DNA of 51,218 bases. It comes from Desulfobacula sp. Lineage in GTDB: Bacteria > Desulfobacterota > Desulfobacteria > Desulfobacterales > Desulfobacteraceae. Position 1 is the first letter of the stretch; the number at the start of each line of letters is the position of its first letter. Position numbers and translations under genes: made by a program. The DNA is taken from NCBI RefSeq assembly GCF_014237455.1, contig NZ_JABZFL010000048.1, forward strand, positions 1 through 51,218, in the 5' to 3' direction. Below are positions 1 through 51,218 of this stretch, in pieces. The notes below the pieces were generated by a model. It did not search any database. It saw only the letters and a list, made by a program, of their open reading frames with translations, and was not told the DNA's origin.

Positions 1-2
1 GG

Positions 3-46
3 TATACTTTTCCCCCCAATAACCACAATAAGCGAAGCCTGACCCC
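3..46 (-). repeat. REP-like element, GGGGTCAGGC family (copy 1)
   Basis: Read on the minus strand this begins GGGGTCAGGCTTCGCTTATT, continues with TGTGGTTATTG and ends in a G-run followed by AAAAGTATA. It matches the copies at 4566-4609, 36176-36219 and 37507-37548 over its whole length. It lies just 3' of the WlbA-type gene. The adjacent text has a direct duplication of CCCCGTTATA. Confidence 0.85.
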
Positions 47-57
47 GTTATACCCCG

Positions 58-1062
<1,005 letters not shown>

Positions 1063-1063
1063 T

Positions 1064-1093
1064 CAACAACGACAACAAAGCAAGCCTGACTCC
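1064..1093 (-). repeat. REP-like element, TTGTTGTCGTTGTT subfamily
   Basis: Minus-strand text is GGAGTCAGGCTTGCTTTGTT followed by GTCGTTGTTG. It shares the head of the main repeat but has a diverged body, identical to that of the copy at 1846-1888. It lies about 10 bp 3' of the PIN toxin stop codon. Confidence 0.75.
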
Positions 1094-1103
1094 AGGTTTT
1101 CAA

Positions 1104-1505
1104 TCACCATATCACTGTCAGCGGCTCTAAGCTTTTTAGCTTGTTGTCCGCAGTGATTAAAGGAGCATTATGATAAATTGCAGTAGCTGCAATTAGTCGG
1201 TCGGCAGGATCTTTATGATGAAAAAAATCTCCTTGTGACAATGATGCTATTTCCGGAGTAATCGGCAAAACAGTTAATGATAAAGCCAGACAGAGATCAG
1301 CCATGTACTGTACAGGTGAGATATCATTTCGCAATCGGCCGGAATGGATAAGCATGGCAATTTCCCAAAATGAAATATCAGAACAGGCAAGAGTTTTGTC
1401 ATGCAATGCAGTTTCAATGGCAGCTTGAGCAGTGTTGCTCAGGCGCTTTGGATCATCCTGCCAGAAGATCAAAATATGGGTATCACAAATTATCTGCATC
1501 TGCAT
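1104..1505 (-). CDS. PIN-domain toxin, VapC-like
   Basis: PIN-fold ribonuclease toxin of 133 aa. Visible acidic residues are the first Asp in IICDTHILIFW, Glu in SFWEIAML, Asp in HKDPADRLIAATA and Asp in LITADNKL, the usual VapC set in the usual order. The start is taken at the ATG at 1505, which follows a GAGG about 9 nt upstream. It overlaps the 3' end of the antitoxin gene, as is typical of a co-translated TA pair. Such toxins cut tRNA or other RNAs and are neutralised by the cognate antitoxin. The gene looks intact. Confidence 0.85.
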   Translation of the reverse strand: MQMQIICDTHILIFWQDDPKRLSNTAQAAIETALHDKTLACSDISFWEIAMLIHSGRLRNDISPVQYMADLCLALSLTVLPITPEIASLSQGDFFHHKDPADRLIAATAIYHNAPLITADNKLKSLEPLTVIW

Positions 1506-1722
1506 TCCATTCTGCCTCAACAGGTTCTAAAATGTCTCCTTTGATCATTGTTCCCCTCAATTTCATAAGCCTGTTGTGTGCCTCTTTTGCAGCACTGCCT
1601 TCAGGTACAAGGCGGGCAATTTTTTTTCCATGGCTTGTTACCAGAAATTCAACCCCTTTTTGTACCTGTTTCATATAATGCGGAAGATGGTTGCGAAGCT
1701 CAGTTATATTAACTTGCTGCAT
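1483..1722 (-). CDS. Phd/YefM-family antitoxin
   Basis: 79-aa protein with the Phd/YefM N-terminal pattern (VNITELRNHLPHYMKQVQKG, then EFLVTSHGKKIARLVP), a DNA-binding domain that also represses its own operon, followed by a charged C-terminus that would wrap the toxin. It overlaps the PIN toxin gene and has a strong RBS (AGGAGGT) before the ATG. A consensus-like promoter with a palindromic operator lies upstream at 1749-1796. Confidence 0.85.
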   Translation of the reverse strand: MQQVNITELRNHLPHYMKQVQKGVEFLVTSHGKKIARLVPEGSAAKEAHNRLMKLRGTMIKGDILEPVEAEWNADADNL

Positions 1723-1748
1723 AGTTACCTCCTGTTGGAATTTTATTT

Positions 1749-1796
1749 ATGTACACCTGTTTTGTACATAATAATTCATTGGTTACTTTTTGTCAA
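1749..1796 (-). promoter_or_regulatory. Promoter and palindromic operator of the Phd/PIN operon
   Basis: On the minus strand TTGACA (1791-1796), a 17-bp spacer and TATTAT (1768-1773) form a near-consensus sigma70 promoter. The inverted repeat ATGTACA (1749-1755) / TGTACAT (1763-1769) with a 7-bp loop overlaps the -10 box and initiation region, as expected for an autoregulatory Phd operator. Confidence 0.75.
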
Positions 1797-1802
1797 TTTT
1801 AT

Positions 1803-1837
1803 CGCGGTAATCATCCATTATATTTTTATTCAATCCC
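1803..1837 (-). pseudogene. 35-bp relic of a DUF2235 gene
   Basis: Translated on the minus strand this reads GLNKNIMDDYR, matching RGVHKNIMDNYR in the DUF2235 protein at 33524-34453 and GLHKNIMDGYR in the fragment at 4610-4826. DNA similarity is also clear (TCCATTATATTTTTAT shared). It sits between the TA promoter and a REP copy. Confidence 0.6.
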
Positions 1838-1845
1838 ATTTTTTA

Positions 1846-1888
1846 ATACTTTACCCCCAAACAACGACAACAAAGCAAGCCTGACCCC
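1846..1888 (-). repeat. REP-like element, TTGTTGTCGTTGTT subfamily
   Basis: Minus strand: GGGGTCAGGCTTGCTTTGTT, then GTCGTTGTTTGGGGGTAAAG and TATTAA. It has the full head and the GGGGGTAAAGTAT tail of the main family with the diverged body of the copy at 1064. Its GGGG end is separated by one base from the stop codon of the sugar transferase gene. Confidence 0.8.
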
Positions 1889-1889
1889 G

Positions 1890-3875
1890 TCAATTTGACC
1901 GGGCGCCTTTGAGGGCGATGTTGATGAAGGCTTTGTAGAAGTAGGTGCACTGGGTTCTGAAGGGATGTTTCAGGAAGGCGTTTATGTATCTTTTTTCCGA
2001 AGCACAGATCTCGTCAAAGGTTTCAGGCAGGTCCGCATAAAACGGCGGAACAAGACCGGGCTTGACTTTTTTTCTCAAGTCCTGAAGATCCTTGTCATAC
2101 AGATCCAGATAATGAAAACTTAAGGGCCGGACACCCACGATGCCTAAATCCCCTTTTATCCAGTTATACAGCATGGGAAGCTCGTCCAGCCACAGTTTGC
2201 GCATGTATTTGCCCCAGGTGGTCATCCTGAAATCATTCTCGATTTTCCCGCCTTTTTGCAAGCCCTGCAGATCATAGATATATTGCTGAAGATACTCGGA
2301 ATAAGGATGCATGGTCCGGAACTTATACGTACGAATCGTCTGCCCCCCGAAACCGGATCGTTTCAGCTGCACCAGGGGACCATAGGTGGGACTTTTGTCT
2401 AAAGATGAGGTTTTCACCTTTCTTGCAATTACAACCATTCTTTGATCAATATCTTTTTCTGCAACAATTTCAAACCCGCAGAAACTCAGGCGGCCCAGAA
2501 GTTCTGCCCTGGAAATAACCCTGTTCTTTCCTTTGGTAAGGGCAAAATAAACTTTCTGCAGCCCCGGAAGTTTGGGCATGACACGACTAAAACAAAAATC
2601 TGCAAGATAAATGAAACCGGCAATATACCGGGGGAATTTTTTATATATCCATTTATAATGGGTGTTGATGGTATGGGCATACCCGATAAAATACCCGCCC
2701 GGCAGCAGCATCTGGTGCATCCTGAGAAAATAATCATTCACCCTTCTGATATCGTTGATCTTCCACAGGTTCATGAAAAGACGAGCCTGGCCCCTGTCGG
2801 GATGCAGATCAATCAGATCACAGGATCGTTCAATAACAGTTTCCATCCTCATCATATCATCAAGAACAATATGTCGGTCTATGAATTCAAAAAGTTCGGG
2901 ACTGTAAGAAGACAGCCGTCTTTTAAATTTTCCACGGGCAGGCTCCATGAGCTTCTGCCGGATGATATTAATATTAACATCCAAAGGAATTTCATGCTGC
3001 CTGAGTATTTTTTTAACCGTGTCAACAGACTCAATATCAGGCGTTGCTTTTCTGCCCCGGCTGATCCTATAATAAAAACTGATCATGACAAATTCCAGGG
3101 CCGTCAACAGCACAATGGGACCAAGCCCCTGGAACCGTGAAAAATAAAAAAGCCGCAGACCGAAAACAAGAACCGTCATGCCGGCCAGCATCAGAATTCC
3201 GGCCTTGATCCACTGCCAGGTAAAAAAATGGACATTCCGGAATCTGTCCATTGAAAATTTACGGGTCATCACAGACGTCACAACCCATAATCCAAGAAAA
3301 ATCACAAACAGTTTGGAATATTCCGGATGCAGTGCCCAATGGCCTCTTTTTAAATAATTCACCATAAAAAAAGAAAAGAAAACCAGAAACAGATCCATAA
3401 ATACCAGGGGCCAGGCAATATTGTTTTCCATCCGGACAGCCCCTGAAATACTTTTAAAATCGATCTTTTCAACTGCACCGGGATTATATATCCTGTTATA
3501 TGTGCACCAGACCAGGCAGTCCAAAACAAAAACCATTAAACAGGTAGAAAAAACATGAATCCTTGAATAAGCGGCAAACCCGAAAACAACCACCAGAAAT
3601 GTAATCGAATAGGTTAAATAAAAAAACGATCTTAAAAAAGTTAAGAGACACGTGCCATATGCAGCATAAGAAGCAGGTTTGAATTTCTTCCCCATAAGGG
3701 ATGTGACAAACCAGCACAGGTAAAATATGAAAAGCAGCCTTGCGTATGACCCGCTCAGGTCCAGCGTCCCTTTTTTAAAAAAATAACAGATAAAAAAGGA
3801 AACATTCAACAGGAAAAAATCTACGAAAAAAATCCTGCCAAAAGATATAATCCTGTTCTCTTTAACAGTTGCCAT
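1890..3875 (-). CDS. Fused polyprenyl-phosphate sugar-1-phosphate transferase with duplicated membrane module and methyltransferase-like domain
   Basis: A 661-aa protein with three parts. The N-terminal half has two similar multi-pass membrane units (each has an FFxxYFxKxG, YxxLFxIFxxxWxVTSxM, then KF pattern), suggesting an internal duplication. The middle segment resembles the C-terminal half of a SAM methyltransferase (LLPGGYFIGYAHTIN; ISRAELLGRLSFCGFEIV) but lacks an obvious SAM-binding glycine motif. The C-terminus is a bacterial sugar transferase (PF02397-like) with YKFRTM, LDELPMLYNWIKGDL and VGVRPLS. This family loads the first sugar phosphate onto undecaprenyl phosphate at the inner membrane. 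The usual N-terminal part of the transferase domain is shortened. Start at the ATG at 3875, preceded by AGAAGG; an upstream TTG is possible. Confidence 0.8.
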   Translation of the reverse strand: MATVKENRIISFGRIFFVDFFLLNVSFFICYFFKKGTLDLSGSYARLLFIFYLCWFVTSLMGKKFKPASYAAYGTCLLTFLRSFFYLTYSITFLVVVFGFAAYSRIHVFSTCLMVFVLDCLVWCTYNRIYNPGAVEKIDFKSISGAVRMENNIAWPLVFMDLFLVFFSFFMVNYLKRGHWALHPEYSKLFVIFLGLWVVTSVMTRKFSMDRFRNVHFFTWQWIKAGILMLAGMTVLVFGLRLFYFSRFQGLGPIVLLTALEFVMISFYYRISRGRKATPDIESVDTVKKILRQHEIPLDVNINIIRQKLMEPARGKFKRRLSSYSPELFEFIDRHIVLDDMMRMETVIERSCDLIDLHPDRGQARLFMNLWKINDIRRVNDYFLRMHQMLLPGGYFIGYAHTINTHYKWIYKKFPRYIAGFIYLADFCFSRVMPKLPGLQKVYFALTKGKNRVISRAELLGRLSFCGFEIVAEKDIDQRMVVIARKVKTSSLDKSPTYGPLVQLKRSGFGGQTIRTYKFRTMHPYSEYLQQYIYDLQGLQKGGKIENDFRMTTWGKYMRKLWLDELPMLYNWIKGDLGIVGVRPLSFHYLDLYDKDLQDLRKKVKPGLVPPFYADLPETFDEICASEKRYINAFLKHPFRTQCTYFYKAFINIALKGARSN

Positions 3876-3959
3876 ATTTTGACCTTCTTTTTTGATCAAA
3901 TAAAATTTTTATTGCCACAAAAACCACACCTGCCAAGTTGGCCAGGAGATCGTAAAGAT

Positions 3960-4030
3960 TAAAAAATAACCACAATAACCTGATTTCTGCCCTTCAGGGT
4001 AAAGGTCACACAATAAGGAAACCCGAACCC
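3960..4030 (-). repeat. Degenerate REP-like remnants
   Basis: Two pieces resemble the repeat: AAATAACCACAATAACCTGA near 3963 and CACAATAAGGAAACCCGAAC near 4008 (compare CACAATAAGGAAAGCCTGAC). They may be decayed or rearranged copies in the gap between the sugar transferase and the HEPN/MNT locus. Nothing else is apparent in 3876-4059. Confidence 0.4.
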
Positions 4031-4059
4031 GGCAAAAAGACCCGGCAAAAAAATACATA

Positions 4060-4088
4060 TTGAGAAAACCATTAACTTTTATTATACT
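4060..4088 (+). promoter_or_regulatory. Putative promoter of the HEPN/MNT locus
   Basis: TTGAGA (4060-4065), a 17-bp spacer and TATACT (4083-4088) lie 36 bp before the HEPN start codon. This is a match by eye to the sigma70 consensus, on the only plus-strand locus in the window. Confidence 0.5.
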
Positions 4089-4123
4089 CAATATAATTAA
4101 AAACCTTAAGGTCATTAAAAACA

Positions 4124-4213
4124 ATGGATAAAAAAATTACCTATTGGATTGATTTGGCAGAATACGATATTGTTACTGCCACTGCTATGATGGAAACCAA
4201 AAGATATCTCTAA
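4124..4213 (+). pseudogene. Truncated HEPN toxin (N-terminal 29 codons)
   Basis: The reading frame MDKKITYWIDLAEYDIVTAT is a typical HEPN-domain start, but it ends at TAA after only 29 residues (normal length is about 120-140). The catalytic Rx4-6H motif of HEPN RNases is therefore missing. The MNT partner follows 20 bp downstream, giving the standard HEPN-MNT order. I read it as a deletion remnant that leaves the MNT gene orphaned. Confidence 0.65.
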
Positions 4214-4233
4214 AAATCAAAGGAGTTGCACTC

Positions 4234-4533
4234 TTGGATAAAGCAGAAGTTATAAAAAAACTTAAAAAATATAAAATTCTATTGTCTAAGCATCTAAAAT
4301 TTGATGAGTTGATATTGTTTGGCTCATACGCAAAAGGCACCGCAAATCAAGATAGTGATATGGACGTTGCCATAGTAGTTGATGTGCTTCAAGGTGATTA
4401 CTTTTTGATTCGACCATTATTGTGGAAATTCAGAAGACAGATTGATGACAGGATTGAACCTATAATATTAGAAAAGCAGCACGATGAAAGTGGTTTTTTA
4501 TCAGAAATAAAAAAGTATGGAATACAAATTTAA
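4234..4533 (+). CDS. MNT-type nucleotidyltransferase antitoxin
   Basis: 99-aa minimal nucleotidyltransferase. It has the signature LFGSYAKGTANQDSDMDVAI (G-S plus the two catalytic Asp), followed by a third acidic region (DDRIEPIILEK). In HEPN/MNT TA systems this enzyme adds AMP to the HEPN RNase and so inactivates it. The start is TTG at 4234 with AGGAG 8 nt upstream. The HEPN gene before it is truncated, so this copy has no functional partner here. It is the only clear plus-strand gene in the window. Confidence 0.85.
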   Translation: MDKAEVIKKLKKYKILLSKHLKFDELILFGSYAKGTANQDSDMDVAIVVDVLQGDYFLIRPLLWKFRRQIDDRIEPIILEKQHDESGFLSEIKKYGIQI

Positions 4534-4565
4534 TTAACGTCTACATGGGTCCCATTGATCACCTT

Positions 4566-4609
4566 TATACTTTGCCCCCCAATAACCACAATAAGGAAAG
4601 CCTGACCCC
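4566..4609 (-). repeat. REP-like element, GGGGTCAGGC family
   Basis: Minus strand: GGGGTCAGGCTTTCCTTATT, TGTGGTTATTGGGGGGCAAA, GTATA. It is a full-length copy, near-identical to that at 37507-37548. Its GGGG end is the exact breakpoint of the DUF2235 fragment at 4610. Confidence 0.85.
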
Positions 4610-4826
4610 CTATTTACGAACAGAAACAGCTCATCCCCTTGAGAATAATTTTGAATAATATAACGGTAACCATCCATTATATTTTTATGCAGTCCTCTTC
4701 CCGTGGCACCTCCAATCATGGAATCATAGTAAGATCCCACGCCCCAGTCGTAAAAAACCTGCTGGGCAGCATTATCTGCTCCAACAGGTTTTATGGTTCC
4801 ATGTGCCGTCTGCACAGGAACCGAAT
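4610..4826 (-). pseudogene. DUF2235 (Tle1-like) gene fragment bounded by REPs
   Basis: The minus-strand translation contains QQVFYDWGVGSYYDSMIGGA and HKNIMDGYRYIIQNYSQGDE, matching residues near the start of the DUF2235 protein at 33524-34453. Upstream the motif ADGTWN is recognisable in another frame, joined directly to the later part, so there is an internal deletion with a frameshift. The fragment ends at ELFLF, just before the GxSxG nucleophile motif, where a REP begins; its 5' side runs into the left end of the RAYT element. It is non-functional. Confidence 0.75.
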
Positions 4827-4855
4827 GGGGTCAGGCTTGCCTTATTGCACTTATT
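4827..4855 (+). repeat. Left inverted end of the RAYT element
   Basis: It begins GGGGTCAGGCTTGCCTTATT and is an exact inverted match to 5818-5846. It contains the small palindrome AGGC-TT-GCCT. The transposase stop codon (TGA on the minus strand, 4831-4833) and its last codons lie inside this repeat. Confidence 0.9.
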
Positions 4856-5784
4856 TGTTTTTTGATCAGCCACATTTTCTCCTGCATCGCATTGTTCTTT
4901 GCCAGCCGGGCGCGTACCGCCTTGACCTGCCGGCACAAGGATGGAATGCCTCGGTTATAGTATGCTGCAAAATCGGACAGCCGATAATGGCAATGGTCCA
5001 TGCCAACCACGGCCGTCATCGCCCTTGCTTCAGACAGCAGCCTTGCGCGGCTCGCACTTGTCATTTCCAGCCGCGAGACCTTGTACACCCCTGCCCCGGC
5101 ATCCACCACCTGCTCAATCTCGATCTCTATCGGAATCTCTTCCCTGTTATGCATGAGCACCTTTTTGACGAAAATTGCATTTCCCAGTATCCGCCCTTCC
5201 TTGCTGCCATGGCGCAGCTGCTCCATGATTTCTTCTCCGGCATCCTTGTCCATGAAATACAAATAAGCGGCCCGGGCCCCTGACAGGGTTTTCCCGAACT
5301 GCCCGAGACTCCTGTCAATAAATAACCAGGAGGGGGCCTTCACATGCCCGGCATATGCGGCATGGCTGCTGAAAGTATAATCCGCCGGATCGCCCACGAT
5401 CCCGGCACGCACGGGATTGAGATGGATATACCGGATCAGCTCCGCCAGGTAATCATCCTTGTCCACAAGGATCGCCTTGTAACGTCCCTGGAAAAGGTGC
5501 CCGACCCGTTCATGCTTCTTGTTGATCCATTGTGTATATCTCTGGGAAAGAGTCTGCATAAGCTTTGAAAGCGGCGCTTCATTGACCTGCAATGCCATGT
5601 GGACATGGTTTTTCATCCAGCAGTACGCATGCAGCGTGAGCGAGTACTCCTCCAGTCCCTCGGCCAGGATGGATTCAAAATGCCGGTATTCCTCATCCCC
5701 ATGAAAAATATCCTGCTTTGCGTTTCCCCTGAGCATTACGTGGTAAATCGCTCCGGGGTAATGGATACGTCGCTTTCTTGGCAT
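4831..5784 (-). CDS. REP-associated tyrosine transposase (RAYT, Y1_Tnp / IS200-like)
   Basis: 317-aa single-strand DNA transposase of the HUH superfamily. It starts MPRKRRIHYPGAIYHVMLRG, the typical RAYT N-terminus. The HUH pair is H60-V-H62 (MKNHVHMAL). The tyrosine region is near residues 112-128 (YLAELIRYIHLNPVRAG), and GHLFQGRYKAILVD is also diagnostic. A C-terminal extension of about 140 aa contains a helix-turn-helix-like stretch (RLSDFAAYYNRGIPSLCRQV), as in long RAYTs. The last codons (ISAIRQA) and the TGA are made by the left inverted repeat. The start ATG lies 33 bp inside the right inverted repeat. No frameshift or missing key residue is visible, so it may be active. Confidence 0.9.
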   Translation of the reverse strand: MPRKRRIHYPGAIYHVMLRGNAKQDIFHGDEEYRHFESILAEGLEEYSLTLHAYCWMKNHVHMALQVNEAPLSKLMQTLSQRYTQWINKKHERVGHLFQGRYKAILVDKDDYLAELIRYIHLNPVRAGIVGDPADYTFSSHAAYAGHVKAPSWLFIDRSLGQFGKTLSGARAAYLYFMDKDAGEEIMEQLRHGSKEGRILGNAIFVKKVLMHNREEIPIEIEIEQVVDAGAGVYKVSRLEMTSASRARLLSEARAMTAVVGMDHCHYRLSDFAAYYNRGIPSLCRQVKAVRARLAKNNAMQEKMWLIKKQISAIRQA

Positions 5785-5817
5785 AATTATTTATATATTG
5801 TTTTTAAATGAAAGTGC

Positions 5818-5846
5818 AATAAGTGCAATAAGGCAAGCCTGACCCC
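5818..5846 (-). repeat. Right inverted end of the RAYT element
   Basis: Exact inverse of the left end. It is preceded inside the element by a partial second copy of its GTGCAATAAG motif. The outer GACCCC end is 6 bp from the stop codon of the ParE-like toxin gene. Confidence 0.9.
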
Positions 5847-5852
5847 AAACTT

Positions 5853-6119
5853 TTACAAAATATAAACTGATTTTTCGATAATCCGGTAAACGATTCGATA
5901 TTTTTTATATAGTAAATGACGGTAGTCAGTGCCAAAGAATTCATTTTCAGGTATAAATGGATTGCGATCAGGAAAAGCTTCAAGTGAATATATTTTTTCC
6001 TCCAATTGAAGCAGAAAATTTGTAGCATTATTAACACTGTCATTTGCAATATAATAATAAATTTGTTCTAAATCATCTTGCGCTTGCTGAGTTACCTTGA
6101 CCTGATATTTTTTTATCAC
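5853..6119 (-). CDS. ParE/RelE-family toxin
   Basis: 88-aa ParE-like toxin starting at GTG (6119): IKKYQVKVTQQAQDDLEQIYYYI, with the family's RHLLYKKYRIVYRI core and a hydrophobic terminal strand (KSVYIL). ParE/RelE toxins attack DNA gyrase or ribosome-bound mRNA; which applies cannot be seen here. Its start lies 47 bp inside the antitoxin gene, a long overlap that couples translation. It ends 6 bp before the RAYT element. Confidence 0.78.
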   Translation of the reverse strand: MIKKYQVKVTQQAQDDLEQIYYYIANDSVNNATNFLLQLEEKIYSLEAFPDRNPFIPENEFFGTDYRHLLYKKYRIVYRIIEKSVYIL

Positions 6120-6381
6120 GTTTAAATTCCTTGAAAAAATCTCGGGCTTCCTTATATCGATCGTTTTTGATATCTTCCTCTGCTGGTATGAGAAGCTTGA
6201 GCAGGCTAAATGCACTTGCAATCTTTTCATATTCTTCTGCAGCCAAAAGCACAGCCTCAGCTTTTCCATTAACTGTGAGAACAACAGGACGTTTGGTTTT
6301 ATGAATTTGTTTAAGTACCGAGTTGGTATTTCTCTTTAAATCTGTGATTGAACGTATATCCTCTGTTATGCTAAATGTCAT
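6073..6381 (-). CDS. Phd/YefM-family antitoxin
   Basis: 102-aa protein with the Phd pattern: ITDLKRNTNSVLKQIHKTKR, PVVLTVNGKAEAVLLAAEEYEK. It is the upstream partner of the ParE-like toxin. An imperfect inverted repeat (AAACATC at 6401-6407 and GATGCTT at 6414-6420) lies in the leader and may be the operator. The C-terminal tail (KISGQGNSASAR) overlaps the toxin gene in another frame. Confidence 0.82.
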   Translation of the reverse strand: MTFSITEDIRSITDLKRNTNSVLKQIHKTKRPVVLTVNGKAEAVLLAAEEYEKIASAFSLLKLLIPAEEDIKNDRYKEARDFFKEFKRDKKISGQGNSASAR

Positions 6382-6537
6382 TTTATCACCTCATAAATAA
6401 AAACATCTAATTTGATGCTTTTATTATGTATTATTTAATGACAAAAAATCAAGATAATTTTTTGTAACGAGTCAGTTATTGAACCTATTGTATATAATCA
6501 ACATGCCCACCGCCTTTTTCCATCCTCCATCCTCCAC

Positions 6538-6634
6538 ACTCCGGGGTAATGGATACGTCGCTTTCTTGGCATAATTATTTACATATTGTTTTTAAATGAA
6601 AATGCAATAAGTGCAATAAGGCAAGCCTGACCCC
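6538..6634 (-). mobile_element. Truncated second RAYT copy (5' end only)
   Basis: About 97 bp are nearly identical to the right end of the intact RAYT element (5750-5846): the REP end, the leader, and the first codons (MPRKRRIHYPG) up to CTCCGGGG, where the match stops. Two differences are visible (ACATATT for ATATATT, and AAAATGC for AAAGTGC). The outer REP end abuts the stop codon of the MBL nuclease gene with no gap. The rest of the gap 6421-6537 shows nothing recognisable. Confidence 0.85.
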
Positions 6635-7930
6635 TTATAGCCTTAAATCTTCCAAAACCTCCTGCGCCCTTTTCGTCCCATGAACCAACTTAATCCGCCC
6701 CGGCTTTTCTCCCATAGCCTTAACCCACTCAATCAACCCTTCCTGATCCGCATGCGCCGAGTACCCGCCCAACCGATGTACCTTCGCCTTGATATCAAAT
6801 TTTTCACCCTCCAGCATCACATACCCGCCGGGTCTTTTTGAATACTTGAGGATATCCCTTCCCGCCGTGCCCTTTGCCTGGTAACCGACAAAAAAGATAT
6901 CATTGCGCGAATCCTCAATCCCCGCCTTCAGATGCTCAATTATCCGCCCGCCCGTGCACATGCCGCTGCCTGCCAGAATGATGGCCGGCCCGGACATCTC
7001 CAGTATTTTCCGGTGGTCACGAAAATGTTCCACCGCATAAAGCCCCTCAAAATCAATGGGATGATCCCCTTTTGCCTTCAGCTCCTTTGCCTCTTTATCC
7101 CAATATTCGGAAAGGCCTGAATAAATCTTTGTAATCTCAAGCCCCAGGGGGGAATCAATAAAAACCGGAACTTTGACACCTGACCCCTGTCTTATCCTGT
7201 CCAGCTCATATATCAGCTCCTGGGTACGTCCCAGGGAAAACGCCGGAATAAAAACCTTTCCACCATCAGCAACAGCCCGAACCAGTACTTCCCCCAGCCG
7301 CTTGACCCTGTCTGCCCGCCCTTCGTGATTCCTGTCCCCATAAGTAGATTCCAGGATTAACAGATCACACCCCTCGGGCACATCCGGATCACACAAAACA
7401 GGCGTATCCTTAGAACCTAAATCACCGGAAAACACCACTGTCTTATGCTCGGAAATATCAAATTGAATCCAGCAGGAGCCAAGAATGTGTCCTGCCCTGC
7501 CTAATTTAAAAGTTATCCCCTTTTTCAGGTCAAAAATCTCGTTGTATTCAAACCCCCAGGAGAGTTCCTCAATCACCTCAGACATCCCGGCAGCCGCACC
7601 AGATGTCATATCCGTAAACCCCATGGCATCTTCCAGCATGGGTGCGAGAATAGCCCTGGTAGGGTAAGAAGTGATAATTTCACCCTTAAATCCCTTTGCA
7701 ATCAGCTCCGGTACCCGGCCGATATGATCAATATGCGCATGGGTAAGAAACAGATAATCGATCTCAACCGGCTCCACAGGCCATGCCTTCATAGGGAGGA
7801 TAACGTCATTACCCTGTGCAAGCCCGCAGTCCACCATAATATTAAGACCATTCGCCTGCAACAGATGGCATGAACCCGTAACCGTATGTTCACCACCAAG
7901 ATGTATAAGTTTCAGGATGTCCTGCTCCAA
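6635..7930 (-). CDS. MBL-fold / beta-CASP RNA-processing exonuclease
   Basis: 431-aa metallo-beta-lactamase nuclease of the CPSF73-like family. The metal-binding motif LTHAHIDHIGR is near residues 62-72, further ligands appear in GHILGSCW and FSGDLG, and the beta-CASP domain has PAFSLGRTQELIYEL and GSGMCTGGRI. The C-terminal RMMBL part has LGGYSAHADQEGL. The family cleaves or trims RNA. Its link to the glycan genes is only positional. The TAA stop abuts a RAYT remnant. Confidence 0.9.
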   Translation of the reverse strand: MEQDILKLIHLGGEHTVTGSCHLLQANGLNIMVDCGLAQGNDVILPMKAWPVEPVEIDYLFLTHAHIDHIGRVPELIAKGFKGEIITSYPTRAILAPMLEDAMGFTDMTSGAAAGMSEVIEELSWGFEYNEIFDLKKGITFKLGRAGHILGSCWIQFDISEHKTVVFSGDLGSKDTPVLCDPDVPEGCDLLILESTYGDRNHEGRADRVKRLGEVLVRAVADGGKVFIPAFSLGRTQELIYELDRIRQGSGVKVPVFIDSPLGLEITKIYSGLSEYWDKEAKELKAKGDHPIDFEGLYAVEHFRDHRKILEMSGPAIILAGSGMCTGGRIIEHLKAGIEDSRNDIFFVGYQAKGTAGRDILKYSKRPGGYVMLEGEKFDIKAKVHRLGGYSAHADQEGLIEWVKAMGEKPGRIKLVHGTKRAQEVLEDLRL

Positions 7931-7939
7931 TAAGAATCT

Positions 7940-8305
7940 TCAACATTTTTTTAAAACCAGACCAAAAGCCCGGAACAGCCCGCCTCCCAGCAGCACCCCT
8001 GCTCCGTTGCCCACAAGATCATTAATATTCCAGGCCCGGTAGGGCAGCAGATACTGGATCACTTCCAGACCAGAGGCTATAGCAATACCCCCTGCCAGGA
8101 TCAGCCAGACAGGATGCCCGGGAAACCGCATTCGCCACAGAATCACCAGGGGCACAAACACAAGACCATGCACCAGATAATCCAACCGCAGTTGAAGCAC
8201 ACTGAAATTGTTCAATCCAGCAGAAACACCGCCCAGAGGAATGATCATCATCAAAAAAAGAGTCATCAGATAAATGGTTAATATTTTTTGACTTTTAATC
8301 TTCAC
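7940..8305 (-). CDS. VanZ-like membrane protein
   Basis: 121-aa protein with about four membrane segments and the VanZ-type signature: Asp-His near LRLDYLVHGLVFVPL, then GLEVIQYLLPYR and NINDLVGNGAGVLLGG. The role of these proteins is not settled; they occur in envelope and EPS loci. I chose the GTG at 8305 because it overlaps the TGA of the preceding deacetylase gene (GTGA), giving translational coupling; a GTG six codons upstream is also possible. Confidence 0.8.
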   Translation of the reverse strand: MKIKSQKILTIYLMTLFLMMIIPLGGVSAGLNNFSVLQLRLDYLVHGLVFVPLVILWRMRFPGHPVWLILAGGIAIASGLEVIQYLLPYRAWNINDLVGNGAGVLLGGGLFRAFGLVLKKC

Positions 8306-9087
8306 GCCTTTGCGCCTTTGCACGAGACAATAAGCTTTTTAACAATATTCTTAGCATTCTGCCACACCAGCTCCTTTGCCCAGGGCACAAACCTGTCATC
8401 CCATCTCTGGGGATGAGTATTGATCATGACCCTGTCAGGCAGCAGACCATTTTTCGCCGCTTCAATAATATCCATAGTTGATTGAAATTTTAAATTATCA
8501 AAGGCATTTTGCCCTTTGCCCGCAACCTTATCCCGGACACTCACATCACTTCCATCCCACCGTCTGCCAGTATCAGTCAGGTAAAACACATCATTGAAAT
8601 CAATATCAAAATATGGCTCTGCAATAATGCCGAAATCCCGATAATCATATTTTTTCCACAGATCCCGATTATCCCACCTGGATAGAGGACTGCCATGCAT
8701 GCAGATGGTCTTAACCGGATAAATTTTCCTGAATTTTTCCAGATTTACTTCAAAATGCCTGATGGCTGCTTCATCATCGCCCTTGCAAAGGCTCAGGTCT
8801 TCATAGTGATATCCAATCTCATGCCCCATCCCAGCTATCTGCCTGATGATATCCTCATTATAGCTCTGCTTTACAATCCGAAAATAATAACTTGCTTTTA
8901 TCCCGACTTTTTTCTCAATCTCCGCAATGACAAGGGCGTTCCCCGGCAACCGATCCACATCATGCCGGAAAATCACTGCCTTTCCCGCAGGTTGACGGAT
9001 AAAACCTTCCAGGCTTTGGAACGAACAACCACCCGCAACCAACACCTGCAAAAGTTTTTTATAGATACCCAATGTAAAATTCCGCAT
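8302..9087 (-). CDS. Polysaccharide deacetylase-like protein
   Basis: 261-aa protein of the NodB/carbohydrate esterase 4-like fold. Motif 1 is FRHDVDR (metal-binding and catalytic Asp pair), motif 2 is GHEIGYHYED (metal His), and CMHGSPLSRWDNRDLWKKY is a later conserved block. It probably removes acetyl groups from a glycan or precursor. The protein at 26587-27285 is a distant paralogue with the same block order. No signal peptide is evident, so it may act in the cytoplasm on a lipid-linked or nucleotide-linked sugar. Confidence 0.8.
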   Translation of the reverse strand: MRNFTLGIYKKLLQVLVAGGCSFQSLEGFIRQPAGKAVIFRHDVDRLPGNALVIAEIEKKVGIKASYYFRIVKQSYNEDIIRQIAGMGHEIGYHYEDLSLCKGDDEAAIRHFEVNLEKFRKIYPVKTICMHGSPLSRWDNRDLWKKYDYRDFGIIAEPYFDIDFNDVFYLTDTGRRWDGSDVSVRDKVAGKGQNAFDNLKFQSTMDIIEAAKNGLLPDRVMINTHPQRWDDRFVPWAKELVWQNAKNIVKKLIVSCKGAKA

Positions 9088-9123
9088 AACACCTAACCCT
9101 TAAACCTTAAACCTTAACCCTTA
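9088..9123. repeat. Short tandem CCTTAAA-like array
   Basis: The gap contains about five units of a 6-7 bp motif (CCTAACCCTTAAACCTTAAA, then CCTTAACCCTTAA). It lies between two genes and includes the stop codon of the broken HEPN-like gene. It looks like a microsatellite prone to slippage. Confidence 0.7.
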
Positions 9124-9741
9124 ATAACTATCCCACAATTGAGCCTCTGTGATTGAGGGCAATCTGGTTTTTGGTGTTGCACCAGGTTTTACATCAACCA
9201 ATTTTTGCAGTTCTTCTACTTTCATTTTGATAGGTATTTTTTTTCCGGTGGAAGGGTAGCGCTTTAGAGGATCACCAAGCTTATTGCAAACCCCTTCAGC
9301 ATACTCAATGTTGATCTCCCCGAAAATCATTTCGCTTTTCGGCACTGCCCTTGACAGAAAGCGTGATGCAGAGCGGATCAGAACCGGATTAACAGTCTTG
9401 TAGCCATGAAAAAGGCGATGCCTGATAAGTTCTATTCGCTTCAGGGTTTTCCATCCCCTGGCGGCATTGCCTTTTAAATCAGCCCTCCATTTGGTGCCGG
9501 CTATTTTTCCCAGACAGTCAGCAAAAGCCTCGTTTGTTGAAATCCGTCGCTTTCAAATAACCCGGTATGCATCTGCCATTTTACAACCCCTGTACCTTGC
9601 AGCCACTGCCAGCATTCTTGTCCGCAAGGCCTCCCATGCGATCCATCTTAGAATAAATGGAACGAGCGGGTTGAATGTCGAATTTTGATCTTCGGCAGCA
9701 TCAGCACAGTCAAGCAGGGTTTTTATGGTTTGTGGATTCAT
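9121..9741 (-). pseudogene. HEPN-like protein gene interrupted by one in-frame TGA
   Basis: A single frame of 207 codons is open from MNPQTIKTLLDCADAAEDQN to the terminal TAA, except for a TGA at 9553-9555 (after GCKMADAYRVI). The downstream part reads KRRISTNEAFADCLGKIAGT and later IRHRLFHGYKTVNP. The RHRLFH stretch fits the R-x4-H motif of HEPN ribonucleases. The frame is kept throughout, so this is a nonsense mutation, or less likely a recoded stop. The gene follows the DUF354 gene by 8 bp. Confidence 0.6.
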
Positions 9742-9748
9742 AATCTGA

Positions 9749-10831
9749 TCAATTAAATTGATTTTGATATTCAGGGTTTTCTTTCATTATTGAAAAGCTG
9801 TCCGGATAATTTTCAATAAACCAGACCAGAAAGGCAGTGACGTCGATTTTATCCTTGAGAAATATTTCCCTGTTTTTTTTCATTACTTCTTTTGTATCTG
9901 TTCTGGCCAGAAGCTCTACGCCTTTTTCAATGGCATTCTCTTGATCAGACATTGAATTGTTAAAATTAAAAACCAACCCATATACCTCTTCTTCATCGGT
10001 ATAACCCCTTCCGATTTTATCAAGAAATATCCCTGGGGTTCCCAGTACAGCACTTTCTGATGCCATAGTCGCGCTTTCTCCAAAAAAAAGAGCTGCATGG
10101 GCCAGGACATCATGCATCTTTTCCGGCGGGATCTGAATTTTATAGGGTTCAAGTTCTGGGGGCAGGTCTTTTTCCGCTGATATGAAAATCCGGGCGTATT
10201 TTGAAAATGCTTTTACCGCTTTGATCTTGTTTGCATCGATAAACCCGGAAAGTCCTTTATCATGGTATGCATCCCAGCTCACAAAACGCATAACAACATA
10301 GGGTTCGTCATTTTCTATCCCCAGGAGCCGGACAATATTCTTGTCTGGCTGGAATCTGTTAGGATGCAGATAAAAAAGTTCGATATTGCCATTAAAACGG
10401 ATTTGATCCTTGCGCAGGGTACGTTGAAAAGATTTAGCGGTTAAAAACGATGTCACCAATTTAGTGAAAATAGTATCATAGATTCCAGATGACTCAGTAT
10501 CGGCAAGTGCAAAATGGGGTTTTCTCAACAAAAATCCTGCTAATGCAGCATAAGGAGAGACCCTGGAAACAATAATGTCAATTTTTTCCTTTCTAATAAA
10601 TTGAAGGCAAATAAAAGTATTTTTGATCAAATAATAAATTTTTGAAAACATTTTTTTGCCGGGTTTTTCCAAAGGAAGATAACTGATATTATACTGGTTC
10701 AGCAAATACCTGCTGATATCTTTTTCGGTAGCAATCCAGAAAACATTATGACCATTTTTTTCAAGTTCGTTTTTGACAAGTTTAAAGTTATGGACTTGGG
10801 CAGGGTGGCCGGTTAATACTAAAATATTCAT
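9749..10831 (-). CDS. DUF354-family protein (GT-B-like fold)
   Basis: 360-aa protein starting MNILVLTGHPAQVHNFKLVK, the signature opening of DUF354, a family related to the UDP-GlcNAc 2-epimerase/GT-B fold. Further family features are FLLRKPHFALADTESSG and FFGESATMASESAVLGTPGI, the latter equivalent to the nucleotide-sugar binding loop. It follows the ATP-grasp gene by 15 bp in the same operon. Biochemical activity of the family is poorly known; a glycosyltransferase or sugar-nucleotide role is inferred. Confidence 0.82.
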   Translation of the reverse strand: MNILVLTGHPAQVHNFKLVKNELEKNGHNVFWIATEKDISRYLLNQYNISYLPLEKPGKKMFSKIYYLIKNTFICLQFIRKEKIDIIVSRVSPYAALAGFLLRKPHFALADTESSGIYDTIFTKLVTSFLTAKSFQRTLRKDQIRFNGNIELFYLHPNRFQPDKNIVRLLGIENDEPYVVMRFVSWDAYHDKGLSGFIDANKIKAVKAFSKYARIFISAEKDLPPELEPYKIQIPPEKMHDVLAHAALFFGESATMASESAVLGTPGIFLDKIGRGYTDEEEVYGLVFNFNNSMSDQENAIEKGVELLARTDTKEVMKKNREIFLKDKIDVTAFLVWFIENYPDSFSIMKENPEYQNQFN

Positions 10832-10846
10832 ATTTTACACCGAAAG

Positions 10847-12007
10847 TTATCGATTTTTAAGAAATTTTAATAAACTCAAACAATAAATAAATCCGGGCTT
10901 CCAGTCATTTTGAGCAAAAAGTGCATTCACTTTTTTACTTTTTAGGGATTTTGCGTATACCAAAGGACTCAACTGTCCTTTGAATATGGCTTTGGCAGCA
11001 TAGGCAGTGTCGGTTAAAGGGTTTATCCAGCACACACCGGTTTCATATTCGTCTGGATATACTGTATCCATTCCATTCATATACTCATATGCCATCCTGG
11101 CAAAATCCACCCCGCATGCTTTGGCAAGCCCAACCCAGAGCCATGTCCGGGCGTTGATTTCAATGAGTTTATACTGCCCGTCCCCTGGATCTTTTAAATA
11201 CTCCACTTCGCAAACGCCCGTGTAATCCAAAGCCATGATCAGCGGAACAGACTGCGTATAACAGGCTTTTACATATATGCTTCTGGCAAATGTGGCAGTT
11301 CCAAAACGAATGGGATGTTCGCGAAGTTTTTCTCCCATCCAAAATGTTTTTATTTTCCCGTTTACACAAAAGGCTGTAAAAGAAATGGTTTTATTGGTGC
11401 CATCGTCCGGAATCAGTTCCTGGGTCAGGGTTTTTTGAATGGGAAAGTTTTTATCAATAAAGGAAAGTTGCCTGCGCAGTTCGTCAATATTGTCAGCCAG
11501 AAACGCTTTGCGGCCTGTGGCCCTGTAAAAATCCAACCCGAACCGCCCGCGGGTCAGTACGGGAAAAGACAAGGGAACTGCCGCAGGGGCGGCATCATTC
11601 GCATAATAAGTTCCCGGAATTGGTACCTCGGCCTTTTGTGCCACATCCAAAAGCCTGGACTTGTCATATATATTTTCAATAATTTCAAGCTTTGGTGTGA
11701 TGACCTTGAAATGCTTTTCCAGACGTGTTTTGTTGCGGGAAAGTGTCAGCACGGCATGGTCGTTTGAAGGCATCAGAAGCCAGCCTTCAAACCCCTTGAC
11801 GACAGCCAGTTCAAGCAAGAAATCCGCAAGGTCATCGCTGTCAAAAGAGGGGCACTGGTAAAATTCCCGGCAGTATCTGGAATGCCTGGCCACACAATCG
11901 CCAGTGTCGACTACAACCACGGAAATCCCTGCCCCACCCAGGGAACGGGTATTGGACAGTCCCTGCACATGGCCTTCAATGATAATGACTCCAGGCTTCA
12001 GGGTCAT
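10847..12007 (-). CDS. ATP-grasp carboxylate-amine ligase-like protein (COG3919 type)
   Basis: 386-aa ATP-grasp enzyme. The N-terminal preATP-grasp part (GVIIIEGHVQGLSNTRSLGG) is followed by a nucleotide-binding region (ELIPDDGTNKTISFTAFCVN) and the metal-binding block LIEINARTWLWVGLAKACGV. Such enzymes join a carboxylate to an amine through an acyl-phosphate. The ATG overlaps the stop of the upstream glycosyltransferase gene by 4 bp. In this setting it could amidate a uronic acid with an amino compound, but the substrate cannot be told from sequence. Confidence 0.8.
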   Translation of the reverse strand: MTLKPGVIIIEGHVQGLSNTRSLGGAGISVVVVDTGDCVARHSRYCREFYQCPSFDSDDLADFLLELAVVKGFEGWLLMPSNDHAVLTLSRNKTRLEKHFKVITPKLEIIENIYDKSRLLDVAQKAEVPIPGTYYANDAAPAAVPLSFPVLTRGRFGLDFYRATGRKAFLADNIDELRRQLSFIDKNFPIQKTLTQELIPDDGTNKTISFTAFCVNGKIKTFWMGEKLREHPIRFGTATFARSIYVKACYTQSVPLIMALDYTGVCEVEYLKDPGDGQYKLIEINARTWLWVGLAKACGVDFARMAYEYMNGMDTVYPDEYETGVCWINPLTDTAYAAKAIFKGQLSPLVYAKSLKSKKVNALFAQNDWKPGFIYCLSLLKFLKNR

Positions 12008-12978
12008 TGAACAACCGCCTGATATACGGATATCAATCGCTTTGCAATTGTATTAGCATCAAGCCCTAGCGCAATAATACGCTGTCGCCCTTTAGTCCTT
12101 TCGTTTGTGTTGGCATAATCAAGAACAAATTCAATTTTTTCTGCCACATCAGCGGGATCAAAACCGGTCAGATAATATCCGGGTTCATCACCAAACAGCC
12201 AGGCCACATCGCCCACATTGGTTGCTACCACCGGGCAGTTGCAGGCCATGGCTTCTTTTACTACGTTTGGGGAACCTTCCATTAACGAAGGAACAACTAA
12301 AACATCAACAGAATTCAAATATTTCACCACCTCATCGTGTGAAATTGGGTATGGTGCCACCACAGAGATATTATCTGACTTGATCAGACCCACTGCTTCT
12401 TTAAGCAATTTATAGTTTTTTGTTTTGCTCTTTTTATTGCCCAGAAACAAAATATGTTTTTTATCAGGATTCAGACCGAGTTTGCCTTTAAAGCCATCTT
12501 CACTATATTTAATTTTATCAAGCATAATCCCGTTGGGAACAACACTGGATTTTTTCTTTAAAAATACAGAGTTTTCCATGCGTTTTGATTTGCATATTAC
12601 AGCATCAACAAAAGGTTGAATCAGATAAGTTAATAAAATCAAATACCTGCTTTTGAACTTGATCTTATTTGCTCCATTATATTGCCCTTGAGCGTCCGTG
12701 CCCATTAAAGATAAAATTATCGGCTGCTTTGGAAATGCCAGCACAGCGGACCAGCCTGATATAGTGTAATGGGTGTGAATAATATGAACCCGGTTTTTTT
12801 TAAGAAATTTTCGGATCCTGTACGCTGATTTCAGATAACCTGAAAGACCTTTCCCATATAGAGGGAAATATATTACATCAACTCCTGCTTTTATCAAAGA
12901 GTCGCCCTGTGATTTAATAAAAGGGGCAATATCGAAATTTTTTGAATTGCCACTTGAAACAAAAAGAATTTTTAGCAT
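12004..12978 (-). CDS. Glycosyltransferase, GT4-like
   Basis: 324-aa GT-B glycosyltransferase. The N-terminal domain has HIIHTHYTISGWSAV, and the C-terminal domain has the donor-binding pattern VLVVPSLMEGSPNVVKEAMA, with the E-x7-E arrangement, then CPVVATNVGD. It transfers a sugar from a nucleotide donor to the lipid-linked glycan at the inner face of the membrane. It is coupled to the next ATP-grasp gene (ATGA overlap) and follows the other ATP-grasp gene by 1 bp. Confidence 0.88.
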   Translation of the reverse strand: MLKILFVSSGNSKNFDIAPFIKSQGDSLIKAGVDVIYFPLYGKGLSGYLKSAYRIRKFLKKNRVHIIHTHYTISGWSAVLAFPKQPIILSLMGTDAQGQYNGANKIKFKSRYLILLTYLIQPFVDAVICKSKRMENSVFLKKKSSVVPNGIMLDKIKYSEDGFKGKLGLNPDKKHILFLGNKKSKTKNYKLLKEAVGLIKSDNISVVAPYPISHDEVVKYLNSVDVLVVPSLMEGSPNVVKEAMACNCPVVATNVGDVAWLFGDEPGYYLTGFDPADVAEKIEFVLDYANTNERTKGRQRIIALGLDANTIAKRLISVYQAVVQ

Positions 12979-12979
12979 T

Positions 12980-14011
12980 TTATCTCTTTAGGTATTCGAC
13001 GATGCTGTGAACATACATCTGCTCCTGATCATAGGTGTTTTCCTGCAACTGCCATGATCTATCTGCATATTCGTAATAATCCTTGCTTTTATACTGAGTG
13101 GATGTGCCAAAGTGGATGGCCTGGAATTCGAAAATATATCCTTTCTCGCCGTCAAAGGCAAAATCAACAGAGAGATTCGGCAAATCAAGTTTCCAGTAAA
13201 ATTGCCTGATCATATCCAGCATATCCACTGGAAATCCGGCCTGGCTACCGCCGGTATAATTGTATCCGCTCCCGCTGGCCCGAAAATCGTTTTCCCTGAT
13301 ATTCCGCCTCAAAACAAAATATTTCTCACCATAGACCAGCACTTTCCAGTCGTTTTTGAGCCCGGGAATAAACGGCTGGATGATAAATTTACCCTGAAAA
13401 TCAGATTCCGGTTTGTATCCTTGATGCTTGTGTGCCCGGACCCGTTCTTTCAATGAGACTTTGACCTGCCGGGTGCGGCTGACTTTTCTGGCCTGCTTTC
13501 TCAACTCGTCTTCATCTTTGGCCAGGAACACACCCCGGCTCATGGCGCCGGCTGCTTTTTTTATCACACAGGGACAGGCAACCTTGCCTGCCTGTATGGC
13601 CAGTTCCAGTTCTTCCAGTGTTCCAAAGAAATGCGAGTGAATCGTTTGCAATTCAGCAGGCAGTTTGGTCTGGTGAAGTATTTCCATAAAAACTTTATTG
13701 TTGTTTGCCCTTAGAAATGACGCGCTTGGAATTAACATAGCCCCGGCCTGCTCTAACCCATAAACAATATCTTCGATGAAATTCTTGTAATACAGGCCAT
13801 ACTCTTCAGAAGAGGTGTACAAAACCACTTGATCTTTCCAATGGGTGTCCCGAAAATTAACGTCACACATGGTGATAAATTTTATGGCAAATCCAGCATC
13901 CTTGAAAAGCGCTGTCAGATAATCTTTGCGGTAACCGGAACGATAAGGGGTTGCTTTCCATTTGCTGCTGAACTGGTTTTTATAGTCTGTGAGGCAGATT
14001 ATTTCCTTCAT
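12980..14011 (-). CDS. ATP-grasp (RimK-like) ligase
   Basis: 343-aa protein with ATP-grasp features: VACPCVIKKAAGAMSRGVFL (lysine and glycine-rich loop), KFIIQPFIPGLKNDWKVLVY and the metal site VDFAFDGEKGYIFEFQAIHF. RimK-like enzymes add amino acids to carboxylates. It is unrelated in detail to the ligase at 10847, so the cluster has two different ATP-grasp enzymes separated by one glycosyltransferase. Its ATG overlaps the acyltransferase stop (ATGA). Confidence 0.75.
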   Translation of the reverse strand: MKEIICLTDYKNQFSSKWKATPYRSGYRKDYLTALFKDAGFAIKFITMCDVNFRDTHWKDQVVLYTSSEEYGLYYKNFIEDIVYGLEQAGAMLIPSASFLRANNNKVFMEILHQTKLPAELQTIHSHFFGTLEELELAIQAGKVACPCVIKKAAGAMSRGVFLAKDEDELRKQARKVSRTRQVKVSLKERVRAHKHQGYKPESDFQGKFIIQPFIPGLKNDWKVLVYGEKYFVLRRNIRENDFRASGSGYNYTGGSQAGFPVDMLDMIRQFYWKLDLPNLSVDFAFDGEKGYIFEFQAIHFGTSTQYKSKDYYEYADRSWQLQENTYDQEQMYVHSIVEYLKR

Positions 14012-14604
14012 TGCTGTTTTTCCTCAAATTGTTTTATTATCTGAACAGGATTTCCTCCGGCAAGACACATGCGAGGGATATCCCTGTTCACTATGCTGCC
14101 GGCACCTATAACTGAACCATATCCGATCGTGACACCGGGAAATACCATCGAATTGGCACCAATCCAAACATTGTCTTCAATTAGAATTTTCCTGGCTTTG
14201 CCGACAGTATTAATCCTGTTTTCCACATCCGGAAATGATATATCATGGCCGTTGCCATCAAAAATCTGACAGTTTGCCGCAATCAAACAATTTTTCCCGA
14301 TACTAATTTTTTTGTAGGCATGAATACAAGCACCATTTATTCTGGTATTGTCACCTATTTCTATGACAGCATCTTTTCTGTCGGCCATAAGCTTGACAGG
14401 GGCGTACATATGTAAATGGTAGCTGTCTTTATTTGATTTCAGCGATACATTGCTGCCTATAATCAATTGTCCATTTTCTTTAAAAATCAGGCTTGGAATT
14501 CCTGAAATATTAATCTTACCTTTAAAAACAATGTGTTTTTTATAAAAGTATTTTACTTTTATGTATCCCCAAAAAGACCTTGTCTTGTAAATCAAACTAT
14601 ACAT
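14008..14604 (-). CDS. Left-handed beta-helix acyltransferase
   Basis: 198-aa protein with hexapeptide repeats (IGDNTRINGACIHAYKKISI, IEDNVWIGANSMVFPGVTIG) and the terminal YGSVIGAGSIVNRDIP motif. It is of the maltose O-acetyltransferase/WcaF kind and would add acetyl or a similar group to a sugar in the repeat unit. It sits between the second CapA-like gene and the RimK-like ligase, with a 4-bp overlap to the latter. Confidence 0.85.
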   Translation of the reverse strand: MYSLIYKTRSFWGYIKVKYFYKKHIVFKGKINISGIPSLIFKENGQLIIGSNVSLKSNKDSYHLHMYAPVKLMADRKDAVIEIGDNTRINGACIHAYKKISIGKNCLIAANCQIFDGNGHDISFPDVENRINTVGKARKILIEDNVWIGANSMVFPGVTIGYGSVIGAGSIVNRDIPRMCLAGGNPVQIIKQFEEKQQ

Positions 14605-14612
14605 AATATCAA

Positions 14613-15788
14613 TTATTTGTTGACATAAGTGTCAATAAAAAACTCATAAATAATATCCAATACATCCTTATGTGTCTCGCACCTATGCAGGTTCCAGCTC
14701 ATTGTATTTTTGACATTTAATCTCATTTTCCATTCCATGTAGTTCAAATAAAATTTTAAAAAATTTATTTTGCGAAAAACTTTAAACAAAAAATAATTAG
14801 ACCTTGTAAACAGATTAAAATAATAAGATTTCTTTTCCAAATTACCCAAAAAATAATTTACAATATATTCTTTGATTTTGTTAGGATTATCAAACAAATC
14901 AGATACTTGTTTTTGCATTTCATGAAATTCAAATAACTTATCGCCTTGCAAAAACTCAAGTTTAGATTCCTTTAAATTGAATTCTAAAGGGTAACCCGTA
15001 AAATCCAATTTTTTATCAGTAATCTCAAACTGTACTGGAAAAGATTGACGGGCTGAAGGATTAGACAGAAACTGTTTTACAGGTTTGGCCGGAATAAAAT
15101 TCCCTATTCCATAAAAAATGGGGCAACCATTATAGACTTCATATCCAGAGACAACATGAGAGTGATGACATATTATTGCCGATGCTCCATTTTCCGCATA
15201 AAAACGAAATTGCGAGACCATCCTCGGCGTCGGGGCATGACAATATTCAAGACCGCCATGAATGATCACAAAAACAAAATTTGCTTTTTCTCTGGCTTCT
15301 TTTATTTGCCTAACATTACTGATAATATCAAGGGGATTTGTTCCACCATGCTTTTCAGTTGCTGTATTGTATTCATTCTCAGCAAAATTCAGGAAAGCCA
15401 ATTTAATATTGTCCCTTTCGATATATAATATTTTTTTAGCTTCCTCTAAATTTTTACCTGCACCAAAAGAAACAATACCACGTTCCTTAAAAAAAGTTAT
15501 CGTATCCTTAAGGCCGGAAATCCCCTTATTAAAAATATGATTATTTGATAAAGAAACATAATTAAAACCTGCCTCTATAATTGGATTTAGCGCAGCAGGG
15601 GCGCAGCCATCAGTTGTGCTAAATTTTTTTGTTGAATAAATTTCATTGCTGTTACTGACCGGATGTTCCTGATTGTAGATTGAGATATCTGAATTTTGAA
15701 TAACATCTATAAAGTCACCAAAGATTTCTTTAGTATTTACCTTTGGGGTATTATAAACAATATAATCCCCACAAATTAAAATTTTCAT
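14613..15788 (-). CDS. CapA-like metallophosphoesterase (PGA_cap family), copy B
   Basis: 391-aa protein of the poly-gamma-glutamate capsule CapA family. Visible sites: ILICGDYIVYN, SIYNQEHPVSNSN, LSNNHIFNKGISGL (NH metal ligands), FVIIHGGLEYCH, and CHHSHVVSGYEVYNGCPIFY ending in GIGN. It is clearly homologous to its neighbour at 15785-16951 in motifs and order, and overlaps it by 4 bp, so the pair is a tandem duplication. CapA proteins are required for polyglutamate capsules, where their exact reaction is uncertain. No signal peptide is seen. Confidence 0.85.
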   Translation of the reverse strand: MKILICGDYIVYNTPKVNTKEIFGDFIDVIQNSDISIYNQEHPVSNSNEIYSTKKFSTTDGCAPAALNPIIEAGFNYVSLSNNHIFNKGISGLKDTITFFKERGIVSFGAGKNLEEAKKILYIERDNIKLAFLNFAENEYNTATEKHGGTNPLDIISNVRQIKEAREKANFVFVIIHGGLEYCHAPTPRMVSQFRFYAENGASAIICHHSHVVSGYEVYNGCPIFYGIGNFIPAKPVKQFLSNPSARQSFPVQFEITDKKLDFTGYPLEFNLKESKLEFLQGDKLFEFHEMQKQVSDLFDNPNKIKEYIVNYFLGNLEKKSYYFNLFTRSNYFLFKVFRKINFLKFYLNYMEWKMRLNVKNTMSWNLHRCETHKDVLDIIYEFFIDTYVNK

Positions 15789-16951
15789 TTTGTGCTCTCT
15801 TTAAAAATCTCGCCCAATATATAGTCTGCGGCTTCATAATGGGCCTGGCATTTCATTATATTCCATTTAGCCAAATATTTTTTTTTGTTTAAAAGAAGTA
15901 TTTTTTCATAAACAGAGTTCAAACCAATTTTTTTTGTTACGCGAGGAATTATCCTTGGATGGCCTGCCATAATTGATAAATATTGCGCTTTCCTGGTCAG
16001 AACAAATTTTTGCCATTCAGCGTTTAATTTGTCCTGATCTTGAATGATCAGAGACAACCTCTCAACTTCCTGGATCAATTTATTTTTTTTATCGCCGTTA
16101 CAAACACTTACAAACACTTTCTTTGGGTCCAATTCGATGGGAATTATTTCAAAATCAAGTACACCCTTTCCATTGATTGAAAATTTGACAAGTAGCCCCT
16201 TGTGCTCTGCAGGGTTCTTACTCAAATGCAGCAAGTTACCAAGGCCGTAAAAAATTGGTACTTTGTTATAAATCTCATATCCGGAGATAATGCGTGAGTG
16301 ATGTAAAATAATTGCGTCTGCTCCCATGTCAGCATAAAACCGCATTTGATCCACCAACCTCGGGTAAGGCAAATGAAACACATCCACACCTTCATGCACC
16401 GCTACAAATACAAAGTCTGCATTTTTTTTGGCGGCGATAATATCCCTTGAGTTCTGAACCACATCAAGAGGATTAGAACCTCCATGATCGCAAGTCACCG
16501 CATTAAACTCAGAGCGGGAAAAATTCAATATTGCAATATTATGCCTGCCAACTTTTTTATAATATACTCTTTTTGCTTCTTCTCTTGTTAATCCTGCACC
16601 TGTTACATCTATTCCATATTGTTTGCAGGCAAAAAATGTATCCTTGATGCCTTCATCTTTCATATCATAAGTATGATTAGTTGCAAAAGTTGCCATGCCG
16701 AATCCAACTTTTTTTACAGGGACTAAACTTTCTTTTGAGCCCACACCATAGGGTCCGAATTTAATACACCCGTCATTAGAATTGGTTATAGGATCTTCAA
16801 GATTAAATACGTTGAAGTCACTTTTAGAAACCAAATCTTTTATATCATCACAAAATACTTGGTGATCAGGATACATTTTAATAAATTTATCATAAGGACC
16901 GTAAATATGATAATCACCTGTAAAAACAATTGTCTTTGTATTCTTCGACAT
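15785..16951 (-). CDS. CapA-like metallophosphoesterase (PGA_cap family), copy A
   Basis: 388-aa paralogue of the following gene. Motifs: VFTGDYHIYGPYDKF, VFNLEDPITNSN, FATNHTYDMKDEGI, FVAVHEGVDVFHLPYPRLVD and LHHSRIISGYEIYNKVPIFY with GLGN. The third HHSH of copy B is HHSR here. The 87-bp gap upstream (16952-17038) has no recognisable gene. Tandem CapA-like genes beside ATP-grasp ligases suggest an amide-containing capsule substituent; this is inference. Confidence 0.85.
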   Translation of the reverse strand: MSKNTKTIVFTGDYHIYGPYDKFIKMYPDHQVFCDDIKDLVSKSDFNVFNLEDPITNSNDGCIKFGPYGVGSKESLVPVKKVGFGMATFATNHTYDMKDEGIKDTFFACKQYGIDVTGAGLTREEAKRVYYKKVGRHNIAILNFSRSEFNAVTCDHGGSNPLDVVQNSRDIIAAKKNADFVFVAVHEGVDVFHLPYPRLVDQMRFYADMGADAIILHHSRIISGYEIYNKVPIFYGLGNLLHLSKNPAEHKGLLVKFSINGKGVLDFEIIPIELDPKKVFVSVCNGDKKNKLIQEVERLSLIIQDQDKLNAEWQKFVLTRKAQYLSIMAGHPRIIPRVTKKIGLNSVYEKILLLNKKKYLAKWNIMKCQAHYEAADYILGEIFKESTK

Positions 16952-17038
16952 ATAATTATTTTATCTATTTTAAAAGTGAATTGTATGCATGCATGTTTAT
17001 CACTATAAGCTTGTGGCTTTGTTTCGTTGCTGATCCAT

Positions 17039-18139
17039 TCACAATACTACTTCATTATATAAGCAATAATAGCTGTCAATCATCTTTTTTATACCAAATC
17101 GTTCTTTAATCTTTTCTGCTGCTTTAATACCAATTCTTTTCCTGCTTTTTTCATTGTTAATCAAGGCTTCAATTTGATTAATGATCTGGCCAGCAGCAAA
17201 AGGTTCTACCATAAAACCATCAACTCCATGTTGTATTAATTCCGGGGTCCCCCCCGCATCTGTCGCAACAACCGGCAGGCCCGAAGCCATCATTTCCATA
17301 ATGGCATTTGACAATCCTTCTGCGTGACCATCAGTATTATTTAACAAAACTCCAATATCCAGATTTTTACAGATATTTTCAATATCAGAGCGAACTCCCA
17401 AAAAATGGATATTTTTAATTTTTCTTTTATGAACTAAATCTTCAATACCTATCTTATTGACACCGTCACCAATACATAAGAAATAAACATTCTTATTTTT
17501 TTTAACAATTTTTTCCGCGACGTCTATGTAGGTTTTATAATCTTTTGCATCGGAGAAAGAGCCTATCATTCCAACAAGTAGTGTTCTCTTAGGAATGCCC
17601 AACTCTTTTCTGAGATCTGATTGATTTACATTATTTCTCTTAAAATCATACCCATTATAGATTACTCTATGTTTTTTAGACTGTTTAAAACAATGAACCA
17701 GTAAGCCGGCTTTAGAATTTGCAACCAGTATATCGGAAAAAGGGAAGGCTATTTTTGAGGTAAACCACAGTTTGCTGAATCTTTTCACAGGCAACGCATA
17801 GGTTATAGAACCATTAATAAATTTTACATTTAACAGCTTTGTAGCAGGAAGGGCATAAATCGCAACAATATTACCCCATACATGGATAATATCCGGTTTA
17901 AAGTCACGCGCTATACTGTAAAATTTAAAAAAACAACTTGGATCTTTTTTTAAATATTTCCTTTCAACATAATGAATTTTTACATCCAGGTTAAAAATAT
18001 CAGTATAATGAATATCCCTTTTTGTCAGCACCAGCTCCATTGAAATATCTTCATGCTTTGAAAGGCCTTTTAATAATTCTACAAGCCTTCGTTCTTTCCC
18101 GCCTGAGCGCAGACTTTCAATAAAAAACAGGATTTTCAT
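17039..18139 (-). CDS. Glycosyltransferase, GT4
   Basis: 366-aa GT-B enzyme. ESLRSGGKERRLVELLKGL is the typical N-terminal glycine loop, HVWGNIVAIYALPATKLL follows, and the donor site is HAEGLSNAIMEMMASGLPVV. It adds one sugar to the lipid-linked repeat unit. The ATG overlaps the Wzy stop codon by 4 bp. Confidence 0.9.
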   Translation of the reverse strand: MKILFFIESLRSGGKERRLVELLKGLSKHEDISMELVLTKRDIHYTDIFNLDVKIHYVERKYLKKDPSCFFKFYSIARDFKPDIIHVWGNIVAIYALPATKLLNVKFINGSITYALPVKRFSKLWFTSKIAFPFSDILVANSKAGLLVHCFKQSKKHRVIYNGYDFKRNNVNQSDLRKELGIPKRTLLVGMIGSFSDAKDYKTYIDVAEKIVKKNKNVYFLCIGDGVNKIGIEDLVHKRKIKNIHFLGVRSDIENICKNLDIGVLLNNTDGHAEGLSNAIMEMMASGLPVVATDAGGTPELIQHGVDGFMVEPFAAGQIINQIEALINNEKSRKRIGIKAAEKIKERFGIKKMIDSYYCLYNEVVL

Positions 18140-19578
18140 TTCGATAAGACTGTCTTGGGTCTATACTTTGCCGCCTGTGAAGACACACGATACTGTGAAT
18201 TTATCGTTGCCGCATAAACAGGAATCATTAACCATAAAAAAATTCCCGACCCTGGTGAATTCACTGACATCAATGCAAAAAAATACGGCACAACCGCGTA
18301 CAAAATACGAACATTTTTTTGTTCGTGCCATCCCCATATGCAAATTTTCACTAACAAGTATATGAACGGGAAAAGAAGAAACAAGCCTGCGTTATAAGCA
18401 ATATTAATAAACACATTGTGTGGTACAAGGCTTAAAAAATTATAAGCAATTTCTTTATATATTGGCGTAACATATCCAAAAATAAAACTTTCAGGACATC
18501 TCTTAAAATATTCAAAATAAATCAACCACTTTCCGATCCTGCCAGTACTATTAGGATCAATTGCAGAATATGCAGAATCTAACCAAAATCTATCTAAAGC
18601 ATTTAAGATTATAGGAGCGCTGAACATAAACACTGTAAATAGTAGAAAAACAATTTTCCCTTTTTTAGGTTTAAGTAGCATGTTCCAATTAAAACAAAAA
18701 AATAAAATTACAACCGAACCCAATGATAGCATTGCTGTTCTTGATGCTGAAAAGAAAATTCCCAGAAAAGACAAAATAAGCCCTGTCAATAATATTTTGT
18801 TTATTGTTTTTGTTTTTTCAGCCCAAGAAAGAAAATAACCGAACGCAATAGCAAAAAATACCCCCGCACTATTTACATCCCCGCCCGCACCATAAAAACC
18901 TTTGATTCTGTCTATAGACACACCACTAAGACTCATATCTGTTTCCAAGGAAGACATATAAAAACCAAAATTATCTAAAAATCCACTAAATGGCAAAGTT
19001 ATTCCGATGGTTATAACGCTTAGCAAAATAGCCATATTAACCGCTTTTAAAATATCTATATGCTCGATTCTGTTAATAATATAAATTAAAGGTATATAAT
19101 TCAGTAAAAGTTTAAAAGTTGTTTTAAAAATATAAAAATCAGTATGATGTTGAGTGGAAAGCCCTATTATTAGTGGTTGGGTCACTAATACGCTTTTTGC
19201 AGTATATATAATTCCATACACCAATAAAACTAATAATAACTTTTTTACTGTCTCAATTATTTTGCTTGAGCATTTTTTTTTATATTTACCTTCATATATA
19301 AATATAATCATTCCTATCTGCGTTACTTCATTTACTCCTATGATGCCAAATAAATTATTTTCTGTTCCAACAATCGATCCAAATGCTAAAAAGTATACAA
19401 AGAACGAAACTACAATGACACTGTTTTTAATTACATACGGCATTAATATAGCTGAAAAGCCAACCACAACATATGTATGGGCATTTGCTCCAACAAGTGC
19501 AAAAGCAATCAGCCAGAACATGAGCAGGCTAATTGCAAACCGCTGAAACATGTACTTGTTAAAAATTAGAAGTTGCAT
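18136..19578 (-). CDS. Wzy-like O-antigen/EPS polymerase
   Basis: 480-aa polytopic protein with about 11-12 membrane spans and a large loop before the last spans containing the conserved region SLVPHNVFINIAYNAGLFLL (HN motif of Wzy/O-antigen ligase proteins) and TGRIGKWLIYFEYFKR. It would polymerise flipped repeat units in the periplasm. A second member of the superfamily is encoded at 44543-45796, so one may be the polymerase and the other a ligase. Confidence 0.82.
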   Translation of the reverse strand: MQLLIFNKYMFQRFAISLLMFWLIAFALVGANAHTYVVVGFSAILMPYVIKNSVIVVSFFVYFLAFGSIVGTENNLFGIIGVNEVTQIGMIIFIYEGKYKKKCSSKIIETVKKLLLVLLVYGIIYTAKSVLVTQPLIIGLSTQHHTDFYIFKTTFKLLLNYIPLIYIINRIEHIDILKAVNMAILLSVITIGITLPFSGFLDNFGFYMSSLETDMSLSGVSIDRIKGFYGAGGDVNSAGVFFAIAFGYFLSWAEKTKTINKILLTGLILSFLGIFFSASRTAMLSLGSVVILFFCFNWNMLLKPKKGKIVFLLFTVFMFSAPIILNALDRFWLDSAYSAIDPNSTGRIGKWLIYFEYFKRCPESFIFGYVTPIYKEIAYNFLSLVPHNVFINIAYNAGLFLLFPFIYLLVKICIWGWHEQKNVRILYAVVPYFFALMSVNSPGSGIFLWLMIPVYAATINSQYRVSSQAAKYRPKTVLSK

Positions 19579-19579
19579 T

Positions 19580-20434
19580 CTACACTTTTTTTTTGGTGGC
19601 AGTACTTAGACTTCGAGGTATGATGGGCGAAAGATAGTAAATATATTCACCAGCAAATCCCAACCGCTCTAAAACTGCACGGATTCTATCGAGTTGAAAA
19701 CCATATCCGGACATAACCGGTCCTTTTTTGATATCAATTATCTTAAATCCATTGCTTTTAAATTTTGCACACCAAAATTTTTTTCTGAACTTAATCAGTT
19801 CCTCAAAATTGGTGTTCGAAACCCCATGGGGTTGAGGCCATCTAATTTTATTTAAAAATCCAGGTCTTGTTAAGGGGAGTGCTTTTAAATTGTTTCCTCT
19901 ATTCAATGAGGATAATACTTTAGCCTTGTAAATTTTGTTACTTTTTTTTTCAATTTTTCTAAAACGTTTTTTCCCAAAATCATAGATCTTTACTGGATAA
20001 TATAAAAAAAAATGACATAACGCCCAAAACGGCGATGGCATTATAAGTACAACCAGGCTATCAGGTTGTGTAATGCTTTTTATTCGCAACAATGCGTTAT
20101 CTACGTTCGGAAGGTGTTCAAATAAATTGCTTGAAAAAATCAAATCAAATGTTTCGCCGTTAAAATAGGTGTCAATCAATTCTGCGTCACAAATTTTATA
20201 CTGTATACCATCCTGGTCTTGTTGCCTTAACCTATTTGGGTCAAAATCAGTACTTATCAACCGTTTTGTATATCGAAACAGCAGTTTGCTTTGAAATCCG
20301 TCTCCGGCACCCATTTCCAATGCAGATTTAAAATGCTTGTCCGGGTAAGCCTTAAATATTATATCAATTTCCCTCTTCCGCATTTGGTGGATATAATTTT
20401 GCCATTTATTTTTTGATTTCATTGATCGACTCAT
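19580..20434 (-). CDS. SAM-dependent methyltransferase, class I
   Basis: 284-aa protein with SAM-binding motif I ALEMGAGDGFQSKLLF, an acidic motif II (LISTDFDPNRL), and a post-I block (FDLIFSSNLFEHLPNVDNAL). It resembles methyltransferases of O-antigen clusters that methylate sugar hydroxyls or chain ends. It lies 1 bp before the Wzy gene. Confidence 0.82.
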   Translation of the reverse strand: MSRSMKSKNKWQNYIHQMRKREIDIIFKAYPDKHFKSALEMGAGDGFQSKLLFRYTKRLISTDFDPNRLRQQDQDGIQYKICDAELIDTYFNGETFDLIFSSNLFEHLPNVDNALLRIKSITQPDSLVVLIMPSPFWALCHFFLYYPVKIYDFGKKRFRKIEKKSNKIYKAKVLSSLNRGNNLKALPLTRPGFLNKIRWPQPHGVSNTNFEELIKFRKKFWCAKFKSNGFKIIDIKKGPVMSGYGFQLDRIRAVLERLGFAGEYIYYLSPIIPRSLSTATKKKV

Positions 20435-20499
20435 AACTGTTCTCTAATCCATCGTATTTAATAAAGCAGGCGTTAAAGGTACCCATATGCCCCCTCACG

Positions 20500-21963
20500 T
20501 TAAATTTCCTTAAAAAATTGTTTTAATCCCTTTATACGGGGCAAGTAATTCAGTTGAATAAATATTACAAATATAAGTCCAAAATATGCTATAGATGTAA
20601 TAATAAGGTAGATTGCAACATGAATATCGTAATACCAGTTTTTTAATAAAAAAAGCGGCACTAATGAAAACACAGACACAATCAACAGTTTCAATAAATC
20701 CTTCCATGGGAGGAAGTTATCAAGCGATATCTTCAGGAGTTTCCGTGTAAAGTATAACTGTATAATTCCATTACTAGAATAAGCTATAAGGTATGAAATT
20801 GCAGCTCCAATGTAACCATATTGAACAATTAGTATATACCCTAGACAAATCGATAGAAACAATTTTATACTGTCTGCAGGGACAATATATCTGGTTTTGT
20901 CAAATGCCCGGAGCAAGTAACCGTACCCAAACATTTGTATCACCAGTGAAAGCAAAATAATTCTGAATACATTGGTACTATCCCTATATGGCTCACCAAA
21001 CAACAACACGATGAAAGGCTCGGCTATAAAAATAAAGTATGTCAATACAGGAAAAGTAACAGTCGCATTTTTGATAATATATTTTTTCCAGAGTAATAAA
21101 GCTTTTTGAATGCCATCTTTTTGCTTGGAATACTCACTTAACCGGGGTAAAATAACATTTCCAACAGAAACATAAATAGTAGAAAGAAAGGGAAGATTAA
21201 AATTCCCTATCCGATAAATTGCAAATTGAGTAGGTGAAAACAATGCTGCTAAAATCAGTTTGTCTGCCTGATTGCCAATTGCACCTAACATTCCACTTAA
21301 ACCAAACGGCAATATATAAGTAAGTTGTTTTTTAAATATTTTTAAATCGAATTTACTCGGACTAATATGATATTTTTTATATAAATATGAATAGAAAAAA
21401 AGAACATTCAATGTAGCAAACAATACCAAAGATACCATCACAGAATCAATTGTCCGAAACAAGACAACTGAAAAAATTATTAAAGTCGTTCGAACAAATC
21501 GGCTGAGCCCATAATAGTACATAGCCAGTTTTGCGTTGCCGTCAACAATAAGTATATTTGAAACTGAACTATACAGAAGTGTAAAACAGATATGCATTAT
21601 AAGTAATTCGTAAACGTTTTTTATTGTTGTATTATCAATTATTTGTATTATATAGGGTTTTGCGCCAATGGCTATGATAAAAAATAATCCAGAGATATAA
21701 GCCATAAAGAAAAACGTGTGCGAAACCACAATACTTTTTTCGTTAAATGTTTTCGCTATAGGAAAGAAATAATAAAGGTTATGCGCAATATTAAAACCCA
21801 ATAGTGTAGCGACAACTGAACTTATCAATAAAATTTCCTGAAGAAGGCCATAATCGGTTTGGGTAAATAGCCTGACAAGGATTACAGGGGTGATCACCCC
21901 AATAAGAAGTTGGGAAAATCTACCTATAAGGTTATAAATAACCTGTTTTTTAAGTGAGATCAT
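20500..21963 (-). CDS. Wzx-like oligosaccharide flippase
   Basis: 487-aa MOP-superfamily transporter with about 14 membrane spans. It opens ISLKKQVIYNLIGRFSQLLI and has the usual late polysaccharide-synthesis features (VILVRLFTQTDYGLLQEILL, LPFGLSGMLGAIGNQADKLI). It flips the completed lipid-linked repeat to the periplasm. Its start overlaps the upstream glycosyltransferase stop by 14 bp. The 65-bp gap to the methyltransferase gene holds nothing visible. Confidence 0.9.
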   Translation of the reverse strand: MISLKKQVIYNLIGRFSQLLIGVITPVILVRLFTQTDYGLLQEILLISSVVATLLGFNIAHNLYYFFPIAKTFNEKSIVVSHTFFFMAYISGLFFIIAIGAKPYIIQIIDNTTIKNVYELLIMHICFTLLYSSVSNILIVDGNAKLAMYYYGLSRFVRTTLIIFSVVLFRTIDSVMVSLVLFATLNVLFFYSYLYKKYHISPSKFDLKIFKKQLTYILPFGLSGMLGAIGNQADKLILAALFSPTQFAIYRIGNFNLPFLSTIYVSVGNVILPRLSEYSKQKDGIQKALLLWKKYIIKNATVTFPVLTYFIFIAEPFIVLLFGEPYRDSTNVFRIILLSLVIQMFGYGYLLRAFDKTRYIVPADSIKLFLSICLGYILIVQYGYIGAAISYLIAYSSNGIIQLYFTRKLLKISLDNFLPWKDLLKLLIVSVFSLVPLFLLKNWYYDIHVAIYLIITSIAYFGLIFVIFIQLNYLPRIKGLKQFFKEI

Positions 21964-23095
21964 TTTGATAAATATCTGCCAATTTATCGGCCATTGACGT
22001 CACTGTAAAATTAGATAAAAAACGCTTTTGAGCTGCATTCCCAAAAGCATTTCTTTGATCAGTATCATTAATAAGTAAATCAATCGACTCAATTACTTTC
22101 GTGACATTGTTTGGCGGAATGAGCACGCCACTTTTTTTATGCACGATAGCTTCACCATTACCCCCGACATCTGTTGCGATAATTGGCAACCTGGAAACCA
22201 TTGCCTCCAGAAGTGCAATAGAAAAGCCCTCATGAAATGACGTCATTAAAAACAAATTAAGTTTAGCCAATTCATCAGGGATATTTTCTTGCCAGCCCAG
22301 CAAATGAACATTTTCATCAAGGCTGTATTGCCTGATAAAGGCTTCTAAAGAATGTCTCTCTGCACCATCACCAATGATATTGTATTCAACCTGAGGATAT
22401 ATAGATACAATTTGTCTTATTGCTTCTAATGCAACCATATAGCCTTTCTGAGGTTGAAGACCGCCTACAGACCCAATTAAAAATTTATCCTTGCTACTTT
22501 TTTTTGGTTGTAAATTGAAGCGAGATCCATCTATTCCATTATGAACAACAAAAACTTTTTTCGGGGATATCTTATAAAAATTTGAATTAAGATTCTTCAC
22601 CCGATTTGAAACAGCAATAACCTTGTGGGAAATAACACTCGCAACTTTTACCGTGAAAATAAATTTCAAATTTTTAAAAACAGATCTTGGTTTTTTATAA
22701 TTCCATTTTATTACTGAACGATCATAAATGTTATGCCAGGTAATTATTCTAACAGGGACTCCTGCTAACAAGGCACCAATAAGTGCAAATTTGTAGGCAC
22801 CTACTAAATGGATATGAACAATTTTTATTGTATTTGTCCTTAAAAATTTTACATAGGATAAAAGTCGAGTGAACCAAAATAATTTCCATAAAAACTTAAA
22901 ACGAAAGTTATTTGCTGCCCAGATAGGTACATCTAAATTATAAAATTTTTCTTTCAGCTGGCCGGAAGCACTGAGCACAGACAGAAAACAATTGAATTTA
23001 TTGGTATCAATGTGCTGCATGGTTTGAAGAACATGATCTTCTGCCCCGCCACTTTGAAAACTTCCTAAAAAGAAGCATATATTTGTTTTATTCAT
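21950..23095 (-). CDS. Glycosyltransferase, GT4
   Basis: 381-aa GT-B enzyme. It has FFLGSFQSGGAEDHVLQTMQ at the N-terminus, HIHLVGAYKFALIGALLAG, VHNGIDGSRF and the donor motif SFHEGFSIALLEAMVSRLPI. It is one of three GT4 enzymes in the core. The gap to the sulfatase-like gene (23096-23186) holds no recognisable gene. Confidence 0.9.
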   Translation of the reverse strand: MNKTNICFFLGSFQSGGAEDHVLQTMQHIDTNKFNCFLSVLSASGQLKEKFYNLDVPIWAANNFRFKFLWKLFWFTRLLSYVKFLRTNTIKIVHIHLVGAYKFALIGALLAGVPVRIITWHNIYDRSVIKWNYKKPRSVFKNLKFIFTVKVASVISHKVIAVSNRVKNLNSNFYKISPKKVFVVHNGIDGSRFNLQPKKSSKDKFLIGSVGGLQPQKGYMVALEAIRQIVSIYPQVEYNIIGDGAERHSLEAFIRQYSLDENVHLLGWQENIPDELAKLNLFLMTSFHEGFSIALLEAMVSRLPIIATDVGGNGEAIVHKKSGVLIPPNNVTKVIESIDLLINDTDQRNAFGNAAQKRFLSNFTVTSMADKLADIYQNDLT

Positions 23096-23186
23096 CTTGG
23101 ATCCTACTAGGGGGTGTCTATTCCAATGCTTTATTTCAACTACCGGGATTTATTAGAACCTTTGTTGCCATCGCATTGCAAGAAAT

Positions 23187-24968
23187 CTATTCTTCGCGTG
23201 TTTGTATTCTTCCAAATTCCTTATTCATTTGGTCAGAATTCATTGTTTTTAAACCGCTAGCATTCCCTTTAAGATGGAACTTTCTAAATTCCATAATTTC
23301 TTTAGATGCATTCAAGTCTTCATTAAGCCCTTTTTTTGAAAAGACTTTTTTTAATATAGATTTAGTCAAAAAGAAAATATCTCGAAAAAAATAAAGGGGT
23401 TCTTGTTTATAAAAATAACCCTTAACTTCCCAATCAAAAAAAAGCCTAATGATGTTTATGCCAAACCAACGTGAAAAAAAATAATTAAAGACTTCGAAAT
23501 TATAATTCAACATAAAAAAATTTTGTGCTTTTATACTTTTTATTGATTTGTAAATAGATTTTTTCAAGAACACACGCTTGCTGTTTTCGGTAAGATATAA
23601 CACAACGTCATATTTTTTTAGATTAAGGTTACACACATTATTAATGGTTAATTCCTGAAGACGATAACAATGATTGAAACCAATTTTTTCTTTTTCTTGG
23701 GAAGCGCCCAAATATATTAAATCAATATTAGTTTTAACATTTTGCTTTAAAAACGCGTATAGCATTCGTAACAATTTCTCAGGAGCTTTGGAGACAATTA
23801 ACATCCCATCCTTCATACTTTTATCTTTTCTGTAAATTGCTTGAAAACTTTTTTTTGCATTTTGACTCAAATCCTCGAAATGAAAATCAAATAATTCATT
23901 GTCATATTCTTTTCTCAGATTTCTAAATTCAGATATTGCATTTACAACAGAAGATAAATTTGAATTGATTAAATTATTAACCTCATCTTTGTCATTTATA
24001 ATATCAATTAAAAACTCAGAATCATCATCATAACAATATAGATACTTGAATTTTTGTGATCTTAATGAAGTGATCTTTCCAATATCCATGGAAAGCCTCG
24101 TATCAGAACGTCTTATTCTATTATTTTTTTCTATACCTTCTATAACAGGTAATAACGATTTTCCCTGAAATTGTGTGTTTGTTTTTTTAAATGGAATTTT
24201 TAGAACATCAAATATGGTTGGCAATATATCTACATGACCGATTACATTAGGGAGTTTGAGATTGCATGGACTACCCGGATATTTAATTATGAAGGGGGTT
24301 TTGATGTTGTCGTCAGTCAAAACCATGTCGTGTCCATAATTCTTAAAAAAACCTTCATTTAAGTTTGTTCGAGGGTCAGGATACCCATGATCGGAATGCA
24401 TGATTATAATCGCATCTTCATACATCCCTTTATCCTTTATTTTCTGGATTGCTCTTTTCACATATTCTGAAATTTTAGGATCTCTTCTACAATCGTACCA
24501 AAAAGTAAACGCTACAGGTTTATCGAACTTATTGTTATCCATTATATATTCAAAAATCTCAGTTACCTCTGAATTTCGCCAAGCATAATCTGATAGATTA
24601 TATTTCTTTGGAAGGTATTTCTTTTTAAAAGGTGGTAGAAGAAACTGATATTTTTCTCTTGCCTCTCGACAATCAATTAATGGAAAGGATATGTATTCAT
24701 TATTTTCAACTAATGATTTTACAGTACTAAGCTTATCTCCCTTAAACTTCCAATCGTTAAAATGTCTTGCAATAAATACTGATGGTAGGCTTGTATATAT
24801 TGCTCCCGCAGCAAGTAATGAGCTTGGGGCACTTGTAAAACAATTAGTGAATTCTACACCATCATTAGCAAATTCATCCATTATATCAATTCTATCTCTA
24901 TCATCTTCACCAGATCTATATGTTCTAACACTATCAATTATAAACCAAAAAATATTATTCTTTTGCAT
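23187..24968 (-). CDS. Sulfatase-fold protein with non-canonical active-site motif
   Basis: 593-aa member of the sulfatase/alkaline phosphatase superfamily. It has NIFWFIIDSVRTYRSGEDD at the N-terminus (metal Asp), FTSAPSSLLAAGAIYTS at the nucleophile position and IIIMHSDHGYPDP with GHVDILPTIFDVL for the second metal set. Real sulfatases have C/S-x-P-x-R; here it is S-A-P-S-S, lacking the arginine, so formylglycine formation is doubtful. It may be a phospho- or sulfo-group hydrolase or transferase. A C-terminal region of about 200 aa is not recognised. Very AT-rich. Confidence 0.75.
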   Translation of the reverse strand: MQKNNIFWFIIDSVRTYRSGEDDRDRIDIMDEFANDGVEFTNCFTSAPSSLLAAGAIYTSLPSVFIARHFNDWKFKGDKLSTVKSLVENNEYISFPLIDCREAREKYQFLLPPFKKKYLPKKYNLSDYAWRNSEVTEIFEYIMDNNKFDKPVAFTFWYDCRRDPKISEYVKRAIQKIKDKGMYEDAIIIMHSDHGYPDPRTNLNEGFFKNYGHDMVLTDDNIKTPFIIKYPGSPCNLKLPNVIGHVDILPTIFDVLKIPFKKTNTQFQGKSLLPVIEGIEKNNRIRRSDTRLSMDIGKITSLRSQKFKYLYCYDDDSEFLIDIINDKDEVNNLINSNLSSVVNAISEFRNLRKEYDNELFDFHFEDLSQNAKKSFQAIYRKDKSMKDGMLIVSKAPEKLLRMLYAFLKQNVKTNIDLIYLGASQEKEKIGFNHCYRLQELTINNVCNLNLKKYDVVLYLTENSKRVFLKKSIYKSIKSIKAQNFFMLNYNFEVFNYFFSRWFGINIIRLFFDWEVKGYFYKQEPLYFFRDIFFLTKSILKKVFSKKGLNEDLNASKEIMEFRKFHLKGNASGLKTMNSDQMNKEFGRIQTREE

Positions 24969-24989
24969 CCCACCCCCCTACAATCATAA

Positions 24990-25820
24990 TTACAATTCAA
25001 AATGTGTATTAAATGGTCTTGTTGTATATATTCTAATTCCCCATTTCCTAAAATAATCTCTGAAATTATCTGTTTCATCATCCTCTATACCATCATATTC
25101 AAATGTTTCGACATTTATATTAAAATCATTTATCTTGAGATTCGGGTAGTCTAATTTTATTGTTGGATTTATTCTATGGTATTTGGCAATGTCTTTGTAT
25201 TTTTCAATAATTTCTTCAAGCTTGTTTATTCTATCATCAATAGATAATGGAACAATATTTCTAATAAATCTAGCTGGAGATCCAGCGTAAACACTATAAC
25301 TTTTTGATAAATCTTTTGTTACTAATGAACCAGCGCCAAGTACAATATTATCAGCTACTTGTACTCCCATCAATATTGTTGAATTAAATCCTAATATAAC
25401 TCCATTTCCAATTTTTATTCCAGAAAAACTTGCAGGGAATCCTTCTAGAACTGACAACCAAAATCCATGTGTAATAATCTCAACTCTTCCAGAAAATCCC
25501 ACATCGTTTCCAATTTCTACTGGCTCGCACACATTAATAATATTATCGTGAATTACACACCTATCACCGATTTTAAGATTTGCATTAGGATATTGTTGCC
25601 CTCCAGCTCCTATTACTAAACCACCAGAATTAAAAAAATGTTCTCCAATAGTTATATTATTACCTTCGATCAAAGTATTATTTCCAAGCCTACTATTGCT
25701 TCCTATACTAAATTCACCGTGAACTTGAATTCGAATATTTCTTCCGAAAGAAACATTCTTACCAATAATTATTTCATTCGCTTTTATCATCAGGTTCTTT
25801 TTGATATCTTCGTAAATCAC
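24990..25820 (-). CDS. Left-handed beta-helix acyltransferase with C-terminal extension
   Basis: 276-aa protein. Residues up to about 190 are hexapeptide repeats (IGKNVSFGRNIRIQVHGEFS, IGDRCVIHDNIINVCEPVEI, GVILGFNSTILMGVQVADNI) ending in the acetyltransferase motif SKSYSVYAGSPARFIR. The last 80 residues contain a short coiled-coil-like stretch (RINKLEEIIEKYKDI) and an unrecognised tail. It overlaps the SDR gene by 4 bp. It likely acylates an amino sugar. Confidence 0.82.
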   Translation of the reverse strand: MIYEDIKKNLMIKANEIIIGKNVSFGRNIRIQVHGEFSIGSNSRLGNNTLIEGNNITIGEHFFNSGGLVIGAGGQQYPNANLKIGDRCVIHDNIINVCEPVEIGNDVGFSGRVEIITHGFWLSVLEGFPASFSGIKIGNGVILGFNSTILMGVQVADNIVLGAGSLVTKDLSKSYSVYAGSPARFIRNIVPLSIDDRINKLEEIIEKYKDIAKYHRINPTIKLDYPNLKINDFNINVETFEYDGIEDDETDNFRDYFRKWGIRIYTTRPFNTHFEL

Positions 25821-26500
25821 AAAATCCCTCCATTAACATCAATTGATGAACCATTAATATAGTCTGTTTCTATAAGGAAACTAACCGCTTTGATTATATC
25901 TACAGGATCCCCAAAGTCCCCACCAGGTATTTTGTGTTTAATTTTTTCTTGGAATTCTAAGGGTACTTCTTTTATCATCCCAATATCAAAATAGCCTAAA
26001 TTCAAATTATTTATTGTAATCCCTCTTTTTGCATTTTCGACAGCAATGCTTTTAACTAAACCCCATAATCCAGCTTTAGATGTTGCATATGCGCTTGTTC
26101 CAGGAATTCCCACCTGCGCAACTATAGATGCAAAATTAATAATTCTACCGTATCCTTGTTCCCTCATAATTGGTAAAACAGCCCTAATCACATTAAAAGT
26201 GCCTATCAAGTTAACGTTAATTACATTTGACCAGGTATCAATATCACTTTTGTGGGCAAACGAATTATAATTATTTCCTGCACAATTAATTAGTATTAAT
26301 TTAGAAATTTTATCCTTAATTATATCAATCCATTTGGTAACATCTGAATAGTTCGATATATTAACTTTGGTGAAATATTCTTTTTCTGCGGGTTCAGGAT
26401 ATGTTGAATTAAACGTTCCTAAAACCACTTCACCTGCTTCTATAAAGTGATTAAATAAATATTTACCTATCCCTCGTGATGCACCTGTAATTACAATCAT
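25817..26500 (-). CDS. Short-chain dehydrogenase/reductase (SDR)
   Basis: 227-aa classical SDR: cofactor loop TGASRGIGKYLF, NCAGNNYNS, active site Ser in INFASIVAQVG and YATSK catalytic pair, ending SSIDVNGGIL. It resembles FabG-type reductases but sits in a sugar cluster between an acyltransferase and a deacetylase-like gene, so a keto-sugar reductase role is likely. The substrate is unknown. Confidence 0.88.
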   Translation of the reverse strand: MIVITGASRGIGKYLFNHFIEAGEVVLGTFNSTYPEPAEKEYFTKVNISNYSDVTKWIDIIKDKISKLILINCAGNNYNSFAHKSDIDTWSNVINVNLIGTFNVIRAVLPIMREQGYGRIINFASIVAQVGIPGTSAYATSKAGLWGLVKSIAVENAKRGITINNLNLGYFDIGMIKEVPLEFQEKIKHKIPGGDFGDPVDIIKAVSFLIETDYINGSSIDVNGGIL

Positions 26501-26586
26501 ATTTTACTTCCTATATATTCAGAATTTTTCTGTTTGACCGGTTGAACTAAAAATACTTAATCCAGAAGGCTAAGTTATAGATTTTT

Positions 26587-27285
26587 TTATTCATAAAAAT
26601 GTCTTTTGTAATATGTATCAGAATGAATTAAGCTATAGATAATCCGATGATTATCTAATACATGCTCCCCTAAGCTTCTTCTATCGTTTTCTATTAATTT
26701 TCCATTATCATAACATTTCCACCTGGTCCATTCTGAGTCTGAAATATAAAAAGTTTTATCGAACCAATCATATGCTTCGTAAAGCAAGCCAAAATCAGAA
26801 GCTTTTTTGCCTTTCCAAAAATCAAGATTGTTGAACCCGGTCATACCACCATGACTGGCAACACCGCATATTTTAACGCCGAACATTTTATTAATTACAT
26901 CAATATCTCTTAGCAGGCATTTTTCTGGGTCTTCGTTCCATATGATTGATTGATCAATAATTTCCGAGTGATAACCAATTTCATGACCTGACTCAATTAA
27001 GAACTTTATGATTCTGTAATTTTCAAAAGAAAATGGATTGTATTCCGGTGCATGAAGCCTGATGAAAAAAGATGCTTTTATGCCTAACTCATTAAAAATA
27101 AGACCTAATCTCTCAGCCTTTTTTACTGAAAAATCGATATCTACCCTGTTTATAAGAAGCTTAGGGATACCCTGATTTTTACACTCAATATATTCTTTGC
27201 ATGTGATTATCTTGTAGTCATGATCTATCGCTTTTGAATACTGTTCTTTAATATTATCAAAAGTAAAATGAAATTTATTGTGCAT
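26587..27285 (-). CDS. Polysaccharide deacetylase-like protein, divergent
   Basis: 232-aa protein resembling the deacetylase at 8302-9087: LLINRVDIDFSVKKAERLGL replaces the HDVD motif, GHEIGYHSEIID keeps the metal His block, and the ASHGGMTGFNNLDFWKG and FGLLYEAYDWFD blocks correspond to later conserved parts. The first His of motif 1 is absent (RVDID), so catalysis may be altered. It follows the amidotransferase gene by 10 bp. Confidence 0.72.
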   Translation of the reverse strand: MHNKFHFTFDNIKEQYSKAIDHDYKIITCKEYIECKNQGIPKLLINRVDIDFSVKKAERLGLIFNELGIKASFFIRLHAPEYNPFSFENYRIIKFLIESGHEIGYHSEIIDQSIIWNEDPEKCLLRDIDVINKMFGVKICGVASHGGMTGFNNLDFWKGKKASDFGLLYEAYDWFDKTFYISDSEWTRWKCYDNGKLIENDRRSLGEHVLDNHRIIYSLIHSDTYYKRHFYE

Positions 27286-27295
27286 CTCTTTAAGT

Positions 27296-28477
27296 CTAAT
27301 CCTTTAAAACACAAAATTTATAATAAAAACTTTTAGTTACATAGCCTTCCTGGTAAAGCTTATAAAAAAAAGCTTCTCTCTCTTCAAAAGTTTTTTTATA
27401 GGTTTCATGTTCGGTATAGTGACTTGGCGGTTTTTCCATAATTTCATTCCATTCAAAATCAGAAATTTCACAACGCTTCTTAATTTCTTCTAATATATCA
27501 TTATCAAAAACTTTTTTTTCTTTAATCTTTTTCAGCGCTTCATCTCTTTGCATCATTCCCGCTCTTATTAATGCTGAAAATTCGGAATACCGCAAATCTA
27601 TACCAAATTTATTTGGCAAATAATAATTATTCACAAAGTACGCTGTTCTGTTTTCCATGTGATGTCCGCCATACCATTGCCAGTCATATCTTTCTGCTAA
27701 CATTTTTTTATTTTCTTCTTTGTTATAATCTAAATAATACAGCGGTCTAAATTTTTTAATTTTATCTTCAGTTATCCATTTTATCCATTTGTCTAACCAT
27801 AGAACAGGCAAATTCCCCAAGTTCCCATCCCCGTATTTTTCATGGATTCTTTTTATATACATTGCATCCATATAAAACCAGCCTGCAGGGGAAATGCCTT
27901 CAGTCCTGAAGGAATGTCCTTCCCAAATATGCTTTATTCCGTATTTTTCTGCAGCATCGTATAAAACTGTTGCCAATGCCAAATCTGTTGGTGTGTCTAT
28001 TTCCGGTACTGAAGCTTTAAAAAAAGATTTATATATTCTTTGGAATTGTATATTATCCACCACATGAGTATATAAATCAATTTCCAGTTTATCTAAAACC
28101 GCATCAATATTCTCAACAGCAATCCTTGAATTATAAGTATTATCAAAATGAGCAGCAAGAACCCGCAAACCATATTTTTTTTTTGCTAAGTGCAACATAT
28201 ATGATGAATCCGCTCCACCACTCACACCTATTACAATATCGTATGGCTTTCCTCTACCATCATCTTTTGCCTGTTCAACCTCCTGTGCAATTATTTTTTC
28301 CCCTTCTTGACCAATAGGATATTCTTCCATCATTTGATCATACTGTCGGCAATAATCACAAATTCCTTCGTTATCAAATGATATTCTGGGAATACGACTA
28401 TCATAGATACACCTTTTGCAAACTGTAATTTCAGCATTTTTATAGTTATTGAGAAACTTAAAAAGCTTATTCATCAT
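27296..28477 (-). CDS. wbpG: N-acetyl sugar amidotransferase, WbpG-like
   Basis: 393-aa PP-loop ATPase. The N-terminus has a Cys cluster (CKRCIYDSRIPRIS, CDYCRQYD), then the PP-loop GVSGGADSSYMLHLAKK, and later GWFYMDAMYIKRIH. With HisH- and HisF-like partners it converts an N-acetyl group of a sugar to an acetamidino group (known in Pseudomonas aeruginosa O5 and related O-antigens). It overlaps the HisF-like gene by 11 bp. A repeat-unit sugar with an amidino group is therefore expected. Confidence 0.9.
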   Translation of the reverse strand: MMNKLFKFLNNYKNAEITVCKRCIYDSRIPRISFDNEGICDYCRQYDQMMEEYPIGQEGEKIIAQEVEQAKDDGRGKPYDIVIGVSGGADSSYMLHLAKKKYGLRVLAAHFDNTYNSRIAVENIDAVLDKLEIDLYTHVVDNIQFQRIYKSFFKASVPEIDTPTDLALATVLYDAAEKYGIKHIWEGHSFRTEGISPAGWFYMDAMYIKRIHEKYGDGNLGNLPVLWLDKWIKWITEDKIKKFRPLYYLDYNKEENKKMLAERYDWQWYGGHHMENRTAYFVNNYYLPNKFGIDLRYSEFSALIRAGMMQRDEALKKIKEKKVFDNDILEEIKKRCEISDFEWNEIMEKPPSHYTEHETYKKTFEEREAFFYKLYQEGYVTKSFYYKFCVLKD

Positions 28478-29222
28478 TTATAATATCACTTCTTTTAGGA
28501 AACCGTATCAGCACACCCATTCCCTTCTTTTGATAAACTGCCATACTGCCTACCGCAGCTGCTTGCAATCCAATTTCATATAATATTTTAGTTAAATCTT
28601 TATTTTTACCACAACCGCCGTTTGCAATAATGGGGATGTCAGTCATCGAGTTTATATTTTTCAATAATTGGTAATCAAATCCTTTCCAGGTCCCTTCATT
28701 ATCAACTGATGTTACGATTAGCTCCCCAACATTCAAACTTAAAACATAACTAATATAGTCAGTCAGATTTTTTGAAATTGTCCGATCAGAATGAGAAAAA
28801 ACCTGATAATTACCGTCACGATTTTTTATAACATCAATCGATGCTACGATACTTTGACTTCCAAAATTTTCACATGCTTTTTTGACAATTTCAGGATTAT
28901 CAAAAAGTAGAGTGTTTATTACAATTTTTTCAACACCTAAATTAAAAATTTTTTTAAAATGTTCATATTTTCTAATGCCACCTCCATAAGCCAAAGGCAT
29001 AAAACATTCTGCAGCAAAATCCTGAATTAGATTAAAATCAATATCAGTATTGCTTTTAGATGCTTTGATATCTAATACAATTAATTCATCTACTTCTTTG
29101 TCATTGTAAATTTTGACTGCATTTATGGGGTCCCCAATATAATTGGGGTTTTTAAAATTAACAGTTTTTACTAACCTTTTCTCTTTGATGAGAAGGCATG
29201 GCATAATTCTTTTTAATGACAT
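28467..29222 (-). CDS. HisF-like acetamidino modification protein (HisF2/WbuZ type)
   Basis: 251-aa (beta/alpha)8 protein homologous to HisF. The histidine enzyme has a catalytic Asp in its first strand (PCLDV); here it reads IMPCLLIKEKRLVKT, so that Asp is Leu. The second key Asp is kept (VASIDVIKNRDG). This change is typical of the HisF2 proteins that pass ammonia to WbpG-type enzymes and argues against a role in histidine synthesis. No other his genes are near. Confidence 0.88.
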   Translation of the reverse strand: MSLKRIMPCLLIKEKRLVKTVNFKNPNYIGDPINAVKIYNDKEVDELIVLDIKASKSNTDIDFNLIQDFAAECFMPLAYGGGIRKYEHFKKIFNLGVEKIVINTLLFDNPEIVKKACENFGSQSIVASIDVIKNRDGNYQVFSHSDRTISKNLTDYISYVLSLNVGELIVTSVDNEGTWKGFDYQLLKNINSMTDIPIIANGGCGKNKDLTKILYEIGLQAAAVGSMAVYQKKGMGVLIRFPKRSDIINDE

Positions 29223-29225
29223 TAT

Positions 29226-29837
29226 TTATAACTCAGCAAATTTTTCTAAAATATCCATTCCAAAATGCAAACTTTTTTCAGGGTGAAATTGCATACCTAT
29301 AATATTATCTTTTTTAATTGCAGAATGGAATTCAATCCCACCATAGTTAGTTGTGAACATAACATTATTTCTATCTGCACATTCAACAAAATACGAATGA
29401 ACAAAATAAAACCGATATTTTTTTTCTTTTTTCAGGAAATAATTTTGTTTTTCATACGACTTGATATGATTCCACCCCATATGAGGAACTTTCAATCTAT
29501 CCATTTTGTCAAATTTGACAGTATGGGCATCAAACCACCCTAAACCTGGCAATTCTCCCTCTTCACTTCCTTTAGTCATTAATTGCATTCCTAAACAAAT
29601 ACCTAAGAAAGGCACTTTTTCAGTTAAAGCCTTGTAGTGCAATACTTCAATTAAACAATATTTTTGCAAATGATGCATACCATTATCAAAAGCGCCAACA
29701 CCAGGCAGGACTATTTTTTTGGATTTTAAAATTTCATCTTTATCAGAGGAGATTATTACATTCCGAATACCAATATGTTTAAACATATTTTTTATTGATG
29801 AAAGATTTCCTATGCCATAATCAATAATACAAATCAT
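29226..29837 (-). CDS. hisH: HisH-like glutamine amidotransferase of the acetamidino trio
   Basis: 203-aa class I glutaminase: GIGNLSSIKNMFKHIG, nucleophile Cys in LGICLGMQLM, and catalytic His/Glu in GMQFHPEKS. It releases ammonia from glutamine, channelled by the HisF-like partner encoded 3 bp downstream to the WbpG-like enzyme. The order hisH-hisF2-wbpG is the standard one for sugar amidination. Confidence 0.9.
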   Translation of the reverse strand: MICIIDYGIGNLSSIKNMFKHIGIRNVIISSDKDEILKSKKIVLPGVGAFDNGMHHLQKYCLIEVLHYKALTEKVPFLGICLGMQLMTKGSEEGELPGLGWFDAHTVKFDKMDRLKVPHMGWNHIKSYEKQNYFLKKEKKYRFYFVHSYFVECADRNNVMFTTNYGGIEFHSAIKKDNIIGMQFHPEKSLHFGMDILEKFAEL

Positions 29838-29884
29838 ATCAATTTATTTTCGCCTTTTTTATTTTGTAAGCAGGGGTGCTTACA

Positions 29885-30799
29885 CTATACAAATCTTTGA
29901 CCAAATTTTATAAAATTATTTTCTTTAATTGATTTCACTTCTCCATCTACAATAAATTCTAAAATTTCAATAGCATTTTTCCCACAACATACAACTATGC
30001 TTTCATTAGTTATTTGACATACAAGGCCAGCAATACCTTCATAAGGATAAGCGAAAAGTCTTGATTTGGTAATTATAATTTGTTTGTCATCAATCATAGA
30101 AAATGCACCAGGATAAGGTGGTGCTTGTGCTCTAATAAAATCATATATTTTTTTATTGCTAAGATTCCAGTCAATTTTCCCATCCACAGGTTCTCTTTGC
30201 GAACAATATGTCGCATTTCCATGATTTTGTTTTGTGCGAGGCGCCTTACCAGCTATAAGTTTGGGGTAATTTTCTCTTAAAATATCAACAATAGACTTCT
30301 CTGTTTTCAACAATAATTCTTTAATAGTATCATTTATTGATATTTCAAATTCTTTTTGCGCAACAATGTCACCTGTATCTACACCGGGATCAAAATAGAA
30401 TAACGAAATTCCAGTTTTTTTTTCTCCACAAATAGTTGCCCACACTAATGGTGCAAATCCTCTGTATTTTGGAAGTAGTGAAGCATGTATCCCTAAGATA
30501 CCAAATGGAACTTTCCTTATCAATTGTTTATTAATAATCCAATACCAACCGACAACGATTATCATGTCAGGTTTTTTTTGATCAATTAGGACAGATAATT
30601 CGCTTGGCTTTTGGAGAACAGAGAATGGTATTTTTTTATCTTCTGCAAACTGTCGAAAGTCATCCAAGATATTTCTTTTGTCTTTGAAGTCATTTATTGT
30701 GATTATTCCTGCAAGAATACCAGGGGCAGAGTCATATAAAGCTTTCGCAGAAATCAATCCAAGTTTTTTGCTACCAAGAAACATTATTTTTTTTATCAT
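29885..30799 (-). CDS. Sugar N-formyltransferase (Fmt/ArnA-N-like)
   Basis: 304-aa protein with the N10-formyl-THF transferase fold. The catalytic block GIHASLLPKYRGFAPLVWA contains the His and the DPGVDTGDIV block contains the catalytic Asp; the Asn of the usual N-x-H-x-D set is replaced (GIHAS). The C-terminal domain matches the Fmt-C fold. It lies directly after a DegT aminotransferase gene (stop and start adjacent), so it probably formylates the amino group that enzyme installs. Confidence 0.85.
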   Translation of the reverse strand: MIKKIMFLGSKKLGLISAKALYDSAPGILAGIITINDFKDKRNILDDFRQFAEDKKIPFSVLQKPSELSVLIDQKKPDMIIVVGWYWIINKQLIRKVPFGILGIHASLLPKYRGFAPLVWATICGEKKTGISLFYFDPGVDTGDIVAQKEFEISINDTIKELLLKTEKSIVDILRENYPKLIAGKAPRTKQNHGNATYCSQREPVDGKIDWNLSNKKIYDFIRAQAPPYPGAFSMIDDKQIIITKSRLFAYPYEGIAGLVCQITNESIVVCCGKNAIEILEFIVDGEVKSIKENNFIKFGQRFV

Positions 30800-31912
30800 C
30801 TAATTTCTCTCCAAAACACTAATTTTATCTATCTCAGAGACTATAAATGATACATCTTCCAAAGAAACATGACGGCCTATAGGTAACGCAACGCCTTTAT
30901 AATATGCATGAGTTGCTTTTGGGTAACTCTTTTCAGTTAGGTTGTATTTTTCCATATAAAATTGAATGCAATTAAGTGCTTGAGCACCATAATTGGCTTG
31001 AATTCCGTTTTCCTTAAGATGCAGCAACAAATCATCCCTATTCAGCTTATGACCAACAAGAATATGATAGGTTTGATATACCATCTTTCTATCTTCAAAA
31101 AAACTTGGTATATCAATCCATTCTATATCAGACAATAGCATATTATATTGATTTGCAAGGTCAATTCTTACGGTAATATCCTGATCAATATCCTGTAACT
31201 GTGTTAAACCCAATGCAGCTTGAAAATCTGTCATTCTATAATTTAATCCCGCATGAGAAAAGTCCATTCGGCCATCAATGTTTTGAATACCATGATTTCT
31301 AAGGACTCGAATTTCTTTCGCCAGTATGTCGTCGTTAGTAACAACAACACCCCCTTCACCTGTTGTGATCGCCTTACGCGGATGAAAACTAAAACAACCA
31401 AATTCTCCAAAAGTTCCAACTTTTTGATTATTAAACTCTGACCCCAAGGCACACGCAGCATCTTCTACAATCTTCAAATTATAATGATTTGTAATTTTTA
31501 CTATATCATCCATCTTTGCAGCCTGTCCAAATTCATGAACAGGCATTATGGCCTTTGTTCTTTTTGTAATCACTTCTTCTATTTTACTTGTATCTATACA
31601 AAAGTCAGAAAGGTTAATATCAACAAAAACGGGCTTTGCACCTACCAACTCGACCACATTGGCAGTGGCTGGAAAAGTAAAGGCAGGAACAATTACTTCA
31701 TCTCCCTTTTTTAGGTTTAAAGCCAGCAAAGCCAAATGAAGTGCGGCAGTTCCTGAAGAAACGACCACTGCATTCCTGACACCAATATAATTTTCTAATC
31801 GTTGCTGGAATTCTTCAACATATTTCCCCTGAACAAGATTTCCCGATTTCAAAACTTCAACTACTTTTTTAATGGCTCGTTCTGATATATTGGGTTGTGC
31901 TAGTTTAATCAT
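30800..31912 (-). CDS. DegT/DnrJ/EryC1/StrS aminotransferase
   Basis: About 370-aa PLP-dependent sugar aminotransferase: SSGTAALHLALLAL (phosphate binding), VEDAACALGSEF and the Lys site SFHPRKAITTGEGGVVVTND. It transfers an amino group from glutamate to a keto-sugar nucleotide. I prefer the ATG at 31912 (MIKLAQPNIS) which follows GGGAAAG; ATGs at 31918 and 31927 are also possible, the last directly touching the epimerase stop. Confidence 0.92.
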   Translation of the reverse strand: MIKLAQPNISERAIKKVVEVLKSGNLVQGKYVEEFQQRLENYIGVRNAVVVSSGTAALHLALLALNLKKGDEVIVPAFTFPATANVVELVGAKPVFVDINLSDFCIDTSKIEEVITKRTKAIMPVHEFGQAAKMDDIVKITNHYNLKIVEDAACALGSEFNNQKVGTFGEFGCFSFHPRKAITTGEGGVVVTNDDILAKEIRVLRNHGIQNIDGRMDFSHAGLNYRMTDFQAALGLTQLQDIDQDITVRIDLANQYNMLLSDIEWIDIPSFFEDRKMVYQTYHILVGHKLNRDDLLLHLKENGIQANYGAQALNCIQFYMEKYNLTEKSYPKATHAYYKGVALPIGRHVSLEDVSFIVSEIDKISVLERN

Positions 31913-31926
31913 CTGCATCTTTCCCA

Positions 31927-32883
31927 TTACAAAAGGTTGGCTTCTATCCATTCAGCAGTTTTTAAAATCCCCTCGTCTATATTTATTTTTGCTTTGAAAC
32001 CTAATATTTTGAAAGCTTTTTCAACAGAAGGAATACGCAATTCAATTTCAGCGGACAGGGCAGGTTTAAACAATATTTCAGATTTTGAATTTAGCACACG
32101 GCACACCGTTTGCGCTAAGCCATATGTAGTCAAAACTGCTCTTGAGTTGCCTATATTGAAAGATTCGCCAATTGCTTTTTCGTCCTCAATACAGCTCAAT
32201 AAACACTTAACAAAGTCATCAATATAACACCAGGCACGAATTTGATTGCCATCTCCATATATGTGAATTCCTTCATTTTTTAATGCCCGTTTTATAAACA
32301 CCTGTATTGCACCTTCACCTGTCTGCCCCGGGCCATATACATTAAAAGGTCTGACTGAAACTGTAGGCAAACTGAATTCTTTATAATATGCAGAAGTAAG
32401 ATGTTCTCCGGCAAGCTTACTGACAGCATACGTCCACCTTGCCTCCCCCGCACTACCAGATACTGTTTCAGAGTCTTCGGTAGATTTAAAGGCCATATTT
32501 CCAAAAACTTCTGACGTTGAAAAATCCACAAACCTGTCCGGTATTTCATGGGCTTTTGCCGCTTCCAATACATTTGCAGTACCAACCATATTGACTCTCA
32601 TGGTTTTAGTGGGGTGTTGGACAACTGTGTCAATACCGGCAATGGCCGCAGCATGAATCACTATATCCGCACCATTCATACTCTTCAAAACATTGTCATA
32701 ATCAAGCACATCGCCTTTTATAACTTTCAAATTAGGATGTTCAGCATAAATACTATTTGTTAAGGTATCTCTATGAAAATTATCGAATGCTATAATTTTA
32801 TTTTCTTCAATTAATTTTCCAATAATCGTATTGGCGATAAAACCAGCACCGCCGGTAATAAAAACTTTTTTATTCTTAATCAT
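31927..32883 (-). CDS. NAD-dependent nucleotide-sugar epimerase/dehydratase
   Basis: 318-aa extended [31 protein letters not shown] and catalytic [10 protein letters not shown], then [20 protein letters not shown]. It is like UDP-glucose 4-epimerases or 4,6-dehydratases and would supply the keto or epimerised sugar for the DegT enzyme that follows. The substrate cannot be assigned. Confidence 0.9.
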
Positions 32884-32975
32884 ATCAAAACTATTCCTCG
32901 TATATTAATTTGTTTATTGTTAGCTATAGGCAGTCAAATTATAAATTTTATGGAATTGCATGGTGCGTGGGTGCG

Positions 32976-33084
32976 TGGGGGTCTGACCCAGTTAAGTTGT
33001 TGTCTTTAAAGGTGGATCGCTTCAAAAAAACCTCATTTTTTGCTCTTAGCGCCTTGTTTTCGGGGGCAAAAACAGCATTTTAAG
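32976..33084 (+). repeat. Family-2 repeat (GGGGTCAAAAAC type), copy A with GGGGTCTGACCC end
   Basis: It contains GGGGGTCTGACCC, AAGTTGTTGT, a CTCTTAGCGCC block and GGGGGCAAAAACAGCATTTT AAG. It matches 34542-34650 in order and spacing. It ends 2 bp before the lysozyme stop codon. The gap 32884-32975 shows nothing else. Confidence 0.75.
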
Positions 33085-33086
33085 AA

Positions 33087-33521
33087 TCAGGATGCTGTGC
33101 CTGCTAAATCTGCGGAGTCCTGCATCATTTCTATAAGGTGCTCCGCTCTTCGACCAACCTGATGATACCAGCGGGAGTCTTTCATTTCCCGGGCAGCGGT
33201 ATGAAAATCCTGATCTCTTACTGCTTTTATCATGTTTTTAAACTTTCTGAATCCTTGATACCCAAGGTTAAAGCGCATATCCACCAGGACCATTTGTGCG
33301 GGTTCCGGCAGCAGATCAAAGGCCTGGAAGATTGTTTGCAGATCTGCAATGCACTCCTGGATATCATTTTCAAGCAGCATTTTTGCTTCTTTTTCTGTAA
33401 TGCCTTTGTCTTCCAGGTTTCTGCCGACACCGATGGTAAGCTTGCCTGCAGGGCAGTTGTAGGGTTTTAGTTTCAGGCCTTCGTGGGCGATCAGCTGGTC
33501 TGTGATTTTTTTAATGTTCAT
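33087..33521 (-). CDS. Phage-type lysozyme (GH24)
   Basis: 144-aa T4-like lysozyme. The catalytic pattern is E-x8-C-x5-T: IAHEGLKLKPYNCPAGKLTI with GVGRN. Cys replaces the Asp of T4 lysozyme, which is common in the family. It cleaves peptidoglycan. It starts 2 bp after the stop of the DUF2235 gene, so the two envelope-degrading enzymes form one unit, perhaps a type VI secretion or phage-derived effector pair; no signal peptide is visible. Confidence 0.85.
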   Translation of the reverse strand: MNIKKITDQLIAHEGLKLKPYNCPAGKLTIGVGRNLEDKGITEKEAKMLLENDIQECIADLQTIFQAFDLLPEPAQMVLVDMRFNLGYQGFRKFKNMIKAVRDQDFHTAAREMKDSRWYHQVGRRAEHLIEMMQDSADLAGTAS

Positions 33522-33523
33522 GT

Positions 33524-34453
33524 TTATAGCGGGGTCTGCCTCCCATATGCCGCGAGGTTTTCAGGGCGGTATGTTTTATCCGCATGCCAGCGCTGTGTAA
33601 CGGATTCATGAAGAATAACTTCCCCGAAGCCGTGATCAATGGGCCTGTAATATTTTTTCCTGACCCGGTAAAAACTTCGCCTGGAGATATGGATCTTTGC
33701 CAGCGGCGCCGGCTTTACAAGCGCTTTTAAATACGGCTCAATTTTAAGCCCGGCTGTCTCTGCCTGGCGGATCATCCACCCCAGAGAGTTGTCCGACAGC
33801 ACAGTGCCATCCGCATCCGGCTTGTAGCTGCCCCCGATATCTGCATGGGCCCCGGCAAACCAGACCTGCTTTAAATTCATATTCTCCCGGGGCTGCCATA
33901 TGGTGGGCACAAAATCTTCCCGATGCTCGTCGATTGCCATGGCATGCCTTGCAATGCGGACATTCTTCCCGATTTTTGTATCATAAAACTCATCCTTGTC
34001 ATCAAACAGCCCTAAGAATGATATCGGAATCCCCATGGCCCCCACTGTATCCCATACCCCCGCAAATTTCACCTCACGCGACTCATGGGAGTGACGCTGC
34101 CTGAATGCTGTGGATTTCTCGCCTTCAGGCGCAAATGCCTTCCCGTTTCTTTTATAATGATTAAACGCCTTCTGGATCAATGCTGCATCCGGCTTTTTTA
34201 TAATACCGCAGTTATTGATCAACCCGCACAAACACCGGATCGTATAAGCCCCTCTGCTGAAACCAAACAAAAACAGCTCGTCTCCGGGCGCATAATTTTG
34301 CACAACATAGCGGTAATTGTCCATTATATTTTTATGCACCCCTCTGCCGGTGGCACCGCCGATGACCGCATCATAATAGGATCCCACACCCCAGTCATAA
34401 AAAACCTGCTGGGGAACCTGATCGTCTCCAAAAGGGCTTACCGCCCTTGCCAT
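33524..34453 (-). CDS. DUF2235 hydrolase (Tle1-like phospholipase fold), 5' end displaced by a repeat
   Basis: Alpha/beta hydrolase of the DUF2235 family: nucleophile elbow LFGFSRGAYTIRCL, and FAGAHADIGGSY with a catalytic Asp/His region. The first ATG is at 34453, but homologous codons continue upstream to 34541 (RIVICADGTWNRPEKILK, the family's N-terminal motif), where a family-2 repeat begins. No ATG, GTG or TTG lies in frame upstream of that motif before a stop, so the true start was lost to the repeat. A start at 34453 would lack the DGTWN Asp region. Two relics of the same gene are at 1803 and 4610. Confidence 0.75.
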   Translation of the reverse strand: MARAVSPFGDDQVPQQVFYDWGVGSYYDAVIGGATGRGVHKNIMDNYRYVVQNYAPGDELFLFGFSRGAYTIRCLCGLINNCGIIKKPDAALIQKAFNHYKRNGKAFAPEGEKSTAFRQRHSHESREVKFAGVWDTVGAMGIPISFLGLFDDKDEFYDTKIGKNVRIARHAMAIDEHREDFVPTIWQPRENMNLKQVWFAGAHADIGGSYKPDADGTVLSDNSLGWMIRQAETAGLKIEPYLKALVKPAPLAKIHISRRSFYRVRKKYYRPIDHGFGEVILHESVTQRWHADKTYRPENLAAYGRQTPL

Positions 34454-34541
34454 CTTGAGTACATTTGTGGGAAAATCCTGCTTAAGAATCTTTTCCGGCC
34501 GGTTCCATGTGCCGTCAGCACAGATAACAATCCTTTTCAGC

Positions 34542-34650
34542 GGGGTCTGACCCTGGCAAGTTGTTGTTTTTAAAGTAGAATTAATTTAAAAAACCTCTTT
34601 TTTTGTTCTTAGACTGCACTTTTTGGGGTCAAAAACAGCGTTTTAAGAAT
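34542..34650 (+). repeat. Family-2 repeat, copy B
   Basis: It runs GGGGTCTGACCCTGGCAAG, TTGTTGTTTTTAAAG, a T-rich block, TTCTTAGACTGC, then TTTTGGGGTCAAAAACAGCG TTTTAAG. The TTA of its TTTTAAG end is the stop codon of the PIN toxin (34643-34645), and its other end replaces the start of the DUF2235 gene. Confidence 0.8.
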
Positions 34651-35074
34651 TGAGCTCATCATTATGCCAGTTTTCAATCTTCAACCTTAAAAACTGTTTA
34701 AAATCGTCAATGTTCCGTGTTACAAGAATCAAACCATTCACCACGGATATTGCCGCAATCTGTCCATCAACAAATGGCGGAGTTAAGCCTTTTGACGATA
34801 ATCTGGCACGTTCTCCTGCATGCCACTCTGCTGCTCTGTCGTCATAAGGAAGAATAAGCATCGTGCGTTTAACGATGTCATTAAGGAATGAAGCAATAAC
34901 TTCACGTTTACGGGACCGCGGAAGGCGCTGACAACCAAATTGAAGCTCATGCCAAACCGGAGAGGCAGTAACTATTTCATGCTGGCATCTTTCAAGCATC
35001 TTCATGACCGATTTATCAGGAACTGTTTTCACAGCCTCTGAAAGTACGTTTGTATCAATAAGATATTTCATCAT
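34643..35074 (-). CDS. PIN-domain toxin, VapC/FitB-like
   Basis: 143-aa PIN ribonuclease: LIDTNVLSEAVKTVPDKSV, Glu in VWHELQFG, VDGQIAAISVVNGL and VTRNIDDF, the complete acidic set. The start overlaps the antitoxin stop by 4 bp. The final codons (DELNS) and TAA run into the family-2 repeat. Confidence 0.9.
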   Translation of the reverse strand: MMKYLIDTNVLSEAVKTVPDKSVMKMLERCQHEIVTASPVWHELQFGCQRLPRSRKREVIASFLNDIVKRTMLILPYDDRAAEWHAGERARLSSKGLTPPFVDGQIAAISVVNGLILVTRNIDDFKQFLRLKIENWHNDELNS

Positions 35075-35352
35075 CTTAACTCAACTTCTCTTCCGGAAGA
35101 CAGGTCTCGAAGCCCGTTGAAATCCTTGTCAAAGATCTCAATCCCTTCATCCTGAGTTTTTCGTCGAAATTCTGAAAGGGCATTCCAAAAACCTGTAAAT
35201 TTACGACTGAGACGTTTATATTCTTGAATCGACAGCAATACTGCAACGGGTTTTCCTCGTCTGGTCAACTCGACATATGGCCCTTTTTCGACATAATGAA
35301 CAATGGTGGGAAGTCTGTTTTTTGCTTCAGCTATGGAAAATTGCTTTTGCAT
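35071..35352 (-). CDS. Phd/YefM-family antitoxin
   Basis: About 93-aa Phd-type antitoxin: FSIAEAKNRLPTIVHYVEKG, ELTRRGKPVAVLLSIQEYKRL. The ATG at 35352 has GGAGGT at good spacing; a GTG three codons upstream is unlikely. It overlaps the PIN toxin gene and has its own promoter with an inverted repeat just upstream. Confidence 0.88.
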   Translation of the reverse strand: MQKQFSIAEAKNRLPTIVHYVEKGPYVELTRRGKPVAVLLSIQEYKRLSRKFTGFWNALSEFRRKTQDEGIEIFDKDFNGLRDLSSGREVELR

Positions 35353-35387
35353 TATTATCACCTCCTTGATATATTATCTTTTTATCC

Positions 35388-35416
35388 ATTATAGCCATCT
35401 TTATGGCCATAATCAA
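35388..35416 (-). promoter_or_regulatory. Promoter and operator of the Phd/PIN pair
   Basis: Minus strand TTGATT (35411-35416), 17-bp spacer, TATAAT (35388-35393). The inverted repeat TATAGCCAT (35390-35398) / ATGGCCATA (35403-35411), 8 of 9 matching, spans the spacer and fits an autoregulatory operator. Confidence 0.72.
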
Positions 35417-35422
35417 GGTTTA

Positions 35423-35445
35423 TGGGGTCAAAAACTGGGTTTTAA
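35423..35445 (+). repeat. Family-2 repeat core
   Basis: The core TGGGGTCAAAAACTGGGTTT TAA is present alone, without the CTCTTAG half. It lies upstream of the Phd promoter and 45 bp from the ParE stop. Confidence 0.6.
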
Positions 35446-35490
35446 ACATCGAGGTCACCTGTTTCAGGTAGGGTCATATATGGGTCAGAA

Positions 35491-35784
35491 TCAATCAGCT
35501 CTTTCCATGTAATATGTTGGATTCCTGTGTTGATGGGCAATACATGTAATAAGAATATCTTGTTCATCAAGCACATATAGTATTAAATACGGGAATCTTT
35601 TAATATTAATTCTTCTCGTATTGGCTCCAATTTTTCTCCAAGTATCAGGAGTTTGGGAAATATAACCGACAGTATCCAGAAAGGATGTGTAAAATTGCTC
35701 GCCTAAACCTGCTAATTGGTCATTGTAATAATCAATTGCCTCATCCAATTCTTTATCAGCAGGCGGGATTAGGATTATATTCAT
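35491..35784 (-). CDS. ParE/RelE-family toxin
   Basis: 97-aa toxin: IILIPPADKELDEAIDYYND, GLGEQFYTSFLDTVGYISQT, then RINIKRFPYLILYVLDEQDI and IAHQHRNPTYY. All are typical of the ParE-like toxins paired with addiction module proteins. Start overlaps the antitoxin stop (ATGA). Confidence 0.88.
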   Translation of the reverse strand: MNIILIPPADKELDEAIDYYNDQLAGLGEQFYTSFLDTVGYISQTPDTWRKIGANTRRINIKRFPYLILYVLDEQDILITCIAHQHRNPTYYMERAD

Positions 35785-35993
35785 TTTTCGATGCTTGAAC
35801 GTAGTTGTTCAAGCGGTATCCCCTTTATACTGCCTTCTTTATAGGCTTTATATCTTTTCTCAGATTCGAGTAACCATATTTTTTCTATTTGTTCATCTGT
35901 TTTATCCAAACTGTCCAATAGAGTTTCAGCCAAATGCACTCTATCAACTGCATTTAATTTTAAAGCTCTTTTTTTTATTTCTTCTGTTATCAT
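35781..35993 (-). CDS. Addiction-module antitoxin (ParE-associated)
   Basis: 70-aa helical protein: ALKLNAVDRVHLAETLLDSL followed by a Trp-containing ExRxxAYKEG region (KRYKAYKEGSIKGIP). It matches the putative addiction module component family. An excellent promoter lies in the 52-bp duplicated segment at 36039-36090. Confidence 0.85.
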   Translation of the reverse strand: MITEEIKKRALKLNAVDRVHLAETLLDSLDKTDEQIEKIWLLESEKRYKAYKEGSIKGIPLEQLRSSIEK

Positions 35994-36038
35994 CTATTTT
36001 TTCCTCATAATGGGGGTCACAATTAAATCCTTTCGGTT

Positions 36039-36090
36039 CTTAAATTGATCTTTATTATAAATTATAAAGTTAATAAGGACAACTTTTTTA
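36039..36090 (-). promoter_or_regulatory. Promoter segment shared with the AbrB/PIN module (copy 1)
   Basis: 52 bp match 38034-38085 with about three mismatches. On the minus strand it contains TTGTCC (36077-36082), 17-bp spacer and TATAAT (36054-36059). The downstream genes of the two copies are unrelated, so the promoter itself appears duplicated. Confidence 0.75.
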
Positions 36091-36167
36091 TGGGAAAATC
36101 GTTGCAATTTGGGGTATTTTTTCCTCTTAGAGCCTGCTTTTTGGGGGCAAAAACTGCGTTTTAAGGA
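36088..36167 (+). repeat. Family-2 repeat, long form
   Basis: It reads TATGGGAAAATCGTTGCAAT, TTGGGGTATTTTTTCCTCTT, AGAGCC, TTTTTGGGGGCAAAAACTGC, GTTTTAAGG. It is closely matched by 40659-40735. Confidence 0.8.
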
Positions 36168-36175
36168 TTTTGCCT

Positions 36176-36219
36176 GGGGTCAGGCTTCGCTTATTGTGGT
36201 TGTTTGGGGGTAAAGTATT
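36176..36219 (+). repeat. REP-like element, GGGGTCAGGC family
   Basis: Plus strand: GGGGTCAGGCTTCGCTTATT, GTGGTTGTTTGGGGGTAAAG, TATT. This and the other right-hand copies point the opposite way to the left-hand copies. It lies 17 bp 3' of the HicA gene. Confidence 0.85.
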
Positions 36220-36236
36220 GAATTTGATCAAGTGTC

Positions 36237-36464
36237 TCAGGCCCTTTCCAGTAGTTTAAGATATTTCTCTCTGCTCATTTCAATCACACGCATATTATTT
36301 TTGATAACGAATATTGGTACTTCTTTATATCTGGGTATTATCACAGGTCTAACAGCGCCAGGGTATTGGTAAATCAGATGATCGCCTTTTGTTCGAACAT
36401 ACAAGCATCCAGCCATTTCAAAAATTTTGACCTGAACTTGATAATGAGTCGGTTTAATTTTCAT
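36237..36464 (-). CDS. HicA-like mRNA interferase toxin
   Basis: 75-aa double-stranded-RNA-binding-like protein with the HicA catalytic region KIFEMAGCLYVRTKGDHLIY and QYPGAVRPVIIPRYKEV. The catalytic His is in KGDH. It follows its HicB partner by 5 bp. HicA toxins cut mRNA. It looks intact. Confidence 0.78.
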   Translation of the reverse strand: MKIKPTHYQVQVKIFEMAGCLYVRTKGDHLIYQYPGAVRPVIIPRYKEVPIFVIKNNMRVIEMSREKYLKLLERA

Positions 36465-36469
36465 TAGCC

Positions 36470-36739
36470 TTAGACAGACACTTCAATAGGCGTAAATCCC
36501 ACCAACTCTTTGCGCACACTCAGTATGTCAGCATTAATTTCCTCTAATCCGCAATCTTCAATAAACCGCTCAAATGTTCCCGCCTTTTTTGTTTCTTCGA
36601 TGTTGATGAGTATAGCTTCTATGAGATTTTTCTTTGCCTGATAAACATCCTCGCCACAAGAGGCAATGTCTAATTCAGGACAATGCGAGACATACATATT
36701 ACCCTCTTTCCATATTTCTTCTGTAAGGCGAATTTTCAT
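36470..36739 (-). CDS. HicB-like antitoxin
   Basis: 89-aa HicB fold: EEIWKEGNMYVSHCPELDIA, SCGEDVYQAKKNLIEAILIN. The ATG at 36739 is chosen because GGAGG lies just upstream; a TTG upstream is weaker. A TATAAT box is visible on the minus strand at 36770-36775. It should bind HicA and repress the pair. Confidence 0.83.
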   Translation of the reverse strand: MKIRLTEEIWKEGNMYVSHCPELDIASCGEDVYQAKKNLIEAILINIEETKKAGTFERFIEDCGLEEINADILSVRKELVGFTPIEVSV

Positions 36740-36854
36740 CTTATCCTCCATCAAATTTTTATGACTATGACATTATACCCCATCATACTCTGAAGATAAA
36801 GTCTATATTCGTATGGCGGGGTCTCACCCATCTACTCTGATGGACTCTTTTTTT

Positions 36855-37053
36855 TTATGGAAAATGGCGGTAAATATCTTTACGGTGCAAAGCTTTTTCC
36901 AGAATAATAGCATCACCTTCAATTTTTAGACCAATCCTGTAAGATCCGAACCGAACCTTAAAACACAAGGGGTAACCTTTCATCTGCTCTATGACACCCA
37001 ATTGATGTATTGACTCGGCCTGGGGAAGTGCCTTAATACAAAATGTTCCATTT
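36855..37053 (-). pseudogene. RelE-family toxin remnant (C-terminal part)
   Basis: The minus-strand frame reads QLGVIEQMKGYPLCFKVRFG, SYRIGLKIEGDAII, LEKALHRKDIYRHFP, the C-terminal two thirds of a RelE toxin (compare the family's RIGDYRIG and HRKDIYR). The N-terminus is missing: a stop precedes it and no RBS or antitoxin is found. The remainder of the 36740-37243 interval holds a degenerate GGGGTCTCACCC motif, a family-2 core and nothing else recognised. Confidence 0.75.
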
Positions 37054-37171
37054 TAATCACACCCGCCCTTTGTCTTCATGTACATGTAAAACCTCTTAAT
37101 TTTTATCCTGTCTGTATTGTAATAATCTCACACCATAAAGTCAAATCAGGTTTATTATCGGGGTTATTACC

Positions 37172-37194
37172 GGGGTCAAAAACTGGGTTTTAAG
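37172..37194 (+). repeat. Family-2 repeat core
   Basis: GGGGTCAAAAACTGGGTTTT AAG, the same short core as at 35423. Confidence 0.6.
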
Positions 37195-37243
37195 AGTGTT
37201 GGATTAATGGGTGGTTTACCCAGCTCCGACCCTTTACTTACAT

Positions 37244-37447
37244 TCATTCATGGGATGAATTTCTAAACCAATCAAAAGATATTGTCAAGAGTGAAAGTTC
37301 ATTTATGGGCAAAAGCTCCCGGAGCAGGTAATGCCGGTGGAGGCTTGCGGCCTGGTAAAAGTGGTAGATATTGCTTGCAGCGGCTTTTTGGGATCGCTGT
37401 GTTTTTCCGTTCTGGAAAGACAGGATATCTTTTATGCGATCTTCCAC
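37244..37447 (-). CDS. Small hypothetical protein, probably a gene fragment
   Basis: A 67-codon frame (EDRIKDILSFQNGKTQRSQK...) that stays open upstream to about the REP at 37507 (GIDFTTVEDRIK), so the apparent start is not the true one. It is not recognised. Its position between a family-2 core and a REP suggests a truncated leftover. Confidence 0.25.
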   Translation of the reverse strand: MEDRIKDILSFQNGKTQRSQKAAASNIYHFYQAASLHRHYLLRELLPINELSLLTISFDWFRNSSHE

Positions 37448-37506
37448 TGTGGTGAAATCAATGCCGCTTGTGCCGTCGTCATGGCCTGTGGAAAGTGTAT
37501 TTGAAT

Positions 37507-37548
37507 GGGGTCAGGCTTTCCTTATTGTGGTTATTGGGGGTAAAGTAT
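37507..37548 (+). repeat. REP-like element, GGGGTCAGGC family
   Basis: A full-length copy: GGGGTCAGGCTTTCCTTATT, GTGGTTATTGGGGGTAAAGT, AT. It is 6 bp 3' of the truncated PIN gene and nearly identical to 4566-4609 in inverted orientation. Confidence 0.88.
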
Positions 37549-37554
37549 TTGTTT

Positions 37555-37809
37555 TTATGCAAATGGGTTCATTATTTTAAGACGGCTTTCAAGAAGAAAA
37601 CCATCCTGCATATCTTCAGATATTAAATATTCCGCATCACAATCCAAAGCGCTGGCTGCCACGATGCTGTCCCAGAAAAAGAAACTGTGATTAATGCGTA
37701 TCTTTGAAGCCTGTAAGAGTATGTCTTGTGACAGCTCAAATACTGTATATTTCCGGTAGAGAGACTCTATCAAATTTTGGATTTCGGCTTCTGAATTAAA
37801 ACCGTTCAT
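37555..37809 (-). pseudogene. PIN-domain toxin lacking its N-terminus
   Basis: 84 aa that match only the later part of a PIN domain: LYRKYTVFELSQDILLQASK, FFWDSIVAASALDCDAEYLI and SEDMQDGF. The first strand with the DTN/DSN Asp, normally right after the start, is absent; the frame starts MNGFNSEAEIQN. The overlap with the antitoxin (14 bp) is natural, so a deletion inside the 5' part of the gene is likely, leaving an inactive toxin. Confidence 0.7.
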
Positions 37810-38008
37810 AAATTTCTTCTCTCAAAAAAGGTGAAAAACCCTTTGATTTTATAGGATTTAACAACAGCTTATCGATTATATCGGTTTGCCTGACCTTTTG
37901 TTCACTTATTATAATGACCTTTACATTGCTGCCGGTTCTTTGCTTAAATTTTTCAGGAATTCGAATAAACCCGTTTTTGATTTTCGCTTTAAACTCAATT
38001 GCTTCCAT
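37796..38008 (-). CDS. AbrB-like / VapB-type antitoxin
   Basis: 70-aa protein: EFKAKIKNGFIRIPEKFKQR with a VKVIIISEQ strand, a swapped-hairpin AbrB-like DNA-binding domain, and a tail SPFLREEIYERF that resembles VapB antitoxins. The ATG at 38008 follows GGAGG. Its promoter lies in the duplicated segment at 38034-38085. The toxin partner is truncated. Confidence 0.75.
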   Translation of the reverse strand: MEAIEFKAKIKNGFIRIPEKFKQRTGSNVKVIIISEQKVRQTDIIDKLLLNPIKSKGFSPFLREEIYERF

Positions 38009-38033
38009 GATGTGCCTCCTCAAAAGCTTAATA

Positions 38034-38086
38034 CTTAAATTGATCTTTATTATAAGCTGTAAAGTTAATAAGGACAACTTTTTTTT
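38034..38086 (-). promoter_or_regulatory. Promoter segment shared with the ParE module (copy 2)
   Basis: Near-duplicate of 36039-36090. Minus strand TTGTCC, 17-bp spacer, TATAAT (A-T rich leader follows). It drives the AbrB-like antitoxin, a gene unrelated to the one downstream of copy 1. Confidence 0.72.
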
Positions 38087-38092
38087 AAGGAC

Positions 38093-38146
38093 GGGGTCAG
38101 GCTTCGTTAGAGCCTGCTTTTTGGGGTCAAAAACTGCGTTTTAAGG
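38093..38146 (+). repeat. Hybrid REP / family-2 repeat
   Basis: GGGGTCAGGCTTCG (REP head) runs straight into TTAGAGCCTGCTTTTTGGGG and TCAAAAACTGCGTTTTAAGG (family 2). The REP body and the first half of family 2 are missing, so this looks like a recombination joint between the two families. Confidence 0.7.
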
Positions 38147-38165
38147 GTTTTGCTGGGGGACTCTA

Positions 38166-39458
38166 CTAATGCCCCACCGGGTATTCCAACAACCATTCAT
38201 ATGCTGTTTTAACCTCAACCCATTTTGGCAGGCTATCAGAGGAGACAGTTACATCCCCGGCGATCAATATACTTCGGCTATTTTTAATTCTTTTTCCGGC
38301 TTTTTCCAATCCATTTATCTCCCGGGAAAGATTATCCTGGTGTAAAGTCTGGGTAACCTGGATAAGAACAGGTTTATCAGTTTCCGGAAAAACTACAAAA
38401 TCACATTCATAACCATTCTTTAAAAAGAAAACAGCTTCTGTTGTGCTGCGAATTCCGGTAAAAACTAGATTTTCAAGGAACTTGCCCCGGTCTTCTGAAA
38501 AAGCATACCGGATGGCAGAGGCAATTCCATTATCATAGAGATAAATTTTTTTGTTGCTCATCTCTCTTTTTACCACTGCAGGATCATACTTTTCTACATA
38601 TGTAACCATGTAAACAGAAAAAATTCTATCCATAAGCCGATAAATTGTGTCTTTACCGATCCTGATCCCCCTGGATTTCAAATCATTATAGAGTTTGTTG
38701 ATGGAAAATTCTTTTGTAAATGAGCTGATGAGACGTTTAATAAGGTATTTAAGGATTGATGCATCCCGAATCTCATATCTATCCATTAAATCCCGATAAA
38801 GCATGACATTAAAATATTCCTGCAAAATATTTGCTTTATAACGGGTTTCCATGTCAACCAGCTCTGGATACCCTCCCCAGGTAAGATATTCTTCAAAGCT
38901 GTTTTGAATTTTTGCCCGATTTTTTGTGGAATAGGTATCTTTGGAATCAATGCTCTTAAAGGATAAAAATTCTGAAAACGATAACGGCATGATTTCAAAA
39001 GAAAGGCTTCGACCCCTCAGAGAGGAGGCAATCTCCTTAGACAGCATTTTTGCATTTGAGCCCGTAAGGAAAATTTTTCTACTAATAGTATCATACAGGC
39101 GACGGACATATTTTTCCCAGTCCGGTATTTCCTGTATTTCATCAAAAAAGATATAGAGTTCATCCAATTTTTGATCCGGGTAAAGTTCAAGATAGGCATC
39201 AAGGATCTGATCATAACCAGTATCCAGGTCAAGACGTTCATCTTCAAAATTAAGATATAATATCTGTTCTCTTTTTATATCAAGCTTTTCCAGGCTTGCC
39301 ATGAGTTGAAAAAGATACCATGTTTTTCCGGCCCTGCGCGGACCAATGATGGTGATAATCTTGTCCAGATCAAGGGGAACGACCAAATGCCGGGGTTTAA
39401 ACGGGGGCAGCGATTTTAAATGAAAATCTTTTATAATTGTTTTTAAAATTTGTTTCAT
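38166..39458 (-). CDS. AAA ATPase with DUF4143 domain
   Basis: 430-aa AAA_14/DUF4143 protein. Walker A is GPRRAGKTWYLFQ, Walker B is ELYIFFDEIQEIPDW, a sensor segment is IFLTGSNAKML, and the C-terminal part has FLENLVFTGIRSTTEAVFF and CDFVVFPETDKPVLIQVT, resembling the nuclease-like DUF4143. Such genes are common in mobile and TA-rich regions; their function is unproven. No partner is evident, and it sits between two TA modules as a single-gene cassette. Confidence 0.88.
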   Translation of the reverse strand: MKQILKTIIKDFHLKSLPPFKPRHLVVPLDLDKIITIIGPRRAGKTWYLFQLMASLEKLDIKREQILYLNFEDERLDLDTGYDQILDAYLELYPDQKLDELYIFFDEIQEIPDWEKYVRRLYDTISRKIFLTGSNAKMLSKEIASSLRGRSLSFEIMPLSFSEFLSFKSIDSKDTYSTKNRAKIQNSFEEYLTWGGYPELVDMETRYKANILQEYFNVMLYRDLMDRYEIRDASILKYLIKRLISSFTKEFSINKLYNDLKSRGIRIGKDTIYRLMDRIFSVYMVTYVEKYDPAVVKREMSNKKIYLYDNGIASAIRYAFSEDRGKFLENLVFTGIRSTTEAVFFLKNGYECDFVVFPETDKPVLIQVTQTLHQDNLSREINGLEKAGKRIKNSRSILIAGDVTVSSDSLPKWVEVKTAYEWLLEYPVGH

Positions 39459-39560
39459 ATGGTTATTTTCCTTAGTTTAAGGAAAATGTCAATGATTATT
39501 TATTCTTTTTTAAGGAAAAAATTGGGTTTTTAAAGGTTGTTTCCAGAATTCGCTTGACGT

Positions 39561-39859
39561 CTAATTTATAAGTTCGAATAATTTGAATTTTGATGCTTTC
39601 TTATCAACCGTAAGAACAGACTCGCAACCATTTATTTTTGCCGACTGTGCAATCAACAGGTCAGAAAGATCATATTTATTCCCTTGTGCGGAATGAACCA
39701 ACTGCTGCACTGCTGAATGCTGACCAAATTTAAAGATGGGCATCAATAAAAGCTCACTTATGGATTCTAAAATTACAAGCAGTGGCACAAATAGCGTTTT
39801 TTTCTCTGATTCAACGTTTTTAAAAATCGAATTAAAATATTTGTATCTATAGCTTTCAT
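39561..39859 (-). pseudogene. PIN-domain toxin with frameshift
   Basis: The gene starts MKAIDTNILIRFLK at 39859 with an ATGA overlap with the AbrB stop, then must shift frame within a run of T/A (ATTTTTAAAAACG) to read NVESEKKTLFVPLLVILESI and later KYDLSDLLIAQSAKINGCES. The catalytic Asp and the later acidic residues are thus in different frames. The middle of the domain is also short. It is probably inactive. Confidence 0.75.
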
Positions 39860-40194
39860 TTGAATTTATTTTTCATTCGATTTCTGATTGCATCGTCCAT
39901 AGTTTCTATAGATACAACTTTTCTTCCTGGTTTATGTAATTTGCGAAAAAGGTCATCTACTTTTTTAGAGACCGGCCTGATTATGGCTTCTCTTTTTTTT
40001 TCTGTAACAATGATTTCAATTTTGTCGCCAAAGTTTATTTTAAGAGAATCCCTTATTGCTTTAGGAATTGTTGTCTTTCTACCGTCTGGATGAACAAACC
40101 GAATATGGGAGCCTTGCTGTCTTATTCGCTGAAAACCTAATTTTTGAACCTTTTGGATAAAATTTTTAAAGGTTATGGCTGGATATGATGTCAT
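39856..40194 (-). CDS. HicA-AbrB chimeric protein
   Basis: 112 aa. Residues 1-42 are a HicA toxin (PAITFKNFIQKVQKLGFQRI, RQQGSHIRFVHPDGRKT, with catalytic His), and from TTIPKAIRDSLKINFGDKIE onward the protein is an AbrB/MazE-type antitoxin with VapB-like tail. The joint falls at TTIP, a motif present in both families (HicA TTVP and AbrB TIPK). Upstream is a HicB gene with ATGA overlap, downstream a PIN gene with ATGA overlap. HicA's later helices are missing. It seems to be a recombinational fusion of two TA operons. Confidence 0.8.
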   Translation of the reverse strand: MTSYPAITFKNFIQKVQKLGFQRIRQQGSHIRFVHPDGRKTTIPKAIRDSLKINFGDKIEIIVTEKKREAIIRPVSKKVDDLFRKLHKPGRKVVSIETMDDAIRNRMKNKFK

Positions 40195-40454
40195 ACTGCA
40201 ATTTCTATATCTCTAACACCGACAAATTGATTATAATCATCAACAATCGTATCTTCCATACAGGAACCAATGGCTTCAGTAATATTGCCAATGGCTTCAT
40301 CAATGGTAGAGCCATAACTATGACATCCTTTAAAAACCGGACAAGTTACAATAAACTCACCATCAACGTCCTGTTCAATAATTATGGGAAAATGTTTTCT
40401 TTTCATAATCACCCCGTTTTCTGATATATTAGTTGTATATTCGGCTGCTTTCAT
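40191..40454 (-). CDS. HicB-like antitoxin
   Basis: HicB fold: FPIIIEQDVDGEFIVTCPVF, GCHSYGSTIDEAIGNITEAI. The ATG at 40406 (preceded by GGGGTGAT) and the ATG at 40454 (preceded by AGGGAG) are both possible; family length favours the shorter form. It overlaps the HicA-AbrB gene by 4 bp. Confidence 0.8.
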   Translation of the reverse strand: MKAAEYTTNISENGVIMKRKHFPIIIEQDVDGEFIVTCPVFKGCHSYGSTIDEAIGNITEAIGSCMEDTIVDDYNQFVGVRDIEIAV

Positions 40455-40566
40455 ACGTTATTGCTCCCTGTTTGATTCTATCTATAGCAGTGTTAACATA
40501 TAAAATCATCTTGACACCAACAGTGTACCCATAAACTTAAATTTCTGCAAATCCTTTTTGGATAGT

Positions 40567-40735
40567 GGGGTCTGACCGATAAGTTTGGCTGGGGCAGGCA
40601 GCATTTGTATGTGATTTCAATATCCAATATCGGGTCTGACCCTGGTAGTGGTTGTTATTATGGGAAAATTGTTGCAATTTGGGGTATTTTTTCCTCTTAG
40701 CGCCGGGTTTTGGGGGTCAAAAACATCTCTTTAAG
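40567..40735 (+). repeat. Family-2 repeat, copy H, with two GGGGTCTGACC motifs
   Basis: GGGGTCTGACCGATAAG at 40567 and GGGTCTGACCCTGGTAG at 40632 precede TATGGGAAAATTGTTGCAAT, TTGGGGTATTTTTTCCTCTT, AGCGCC and GGGGGTCAAAAACATCTCTT TAAG. The long part (40659-40735) matches 36088-36167. It ends a few bases before the PIN stop codon. The rest of the 40455-40743 gap holds nothing recognised. Confidence 0.78.
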
Positions 40736-40743
40736 AAGTTGGC

Positions 40744-41241
40744 TTATATGATTTCAGATATACTTCTGACCGGCGAATAGAATCCTTGTTTAATCATTCT
40801 GTCAAGAACCATATCAGCCTGATTTAAAGGTATTGTTCCATCTATCACACCAGCCTTTAATATACCGATGGTTCCTGTAAACTGTACATTGTAATGTTGG
40901 CATTGCTGTCTTGCTGAACGATCATCCGTTACAACGATTCCCTTCAATACTTCTGCTGCAGCAATGCATGACGCTTCACCTTTACCCAGATGAATAATCA
41001 GATTGGAATAAAATTGTCTGGCCTGACCGGGTAAAGGAATGAGCATGAACGTTTTATTACTGAGTAATGTTTCGATATTGCACAATGCCGGGTATTTAAC
41101 AGATCCAGTGCATATTTCATCATATACCTGCCATGTAATAAAAGCGCATTTTTGATATCTTATTTTTAAAAGAGTATCCGACTCGGATAATAAAAAATTA
41201 CTGAGGGAAACAGTATCAAAATACCAGCCTTTTTCAGGCAT
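40744..41241 (-). CDS. PIN-like toxin (DUF3368 type)
   Basis: 165-aa PIN-fold protein: WYFDTVSLSNFLL (first Asp), VYDEICTGSV, HLGKGEASCIAAAEVL and GIVVTDDRSARQQC, followed by GILKAGVIDGTIPLNQADMV. This is the DUF3368 pattern. The start overlaps the partner gene's stop by 8 bp. Confidence 0.8.
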   Translation of the reverse strand: MPEKGWYFDTVSLSNFLLSESDTLLKIRYQKCAFITWQVYDEICTGSVKYPALCNIETLLSNKTFMLIPLPGQARQFYSNLIIHLGKGEASCIAAAEVLKGIVVTDDRSARQQCQHYNVQFTGTIGILKAGVIDGTIPLNQADMVLDRMIKQGFYSPVRSISEII

Positions 41242-41545
41242 TTTTTATGTCACTTTCCTGAAAGGAATTGTTTTGTAAAATATTGTGTTCTTCAAGCCAG
41301 ATCCGTATATCCAATACATTCATTCCCATTTCTTCCGCCAGCTTTCCAAGGCTGATATAACCACCTTGGAATGCTGCAATCGCCTGCTTTTGTATTTGAT
41401 TGAGACCAAGAAGCTCAAGCTGATAACATGAAAAAACAGCTTGTCTTATAAGCTCTCCAACAGAAGTTTCTCTTTTCTTTGATAATAGTTTCAGGCCTTT
41501 GGCGATTTCCGGCTTTACTTTAATATGTAAGGTAGCATTTTGCAT
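41234..41545 (-). CDS. RHH / UPF0175-like antitoxin
   Basis: 103-aa protein: N-terminal ribbon-helix-helix (TLHIKVKPEIAKGLKLLSKK, SVGELIRQAVF) and a C-terminal helix-turn-helix-like UPF0175 segment (AIAAFQGGYISLGKLAEEMG). It is the antitoxin/regulator of the DUF3368 toxin. AGAGG precedes the ATG, and a perfect-consensus promoter lies upstream. Confidence 0.82.
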   Translation of the reverse strand: MQNATLHIKVKPEIAKGLKLLSKKRETSVGELIRQAVFSCYQLELLGLNQIQKQAIAAFQGGYISLGKLAEEMGMNVLDIRIWLEEHNILQNNSFQESDIKNA

Positions 41546-41584
41546 TTTATACCTCTTTTGTTATATATGGCCAAATTCAGGTAT

Positions 41585-41613
41585 ATTATAAATTTTTATA
41601 CAGTGTTTGTCAA
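41585..41613 (-). promoter_or_regulatory. Consensus sigma70 promoter of the RHH/PIN pair
   Basis: Minus strand TTGACA (41608-41613), 17-bp spacer, TATAAT (41585-41590): an exact match to both consensus hexamers. Confidence 0.85.
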
Positions 41614-41648
41614 ATAAAAATTGGGGTAAAAATTGGGGTCAGATTTTT

Positions 41649-41679
41649 GGGGTCAGGCTTTCCTTATTGTGGTTATTGG
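41649..41679 (+). repeat. REP-like element, GGGGTCAGGC family
   Basis: GGGGTCAGGCTTTCCTTATT then GTGGTTATTGG, without the GTAAAGTAT tail. A partial duplicate head (GGGGTCAG) lies 12 bp to the left. It lies 17 bp 3' of the RelE gene. Confidence 0.85.
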
Positions 41680-41695
41680 TTTTTTTCAGGCGGTT

Positions 41696-41950
41696 CTAAG
41701 AATATACTTTTTTTCTGTGAGCAATCCGGATAATGGTGATTAATAACAACTTTCCTTCTTTAAGATAGATAATCCGAAAGTTTCCTGCTCTTTTGCGAAA
41801 TTTACCTTTGTGCCTGCCTTTTAGCGGTTTGTCCTTGTGAAACTGTCCTTTTTGCAGCGTGATTATTTTTTTTGCAACCAGGGCTCTATCTTTATCCTGC
41901 AAGGCCAAAAATTCTTTTTCTGCTTCAGGTTCAAATCCAATTTTATACAT
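41696..41950 (-). CDS. RelE/ParE-family toxin
   Basis: 84-aa RelE-like toxin: YKIGFEPEAEKEFLALQDKD, PLKGRHKGKFRKRAGNFRII, IIRIAHRKKVYS with the terminal Arg/Lys/Tyr set expected for a ribosome-dependent RNase. The ATG at 41950 overlaps the antitoxin stop (ATGTATAA). Confidence 0.88.
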   Translation of the reverse strand: MYKIGFEPEAEKEFLALQDKDRALVAKKIITLQKGQFHKDKPLKGRHKGKFRKRAGNFRIIYLKEGKLLLITIIRIAHRKKVYS

Positions 41951-42173
41951 CAATGCCTGCTCTGGCAAAGACTAACTCAAGGGGGATAACTTCGGTCTCA
42001 CCTTTTTTCAAGGCATCAATTCTTTTGTCAGCCACCATTTCATCCAGTTTATCAAAATAAAGGTCTATTGCTTGTTCAATCAGACTTGTCCTTGTCTTTT
42101 CCAGTTCCCTGGCATAGGTGTCCAGAGAATTCAACATCTCTTTTTCGAGTCTTATATTGATTGCCGGTTTCAT
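41943..42173 (-). CDS. Ribbon-helix-helix antitoxin
   Basis: 76 aa: PAINIRLEKEMLNSLDTYAR followed by KTRTSLIEQAIDLYFDKLDE, a CopG-type DNA-binding domain, with a toxin-binding tail. The ATG at 42173 follows AAGGAAGG; an upstream start would add 13 residues. It overlaps the toxin gene by 8 bp. Confidence 0.85.
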   Translation of the reverse strand: MKPAINIRLEKEMLNSLDTYARELEKTRTSLIEQAIDLYFDKLDEMVADKRIDALKKGETEVIPLELVFARAGIDV

Positions 42174-42211
42174 CTGCCTTCCTTTGAAAATTTTCTTTAC
42201 CTGTGTTGACA

Positions 42212-42240
42212 AATGTAGTGCAGAATCTTCTTTTTGTCAA
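42212..42240 (-). promoter_or_regulatory. Promoter of the RHH/RelE pair
   Basis: Minus strand TTGACA (42235-42240), 17-bp spacer, TACATT (42212-42217). Confidence 0.75.
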
Positions 42241-42259
42241 GATAAAGATCGGGGGTCTT

Positions 42260-42868
42260 TTAAGACTGAACGTCTGCATTGATCAACTCATGTTTCAGTA
42301 AAAATCTAATCACCTCATCCACACTTTGCTGTAAATCAAGTTTATCTGTCTCAATAACAAGAGAAGAATTTTCCGGTTCTTCATATGGGGCTGAGATGCC
42401 CGTCATATTGGTGATTTTACCTTTGGCAGCTTTTTTATAAAGGCCTTTTGGGTCACGTTTTGCACATTCATCAATACTGCATTTGACATAGATTTCATAA
42501 TAAGGCCAGTTGGTCATTAATTCACGTGCATATTCCCGGCTTTGTTTATACGGGGCAATAAAAGCGGCAAAGACAAGCAGGCCGGCATCCACCATAATTT
42601 TTGCTACTTCGGCAATACGGCGGATATTCTCTTGTCTGTCTTCAGGAGTTAAACCCAGGTCCTTGTTCAGGCCGGTTCTTATATTGTCTCCGTCAAGCAC
42701 ATAGCTGCGCACACAAAGGCTGTGCAGCTTTTCTTCAACTGCATGGGCCAGAGTCGATTTGCCGCTTCCTGACAGGCCTGTAAACCATAGCAGACCACCG
42801 GAGTGGCCATTCAGCAGGTGTCGATCATTGGTGGAAACTGATGATGGGGATGGGAATATGTTGTTCAT
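42260..42868 (-). CDS. cysC: Adenylylsulfate (APS) kinase
   Basis: 202-aa CysC: P-loop FTGLSGSGKSTLAHAVEEKL, DGDNIRTGLNKDLG and PYKQSREYAREL, DPKGLYKKAAKGKI. It phosphorylates APS to PAPS. Dissimilatory sulfate reducers do not need PAPS for respiration, so this copy may serve sulfation of a glycan or sulfur assimilation. It is isolated inside the TA island with no sulfotransferase or cysN/D visible. Confidence 0.93.
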   Translation of the reverse strand: MNNIFPSPSSVSTNDRHLLNGHSGGLLWFTGLSGSGKSTLAHAVEEKLHSLCVRSYVLDGDNIRTGLNKDLGLTPEDRQENIRRIAEVAKIMVDAGLLVFAAFIAPYKQSREYARELMTNWPYYEIYVKCSIDECAKRDPKGLYKKAAKGKITNMTGISAPYEEPENSSLVIETDKLDLQQSVDEVIRFLLKHELINADVQS

Positions 42869-42939
42869 TTTTTTGCCTTATATTTTAGCCTTGTATTTGC
42901 GCGGATTTATACGGATTTTTATTGCCATGGTCAAGAATG

Positions 42940-43224
42940 TCAAATTCGTTTTAAAGCAGCTTGATATATCTGTTTATCTCTTCTTGGACTTACAGCAAGA
43001 ATAAAGACAAGGATTCGTTTATTGAAAACCTGATAAACCACCCTGTAATCACCAATTCTGAGTTTTCGAAAGTTTTTAAGGTTATGAGATAATGGTGCGC
43101 CAAACTTTTCAGGCGCTCTGGTGAGCTTCTCATTAATTATCAGCATGATTCTTCTTGCGGCTGCAGGCCCTATGCTTTGCATATCATCATCAACATCTTT
43201 ATGATAAATAATTTCCCAGGTCAT
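42940..43224 (-). CDS. RelE-family toxin
   Basis: 94-aa RelE-like toxin: WEIIYHKDVDDDMQSIGPAA, FRKLRIGDYRVVYQVFNKRI, ILAVSPRRDKQIYQ. The RIGDYRVVY core is diagnostic. It starts with ATG overlapping the antitoxin stop by 4 bp. The 71-bp gap to the cysC start contains only A/T-rich sequence. Confidence 0.9.
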   Translation of the reverse strand: MTWEIIYHKDVDDDMQSIGPAAARRIMLIINEKLTRAPEKFGAPLSHNLKNFRKLRIGDYRVVYQVFNKRILVFILAVSPRRDKQIYQAALKRI

Positions 43225-43490
43225 TTTGCATATTTATCCATCATTTCTCTATGGGAAATGGTTTCTCCGGGATCAAAATTTTGAATCCTGGAAAGAGCAA
43301 GAGATGTCAGGCGAAGGTCTTCAATCTCTTCTTCCATTGCTTCATATGCGTTAAATGACATAAGTATTGCCTTTGGAGAATTGTTTTTTAAAATAATCAG
43401 TTTGTCATTTTCTCCGGTTTCCAGAGTATTGAGTGTTGCAGCAGTCTTTTTTGCAAGCTGCGTAGAAGATAAATAATTTTTTATTTGCAT
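43221..43490 (-). CDS. Phd/YefM-family antitoxin
   Basis: 89 aa: YLSSTQLAKKTAATLNTLET, KLIILKNNSPKAILMSFNAY (Phd pattern), then an acidic tail. The ATG at 43490 has AGAGGT at workable spacing; an ATG two codons upstream is too close to it. A promoter lies at 43524-43552. Confidence 0.87.
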   Translation of the reverse strand: MQIKNYLSSTQLAKKTAATLNTLETGENDKLIILKNNSPKAILMSFNAYEAMEEEIEDLRLTSLALSRIQNFDPGETISHREMMDKYAK

Positions 43491-43523
43491 AATCATACCT
43501 CTTTTGTGTGCGTAATTATACTG

Positions 43524-43552
43524 ACAATAATACTCATTATTTGATTTGTCAA
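43524..43552 (-). promoter_or_regulatory. Promoter of the Phd/RelE pair
   Basis: Minus strand TTGACA (43547-43552), 17-bp spacer, TATTGT (43524-43529). Confidence 0.7.
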
Positions 43553-43561
43553 TAGGGATTG

Positions 43562-43592
43562 GGGGTCAGGCTTTCCTTATTGTGGTTATTGG
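43562..43592 (+). repeat. REP-like element, GGGGTCAGGC family
   Basis: GGGGTCAGGCTTTCCTTATT then GTGGTTATTGG. It is followed by CCGCGGATTTGCACGGATT, a text that also occurs in part after the copy at 44353. It sits between MazF and the Phd/RelE promoter. Confidence 0.88.
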
Positions 43593-43669
43593 GTTTTTTT
43601 GCCGCGGATTTGCACGGATTAAAAAAATCAGGAGCTGTCACAATGTTAATTTTTATTTGGAATTGGAGA

Positions 43670-44017
43670 TCAAGAAATATCCATAACAAGTTTCATCCCT
43701 TTGTAAACTTCAGCAAGCCTGTCTTTTGTAAGGCTGCCGATCATTTCTTTAAGGCTTGGTTTATCCACTGTTTTTATCTGTGTCATATTAACCACTGATC
43801 GTTTGGAAAGGTTTGCTTCTCCCTTCCGCATGGTCACATTGCCCGGCAGTTCACCAAATTTCAAAGTTGAGGTGATTGCCACCACAATAACCGTGTTCAA
43901 TTTACTGTCGTTCAACAGGTCATTTTGAACCACGAGTCCAGGACGTCTGCCCATCGGTTCGGAGCCTTTTGCGGGTGAAAAGTCCACCCAATAAACAGAG
44001 CCCTTCCTGATTACCAT
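43670..44017 (-). CDS. mazF: MazF/PemK-family mRNA interferase toxin
   Basis: 115-aa MazF: IRKGSVYWVDFSPAKGSEPM, RRPGLVVQNDLLNDSKLNTV, IVVAITSTLK, and KRSVVNMTQIKTVDK. Such toxins cleave mRNA at short motifs. The start overlaps the antitoxin stop. Confidence 0.93.
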   Translation of the reverse strand: MVIRKGSVYWVDFSPAKGSEPMGRRPGLVVQNDLLNDSKLNTVIVVAITSTLKFGELPGNVTMRKGEANLSKRSVVNMTQIKTVDKPSLKEMIGSLTKDRLAEVYKGMKLVMDIS

Positions 44018-44265
44018 TCCTGGCCCTCGTCAGATTCTGATCCTTCAAACCATCTGGTGCAGCTCTGTTGTTCTCTTCTTATTGATTCATCTGAAAAAGT
44101 ATTGTCGTAGGCATCCTTGATAAGCCGGTCTCGTTCCGCCATGAGCTTTTCCCTGAGTATAATAGAGATAAATCTGCTCCTGGACAGGCCCTTTTTCTTA
44201 CTGAGGTCATCGATCATCGTTACTAATTCTTTTGGGATAGTGATAGCAACCTTTTGAGTATGCAT
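44011..44265 (-). CDS. MazE-like ribbon-helix-helix antitoxin
   Basis: 84 aa: HTQKVAITIPKELVTMIDDL and SRSRFISIILREKL, a ribbon-helix-helix domain as in antitoxins paired with PemK/MazF. I chose the ATG at 44265 because GGAGG lies 10 bp upstream; the longer frame adds 22 unlikely residues. The tail contacts the toxin. Confidence 0.87.
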   Translation of the reverse strand: MHTQKVAITIPKELVTMIDDLSKKKGLSRSRFISIILREKLMAERDRLIKDAYDNTFSDESIRREQQSCTRWFEGSESDEGQEW

Positions 44266-44296
44266 ATTTTGTATGCCTCCTTTGTATGATAACATA

Positions 44297-44325
44297 TGAA
44301 TACCAGGAGTATCATTGTCTGTCAA
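44297..44325 (-). promoter_or_regulatory. Promoter of the MazEF pair
   Basis: Minus strand TTGACA (44320-44325), 17-bp spacer, TATTCA (44297-44302). Partly inside the 3' end of the GxxExxY remnant. Confidence 0.72.
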
Positions 44326-44546
44326 GGGCATGGCCAGGATTTAAGGAAGAGAGGGGTCAGGCTTTCCTTATTGTGGTTATTGGCCGCGGATTTACGGTTT
44401 TTGCCGAAATTCAATAACAGGCCATATCCGGTCAGGACCATAGATAAGGCGCTTTCATAGACAGATTCCAGAAATCCTTCGCCAAGCTCATTATAAACCT
44501 CATAAAAACTTTTAAGAATAATGTCTGTGATTTCTTTGTGTTTCAT
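44322..44546 (-). pseudogene. GxxExxY-family protein gene with internal deletion
   Basis: The first part, HKEITDIILKSFYEVYNELG with GFLESVYESAL, is the canonical GxxExxY N-terminus. It passes directly into TGYGLLLNFGKN, which resembles the family's C-terminal LLINFG, so the middle of the protein (normally about 60-80 aa with the PD-(D/E)xK core) is gone. The frame then runs through a REP (NHNKESLTPL). It overlaps the ligase stop by 4 bp. Confidence 0.7.
44353..44383 (+). repeat. REP-like element, GGGGTCAGGC family
   Basis: GGGGTCAGGCTTTCCTTATT then GTGGTTATTGG, followed by CCGCGGATTTACGG. It is located inside the frame of the GxxExxY remnant. Confidence 0.88.
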
Positions 44547-45796
44547 TTTTGGGGCACGTGGGGATTATGGGGGCTCAGTGCGCCCCTGTCCCGGCCTATG
44601 ATTCCTGCGATGACAGTGAAAACAAAGGCGTTTGCCGGGATGTTAAGGTTGAAATCGCTGAAACTGTGGATAAGTATTGCAAAAACGGCTGCCATGGCTC
44701 CAAGGGCAAAACCTCTTGTCTGGCGGCTGCGGCTTTTTATTTTTTGAAAGCCGGATCTGAAAAAACAGAACAGGGTGTATATGAGTACGGGGATGAACAG
44801 GATTCCGGTTTCTGCAATAAAATGGAGATAATCATTGTGTGCATATCGTCTCAGGACGGCATGCCCCGGGATCTGCCAGACAGAGTATGCCGTGGTAAAG
44901 GTATCAGGGCCTGTTCCAGTGAGCGGGTTGTCTTTTATCTGATTTATGACGCCTTTCCAGCACCGCATCCTGCCGGAAATATTGTCTGTGGGGTCCTGCT
45001 GGGTCAGGGTGGTTATTCTTTCAACAACGGGCAGGCTTGCAAGGATGAAAAGAGAAATAATTATTATGCCCGTTCCGATTGTCAGAATGGCCTTTGTATG
45101 GGCATAATTTTTCCGGGCTAATAATACTGCTGACAGGAACAGTATGGCATTTATGGTGGATATCCATCCGCCCCTGGACAGGGTGAAGGCCTGGGTCGTA
45201 AGAAGGAATATAACAAGAAAAATAAGGCCGAGTTTTGTTTCAAGGGGTCGCTGCCGGGTGATGAAAAGTATCATTAACAGGGGGATTGCCATTTCAAGGA
45301 AGCCTGCCATGTGATTGCGGTTTACATATACACCTGCGGCTGAATTGGAAGTGTGGCTGATGCCGCCCACATCAGGGTATATCCAGAAGGCAACGGGGGT
45401 CAGGCCGAATCGTTTGAGTATGGCGATAATGGAGATCAGGACGGCGGTTGAAATAATGACATATACCAGGATGCGCTGCTGTTTTCTGGTTCTGACACTG
45501 GCCAGGGTTATGAAGTAGGCGGTTATGTATGTCAAAAGCATGAAAAGCCCTTCAAAGGCAAAGGGTTTATGGGCGGAGGATATAAAGGATACTGTGCACA
45601 GGATGATGATGGCTGCCAGGGGCCGGGTCATTGGTGTTTTGGGCAGGCTTGTTTTTTCTGCTGAAAAGTTTTCAATGATCAGGAAGATGCCTGCCAGCAA
45701 GATTCCTATCTGGATGATGGTTGTTGCCCATGGATGTACAGATCCCCTTGCAAGGGGGGTAAAGATTATCAGGATGCATATTATGTAAAAAGGCAT
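44543..45796 (-). CDS. O-antigen ligase / Wzy-family membrane protein
   Basis: 417-aa polytopic protein with about 11 membrane spans. The conserved periplasmic loop includes VYVNRNHMAGFLEMAIPLLM, GRMRCWKGVINQIKDNPLTG and YAHNDYLHFIAETGILF. The NHxAG and HNDYL motifs are typical of this Wzy_C superfamily. It follows the TPR gene by 5 bp. With a second family member at 18136 it may polymerise or ligate the EPS. Confidence 0.86.
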   Translation of the reverse strand: MPFYIICILIIFTPLARGSVHPWATTIIQIGILLAGIFLIIENFSAEKTSLPKTPMTRPLAAIIILCTVSFISSAHKPFAFEGLFMLLTYITAYFITLASVRTRKQQRILVYVIISTAVLISIIAILKRFGLTPVAFWIYPDVGGISHTSNSAAGVYVNRNHMAGFLEMAIPLLMILFITRQRPLETKLGLIFLVIFLLTTQAFTLSRGGWISTINAILFLSAVLLARKNYAHTKAILTIGTGIIIISLFILASLPVVERITTLTQQDPTDNISGRMRCWKGVINQIKDNPLTGTGPDTFTTAYSVWQIPGHAVLRRYAHNDYLHFIAETGILFIPVLIYTLFCFFRSGFQKIKSRSRQTRGFALGAMAAVFAILIHSFSDFNLNIPANAFVFTVIAGIIGRDRGALSPHNPHVPQK

Positions 45797-45801
45797 TTAT
45801 T

Positions 45802-47403
45802 TTATTTTATTTTGGGGGTCAGACCCCGTGATATTTGATCGAGTCTTTTTTGGAGATTTTTGTATGCCTGGTTGTCAGGGTCCAGGGCAATGGCCTTTTT
45901 TATGAAAGTCAGGGCTTTTTTGAACTGGCCCTGCTGCTCATGGGCCAGGGCAATTCTATAGGGGAAGTCACTGCGGTCAGGTTTTATGGCAAAGGCCTTT
46001 TTCCAGTCTTCGGCAGCAAGGGCATATTTTTTAAGACGCCACCTGATCCTGGCCCGGTTATTGAAAACCCAGGGGTTGTTTTTGGGGGCATGCTGGATAG
46101 CTTTTGTGGCGACTTCTTCGGCATGAAGGTATTTTTTCTGGTTAACCAGGGCCCGGGAGAAAAGTGTGTAATAACTGTGGTTGTCCTGATCCAGGCGGGT
46201 TGCTTTCTGGATAGCGGTTTCCATGTGGTCCCAGTTTTTTTCTTTAGCCGCTATCTGTGCCAGATGATAATAGGCCGGGGCATGGGGTCTGGCTGCGTTT
46301 ATCTTGATCAGCCTTGCCTTTGCAAGCTGGGGGTATCCCATGTCTAACCAGCATTTTGCGACAGACATGTCAAGGGATATATTAAAATTTGGATTTCCCG
46401 GGTTATTCTCCTGCAGGTAAGTGGAAAACCTGAGAAATTCCATGAAAAGTTTTTCTTGTTTAAATAATTTGTAAATCCGGGTGATAGCTGAATGAGAACT
46501 TTTGGATATCAAAAAACCTTTTTGGAAAAAATTAAAGCCGTCTTGATATTGTCCGGCTTTTAAATAAAGACCTCCCATATGGATATAATTGCCGGATGAA
46601 TTTAAAGAAGGTTTGAGGTTCAGCAGATCCTGGTAATATGAAATGGCTTTTTCAAAATTATTTTTTGCAGCATAAATATCAGAAAAGGCTTTTAACGCAT
46701 CCTTCGGGAGAATCTGTTTTTCAAGGGCAAAATTAAGACCCTGACCGATATGGGGTATCAGGTCATCGCTGTAAAAGGATTCTTTTTTCAGCTGCCAGTA
46801 TGACGGGGGGTGAATTTCCATCATATCCCGGACAAGTTCGGGGATTTTGGTTTTAAAGCCTTTGTAGTGCAGATATTTTAAGTATGCATACCGTATGGTT
46901 ATACCCGAAGGTCTTAAGGGGAGTGCTTTCTGGTAATAAGGGCCTGCATTGTACGGGTTCTTTTTCCCAGGATGGAGCCATACGTATGATTTTTCAAGTC
47001 CCTGTTCGGTCCGGGTCAGCCAGTAGGCGTTTATATAATGTTGAGGTTCTATTATTGCGGCTTTCTCAAGATAGAATTTTGCCCTGATCAGTATATCAAA
47101 GCTTGTAATGGATAATCCCTGTTCTTTCCAGTCTTTAACCCCGAGGTTGTACAATGTCTTTCCATAATTTGTATAAATCCTGAATAAATCTGCTCTGGCA
47201 AACCAGGCACTGATTGATTCGGGCATGACCTGTTCGGCTTTTTTTAAAAACGCTGCGGCCTGGGTATAGTTTTTTAACTTAAGCTGGGTAATGCCTTTCT
47301 GATACAAAAATCTTGGCCATAACAGAGAACAGCAAATAATGAGAAGGGTTGATAAAATGCAAAGCAGAAGGATTTTAAGGGGTTTTAAAAATTTATTTTC
47401 CAT
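45802..47403 (-). CDS. Membrane-anchored TPR protein
   Basis: 533-aa protein with one N-terminal membrane segment (about residues 10-28) and many TPR-like repeats, for example LKLKNYTQAAAFLKKAEQVM, ALVNQKKYLHAEEVATKAIQ, and HEQQGQFKKALTFIKKAIAL. Such proteins act as scaffolds in EPS secretion. Its last residues (RGLTPKIK) and stop come from a GGGGTCTGACCC-type palindrome at 45814-45827, so the tail is repeat-derived. It overlaps the kinase gene by 11 bp. Confidence 0.8.
   Translation of the reverse strand: MENKFLKPLKILLLCILSTLLIICCSLLWPRFLYQKGITQLKLKNYTQAAAFLKKAEQVMPESISAWFARADLFRIYTNYGKTLYNLGVKDWKEQGLSITSFDILIRAKFYLEKAAIIEPQHYINAYWLTRTEQGLEKSYVWLHPGKKNPYNAGPYYQKALPLRPSGITIRYAYLKYLHYKGFKTKIPELVRDMMEIHPPSYWQLKKESFYSDDLIPHIGQGLNFALEKQILPKDALKAFSDIYAAKNNFEKAISYYQDLLNLKPSLNSSGNYIHMGGLYLKAGQYQDGFNFFQKGFLISKSSHSAITRIYKLFKQEKLFMEFLRFSTYLQENNPGNPNFNISLDMSVAKCWLDMGYPQLAKARLIKINAARPHAPAYYHLAQIAAKEKNWDHMETAIQKATRLDQDNHSYYTLFSRALVNQKKYLHAEEVATKAIQHAPKNNPWVFNNRARIRWRLKKYALAAEDWKKAFAIKPDRSDFPYRIALAHEQQGQFKKALTFIKKAIALDPDNQAYKNLQKRLDQISRGLTPKIK
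45814..45827. repeat. GGGGTCAGACCCC palindrome
   Basis: A perfect palindrome around one central base, related to the GGGGTCTGACCC ends of family-2 copies A, B and H. It encodes the C-terminal tail of the TPR protein. Confidence 0.7.
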
Positions 47404-48619
47404 AGTAGGAAGAATAATATTTATGATAGTACCTGTAGTATCCTTCTTTTTTCATGTCCACATGGTTCAGGACAGCGCCGATAATGGGCAGGCCGGCTGT
47501 TTTATACTGATTCAGCACATCTTTGATGATTTTTCGTTCTGCATGACCGCATTTCATGACCATTACGGTGCCGTCTGTCCTGGGGGCCATGAGGACGGCA
47601 TCTGTTGCCGGCATGACAGGCGGGGTGTCGATGATGATGAAATCAAAGTTCTTTTTAAGGTACTGCACAAGAAATTCCATCCGTTTTGAGCCGATCAGTT
47701 CCGAAGGATTCGGGGGTATCTTGCCGGCCGGCAGTATATACAGATTCTGGATTTCTGTTTTTATTACGGCGGAGTCAATGGCGTTTTTCATGTACTTATA
47801 ATTGTCATCAAAGGAGGTAAACCCGGCGTAGAGCTTTTCAAAATTAATCTTCCGTCCAGCTGATTTGTTTTCTGTGTGGGAAAACGAAGAAAAATTAAAC
47901 TCACCGTCATTCATGGAAGACACCGCCCTGACAGCTTCAATGGTATGAACGGAAAGTGCTTTTGAGATATCTTTTTTAGAGACAAAGCCCATGGTGTAAA
48001 GGATCGTTCCCTGGCTCTGTACAGATTTTTTCTGGTGCCCGATGGCAAGATGGGCCTCTTCTTTTGTTAACAGGTTGTTTTTAATCAGGGTATTGACCAG
48101 TTTTTTGGACTCTGGCCGGTTTTTCCAGTAAATATCTGTCATCAGGCCTTTTTCAAAATAGAGAGCCACTTGAGTGGTATTATTTTCAATGTCCAGGCGG
48201 CAGGATCTCTGCTGGAGCCGGGTCAGCAGGATAAGGTCGCTGATAGAAAATTTGTCCAGGCTGCCGTTGGTAAGACGCGTGCCAAACACCTCTGTCACCA
48301 GCCCTGTGACACCCGTTTTCCGGGTTTCGGAAAACAAGGTGGCCACACGGGGACGGCGAAGATCACAGTCCATGACCAGGGTTTTCCTGTCCGTCTGGGC
48401 AATGGTATGGGCAAGGTTCACTGCGGTTATTGTTTTGCCTTCTTTTTCAACCGCGCTTGTGATGACCACGGATTTTATTTCCTTTTCCATTCCAGAGAAA
48501 AACAGATTGGTTCTCAGTGTCCTGTAGGATTCTGCAAATCTTGAACTGGAAGGAAAATTCATTAACAGATTTTCCTTGTCCTTTTCCGAATCTCTTTTTT
48601 TATTTTTACGAAAAATCAA
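47393..48619 (-). CDS. BY-type tyrosine kinase (CpsD/CapB-like) with inserted domain
   Basis: 408 aa. Walker A (SAVEKEGKTITAVNLA, residues 55-70), Walker A' (LVMDCDLRRPRV, 81-92) and Walker B (DFIIIDTPPVMPATDA, 336-351) surround a segment of about 150 residues (roughly 118-275) that ordinary CpsD proteins lack. The insert has FSISDLILLTRLQQRSCRLD, YFEKGLMTDIYW and DGEFNFSSF, a pattern like DUF4388/PATAN, with a GspE-N-like helical stretch (ILYTMGFVSKKDISKAL). The tail YYRYYHKYYSSYYGK is the phosphorylation cluster. It would control chain length with the GNVR partner, with an extra sensory input. Confidence 0.87.
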   Translation of the reverse strand: MIFRKNKKRDSEKDKENLLMNFPSSSRFAESYRTLRTNLFFSGMEKEIKSVVITSAVEKEGKTITAVNLAHTIAQTDRKTLVMDCDLRRPRVATLFSETRKTGVTGLVTEVFGTRLTNGSLDKFSISDLILLTRLQQRSCRLDIENNTTQVALYFEKGLMTDIYWKNRPESKKLVNTLIKNNLLTKEEAHLAIGHQKKSVQSQGTILYTMGFVSKKDISKALSVHTIEAVRAVSSMNDGEFNFSSFSHTENKSAGRKINFEKLYAGFTSFDDNYKYMKNAIDSAVIKTEIQNLYILPAGKIPPNPSELIGSKRMEFLVQYLKKNFDFIIIDTPPVMPATDAVLMAPRTDGTVMVMKCGHAERKIIKDVLNQYKTAGLPIIGAVLNHVDMKKEGYYRYYHKYYSSYYGK

Positions 48620-50139
48620 TAGTCTGCTCCATAGGTTGTGGATCTGTCGGCTTTAGGAATGACAGATAGAACGGGAAGATTAAAATGGGTATGGATATCT
48701 TCTTCGGTTCTAACTGTCTGGTCAAGATATTCAAAGAAAAAGGCAAGGCCGGCACCGAAAAAAAGTCCCAGGACAATGCTCAGCAAAAGGTTTCTTTTTT
48801 TATTGGGGGATACAGGGGATGCAGACACCTGGGCTTGTTCCACCAGCCTTATATTTGAGGTGTTGCTGGTCTGGAGGATATTGGATTCCTTTACCCTTGA
48901 GACCATCAGATCATAAAGGTTCTGACTGGTATTAACGTTTCTCTGGAGGATGGTATATTTAAGCTCTTTGGTGGACGCGTCCAGGGCATCTTTTTCAAAT
49001 CCCGTAATGTTTTGTTCAAGGATTTTTTCTTTTGCATACAGGACCTTGCGCTCTGATTTTAAATTTTTGGTTTCTTTTAAAATTTCCTGTGCAAGCTGTT
49101 TTTCACTTTTTGCAAGTTCACTTTTTGCAAGGGCAATCTTGGGATGTTTTGATTTATAAATTTTTGAAAGCCGTGTCAGCTCCATTTCAATGTCAACAAT
49201 TTTAGAATAAATAGTTTCAATCATCTTGTTGTTGATCAGGGACCGGACATTGGCCACGCCTTTAATTCCCTTGATATTTTTATCAATCTCATTGATTTTG
49301 GCATCCAGTTCAAGCCGCTTGTTCCTAGTCTCAAGATATTTATTGTTGAATTCCTGGATTTTATGCTCGGCAAGCTTCTGTTTTCCCGTGATGGAAAACA
49401 CCTTGTTGACCTGTTTGTATTCAAAGAATTTTCTCTCGTCATCTTCCAGTTTTTTCCTTAAGTCATACAGCTCATTGTTGAGCCATTCAAGGGTCTGTTT
49501 GGAAGACTCCATTTTATTGCCCAGATTAAACTCCATATATTTTTTTGCCAGCATGTTAACCATATCGGCTGCAAGTACTGGATCTTTGTCTTTTACAGAC
49601 AAATCAAGAAGGCGGGTATCCCTGACCTGTTCAACCTCAATTTTTTCTTTGACCATTGCAATGAGTGACTGCATTTTCCGGTTCTCAAGCTCATCCGGGG
49701 ATAATTCTTCATTTTCATCCATTTTCAACAGCAGCTTGATATTGGCTTTAAACTGGGAAATGAGTTCTTTTATAAAACTGACCTCCAGATCCTGATCATT
49801 ATTTTCCGCATCCAGTTTCAAGGCAGTGATGACCTGCTGGATTACAGGCTTTGATCTGATCATCTTGATACTGGTATTAAAGGTCATGGTCTGGGAATGA
49901 TAGCTCTCAAAGTCGGTTCTTTCACCCGTGATGGGCGAAGATGTCTTTTCCTTGTCAATGATAAGTTTGGCAGATGACTGAAATATGGGATCAGTTGTAT
50001 ATGAGTAAAACATTGTTGCAGCAACGGTCAGGATAAACACGAGGATGATCAGGGTCTTTCTTTTTGAAAGGACCATGAAGTACTCGGACAGATGAATCTC
50101 TTTTTCCTGAAACGGATCTTCCATGGGGGAATCTTGCAT
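48616..50139 (-). CDS. GNVR/Wzz-type chain-length determinant
   Basis: About 507 aa. It has an N-terminal cytoplasmic part, a membrane segment (TLIILVFILTVAATMFYSYT), a long coiled-coil periplasmic region, a GNVR-like segment (KYTILQRNVNTSQNLYDLMV) and a second membrane segment (LLLSIVLGLFFGAGLAFFFE). The ATG at 50139 is preceded by AAGGAG; the frame is open further upstream. It overlaps the kinase gene by 4 bp. It pairs with the kinase as a split Wzc-like system. Confidence 0.9.
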   Translation of the reverse strand: MQDSPMEDPFQEKEIHLSEYFMVLSKRKTLIILVFILTVAATMFYSYTTDPIFQSSAKLIIDKEKTSSPITGERTDFESYHSQTMTFNTSIKMIRSKPVIQQVITALKLDAENNDQDLEVSFIKELISQFKANIKLLLKMDENEELSPDELENRKMQSLIAMVKEKIEVEQVRDTRLLDLSVKDKDPVLAADMVNMLAKKYMEFNLGNKMESSKQTLEWLNNELYDLRKKLEDDERKFFEYKQVNKVFSITGKQKLAEHKIQEFNNKYLETRNKRLELDAKINEIDKNIKGIKGVANVRSLINNKMIETIYSKIVDIEMELTRLSKIYKSKHPKIALAKSELAKSEKQLAQEILKETKNLKSERKVLYAKEKILEQNITGFEKDALDASTKELKYTILQRNVNTSQNLYDLMVSRVKESNILQTSNTSNIRLVEQAQVSASPVSPNKKRNLLLSIVLGLFFGAGLAFFFEYLDQTVRTEEDIHTHFNLPVLSVIPKADRSTTYGADY

Positions 50140-50153
50140 TCTTTCTCCTTGTT

Positions 50154-51068
50154 CTATAGCCATGATTCAGGGATATGGATACGGTCGCCGGGTTTAAGGG
50201 GCAGGTCAGGCAGATCGCCTGATATGACTTTGTCAAGATTCAGCTTTATTGTTTTCGTTCCATTCTGCGTCTGCCGGATGATGATGGCCCGGTTCGCAGC
50301 GGAAAACTTGGCAAACCCGCCCGCCATGATGCAGGCGGAAAGGGCAGTCATGCCGGGTTGATAATCAAGCACGCCCGGACTTTTGACTTTGCCCTGAACA
50401 TAAACTTTGGTAGTGGTCTGATTCAACTTGGTACCCAGAGGGATATAGACGGTATCACCGGATTTAAGTTTAATGTTTCCCGACATATTGCCTTCATCCA
50501 GCAGTTTCAGCAGGTCCACTTTCATGGGTTCTTTTTTGGAAATGCTTTCCTTGATATCAGAGTCAGTTATTTTCCGGTCTGCAACTCCCCTGAGAATATA
50601 GGCAAGGTTTCCCCTTTCCGGCATCACGCCACCGGCTTTAGCAATCAGATCCATGATGGTAGGGATAAAATTCAGTGCATACTTACCCGGGTTTTTCACA
50701 GCACCTGAAATAAAGAACTGGAGACTTTGATACTCCTTTATATGGAGATGAACCTGGGGGGCTACAAAGTAATCTTTTTCCAGGGGCCTGATAATGGCTT
50801 TTTCCAGCGCTTCCATTGTCAGACCGGCTGCCTTGATTTTTCCAATAAAAGGAACATTGACATGGCCATTGGCTCCGACCACCATATCCTTTGTCACCTG
50901 TTCTTCACCACCGGCAAGGATGGATATCACGACCACATCTTCGGGTCCCAGCCTGTAGGCAGAACTTATTTCATGGGCTGCACAATTTCTCGTGCCTGAA
51001 ATGAACAGGGTAAAAAGAAAGGAGATAAAAATCAGTGATAACCAGTAATATTTTAAGAATCGTTGCAT
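50154..51068 (-). CDS. Polysaccharide export protein (Wza/SLBB family)
   Basis: About 304 aa. A signal peptide is visible (MQRFLKYYWLSLIFISFLFT followed by LFISG). The Poly_export part is SSAYRLGPEDVVVISILAGG and FIGKIKAAGLTMEALEKAII; SLBB segments are FFISGAVKNPGKYALNF and VYVQGKVKSPGVLDYQP. Cys is present after the signal (RNCAA) but the lipobox is poor. The ATG at 51068 is chosen because the upstream ATG (51110) would put 14 odd residues before the signal and lies in a hairpin. It is the first gene of the assembly operon. Confidence 0.88.
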   Translation of the reverse strand: MQRFLKYYWLSLIFISFLFTLFISGTRNCAAHEISSAYRLGPEDVVVISILAGGEEQVTKDMVVGANGHVNVPFIGKIKAAGLTMEALEKAIIRPLEKDYFVAPQVHLHIKEYQSLQFFISGAVKNPGKYALNFIPTIMDLIAKAGGVMPERGNLAYILRGVADRKITDSDIKESISKKEPMKVDLLKLLDEGNMSGNIKLKSGDTVYIPLGTKLNQTTTKVYVQGKVKSPGVLDYQPGMTALSACIMAGGFAKFSAANRAIIIRQTQNGTKTIKLNLDKVISGDLPDLPLKPGDRIHIPESWL

Positions 51069-51093
51069 TATATCTCTAAATTCAAAGGGTTTG

Positions 51094-51139
51094 AGCAAAA
51101 TAAATGGCATAAGAATGAACTTATACCATTTATTTTGCT
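51094..51139. promoter_or_regulatory. 20-bp inverted repeat in the leader of the EPS operon
   Basis: AGCAAAATAAATGGCATAAG (51094-51113) and CTTATACCATTTATTTTGCT (51120-51139) are complementary over 19 of 20 positions with a 6-base loop. It lies just 5' of the export gene start. AT-rich with no following U-run, so not an obvious terminator; it could be an operator or RNA hairpin. Confidence 0.75.
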
Positions 51140-51169
51140 TCTTTTACAATGTGTACGGGGTCAGTGTAC

Positions 51170-51218
51170 GGGGTCAGGCTTTCCTTATTGTGGTTATTGA
51201 GCTCAATAACCACAATAA
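51170..51218 (+). repeat. Head-to-head pair of REP-like elements at the window end
   Basis: GGGGTCAGGCTTTCCTTATT and GTGGTTATTG are followed by AGCT and CAATAACCACAATAA, an inverted copy cut by the window end. Their junction is the palindrome TTATTGAGCTCAATAA. A partial duplicate head (GTGTACGGGGTCAG) lies just to the left. Confidence 0.85.

Follow-up and report, generated by a model that had tools for sequence, protein, structure and literature searches.

As far as their text goes, Di Nocera et al. (2013; PMC3733652) have named TIRYT transposases and TIRtrons, and have described terminal inverted repeats (TIRs) of GGGGWSAS type as well as dispersed TIR families. Quentin et al. (2018; PMC6006769) have placed 20 of 26 published TIRYTs in TnpAREP subclass 2.1, the tails of which carry Bac_DnaA_C or another helix-turn-helix domain. 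Their main text also remarks that the head consensus is unlike DnaA boxes; by their account, the tail may therefore play no part in recognising the target, or its specificity may have evolved towards another. The same text gives subterminal hairpins as the ends of IS200/IS605 elements. The text of a 2021 paper (PMC8266576) reports that TnpAREP cuts at CT, or at CT and CA, beside REPs.

The element described here lies in a stretch of 51,218 nucleotides (the window), which is contig C93 of a 3.48-Mb draft genome of 113 contigs. It belongs to a known type, the TIRtrons, and its TIRYT transposase probably falls within TnpAREP subclass 2.1. Conserved HUH and tyrosine residues, long TIRs with a GGGGWSAS-type motif (which GGGGTCAG fits) and a C-terminal helix-turn-helix of Bac_DnaA_C type were all found. 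A preliminary description of the window had proposed an undescribed system; that claim falls, since the type is already in print in the text of PMC3733652 and PMC6006769.

The element and its transposase

Positions 4826–5847 of the window hold an intact one-gene element, with a single ORF inside perfect 30-bp inverted repeats. The arms enclose 962 nt, and the TGA stop codon of the ORF is supplied by the TCA of the TIR at 4826–4855. The preliminary description gave perfect repeats of 29 bp, which are the same arms minus the outer T/A, and its view of an intact single-gene element with a Y1/RAYT-like transposase, and with ends that characterise a dispersed family of repeats, is borne out by the arms, the ORF and the copies listed further below. 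The features of the element are as follows.

4826–4855, plus strand: terminal inverted repeat on the 3' side of the gene, 30 nt, with the head GGGGTCAGGC from 4827 and the body TTGCC-TTATTG-CAC-TTATT
5818–5847, minus strand: terminal inverted repeat on the 5' side of the gene, 30 nt, 100% complementary to the arm 4826–4855
4831–5784, minus strand: gene of the TIRYT-type Y1/HUH transposase, 317 aa (Pfam, NCBIfam, AlphaFold2 and the match to PDB 4er8)
5422–5751, minus strand: Y1_Tnp catalytic domain, aa 12–121, with H60 and H62 (HUH) and Y119 invariant in 50 aligned sequences
4837–5118, minus strand: C-terminal DnaA-domain-IV-like helix-turn-helix domain, about aa 223–316 (DnaA model, AlphaFold2, and 1j1v and 3pvp)

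Y1_Tnp (E 4.3e-17) is the sole Pfam match of the protein, and the NCBIfam model REP_Tyr_transpos scores 77.2 bits, just under its cut-off of 80. By its position, Y119 is presumably the catalytic tyrosine. The NCBIfam DnaA model matches aa 210–313 (E 2.3e-5), and Pfam Bac_DnaA_C gave no match at E 0.001. An AlphaFold2 model built from the alignment of 50 sequences has a pLDDT of 92.5 and a pTM of 0.69, a value that leaves it uncertain how the domains are placed relative to each other. Foldseek searches with the predicted structure gave 4er8, TnpAREP bound to REP, as the top match (E 9.4e-7), with the transposases of IS608 and ISDra2 also among the matches. The tail matched 1j1v, a structure of DnaA domain IV bound to its box (E 1.1e-3, rmsd 1.6, TM 0.87 when normalised by target), and a second DnaA domain IV, 3pvp (E 3.3e-4). 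The predicted structure thus agrees with TnpAREP plus DnaA domain IV. In a close clade of 11 proteins, nearly all invariant columns are within the first 193 residues. The best-matching titled loci, among the best 80 of 357 with own-genome records possibly left out, are from Desulfobacula, Desulfocicer and Deltaproteobacteria. Beside the element, a 93-aa frame (4534–4815) matches part of a T6SS Tle1-like phospholipase domain and looks like a remnant.

Gene-less copies in the window, the genome and relatives

The head GGGGTCAGGC occurs exactly 14 times in the 51-kb window, against 0.05 expected and a maximum of 1 in 100 shuffles. The preliminary count of at least 14 same-headed copies is therefore confirmed, with two corrections. 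The occurrence at 45396 was rejected as a true end, as it has an unrelated body, lies within ORF 44543–45796 (an O-antigen ligase-like gene in the family scan) and resembles a chance match; that at 38093 is degenerate. The bodies, earlier called varied, are not freely so, and read by eye as TTATTG-nnn-TTATTG or near it, where nnn is CAC in the element and its relic and TGG or TCG in the other copies. Single ends are the predominant form within the window.

6539–6634, minus strand: 96-bp relic of a second copy of the element (5' end of the gene with its TIR), 97.9% identical
17–46, minus strand: single end, TGG subfamily, at the contig end
1064–1093, minus strand: single end, TCG subfamily, with the damaged head GGAGTCAGGC, additional to the 14
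1859–1888, minus strand: single end, TCG subfamily, 1 bp past the stop codon of ORF 1890–3899
4580–4609, minus strand: single end, TGG subfamily
36176–36205, plus strand: single end, TGG subfamily
37507–37536, plus strand: single end, TGG subfamily
38093–38122, plus strand: degenerate end with head and few bases, most of the body lost
41649–41678, plus strand: single end, TGG subfamily
43562–43591, plus strand: single end, TGG subfamily
44353–44382, plus strand: single end, TGG subfamily
51170–51218, plus strand: palindromic pair, TGG subfamily, cut by the contig end

In places the repeats abut genes, for example 0–1 bp past the stop codons at 6635 and 1890. No Rfam family matched within the window at gathering scores. 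A further extension, GGGGGnAAAGTAT, is common to five single ends (46, 1888, 4609, 36176 and 37507). Its exact copies in the genome number three, all on the window contig, with one place at 1 mismatch on C64; at up to 2 mismatches the pattern has 21 places in the genome against 13 in the control.

A search of the draft genome with the 21-bp end GGGGTCAGGCTTNCCTTATTG at up to 3 mismatches gave 48 places, 24 per strand, and 0 with the reversed-pattern control. A second intact element (C89:5610–6633) has its own matching ends of TGG type; its DNA is 75% and its protein 71% identical to that of the window element. A third homologue, on C33, is 40% identical over aa 1–139, and no head-bearing TIR was found for it. 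In 17 stretches outside the window contig, the ends are often close inverted pairs of 45–64 bp, both arms of which carry identical or nearly identical subfamily letters; a few ends stand singly there, and two widely spaced pairs have ORFs between their arms. Contigs C53, C89 and C93 each terminate inside a pair. Contig breaks inside repeats are often caused by the repeats. Three palindromic pairs were folded as single strands, and each formed the complete hairpin, at -35.5, -35.5 and -24.8 kcal/mol, where shuffles gave about -5 (z -14, -17 and -11). Two pairs on two contigs, L077:1058–1117 and L079:95–154, belong to different subfamilies (TGG and TCG); in both, the outer GGGG is gone from one side, which is joined to adjoining sequence common to the two.

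Copy numbers were compared in 58 genomes of the family, the own genome included and most of them drafts, with a line for transposase homologues at 200 bits that was chosen after the hits were known. The eight genomes with a homologue above that line hold 37–315 copies each. Among the 50 genomes without one, 15 hold 8–219 copies and 35 hold 0–7. The preliminary description had asked whether copy number tracks the transposase, and it does (Mann-Whitney p 2.7e-5); the repeats are not equally common in genomes lacking it, an outcome that had been named as speaking against the link. Still, they persist in the 15 genomes just mentioned, which have no close transposase.

Three orthologous sites in the genus carry pairs in the reference and in some relatives and not in others. 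The pair at site 1 is present in L241 and L243, that at site 2 in L241, and that at site 3 in L251, L253 and L255, with a collapsed form in L252. No target duplication or clean empty site was seen at these three sites; the pair-less versions are diverged other sequence, of similar length in some relatives. The gene-less paired ends are hence MITE- or REPIN-like, being dispersed and present or absent at orthologous sites. Most own-genome copies, read by eye, have T or C immediately before the head. In the non-redundant set of homologues described below, that base is T in 59, A in 54, C in 26 and G in 22, which gives no general rule for an insertion base.

The preliminary description placed the element in an island of polysaccharide (EPS) and toxin-antitoxin (TA) genes, and both kinds are present. 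Seven of the 10 larger window ORFs scanned match sugar, glycosyltransferase, capsule or polysaccharide families (Bac_transf, DUF354/glycosyltransferase 28, group 1 glycosyltransferase, PGA_cap, Polysacc_synt and Wzy_C and, more loosely, GFO/IDH/MocA), and the window has about nine TA-type modules. About eight TA-type pairs or singles are clustered beside polysaccharide genes at 34643–44331, including PIN/Phd, ParE, HicA/HicB-like, RHH and MazF and one pair without a family match. An APS kinase gene (42260–42868) lies among these modules. One 112-aa frame (39856–40194) matches both HicA toxin and MazE antitoxin domains and is possibly a fusion or neighbouring remnants.

That the repeats form a cassette system, a kind of gene-capture platform in which they would border TA and regulator genes and make them mobile, is highly improbable. 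In its favour, repeats or the element are within about 120 bp of 6 of the about nine TA-type modules, as counted by eye without a chance control; one of the six, at 37555–38077, has no Pfam or NCBIfam match. Inverted ends also enclose a MarR_EPS regulator (L064:2173–2747; TIGR04176, 126.8 bits, cut-off 88) and a small ORF without an NCBIfam match (L063:8329–9001). However, the MazF module is 79–88% conserved in L232, L233 and L234, and those loci are without a repeat at up to 3 mismatches. In L231, where the module is 94% conserved, one side has its nearest good copy at a distance of about 830 bp, and on the other side the contig stops after about 180 bp. The MarR_EPS region and both its flanks align in L221 and L222 (85–87%), so that no movement is shown. 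Joint movement of repeats and TA genes is accordingly not supported for the one module traced, MazF. Both ends around the MarR_EPS region are recognisable in L221 and one in L222.

Architecture of the ends

Homologues were searched in 97 genomes, the own one and 96 relatives, from which 60 listed matches picked by rank and open frame were fetched, and a further 80 contig loci were taken as the best 80 of 357. The resulting 139 homologous frames were reduced to 127 by removal of 7 duplicates and 5 short frames. An automatic search without chance control found a head-bearing TIR for 95 of the 127 frames and none for 32, which is not a count of true absences since some, such as L101, have TIRs with heads outside the search pattern. 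Four of the 95 (L158, L175, L189 and L200) were removed by hand as mis-anchored, and a non-redundant set of 81 ends at less than 80% protein identity was obtained. Heads were of TCA type in 47, of ACG type in 29 and of other types in 5. Head positions 2, 4 and 6 are invariant in 81/81, which is partly forced by anchoring on the head pattern.

The ends of these 81 relatives have a common layout, with the head at positions 1–10 and two direct 7-bp boxes at 11–17 and 19–25. Within the interior, matches at lag 8 reach 0.474 against 0.293 in dinucleotide shuffles (z 13.3, 0/1000), and lag 9 gives z 3.0 (2/1000); the highest value among lags 4–7 and 10–13 is that of lag 7 (z 2.0). Lag 8 is present behind TCA heads (z 8.9; lag 9, z 3.4) and behind ACG heads (z 8.8; lag 9, z -0.1). 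When only 23 distinct interiors less than 60% alike were kept to limit shared descent, lag 8 gave z 5.2 and lag 9 z 3.6, and the right arms in the same test gave z 5.6 and z 4.0. Control DNA outside the ends gave z 0.1 for lag 8 and z 0.0 for lag 9, with lag 7 at 2.7 there; a control 40–60 bp inside the ends gave z 2.0, which is not zero, and z 1.0, respectively. The best lag is 8 in 40/81 ends and 9 in 14/81. The box boundaries are sharp: positions 11–17 match 19–25 at 0.48–0.72, and the values directly flanking this block are 0.19 (before) and 0.32 (after).

Near the window element, box spacing is mostly 9 (TTATTG cac TTATTG). Among lags 7–10, the window element, L063, L145 and L086 match best at 9, and L083, L084 and L087 at 8. 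Four loci from gammaproteobacterial records (L166, L167, L185 and L191; two of them titled Woeseiaceae and two Gammaproteobacteria) have a different head, GGTGCCGG, and direct boxes stand behind it with a period of 8 in L167 and 9 in L191. By eye, the DnaA box TT[AT]TNCACA is not in the ends, the own-genome interiors of which read TTATTGCAC, TTATTGTGG and TTATTGTCG. A two-box interior across TIRtron ends looks new. It is not reported in the literature searched, which was the running text of mostly open-access journal papers. No direct or tandem repeat of this kind was found in the main text of PMC6006769 or in the searched text of PMC3733652, where mentions of tandem arrangements have other subjects.

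Recognition of the ends and comparison with known systems

The relation of each domain to each part of the end was assessed in the 81 ends by partial rank (Mantel-type) correlations with 2000 permutations. Given the tail, the head follows Y1 (0.557 overall, 0/2000); given Y1, its correlation with the tail is 0.052 (115/2000). In the TCA class the head-to-Y1 value is 0.418 (0/2000) and the head-to-tail value 0.153 (45/2000). In the ACG class the link to Y1 vanishes (-0.036, 1370/2000) and head-to-tail is 0.002 (907/2000). Given Y1, the interior follows the tail at 0.101 overall (2/2000) and 0.252 in the ACG class (0/2000), and the value in the TCA class, which includes the window element, is 0.048 (390/2000). 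Given the tail, the interior follows Y1 at 0.185 overall (0/2000), 0.351 in the TCA class (0/2000) and 0.063 in the ACG class (347/2000). With the helix-turn-helix alone, the coupling of the interior is 0.117 overall (0/2000), 0.107 for TCA (13/2000), 0.158 for ACG (7/2000) and 0.127 for TCAGGC only (100/2000). The linker control gives 0.110 (17/2000), 0.116 (62/2000), 0.153 (48/2000) and 0.090 (411/2000), respectively. Covariation of box and tail was rejected as proof of recognition, because the linker control is nearly as strong as the helix-turn-helix. The box-to-tail coupling is weak and not specific; it is compatible with recognition of the boxes by the tail.

We consider it somewhat probable that the ends of this TIRtron, and in trans their gene-less copies, are the substrates of its TIRYT transposase, with the tail reading the boxes and Y1 reading the head. 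The model builds on the observed anatomy, the predicted domain folds, the dispersal of the copies, their presence or absence at orthologous sites and the box architecture. Anchoring would come from the tail, which would bind both direct boxes of the interior (8 or 9 bp apart), probably in double-stranded form. Next, the Y1 domain would recognise the conserved head, GGGG[T/A]C[A/G], in single-stranded form, and its tyrosine would cut beside the head and pass the strand on, as others have shown for TnpAREP on REPs. The 45–64-bp palindromic pairs and the single ends would be the gene-less targets mobilised in trans, and changes in the interior would give rise to subfamilies (CAC, TGG and TCG) with a common head. 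The assignment of the domains to the parts they read has poor support in the sequences compared; the two boxes are a candidate target of the DnaA-like tail. Against the model, the boxes differ from DnaA boxes, a distance of 8 bp is tight for two domains side by side, and there is the persistence of copies in genomes without a close transposase. Extended to the whole family, the model becomes a two-part address, in which the HUH domain reads an invariant head and a captured module of a replication initiator (DnaA domain IV) reads a tandem of two 7-bp boxes as duplex; specificity would shift through boxes and tail while the cutting site is kept. We put this extension forward tentatively, as possible and somewhat doubtful.

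An ordinary TIRtron would need no reading of boxes by the tail: Y1 alone would recognise head and interior, and the DnaA-like tail would serve another purpose, for example at replication forks, to which Quentin et al. (2018) in their text suggest that it brings the protein. This is rather unlikely. Across the full set, and also within the TCA class, interior distance does correlate better with Y1 than with the tail, and the linker control about equals the helix-turn-helix. On the other hand, the ACG-class interior follows the tail and not Y1, and a sharply bounded direct box pair that differs between elements would suit a duplex-binding helix-turn-helix. A RAYT-REP system in the strict sense, which would act on REP hairpins and is how the preliminary description interpreted the locus, is very unlikely, even though a Y1 domain is present, the top structural match is TnpAREP and the palindromic pairs fold as strong hairpins. 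The element is defined by terminal inverted repeats and its transposase has a DnaA-like tail; reading of the 30-bp end found no GTAG tag, and folding of two single ends (z 1.1 and -0.2) gave no hairpin, which rules out a REP hairpin in the single end and makes recognition of a hairpin in one end unlikely. The ends are TIRs and not REPs. No evidence was found for the domestication of the transposase that the preliminary description had also considered.

The TIRtron reading with two-part recognition concerns an element that is itself ordinary for its kind. Its end architecture turns the remark left open in the literature, on the target of the DnaA-like tail, into a direct binding question, and the head-box-box signature can serve for finding such elements and for pairing them with gene-less repeats in other genomes.

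Compared with IS200/IS605, the element would share the single-strand chemistry of HUH Y1 enzymes, has IS608 and ISDra2 transposases among its structural matches, and differs in having long perfect TIRs in place of subterminal hairpins. With TnpAREP groups 2 and 3, as given in the text of PMC8266576, it shares the HUH Y1 enzyme and, in 4er8, its best structural match; those enzymes recognise single-strand GTAG plus a stem-loop, and neither GTAG nor a single-end hairpin is present here. It is like TnpAREP subclass 2.1 in the text of PMC6006769 in its Y1 domain, its Bac_DnaA_C-like or other helix-turn-helix tail and its flanking GGGG[AT][CG]A[CG] repeats; that paper leaves the target of the tail open, whereas the interior boxes are offered here as a candidate. 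It is also like the TIRtrons and TIRYTs in the text of PMC3733652, which have one Y1 transposase gene between GGGGWSAS TIRs that are dispersed as single, dimeric or grouped repeats. From that description, taken as its searched text apart from the TIR sequence figure, the present element differs in its two-box interior.
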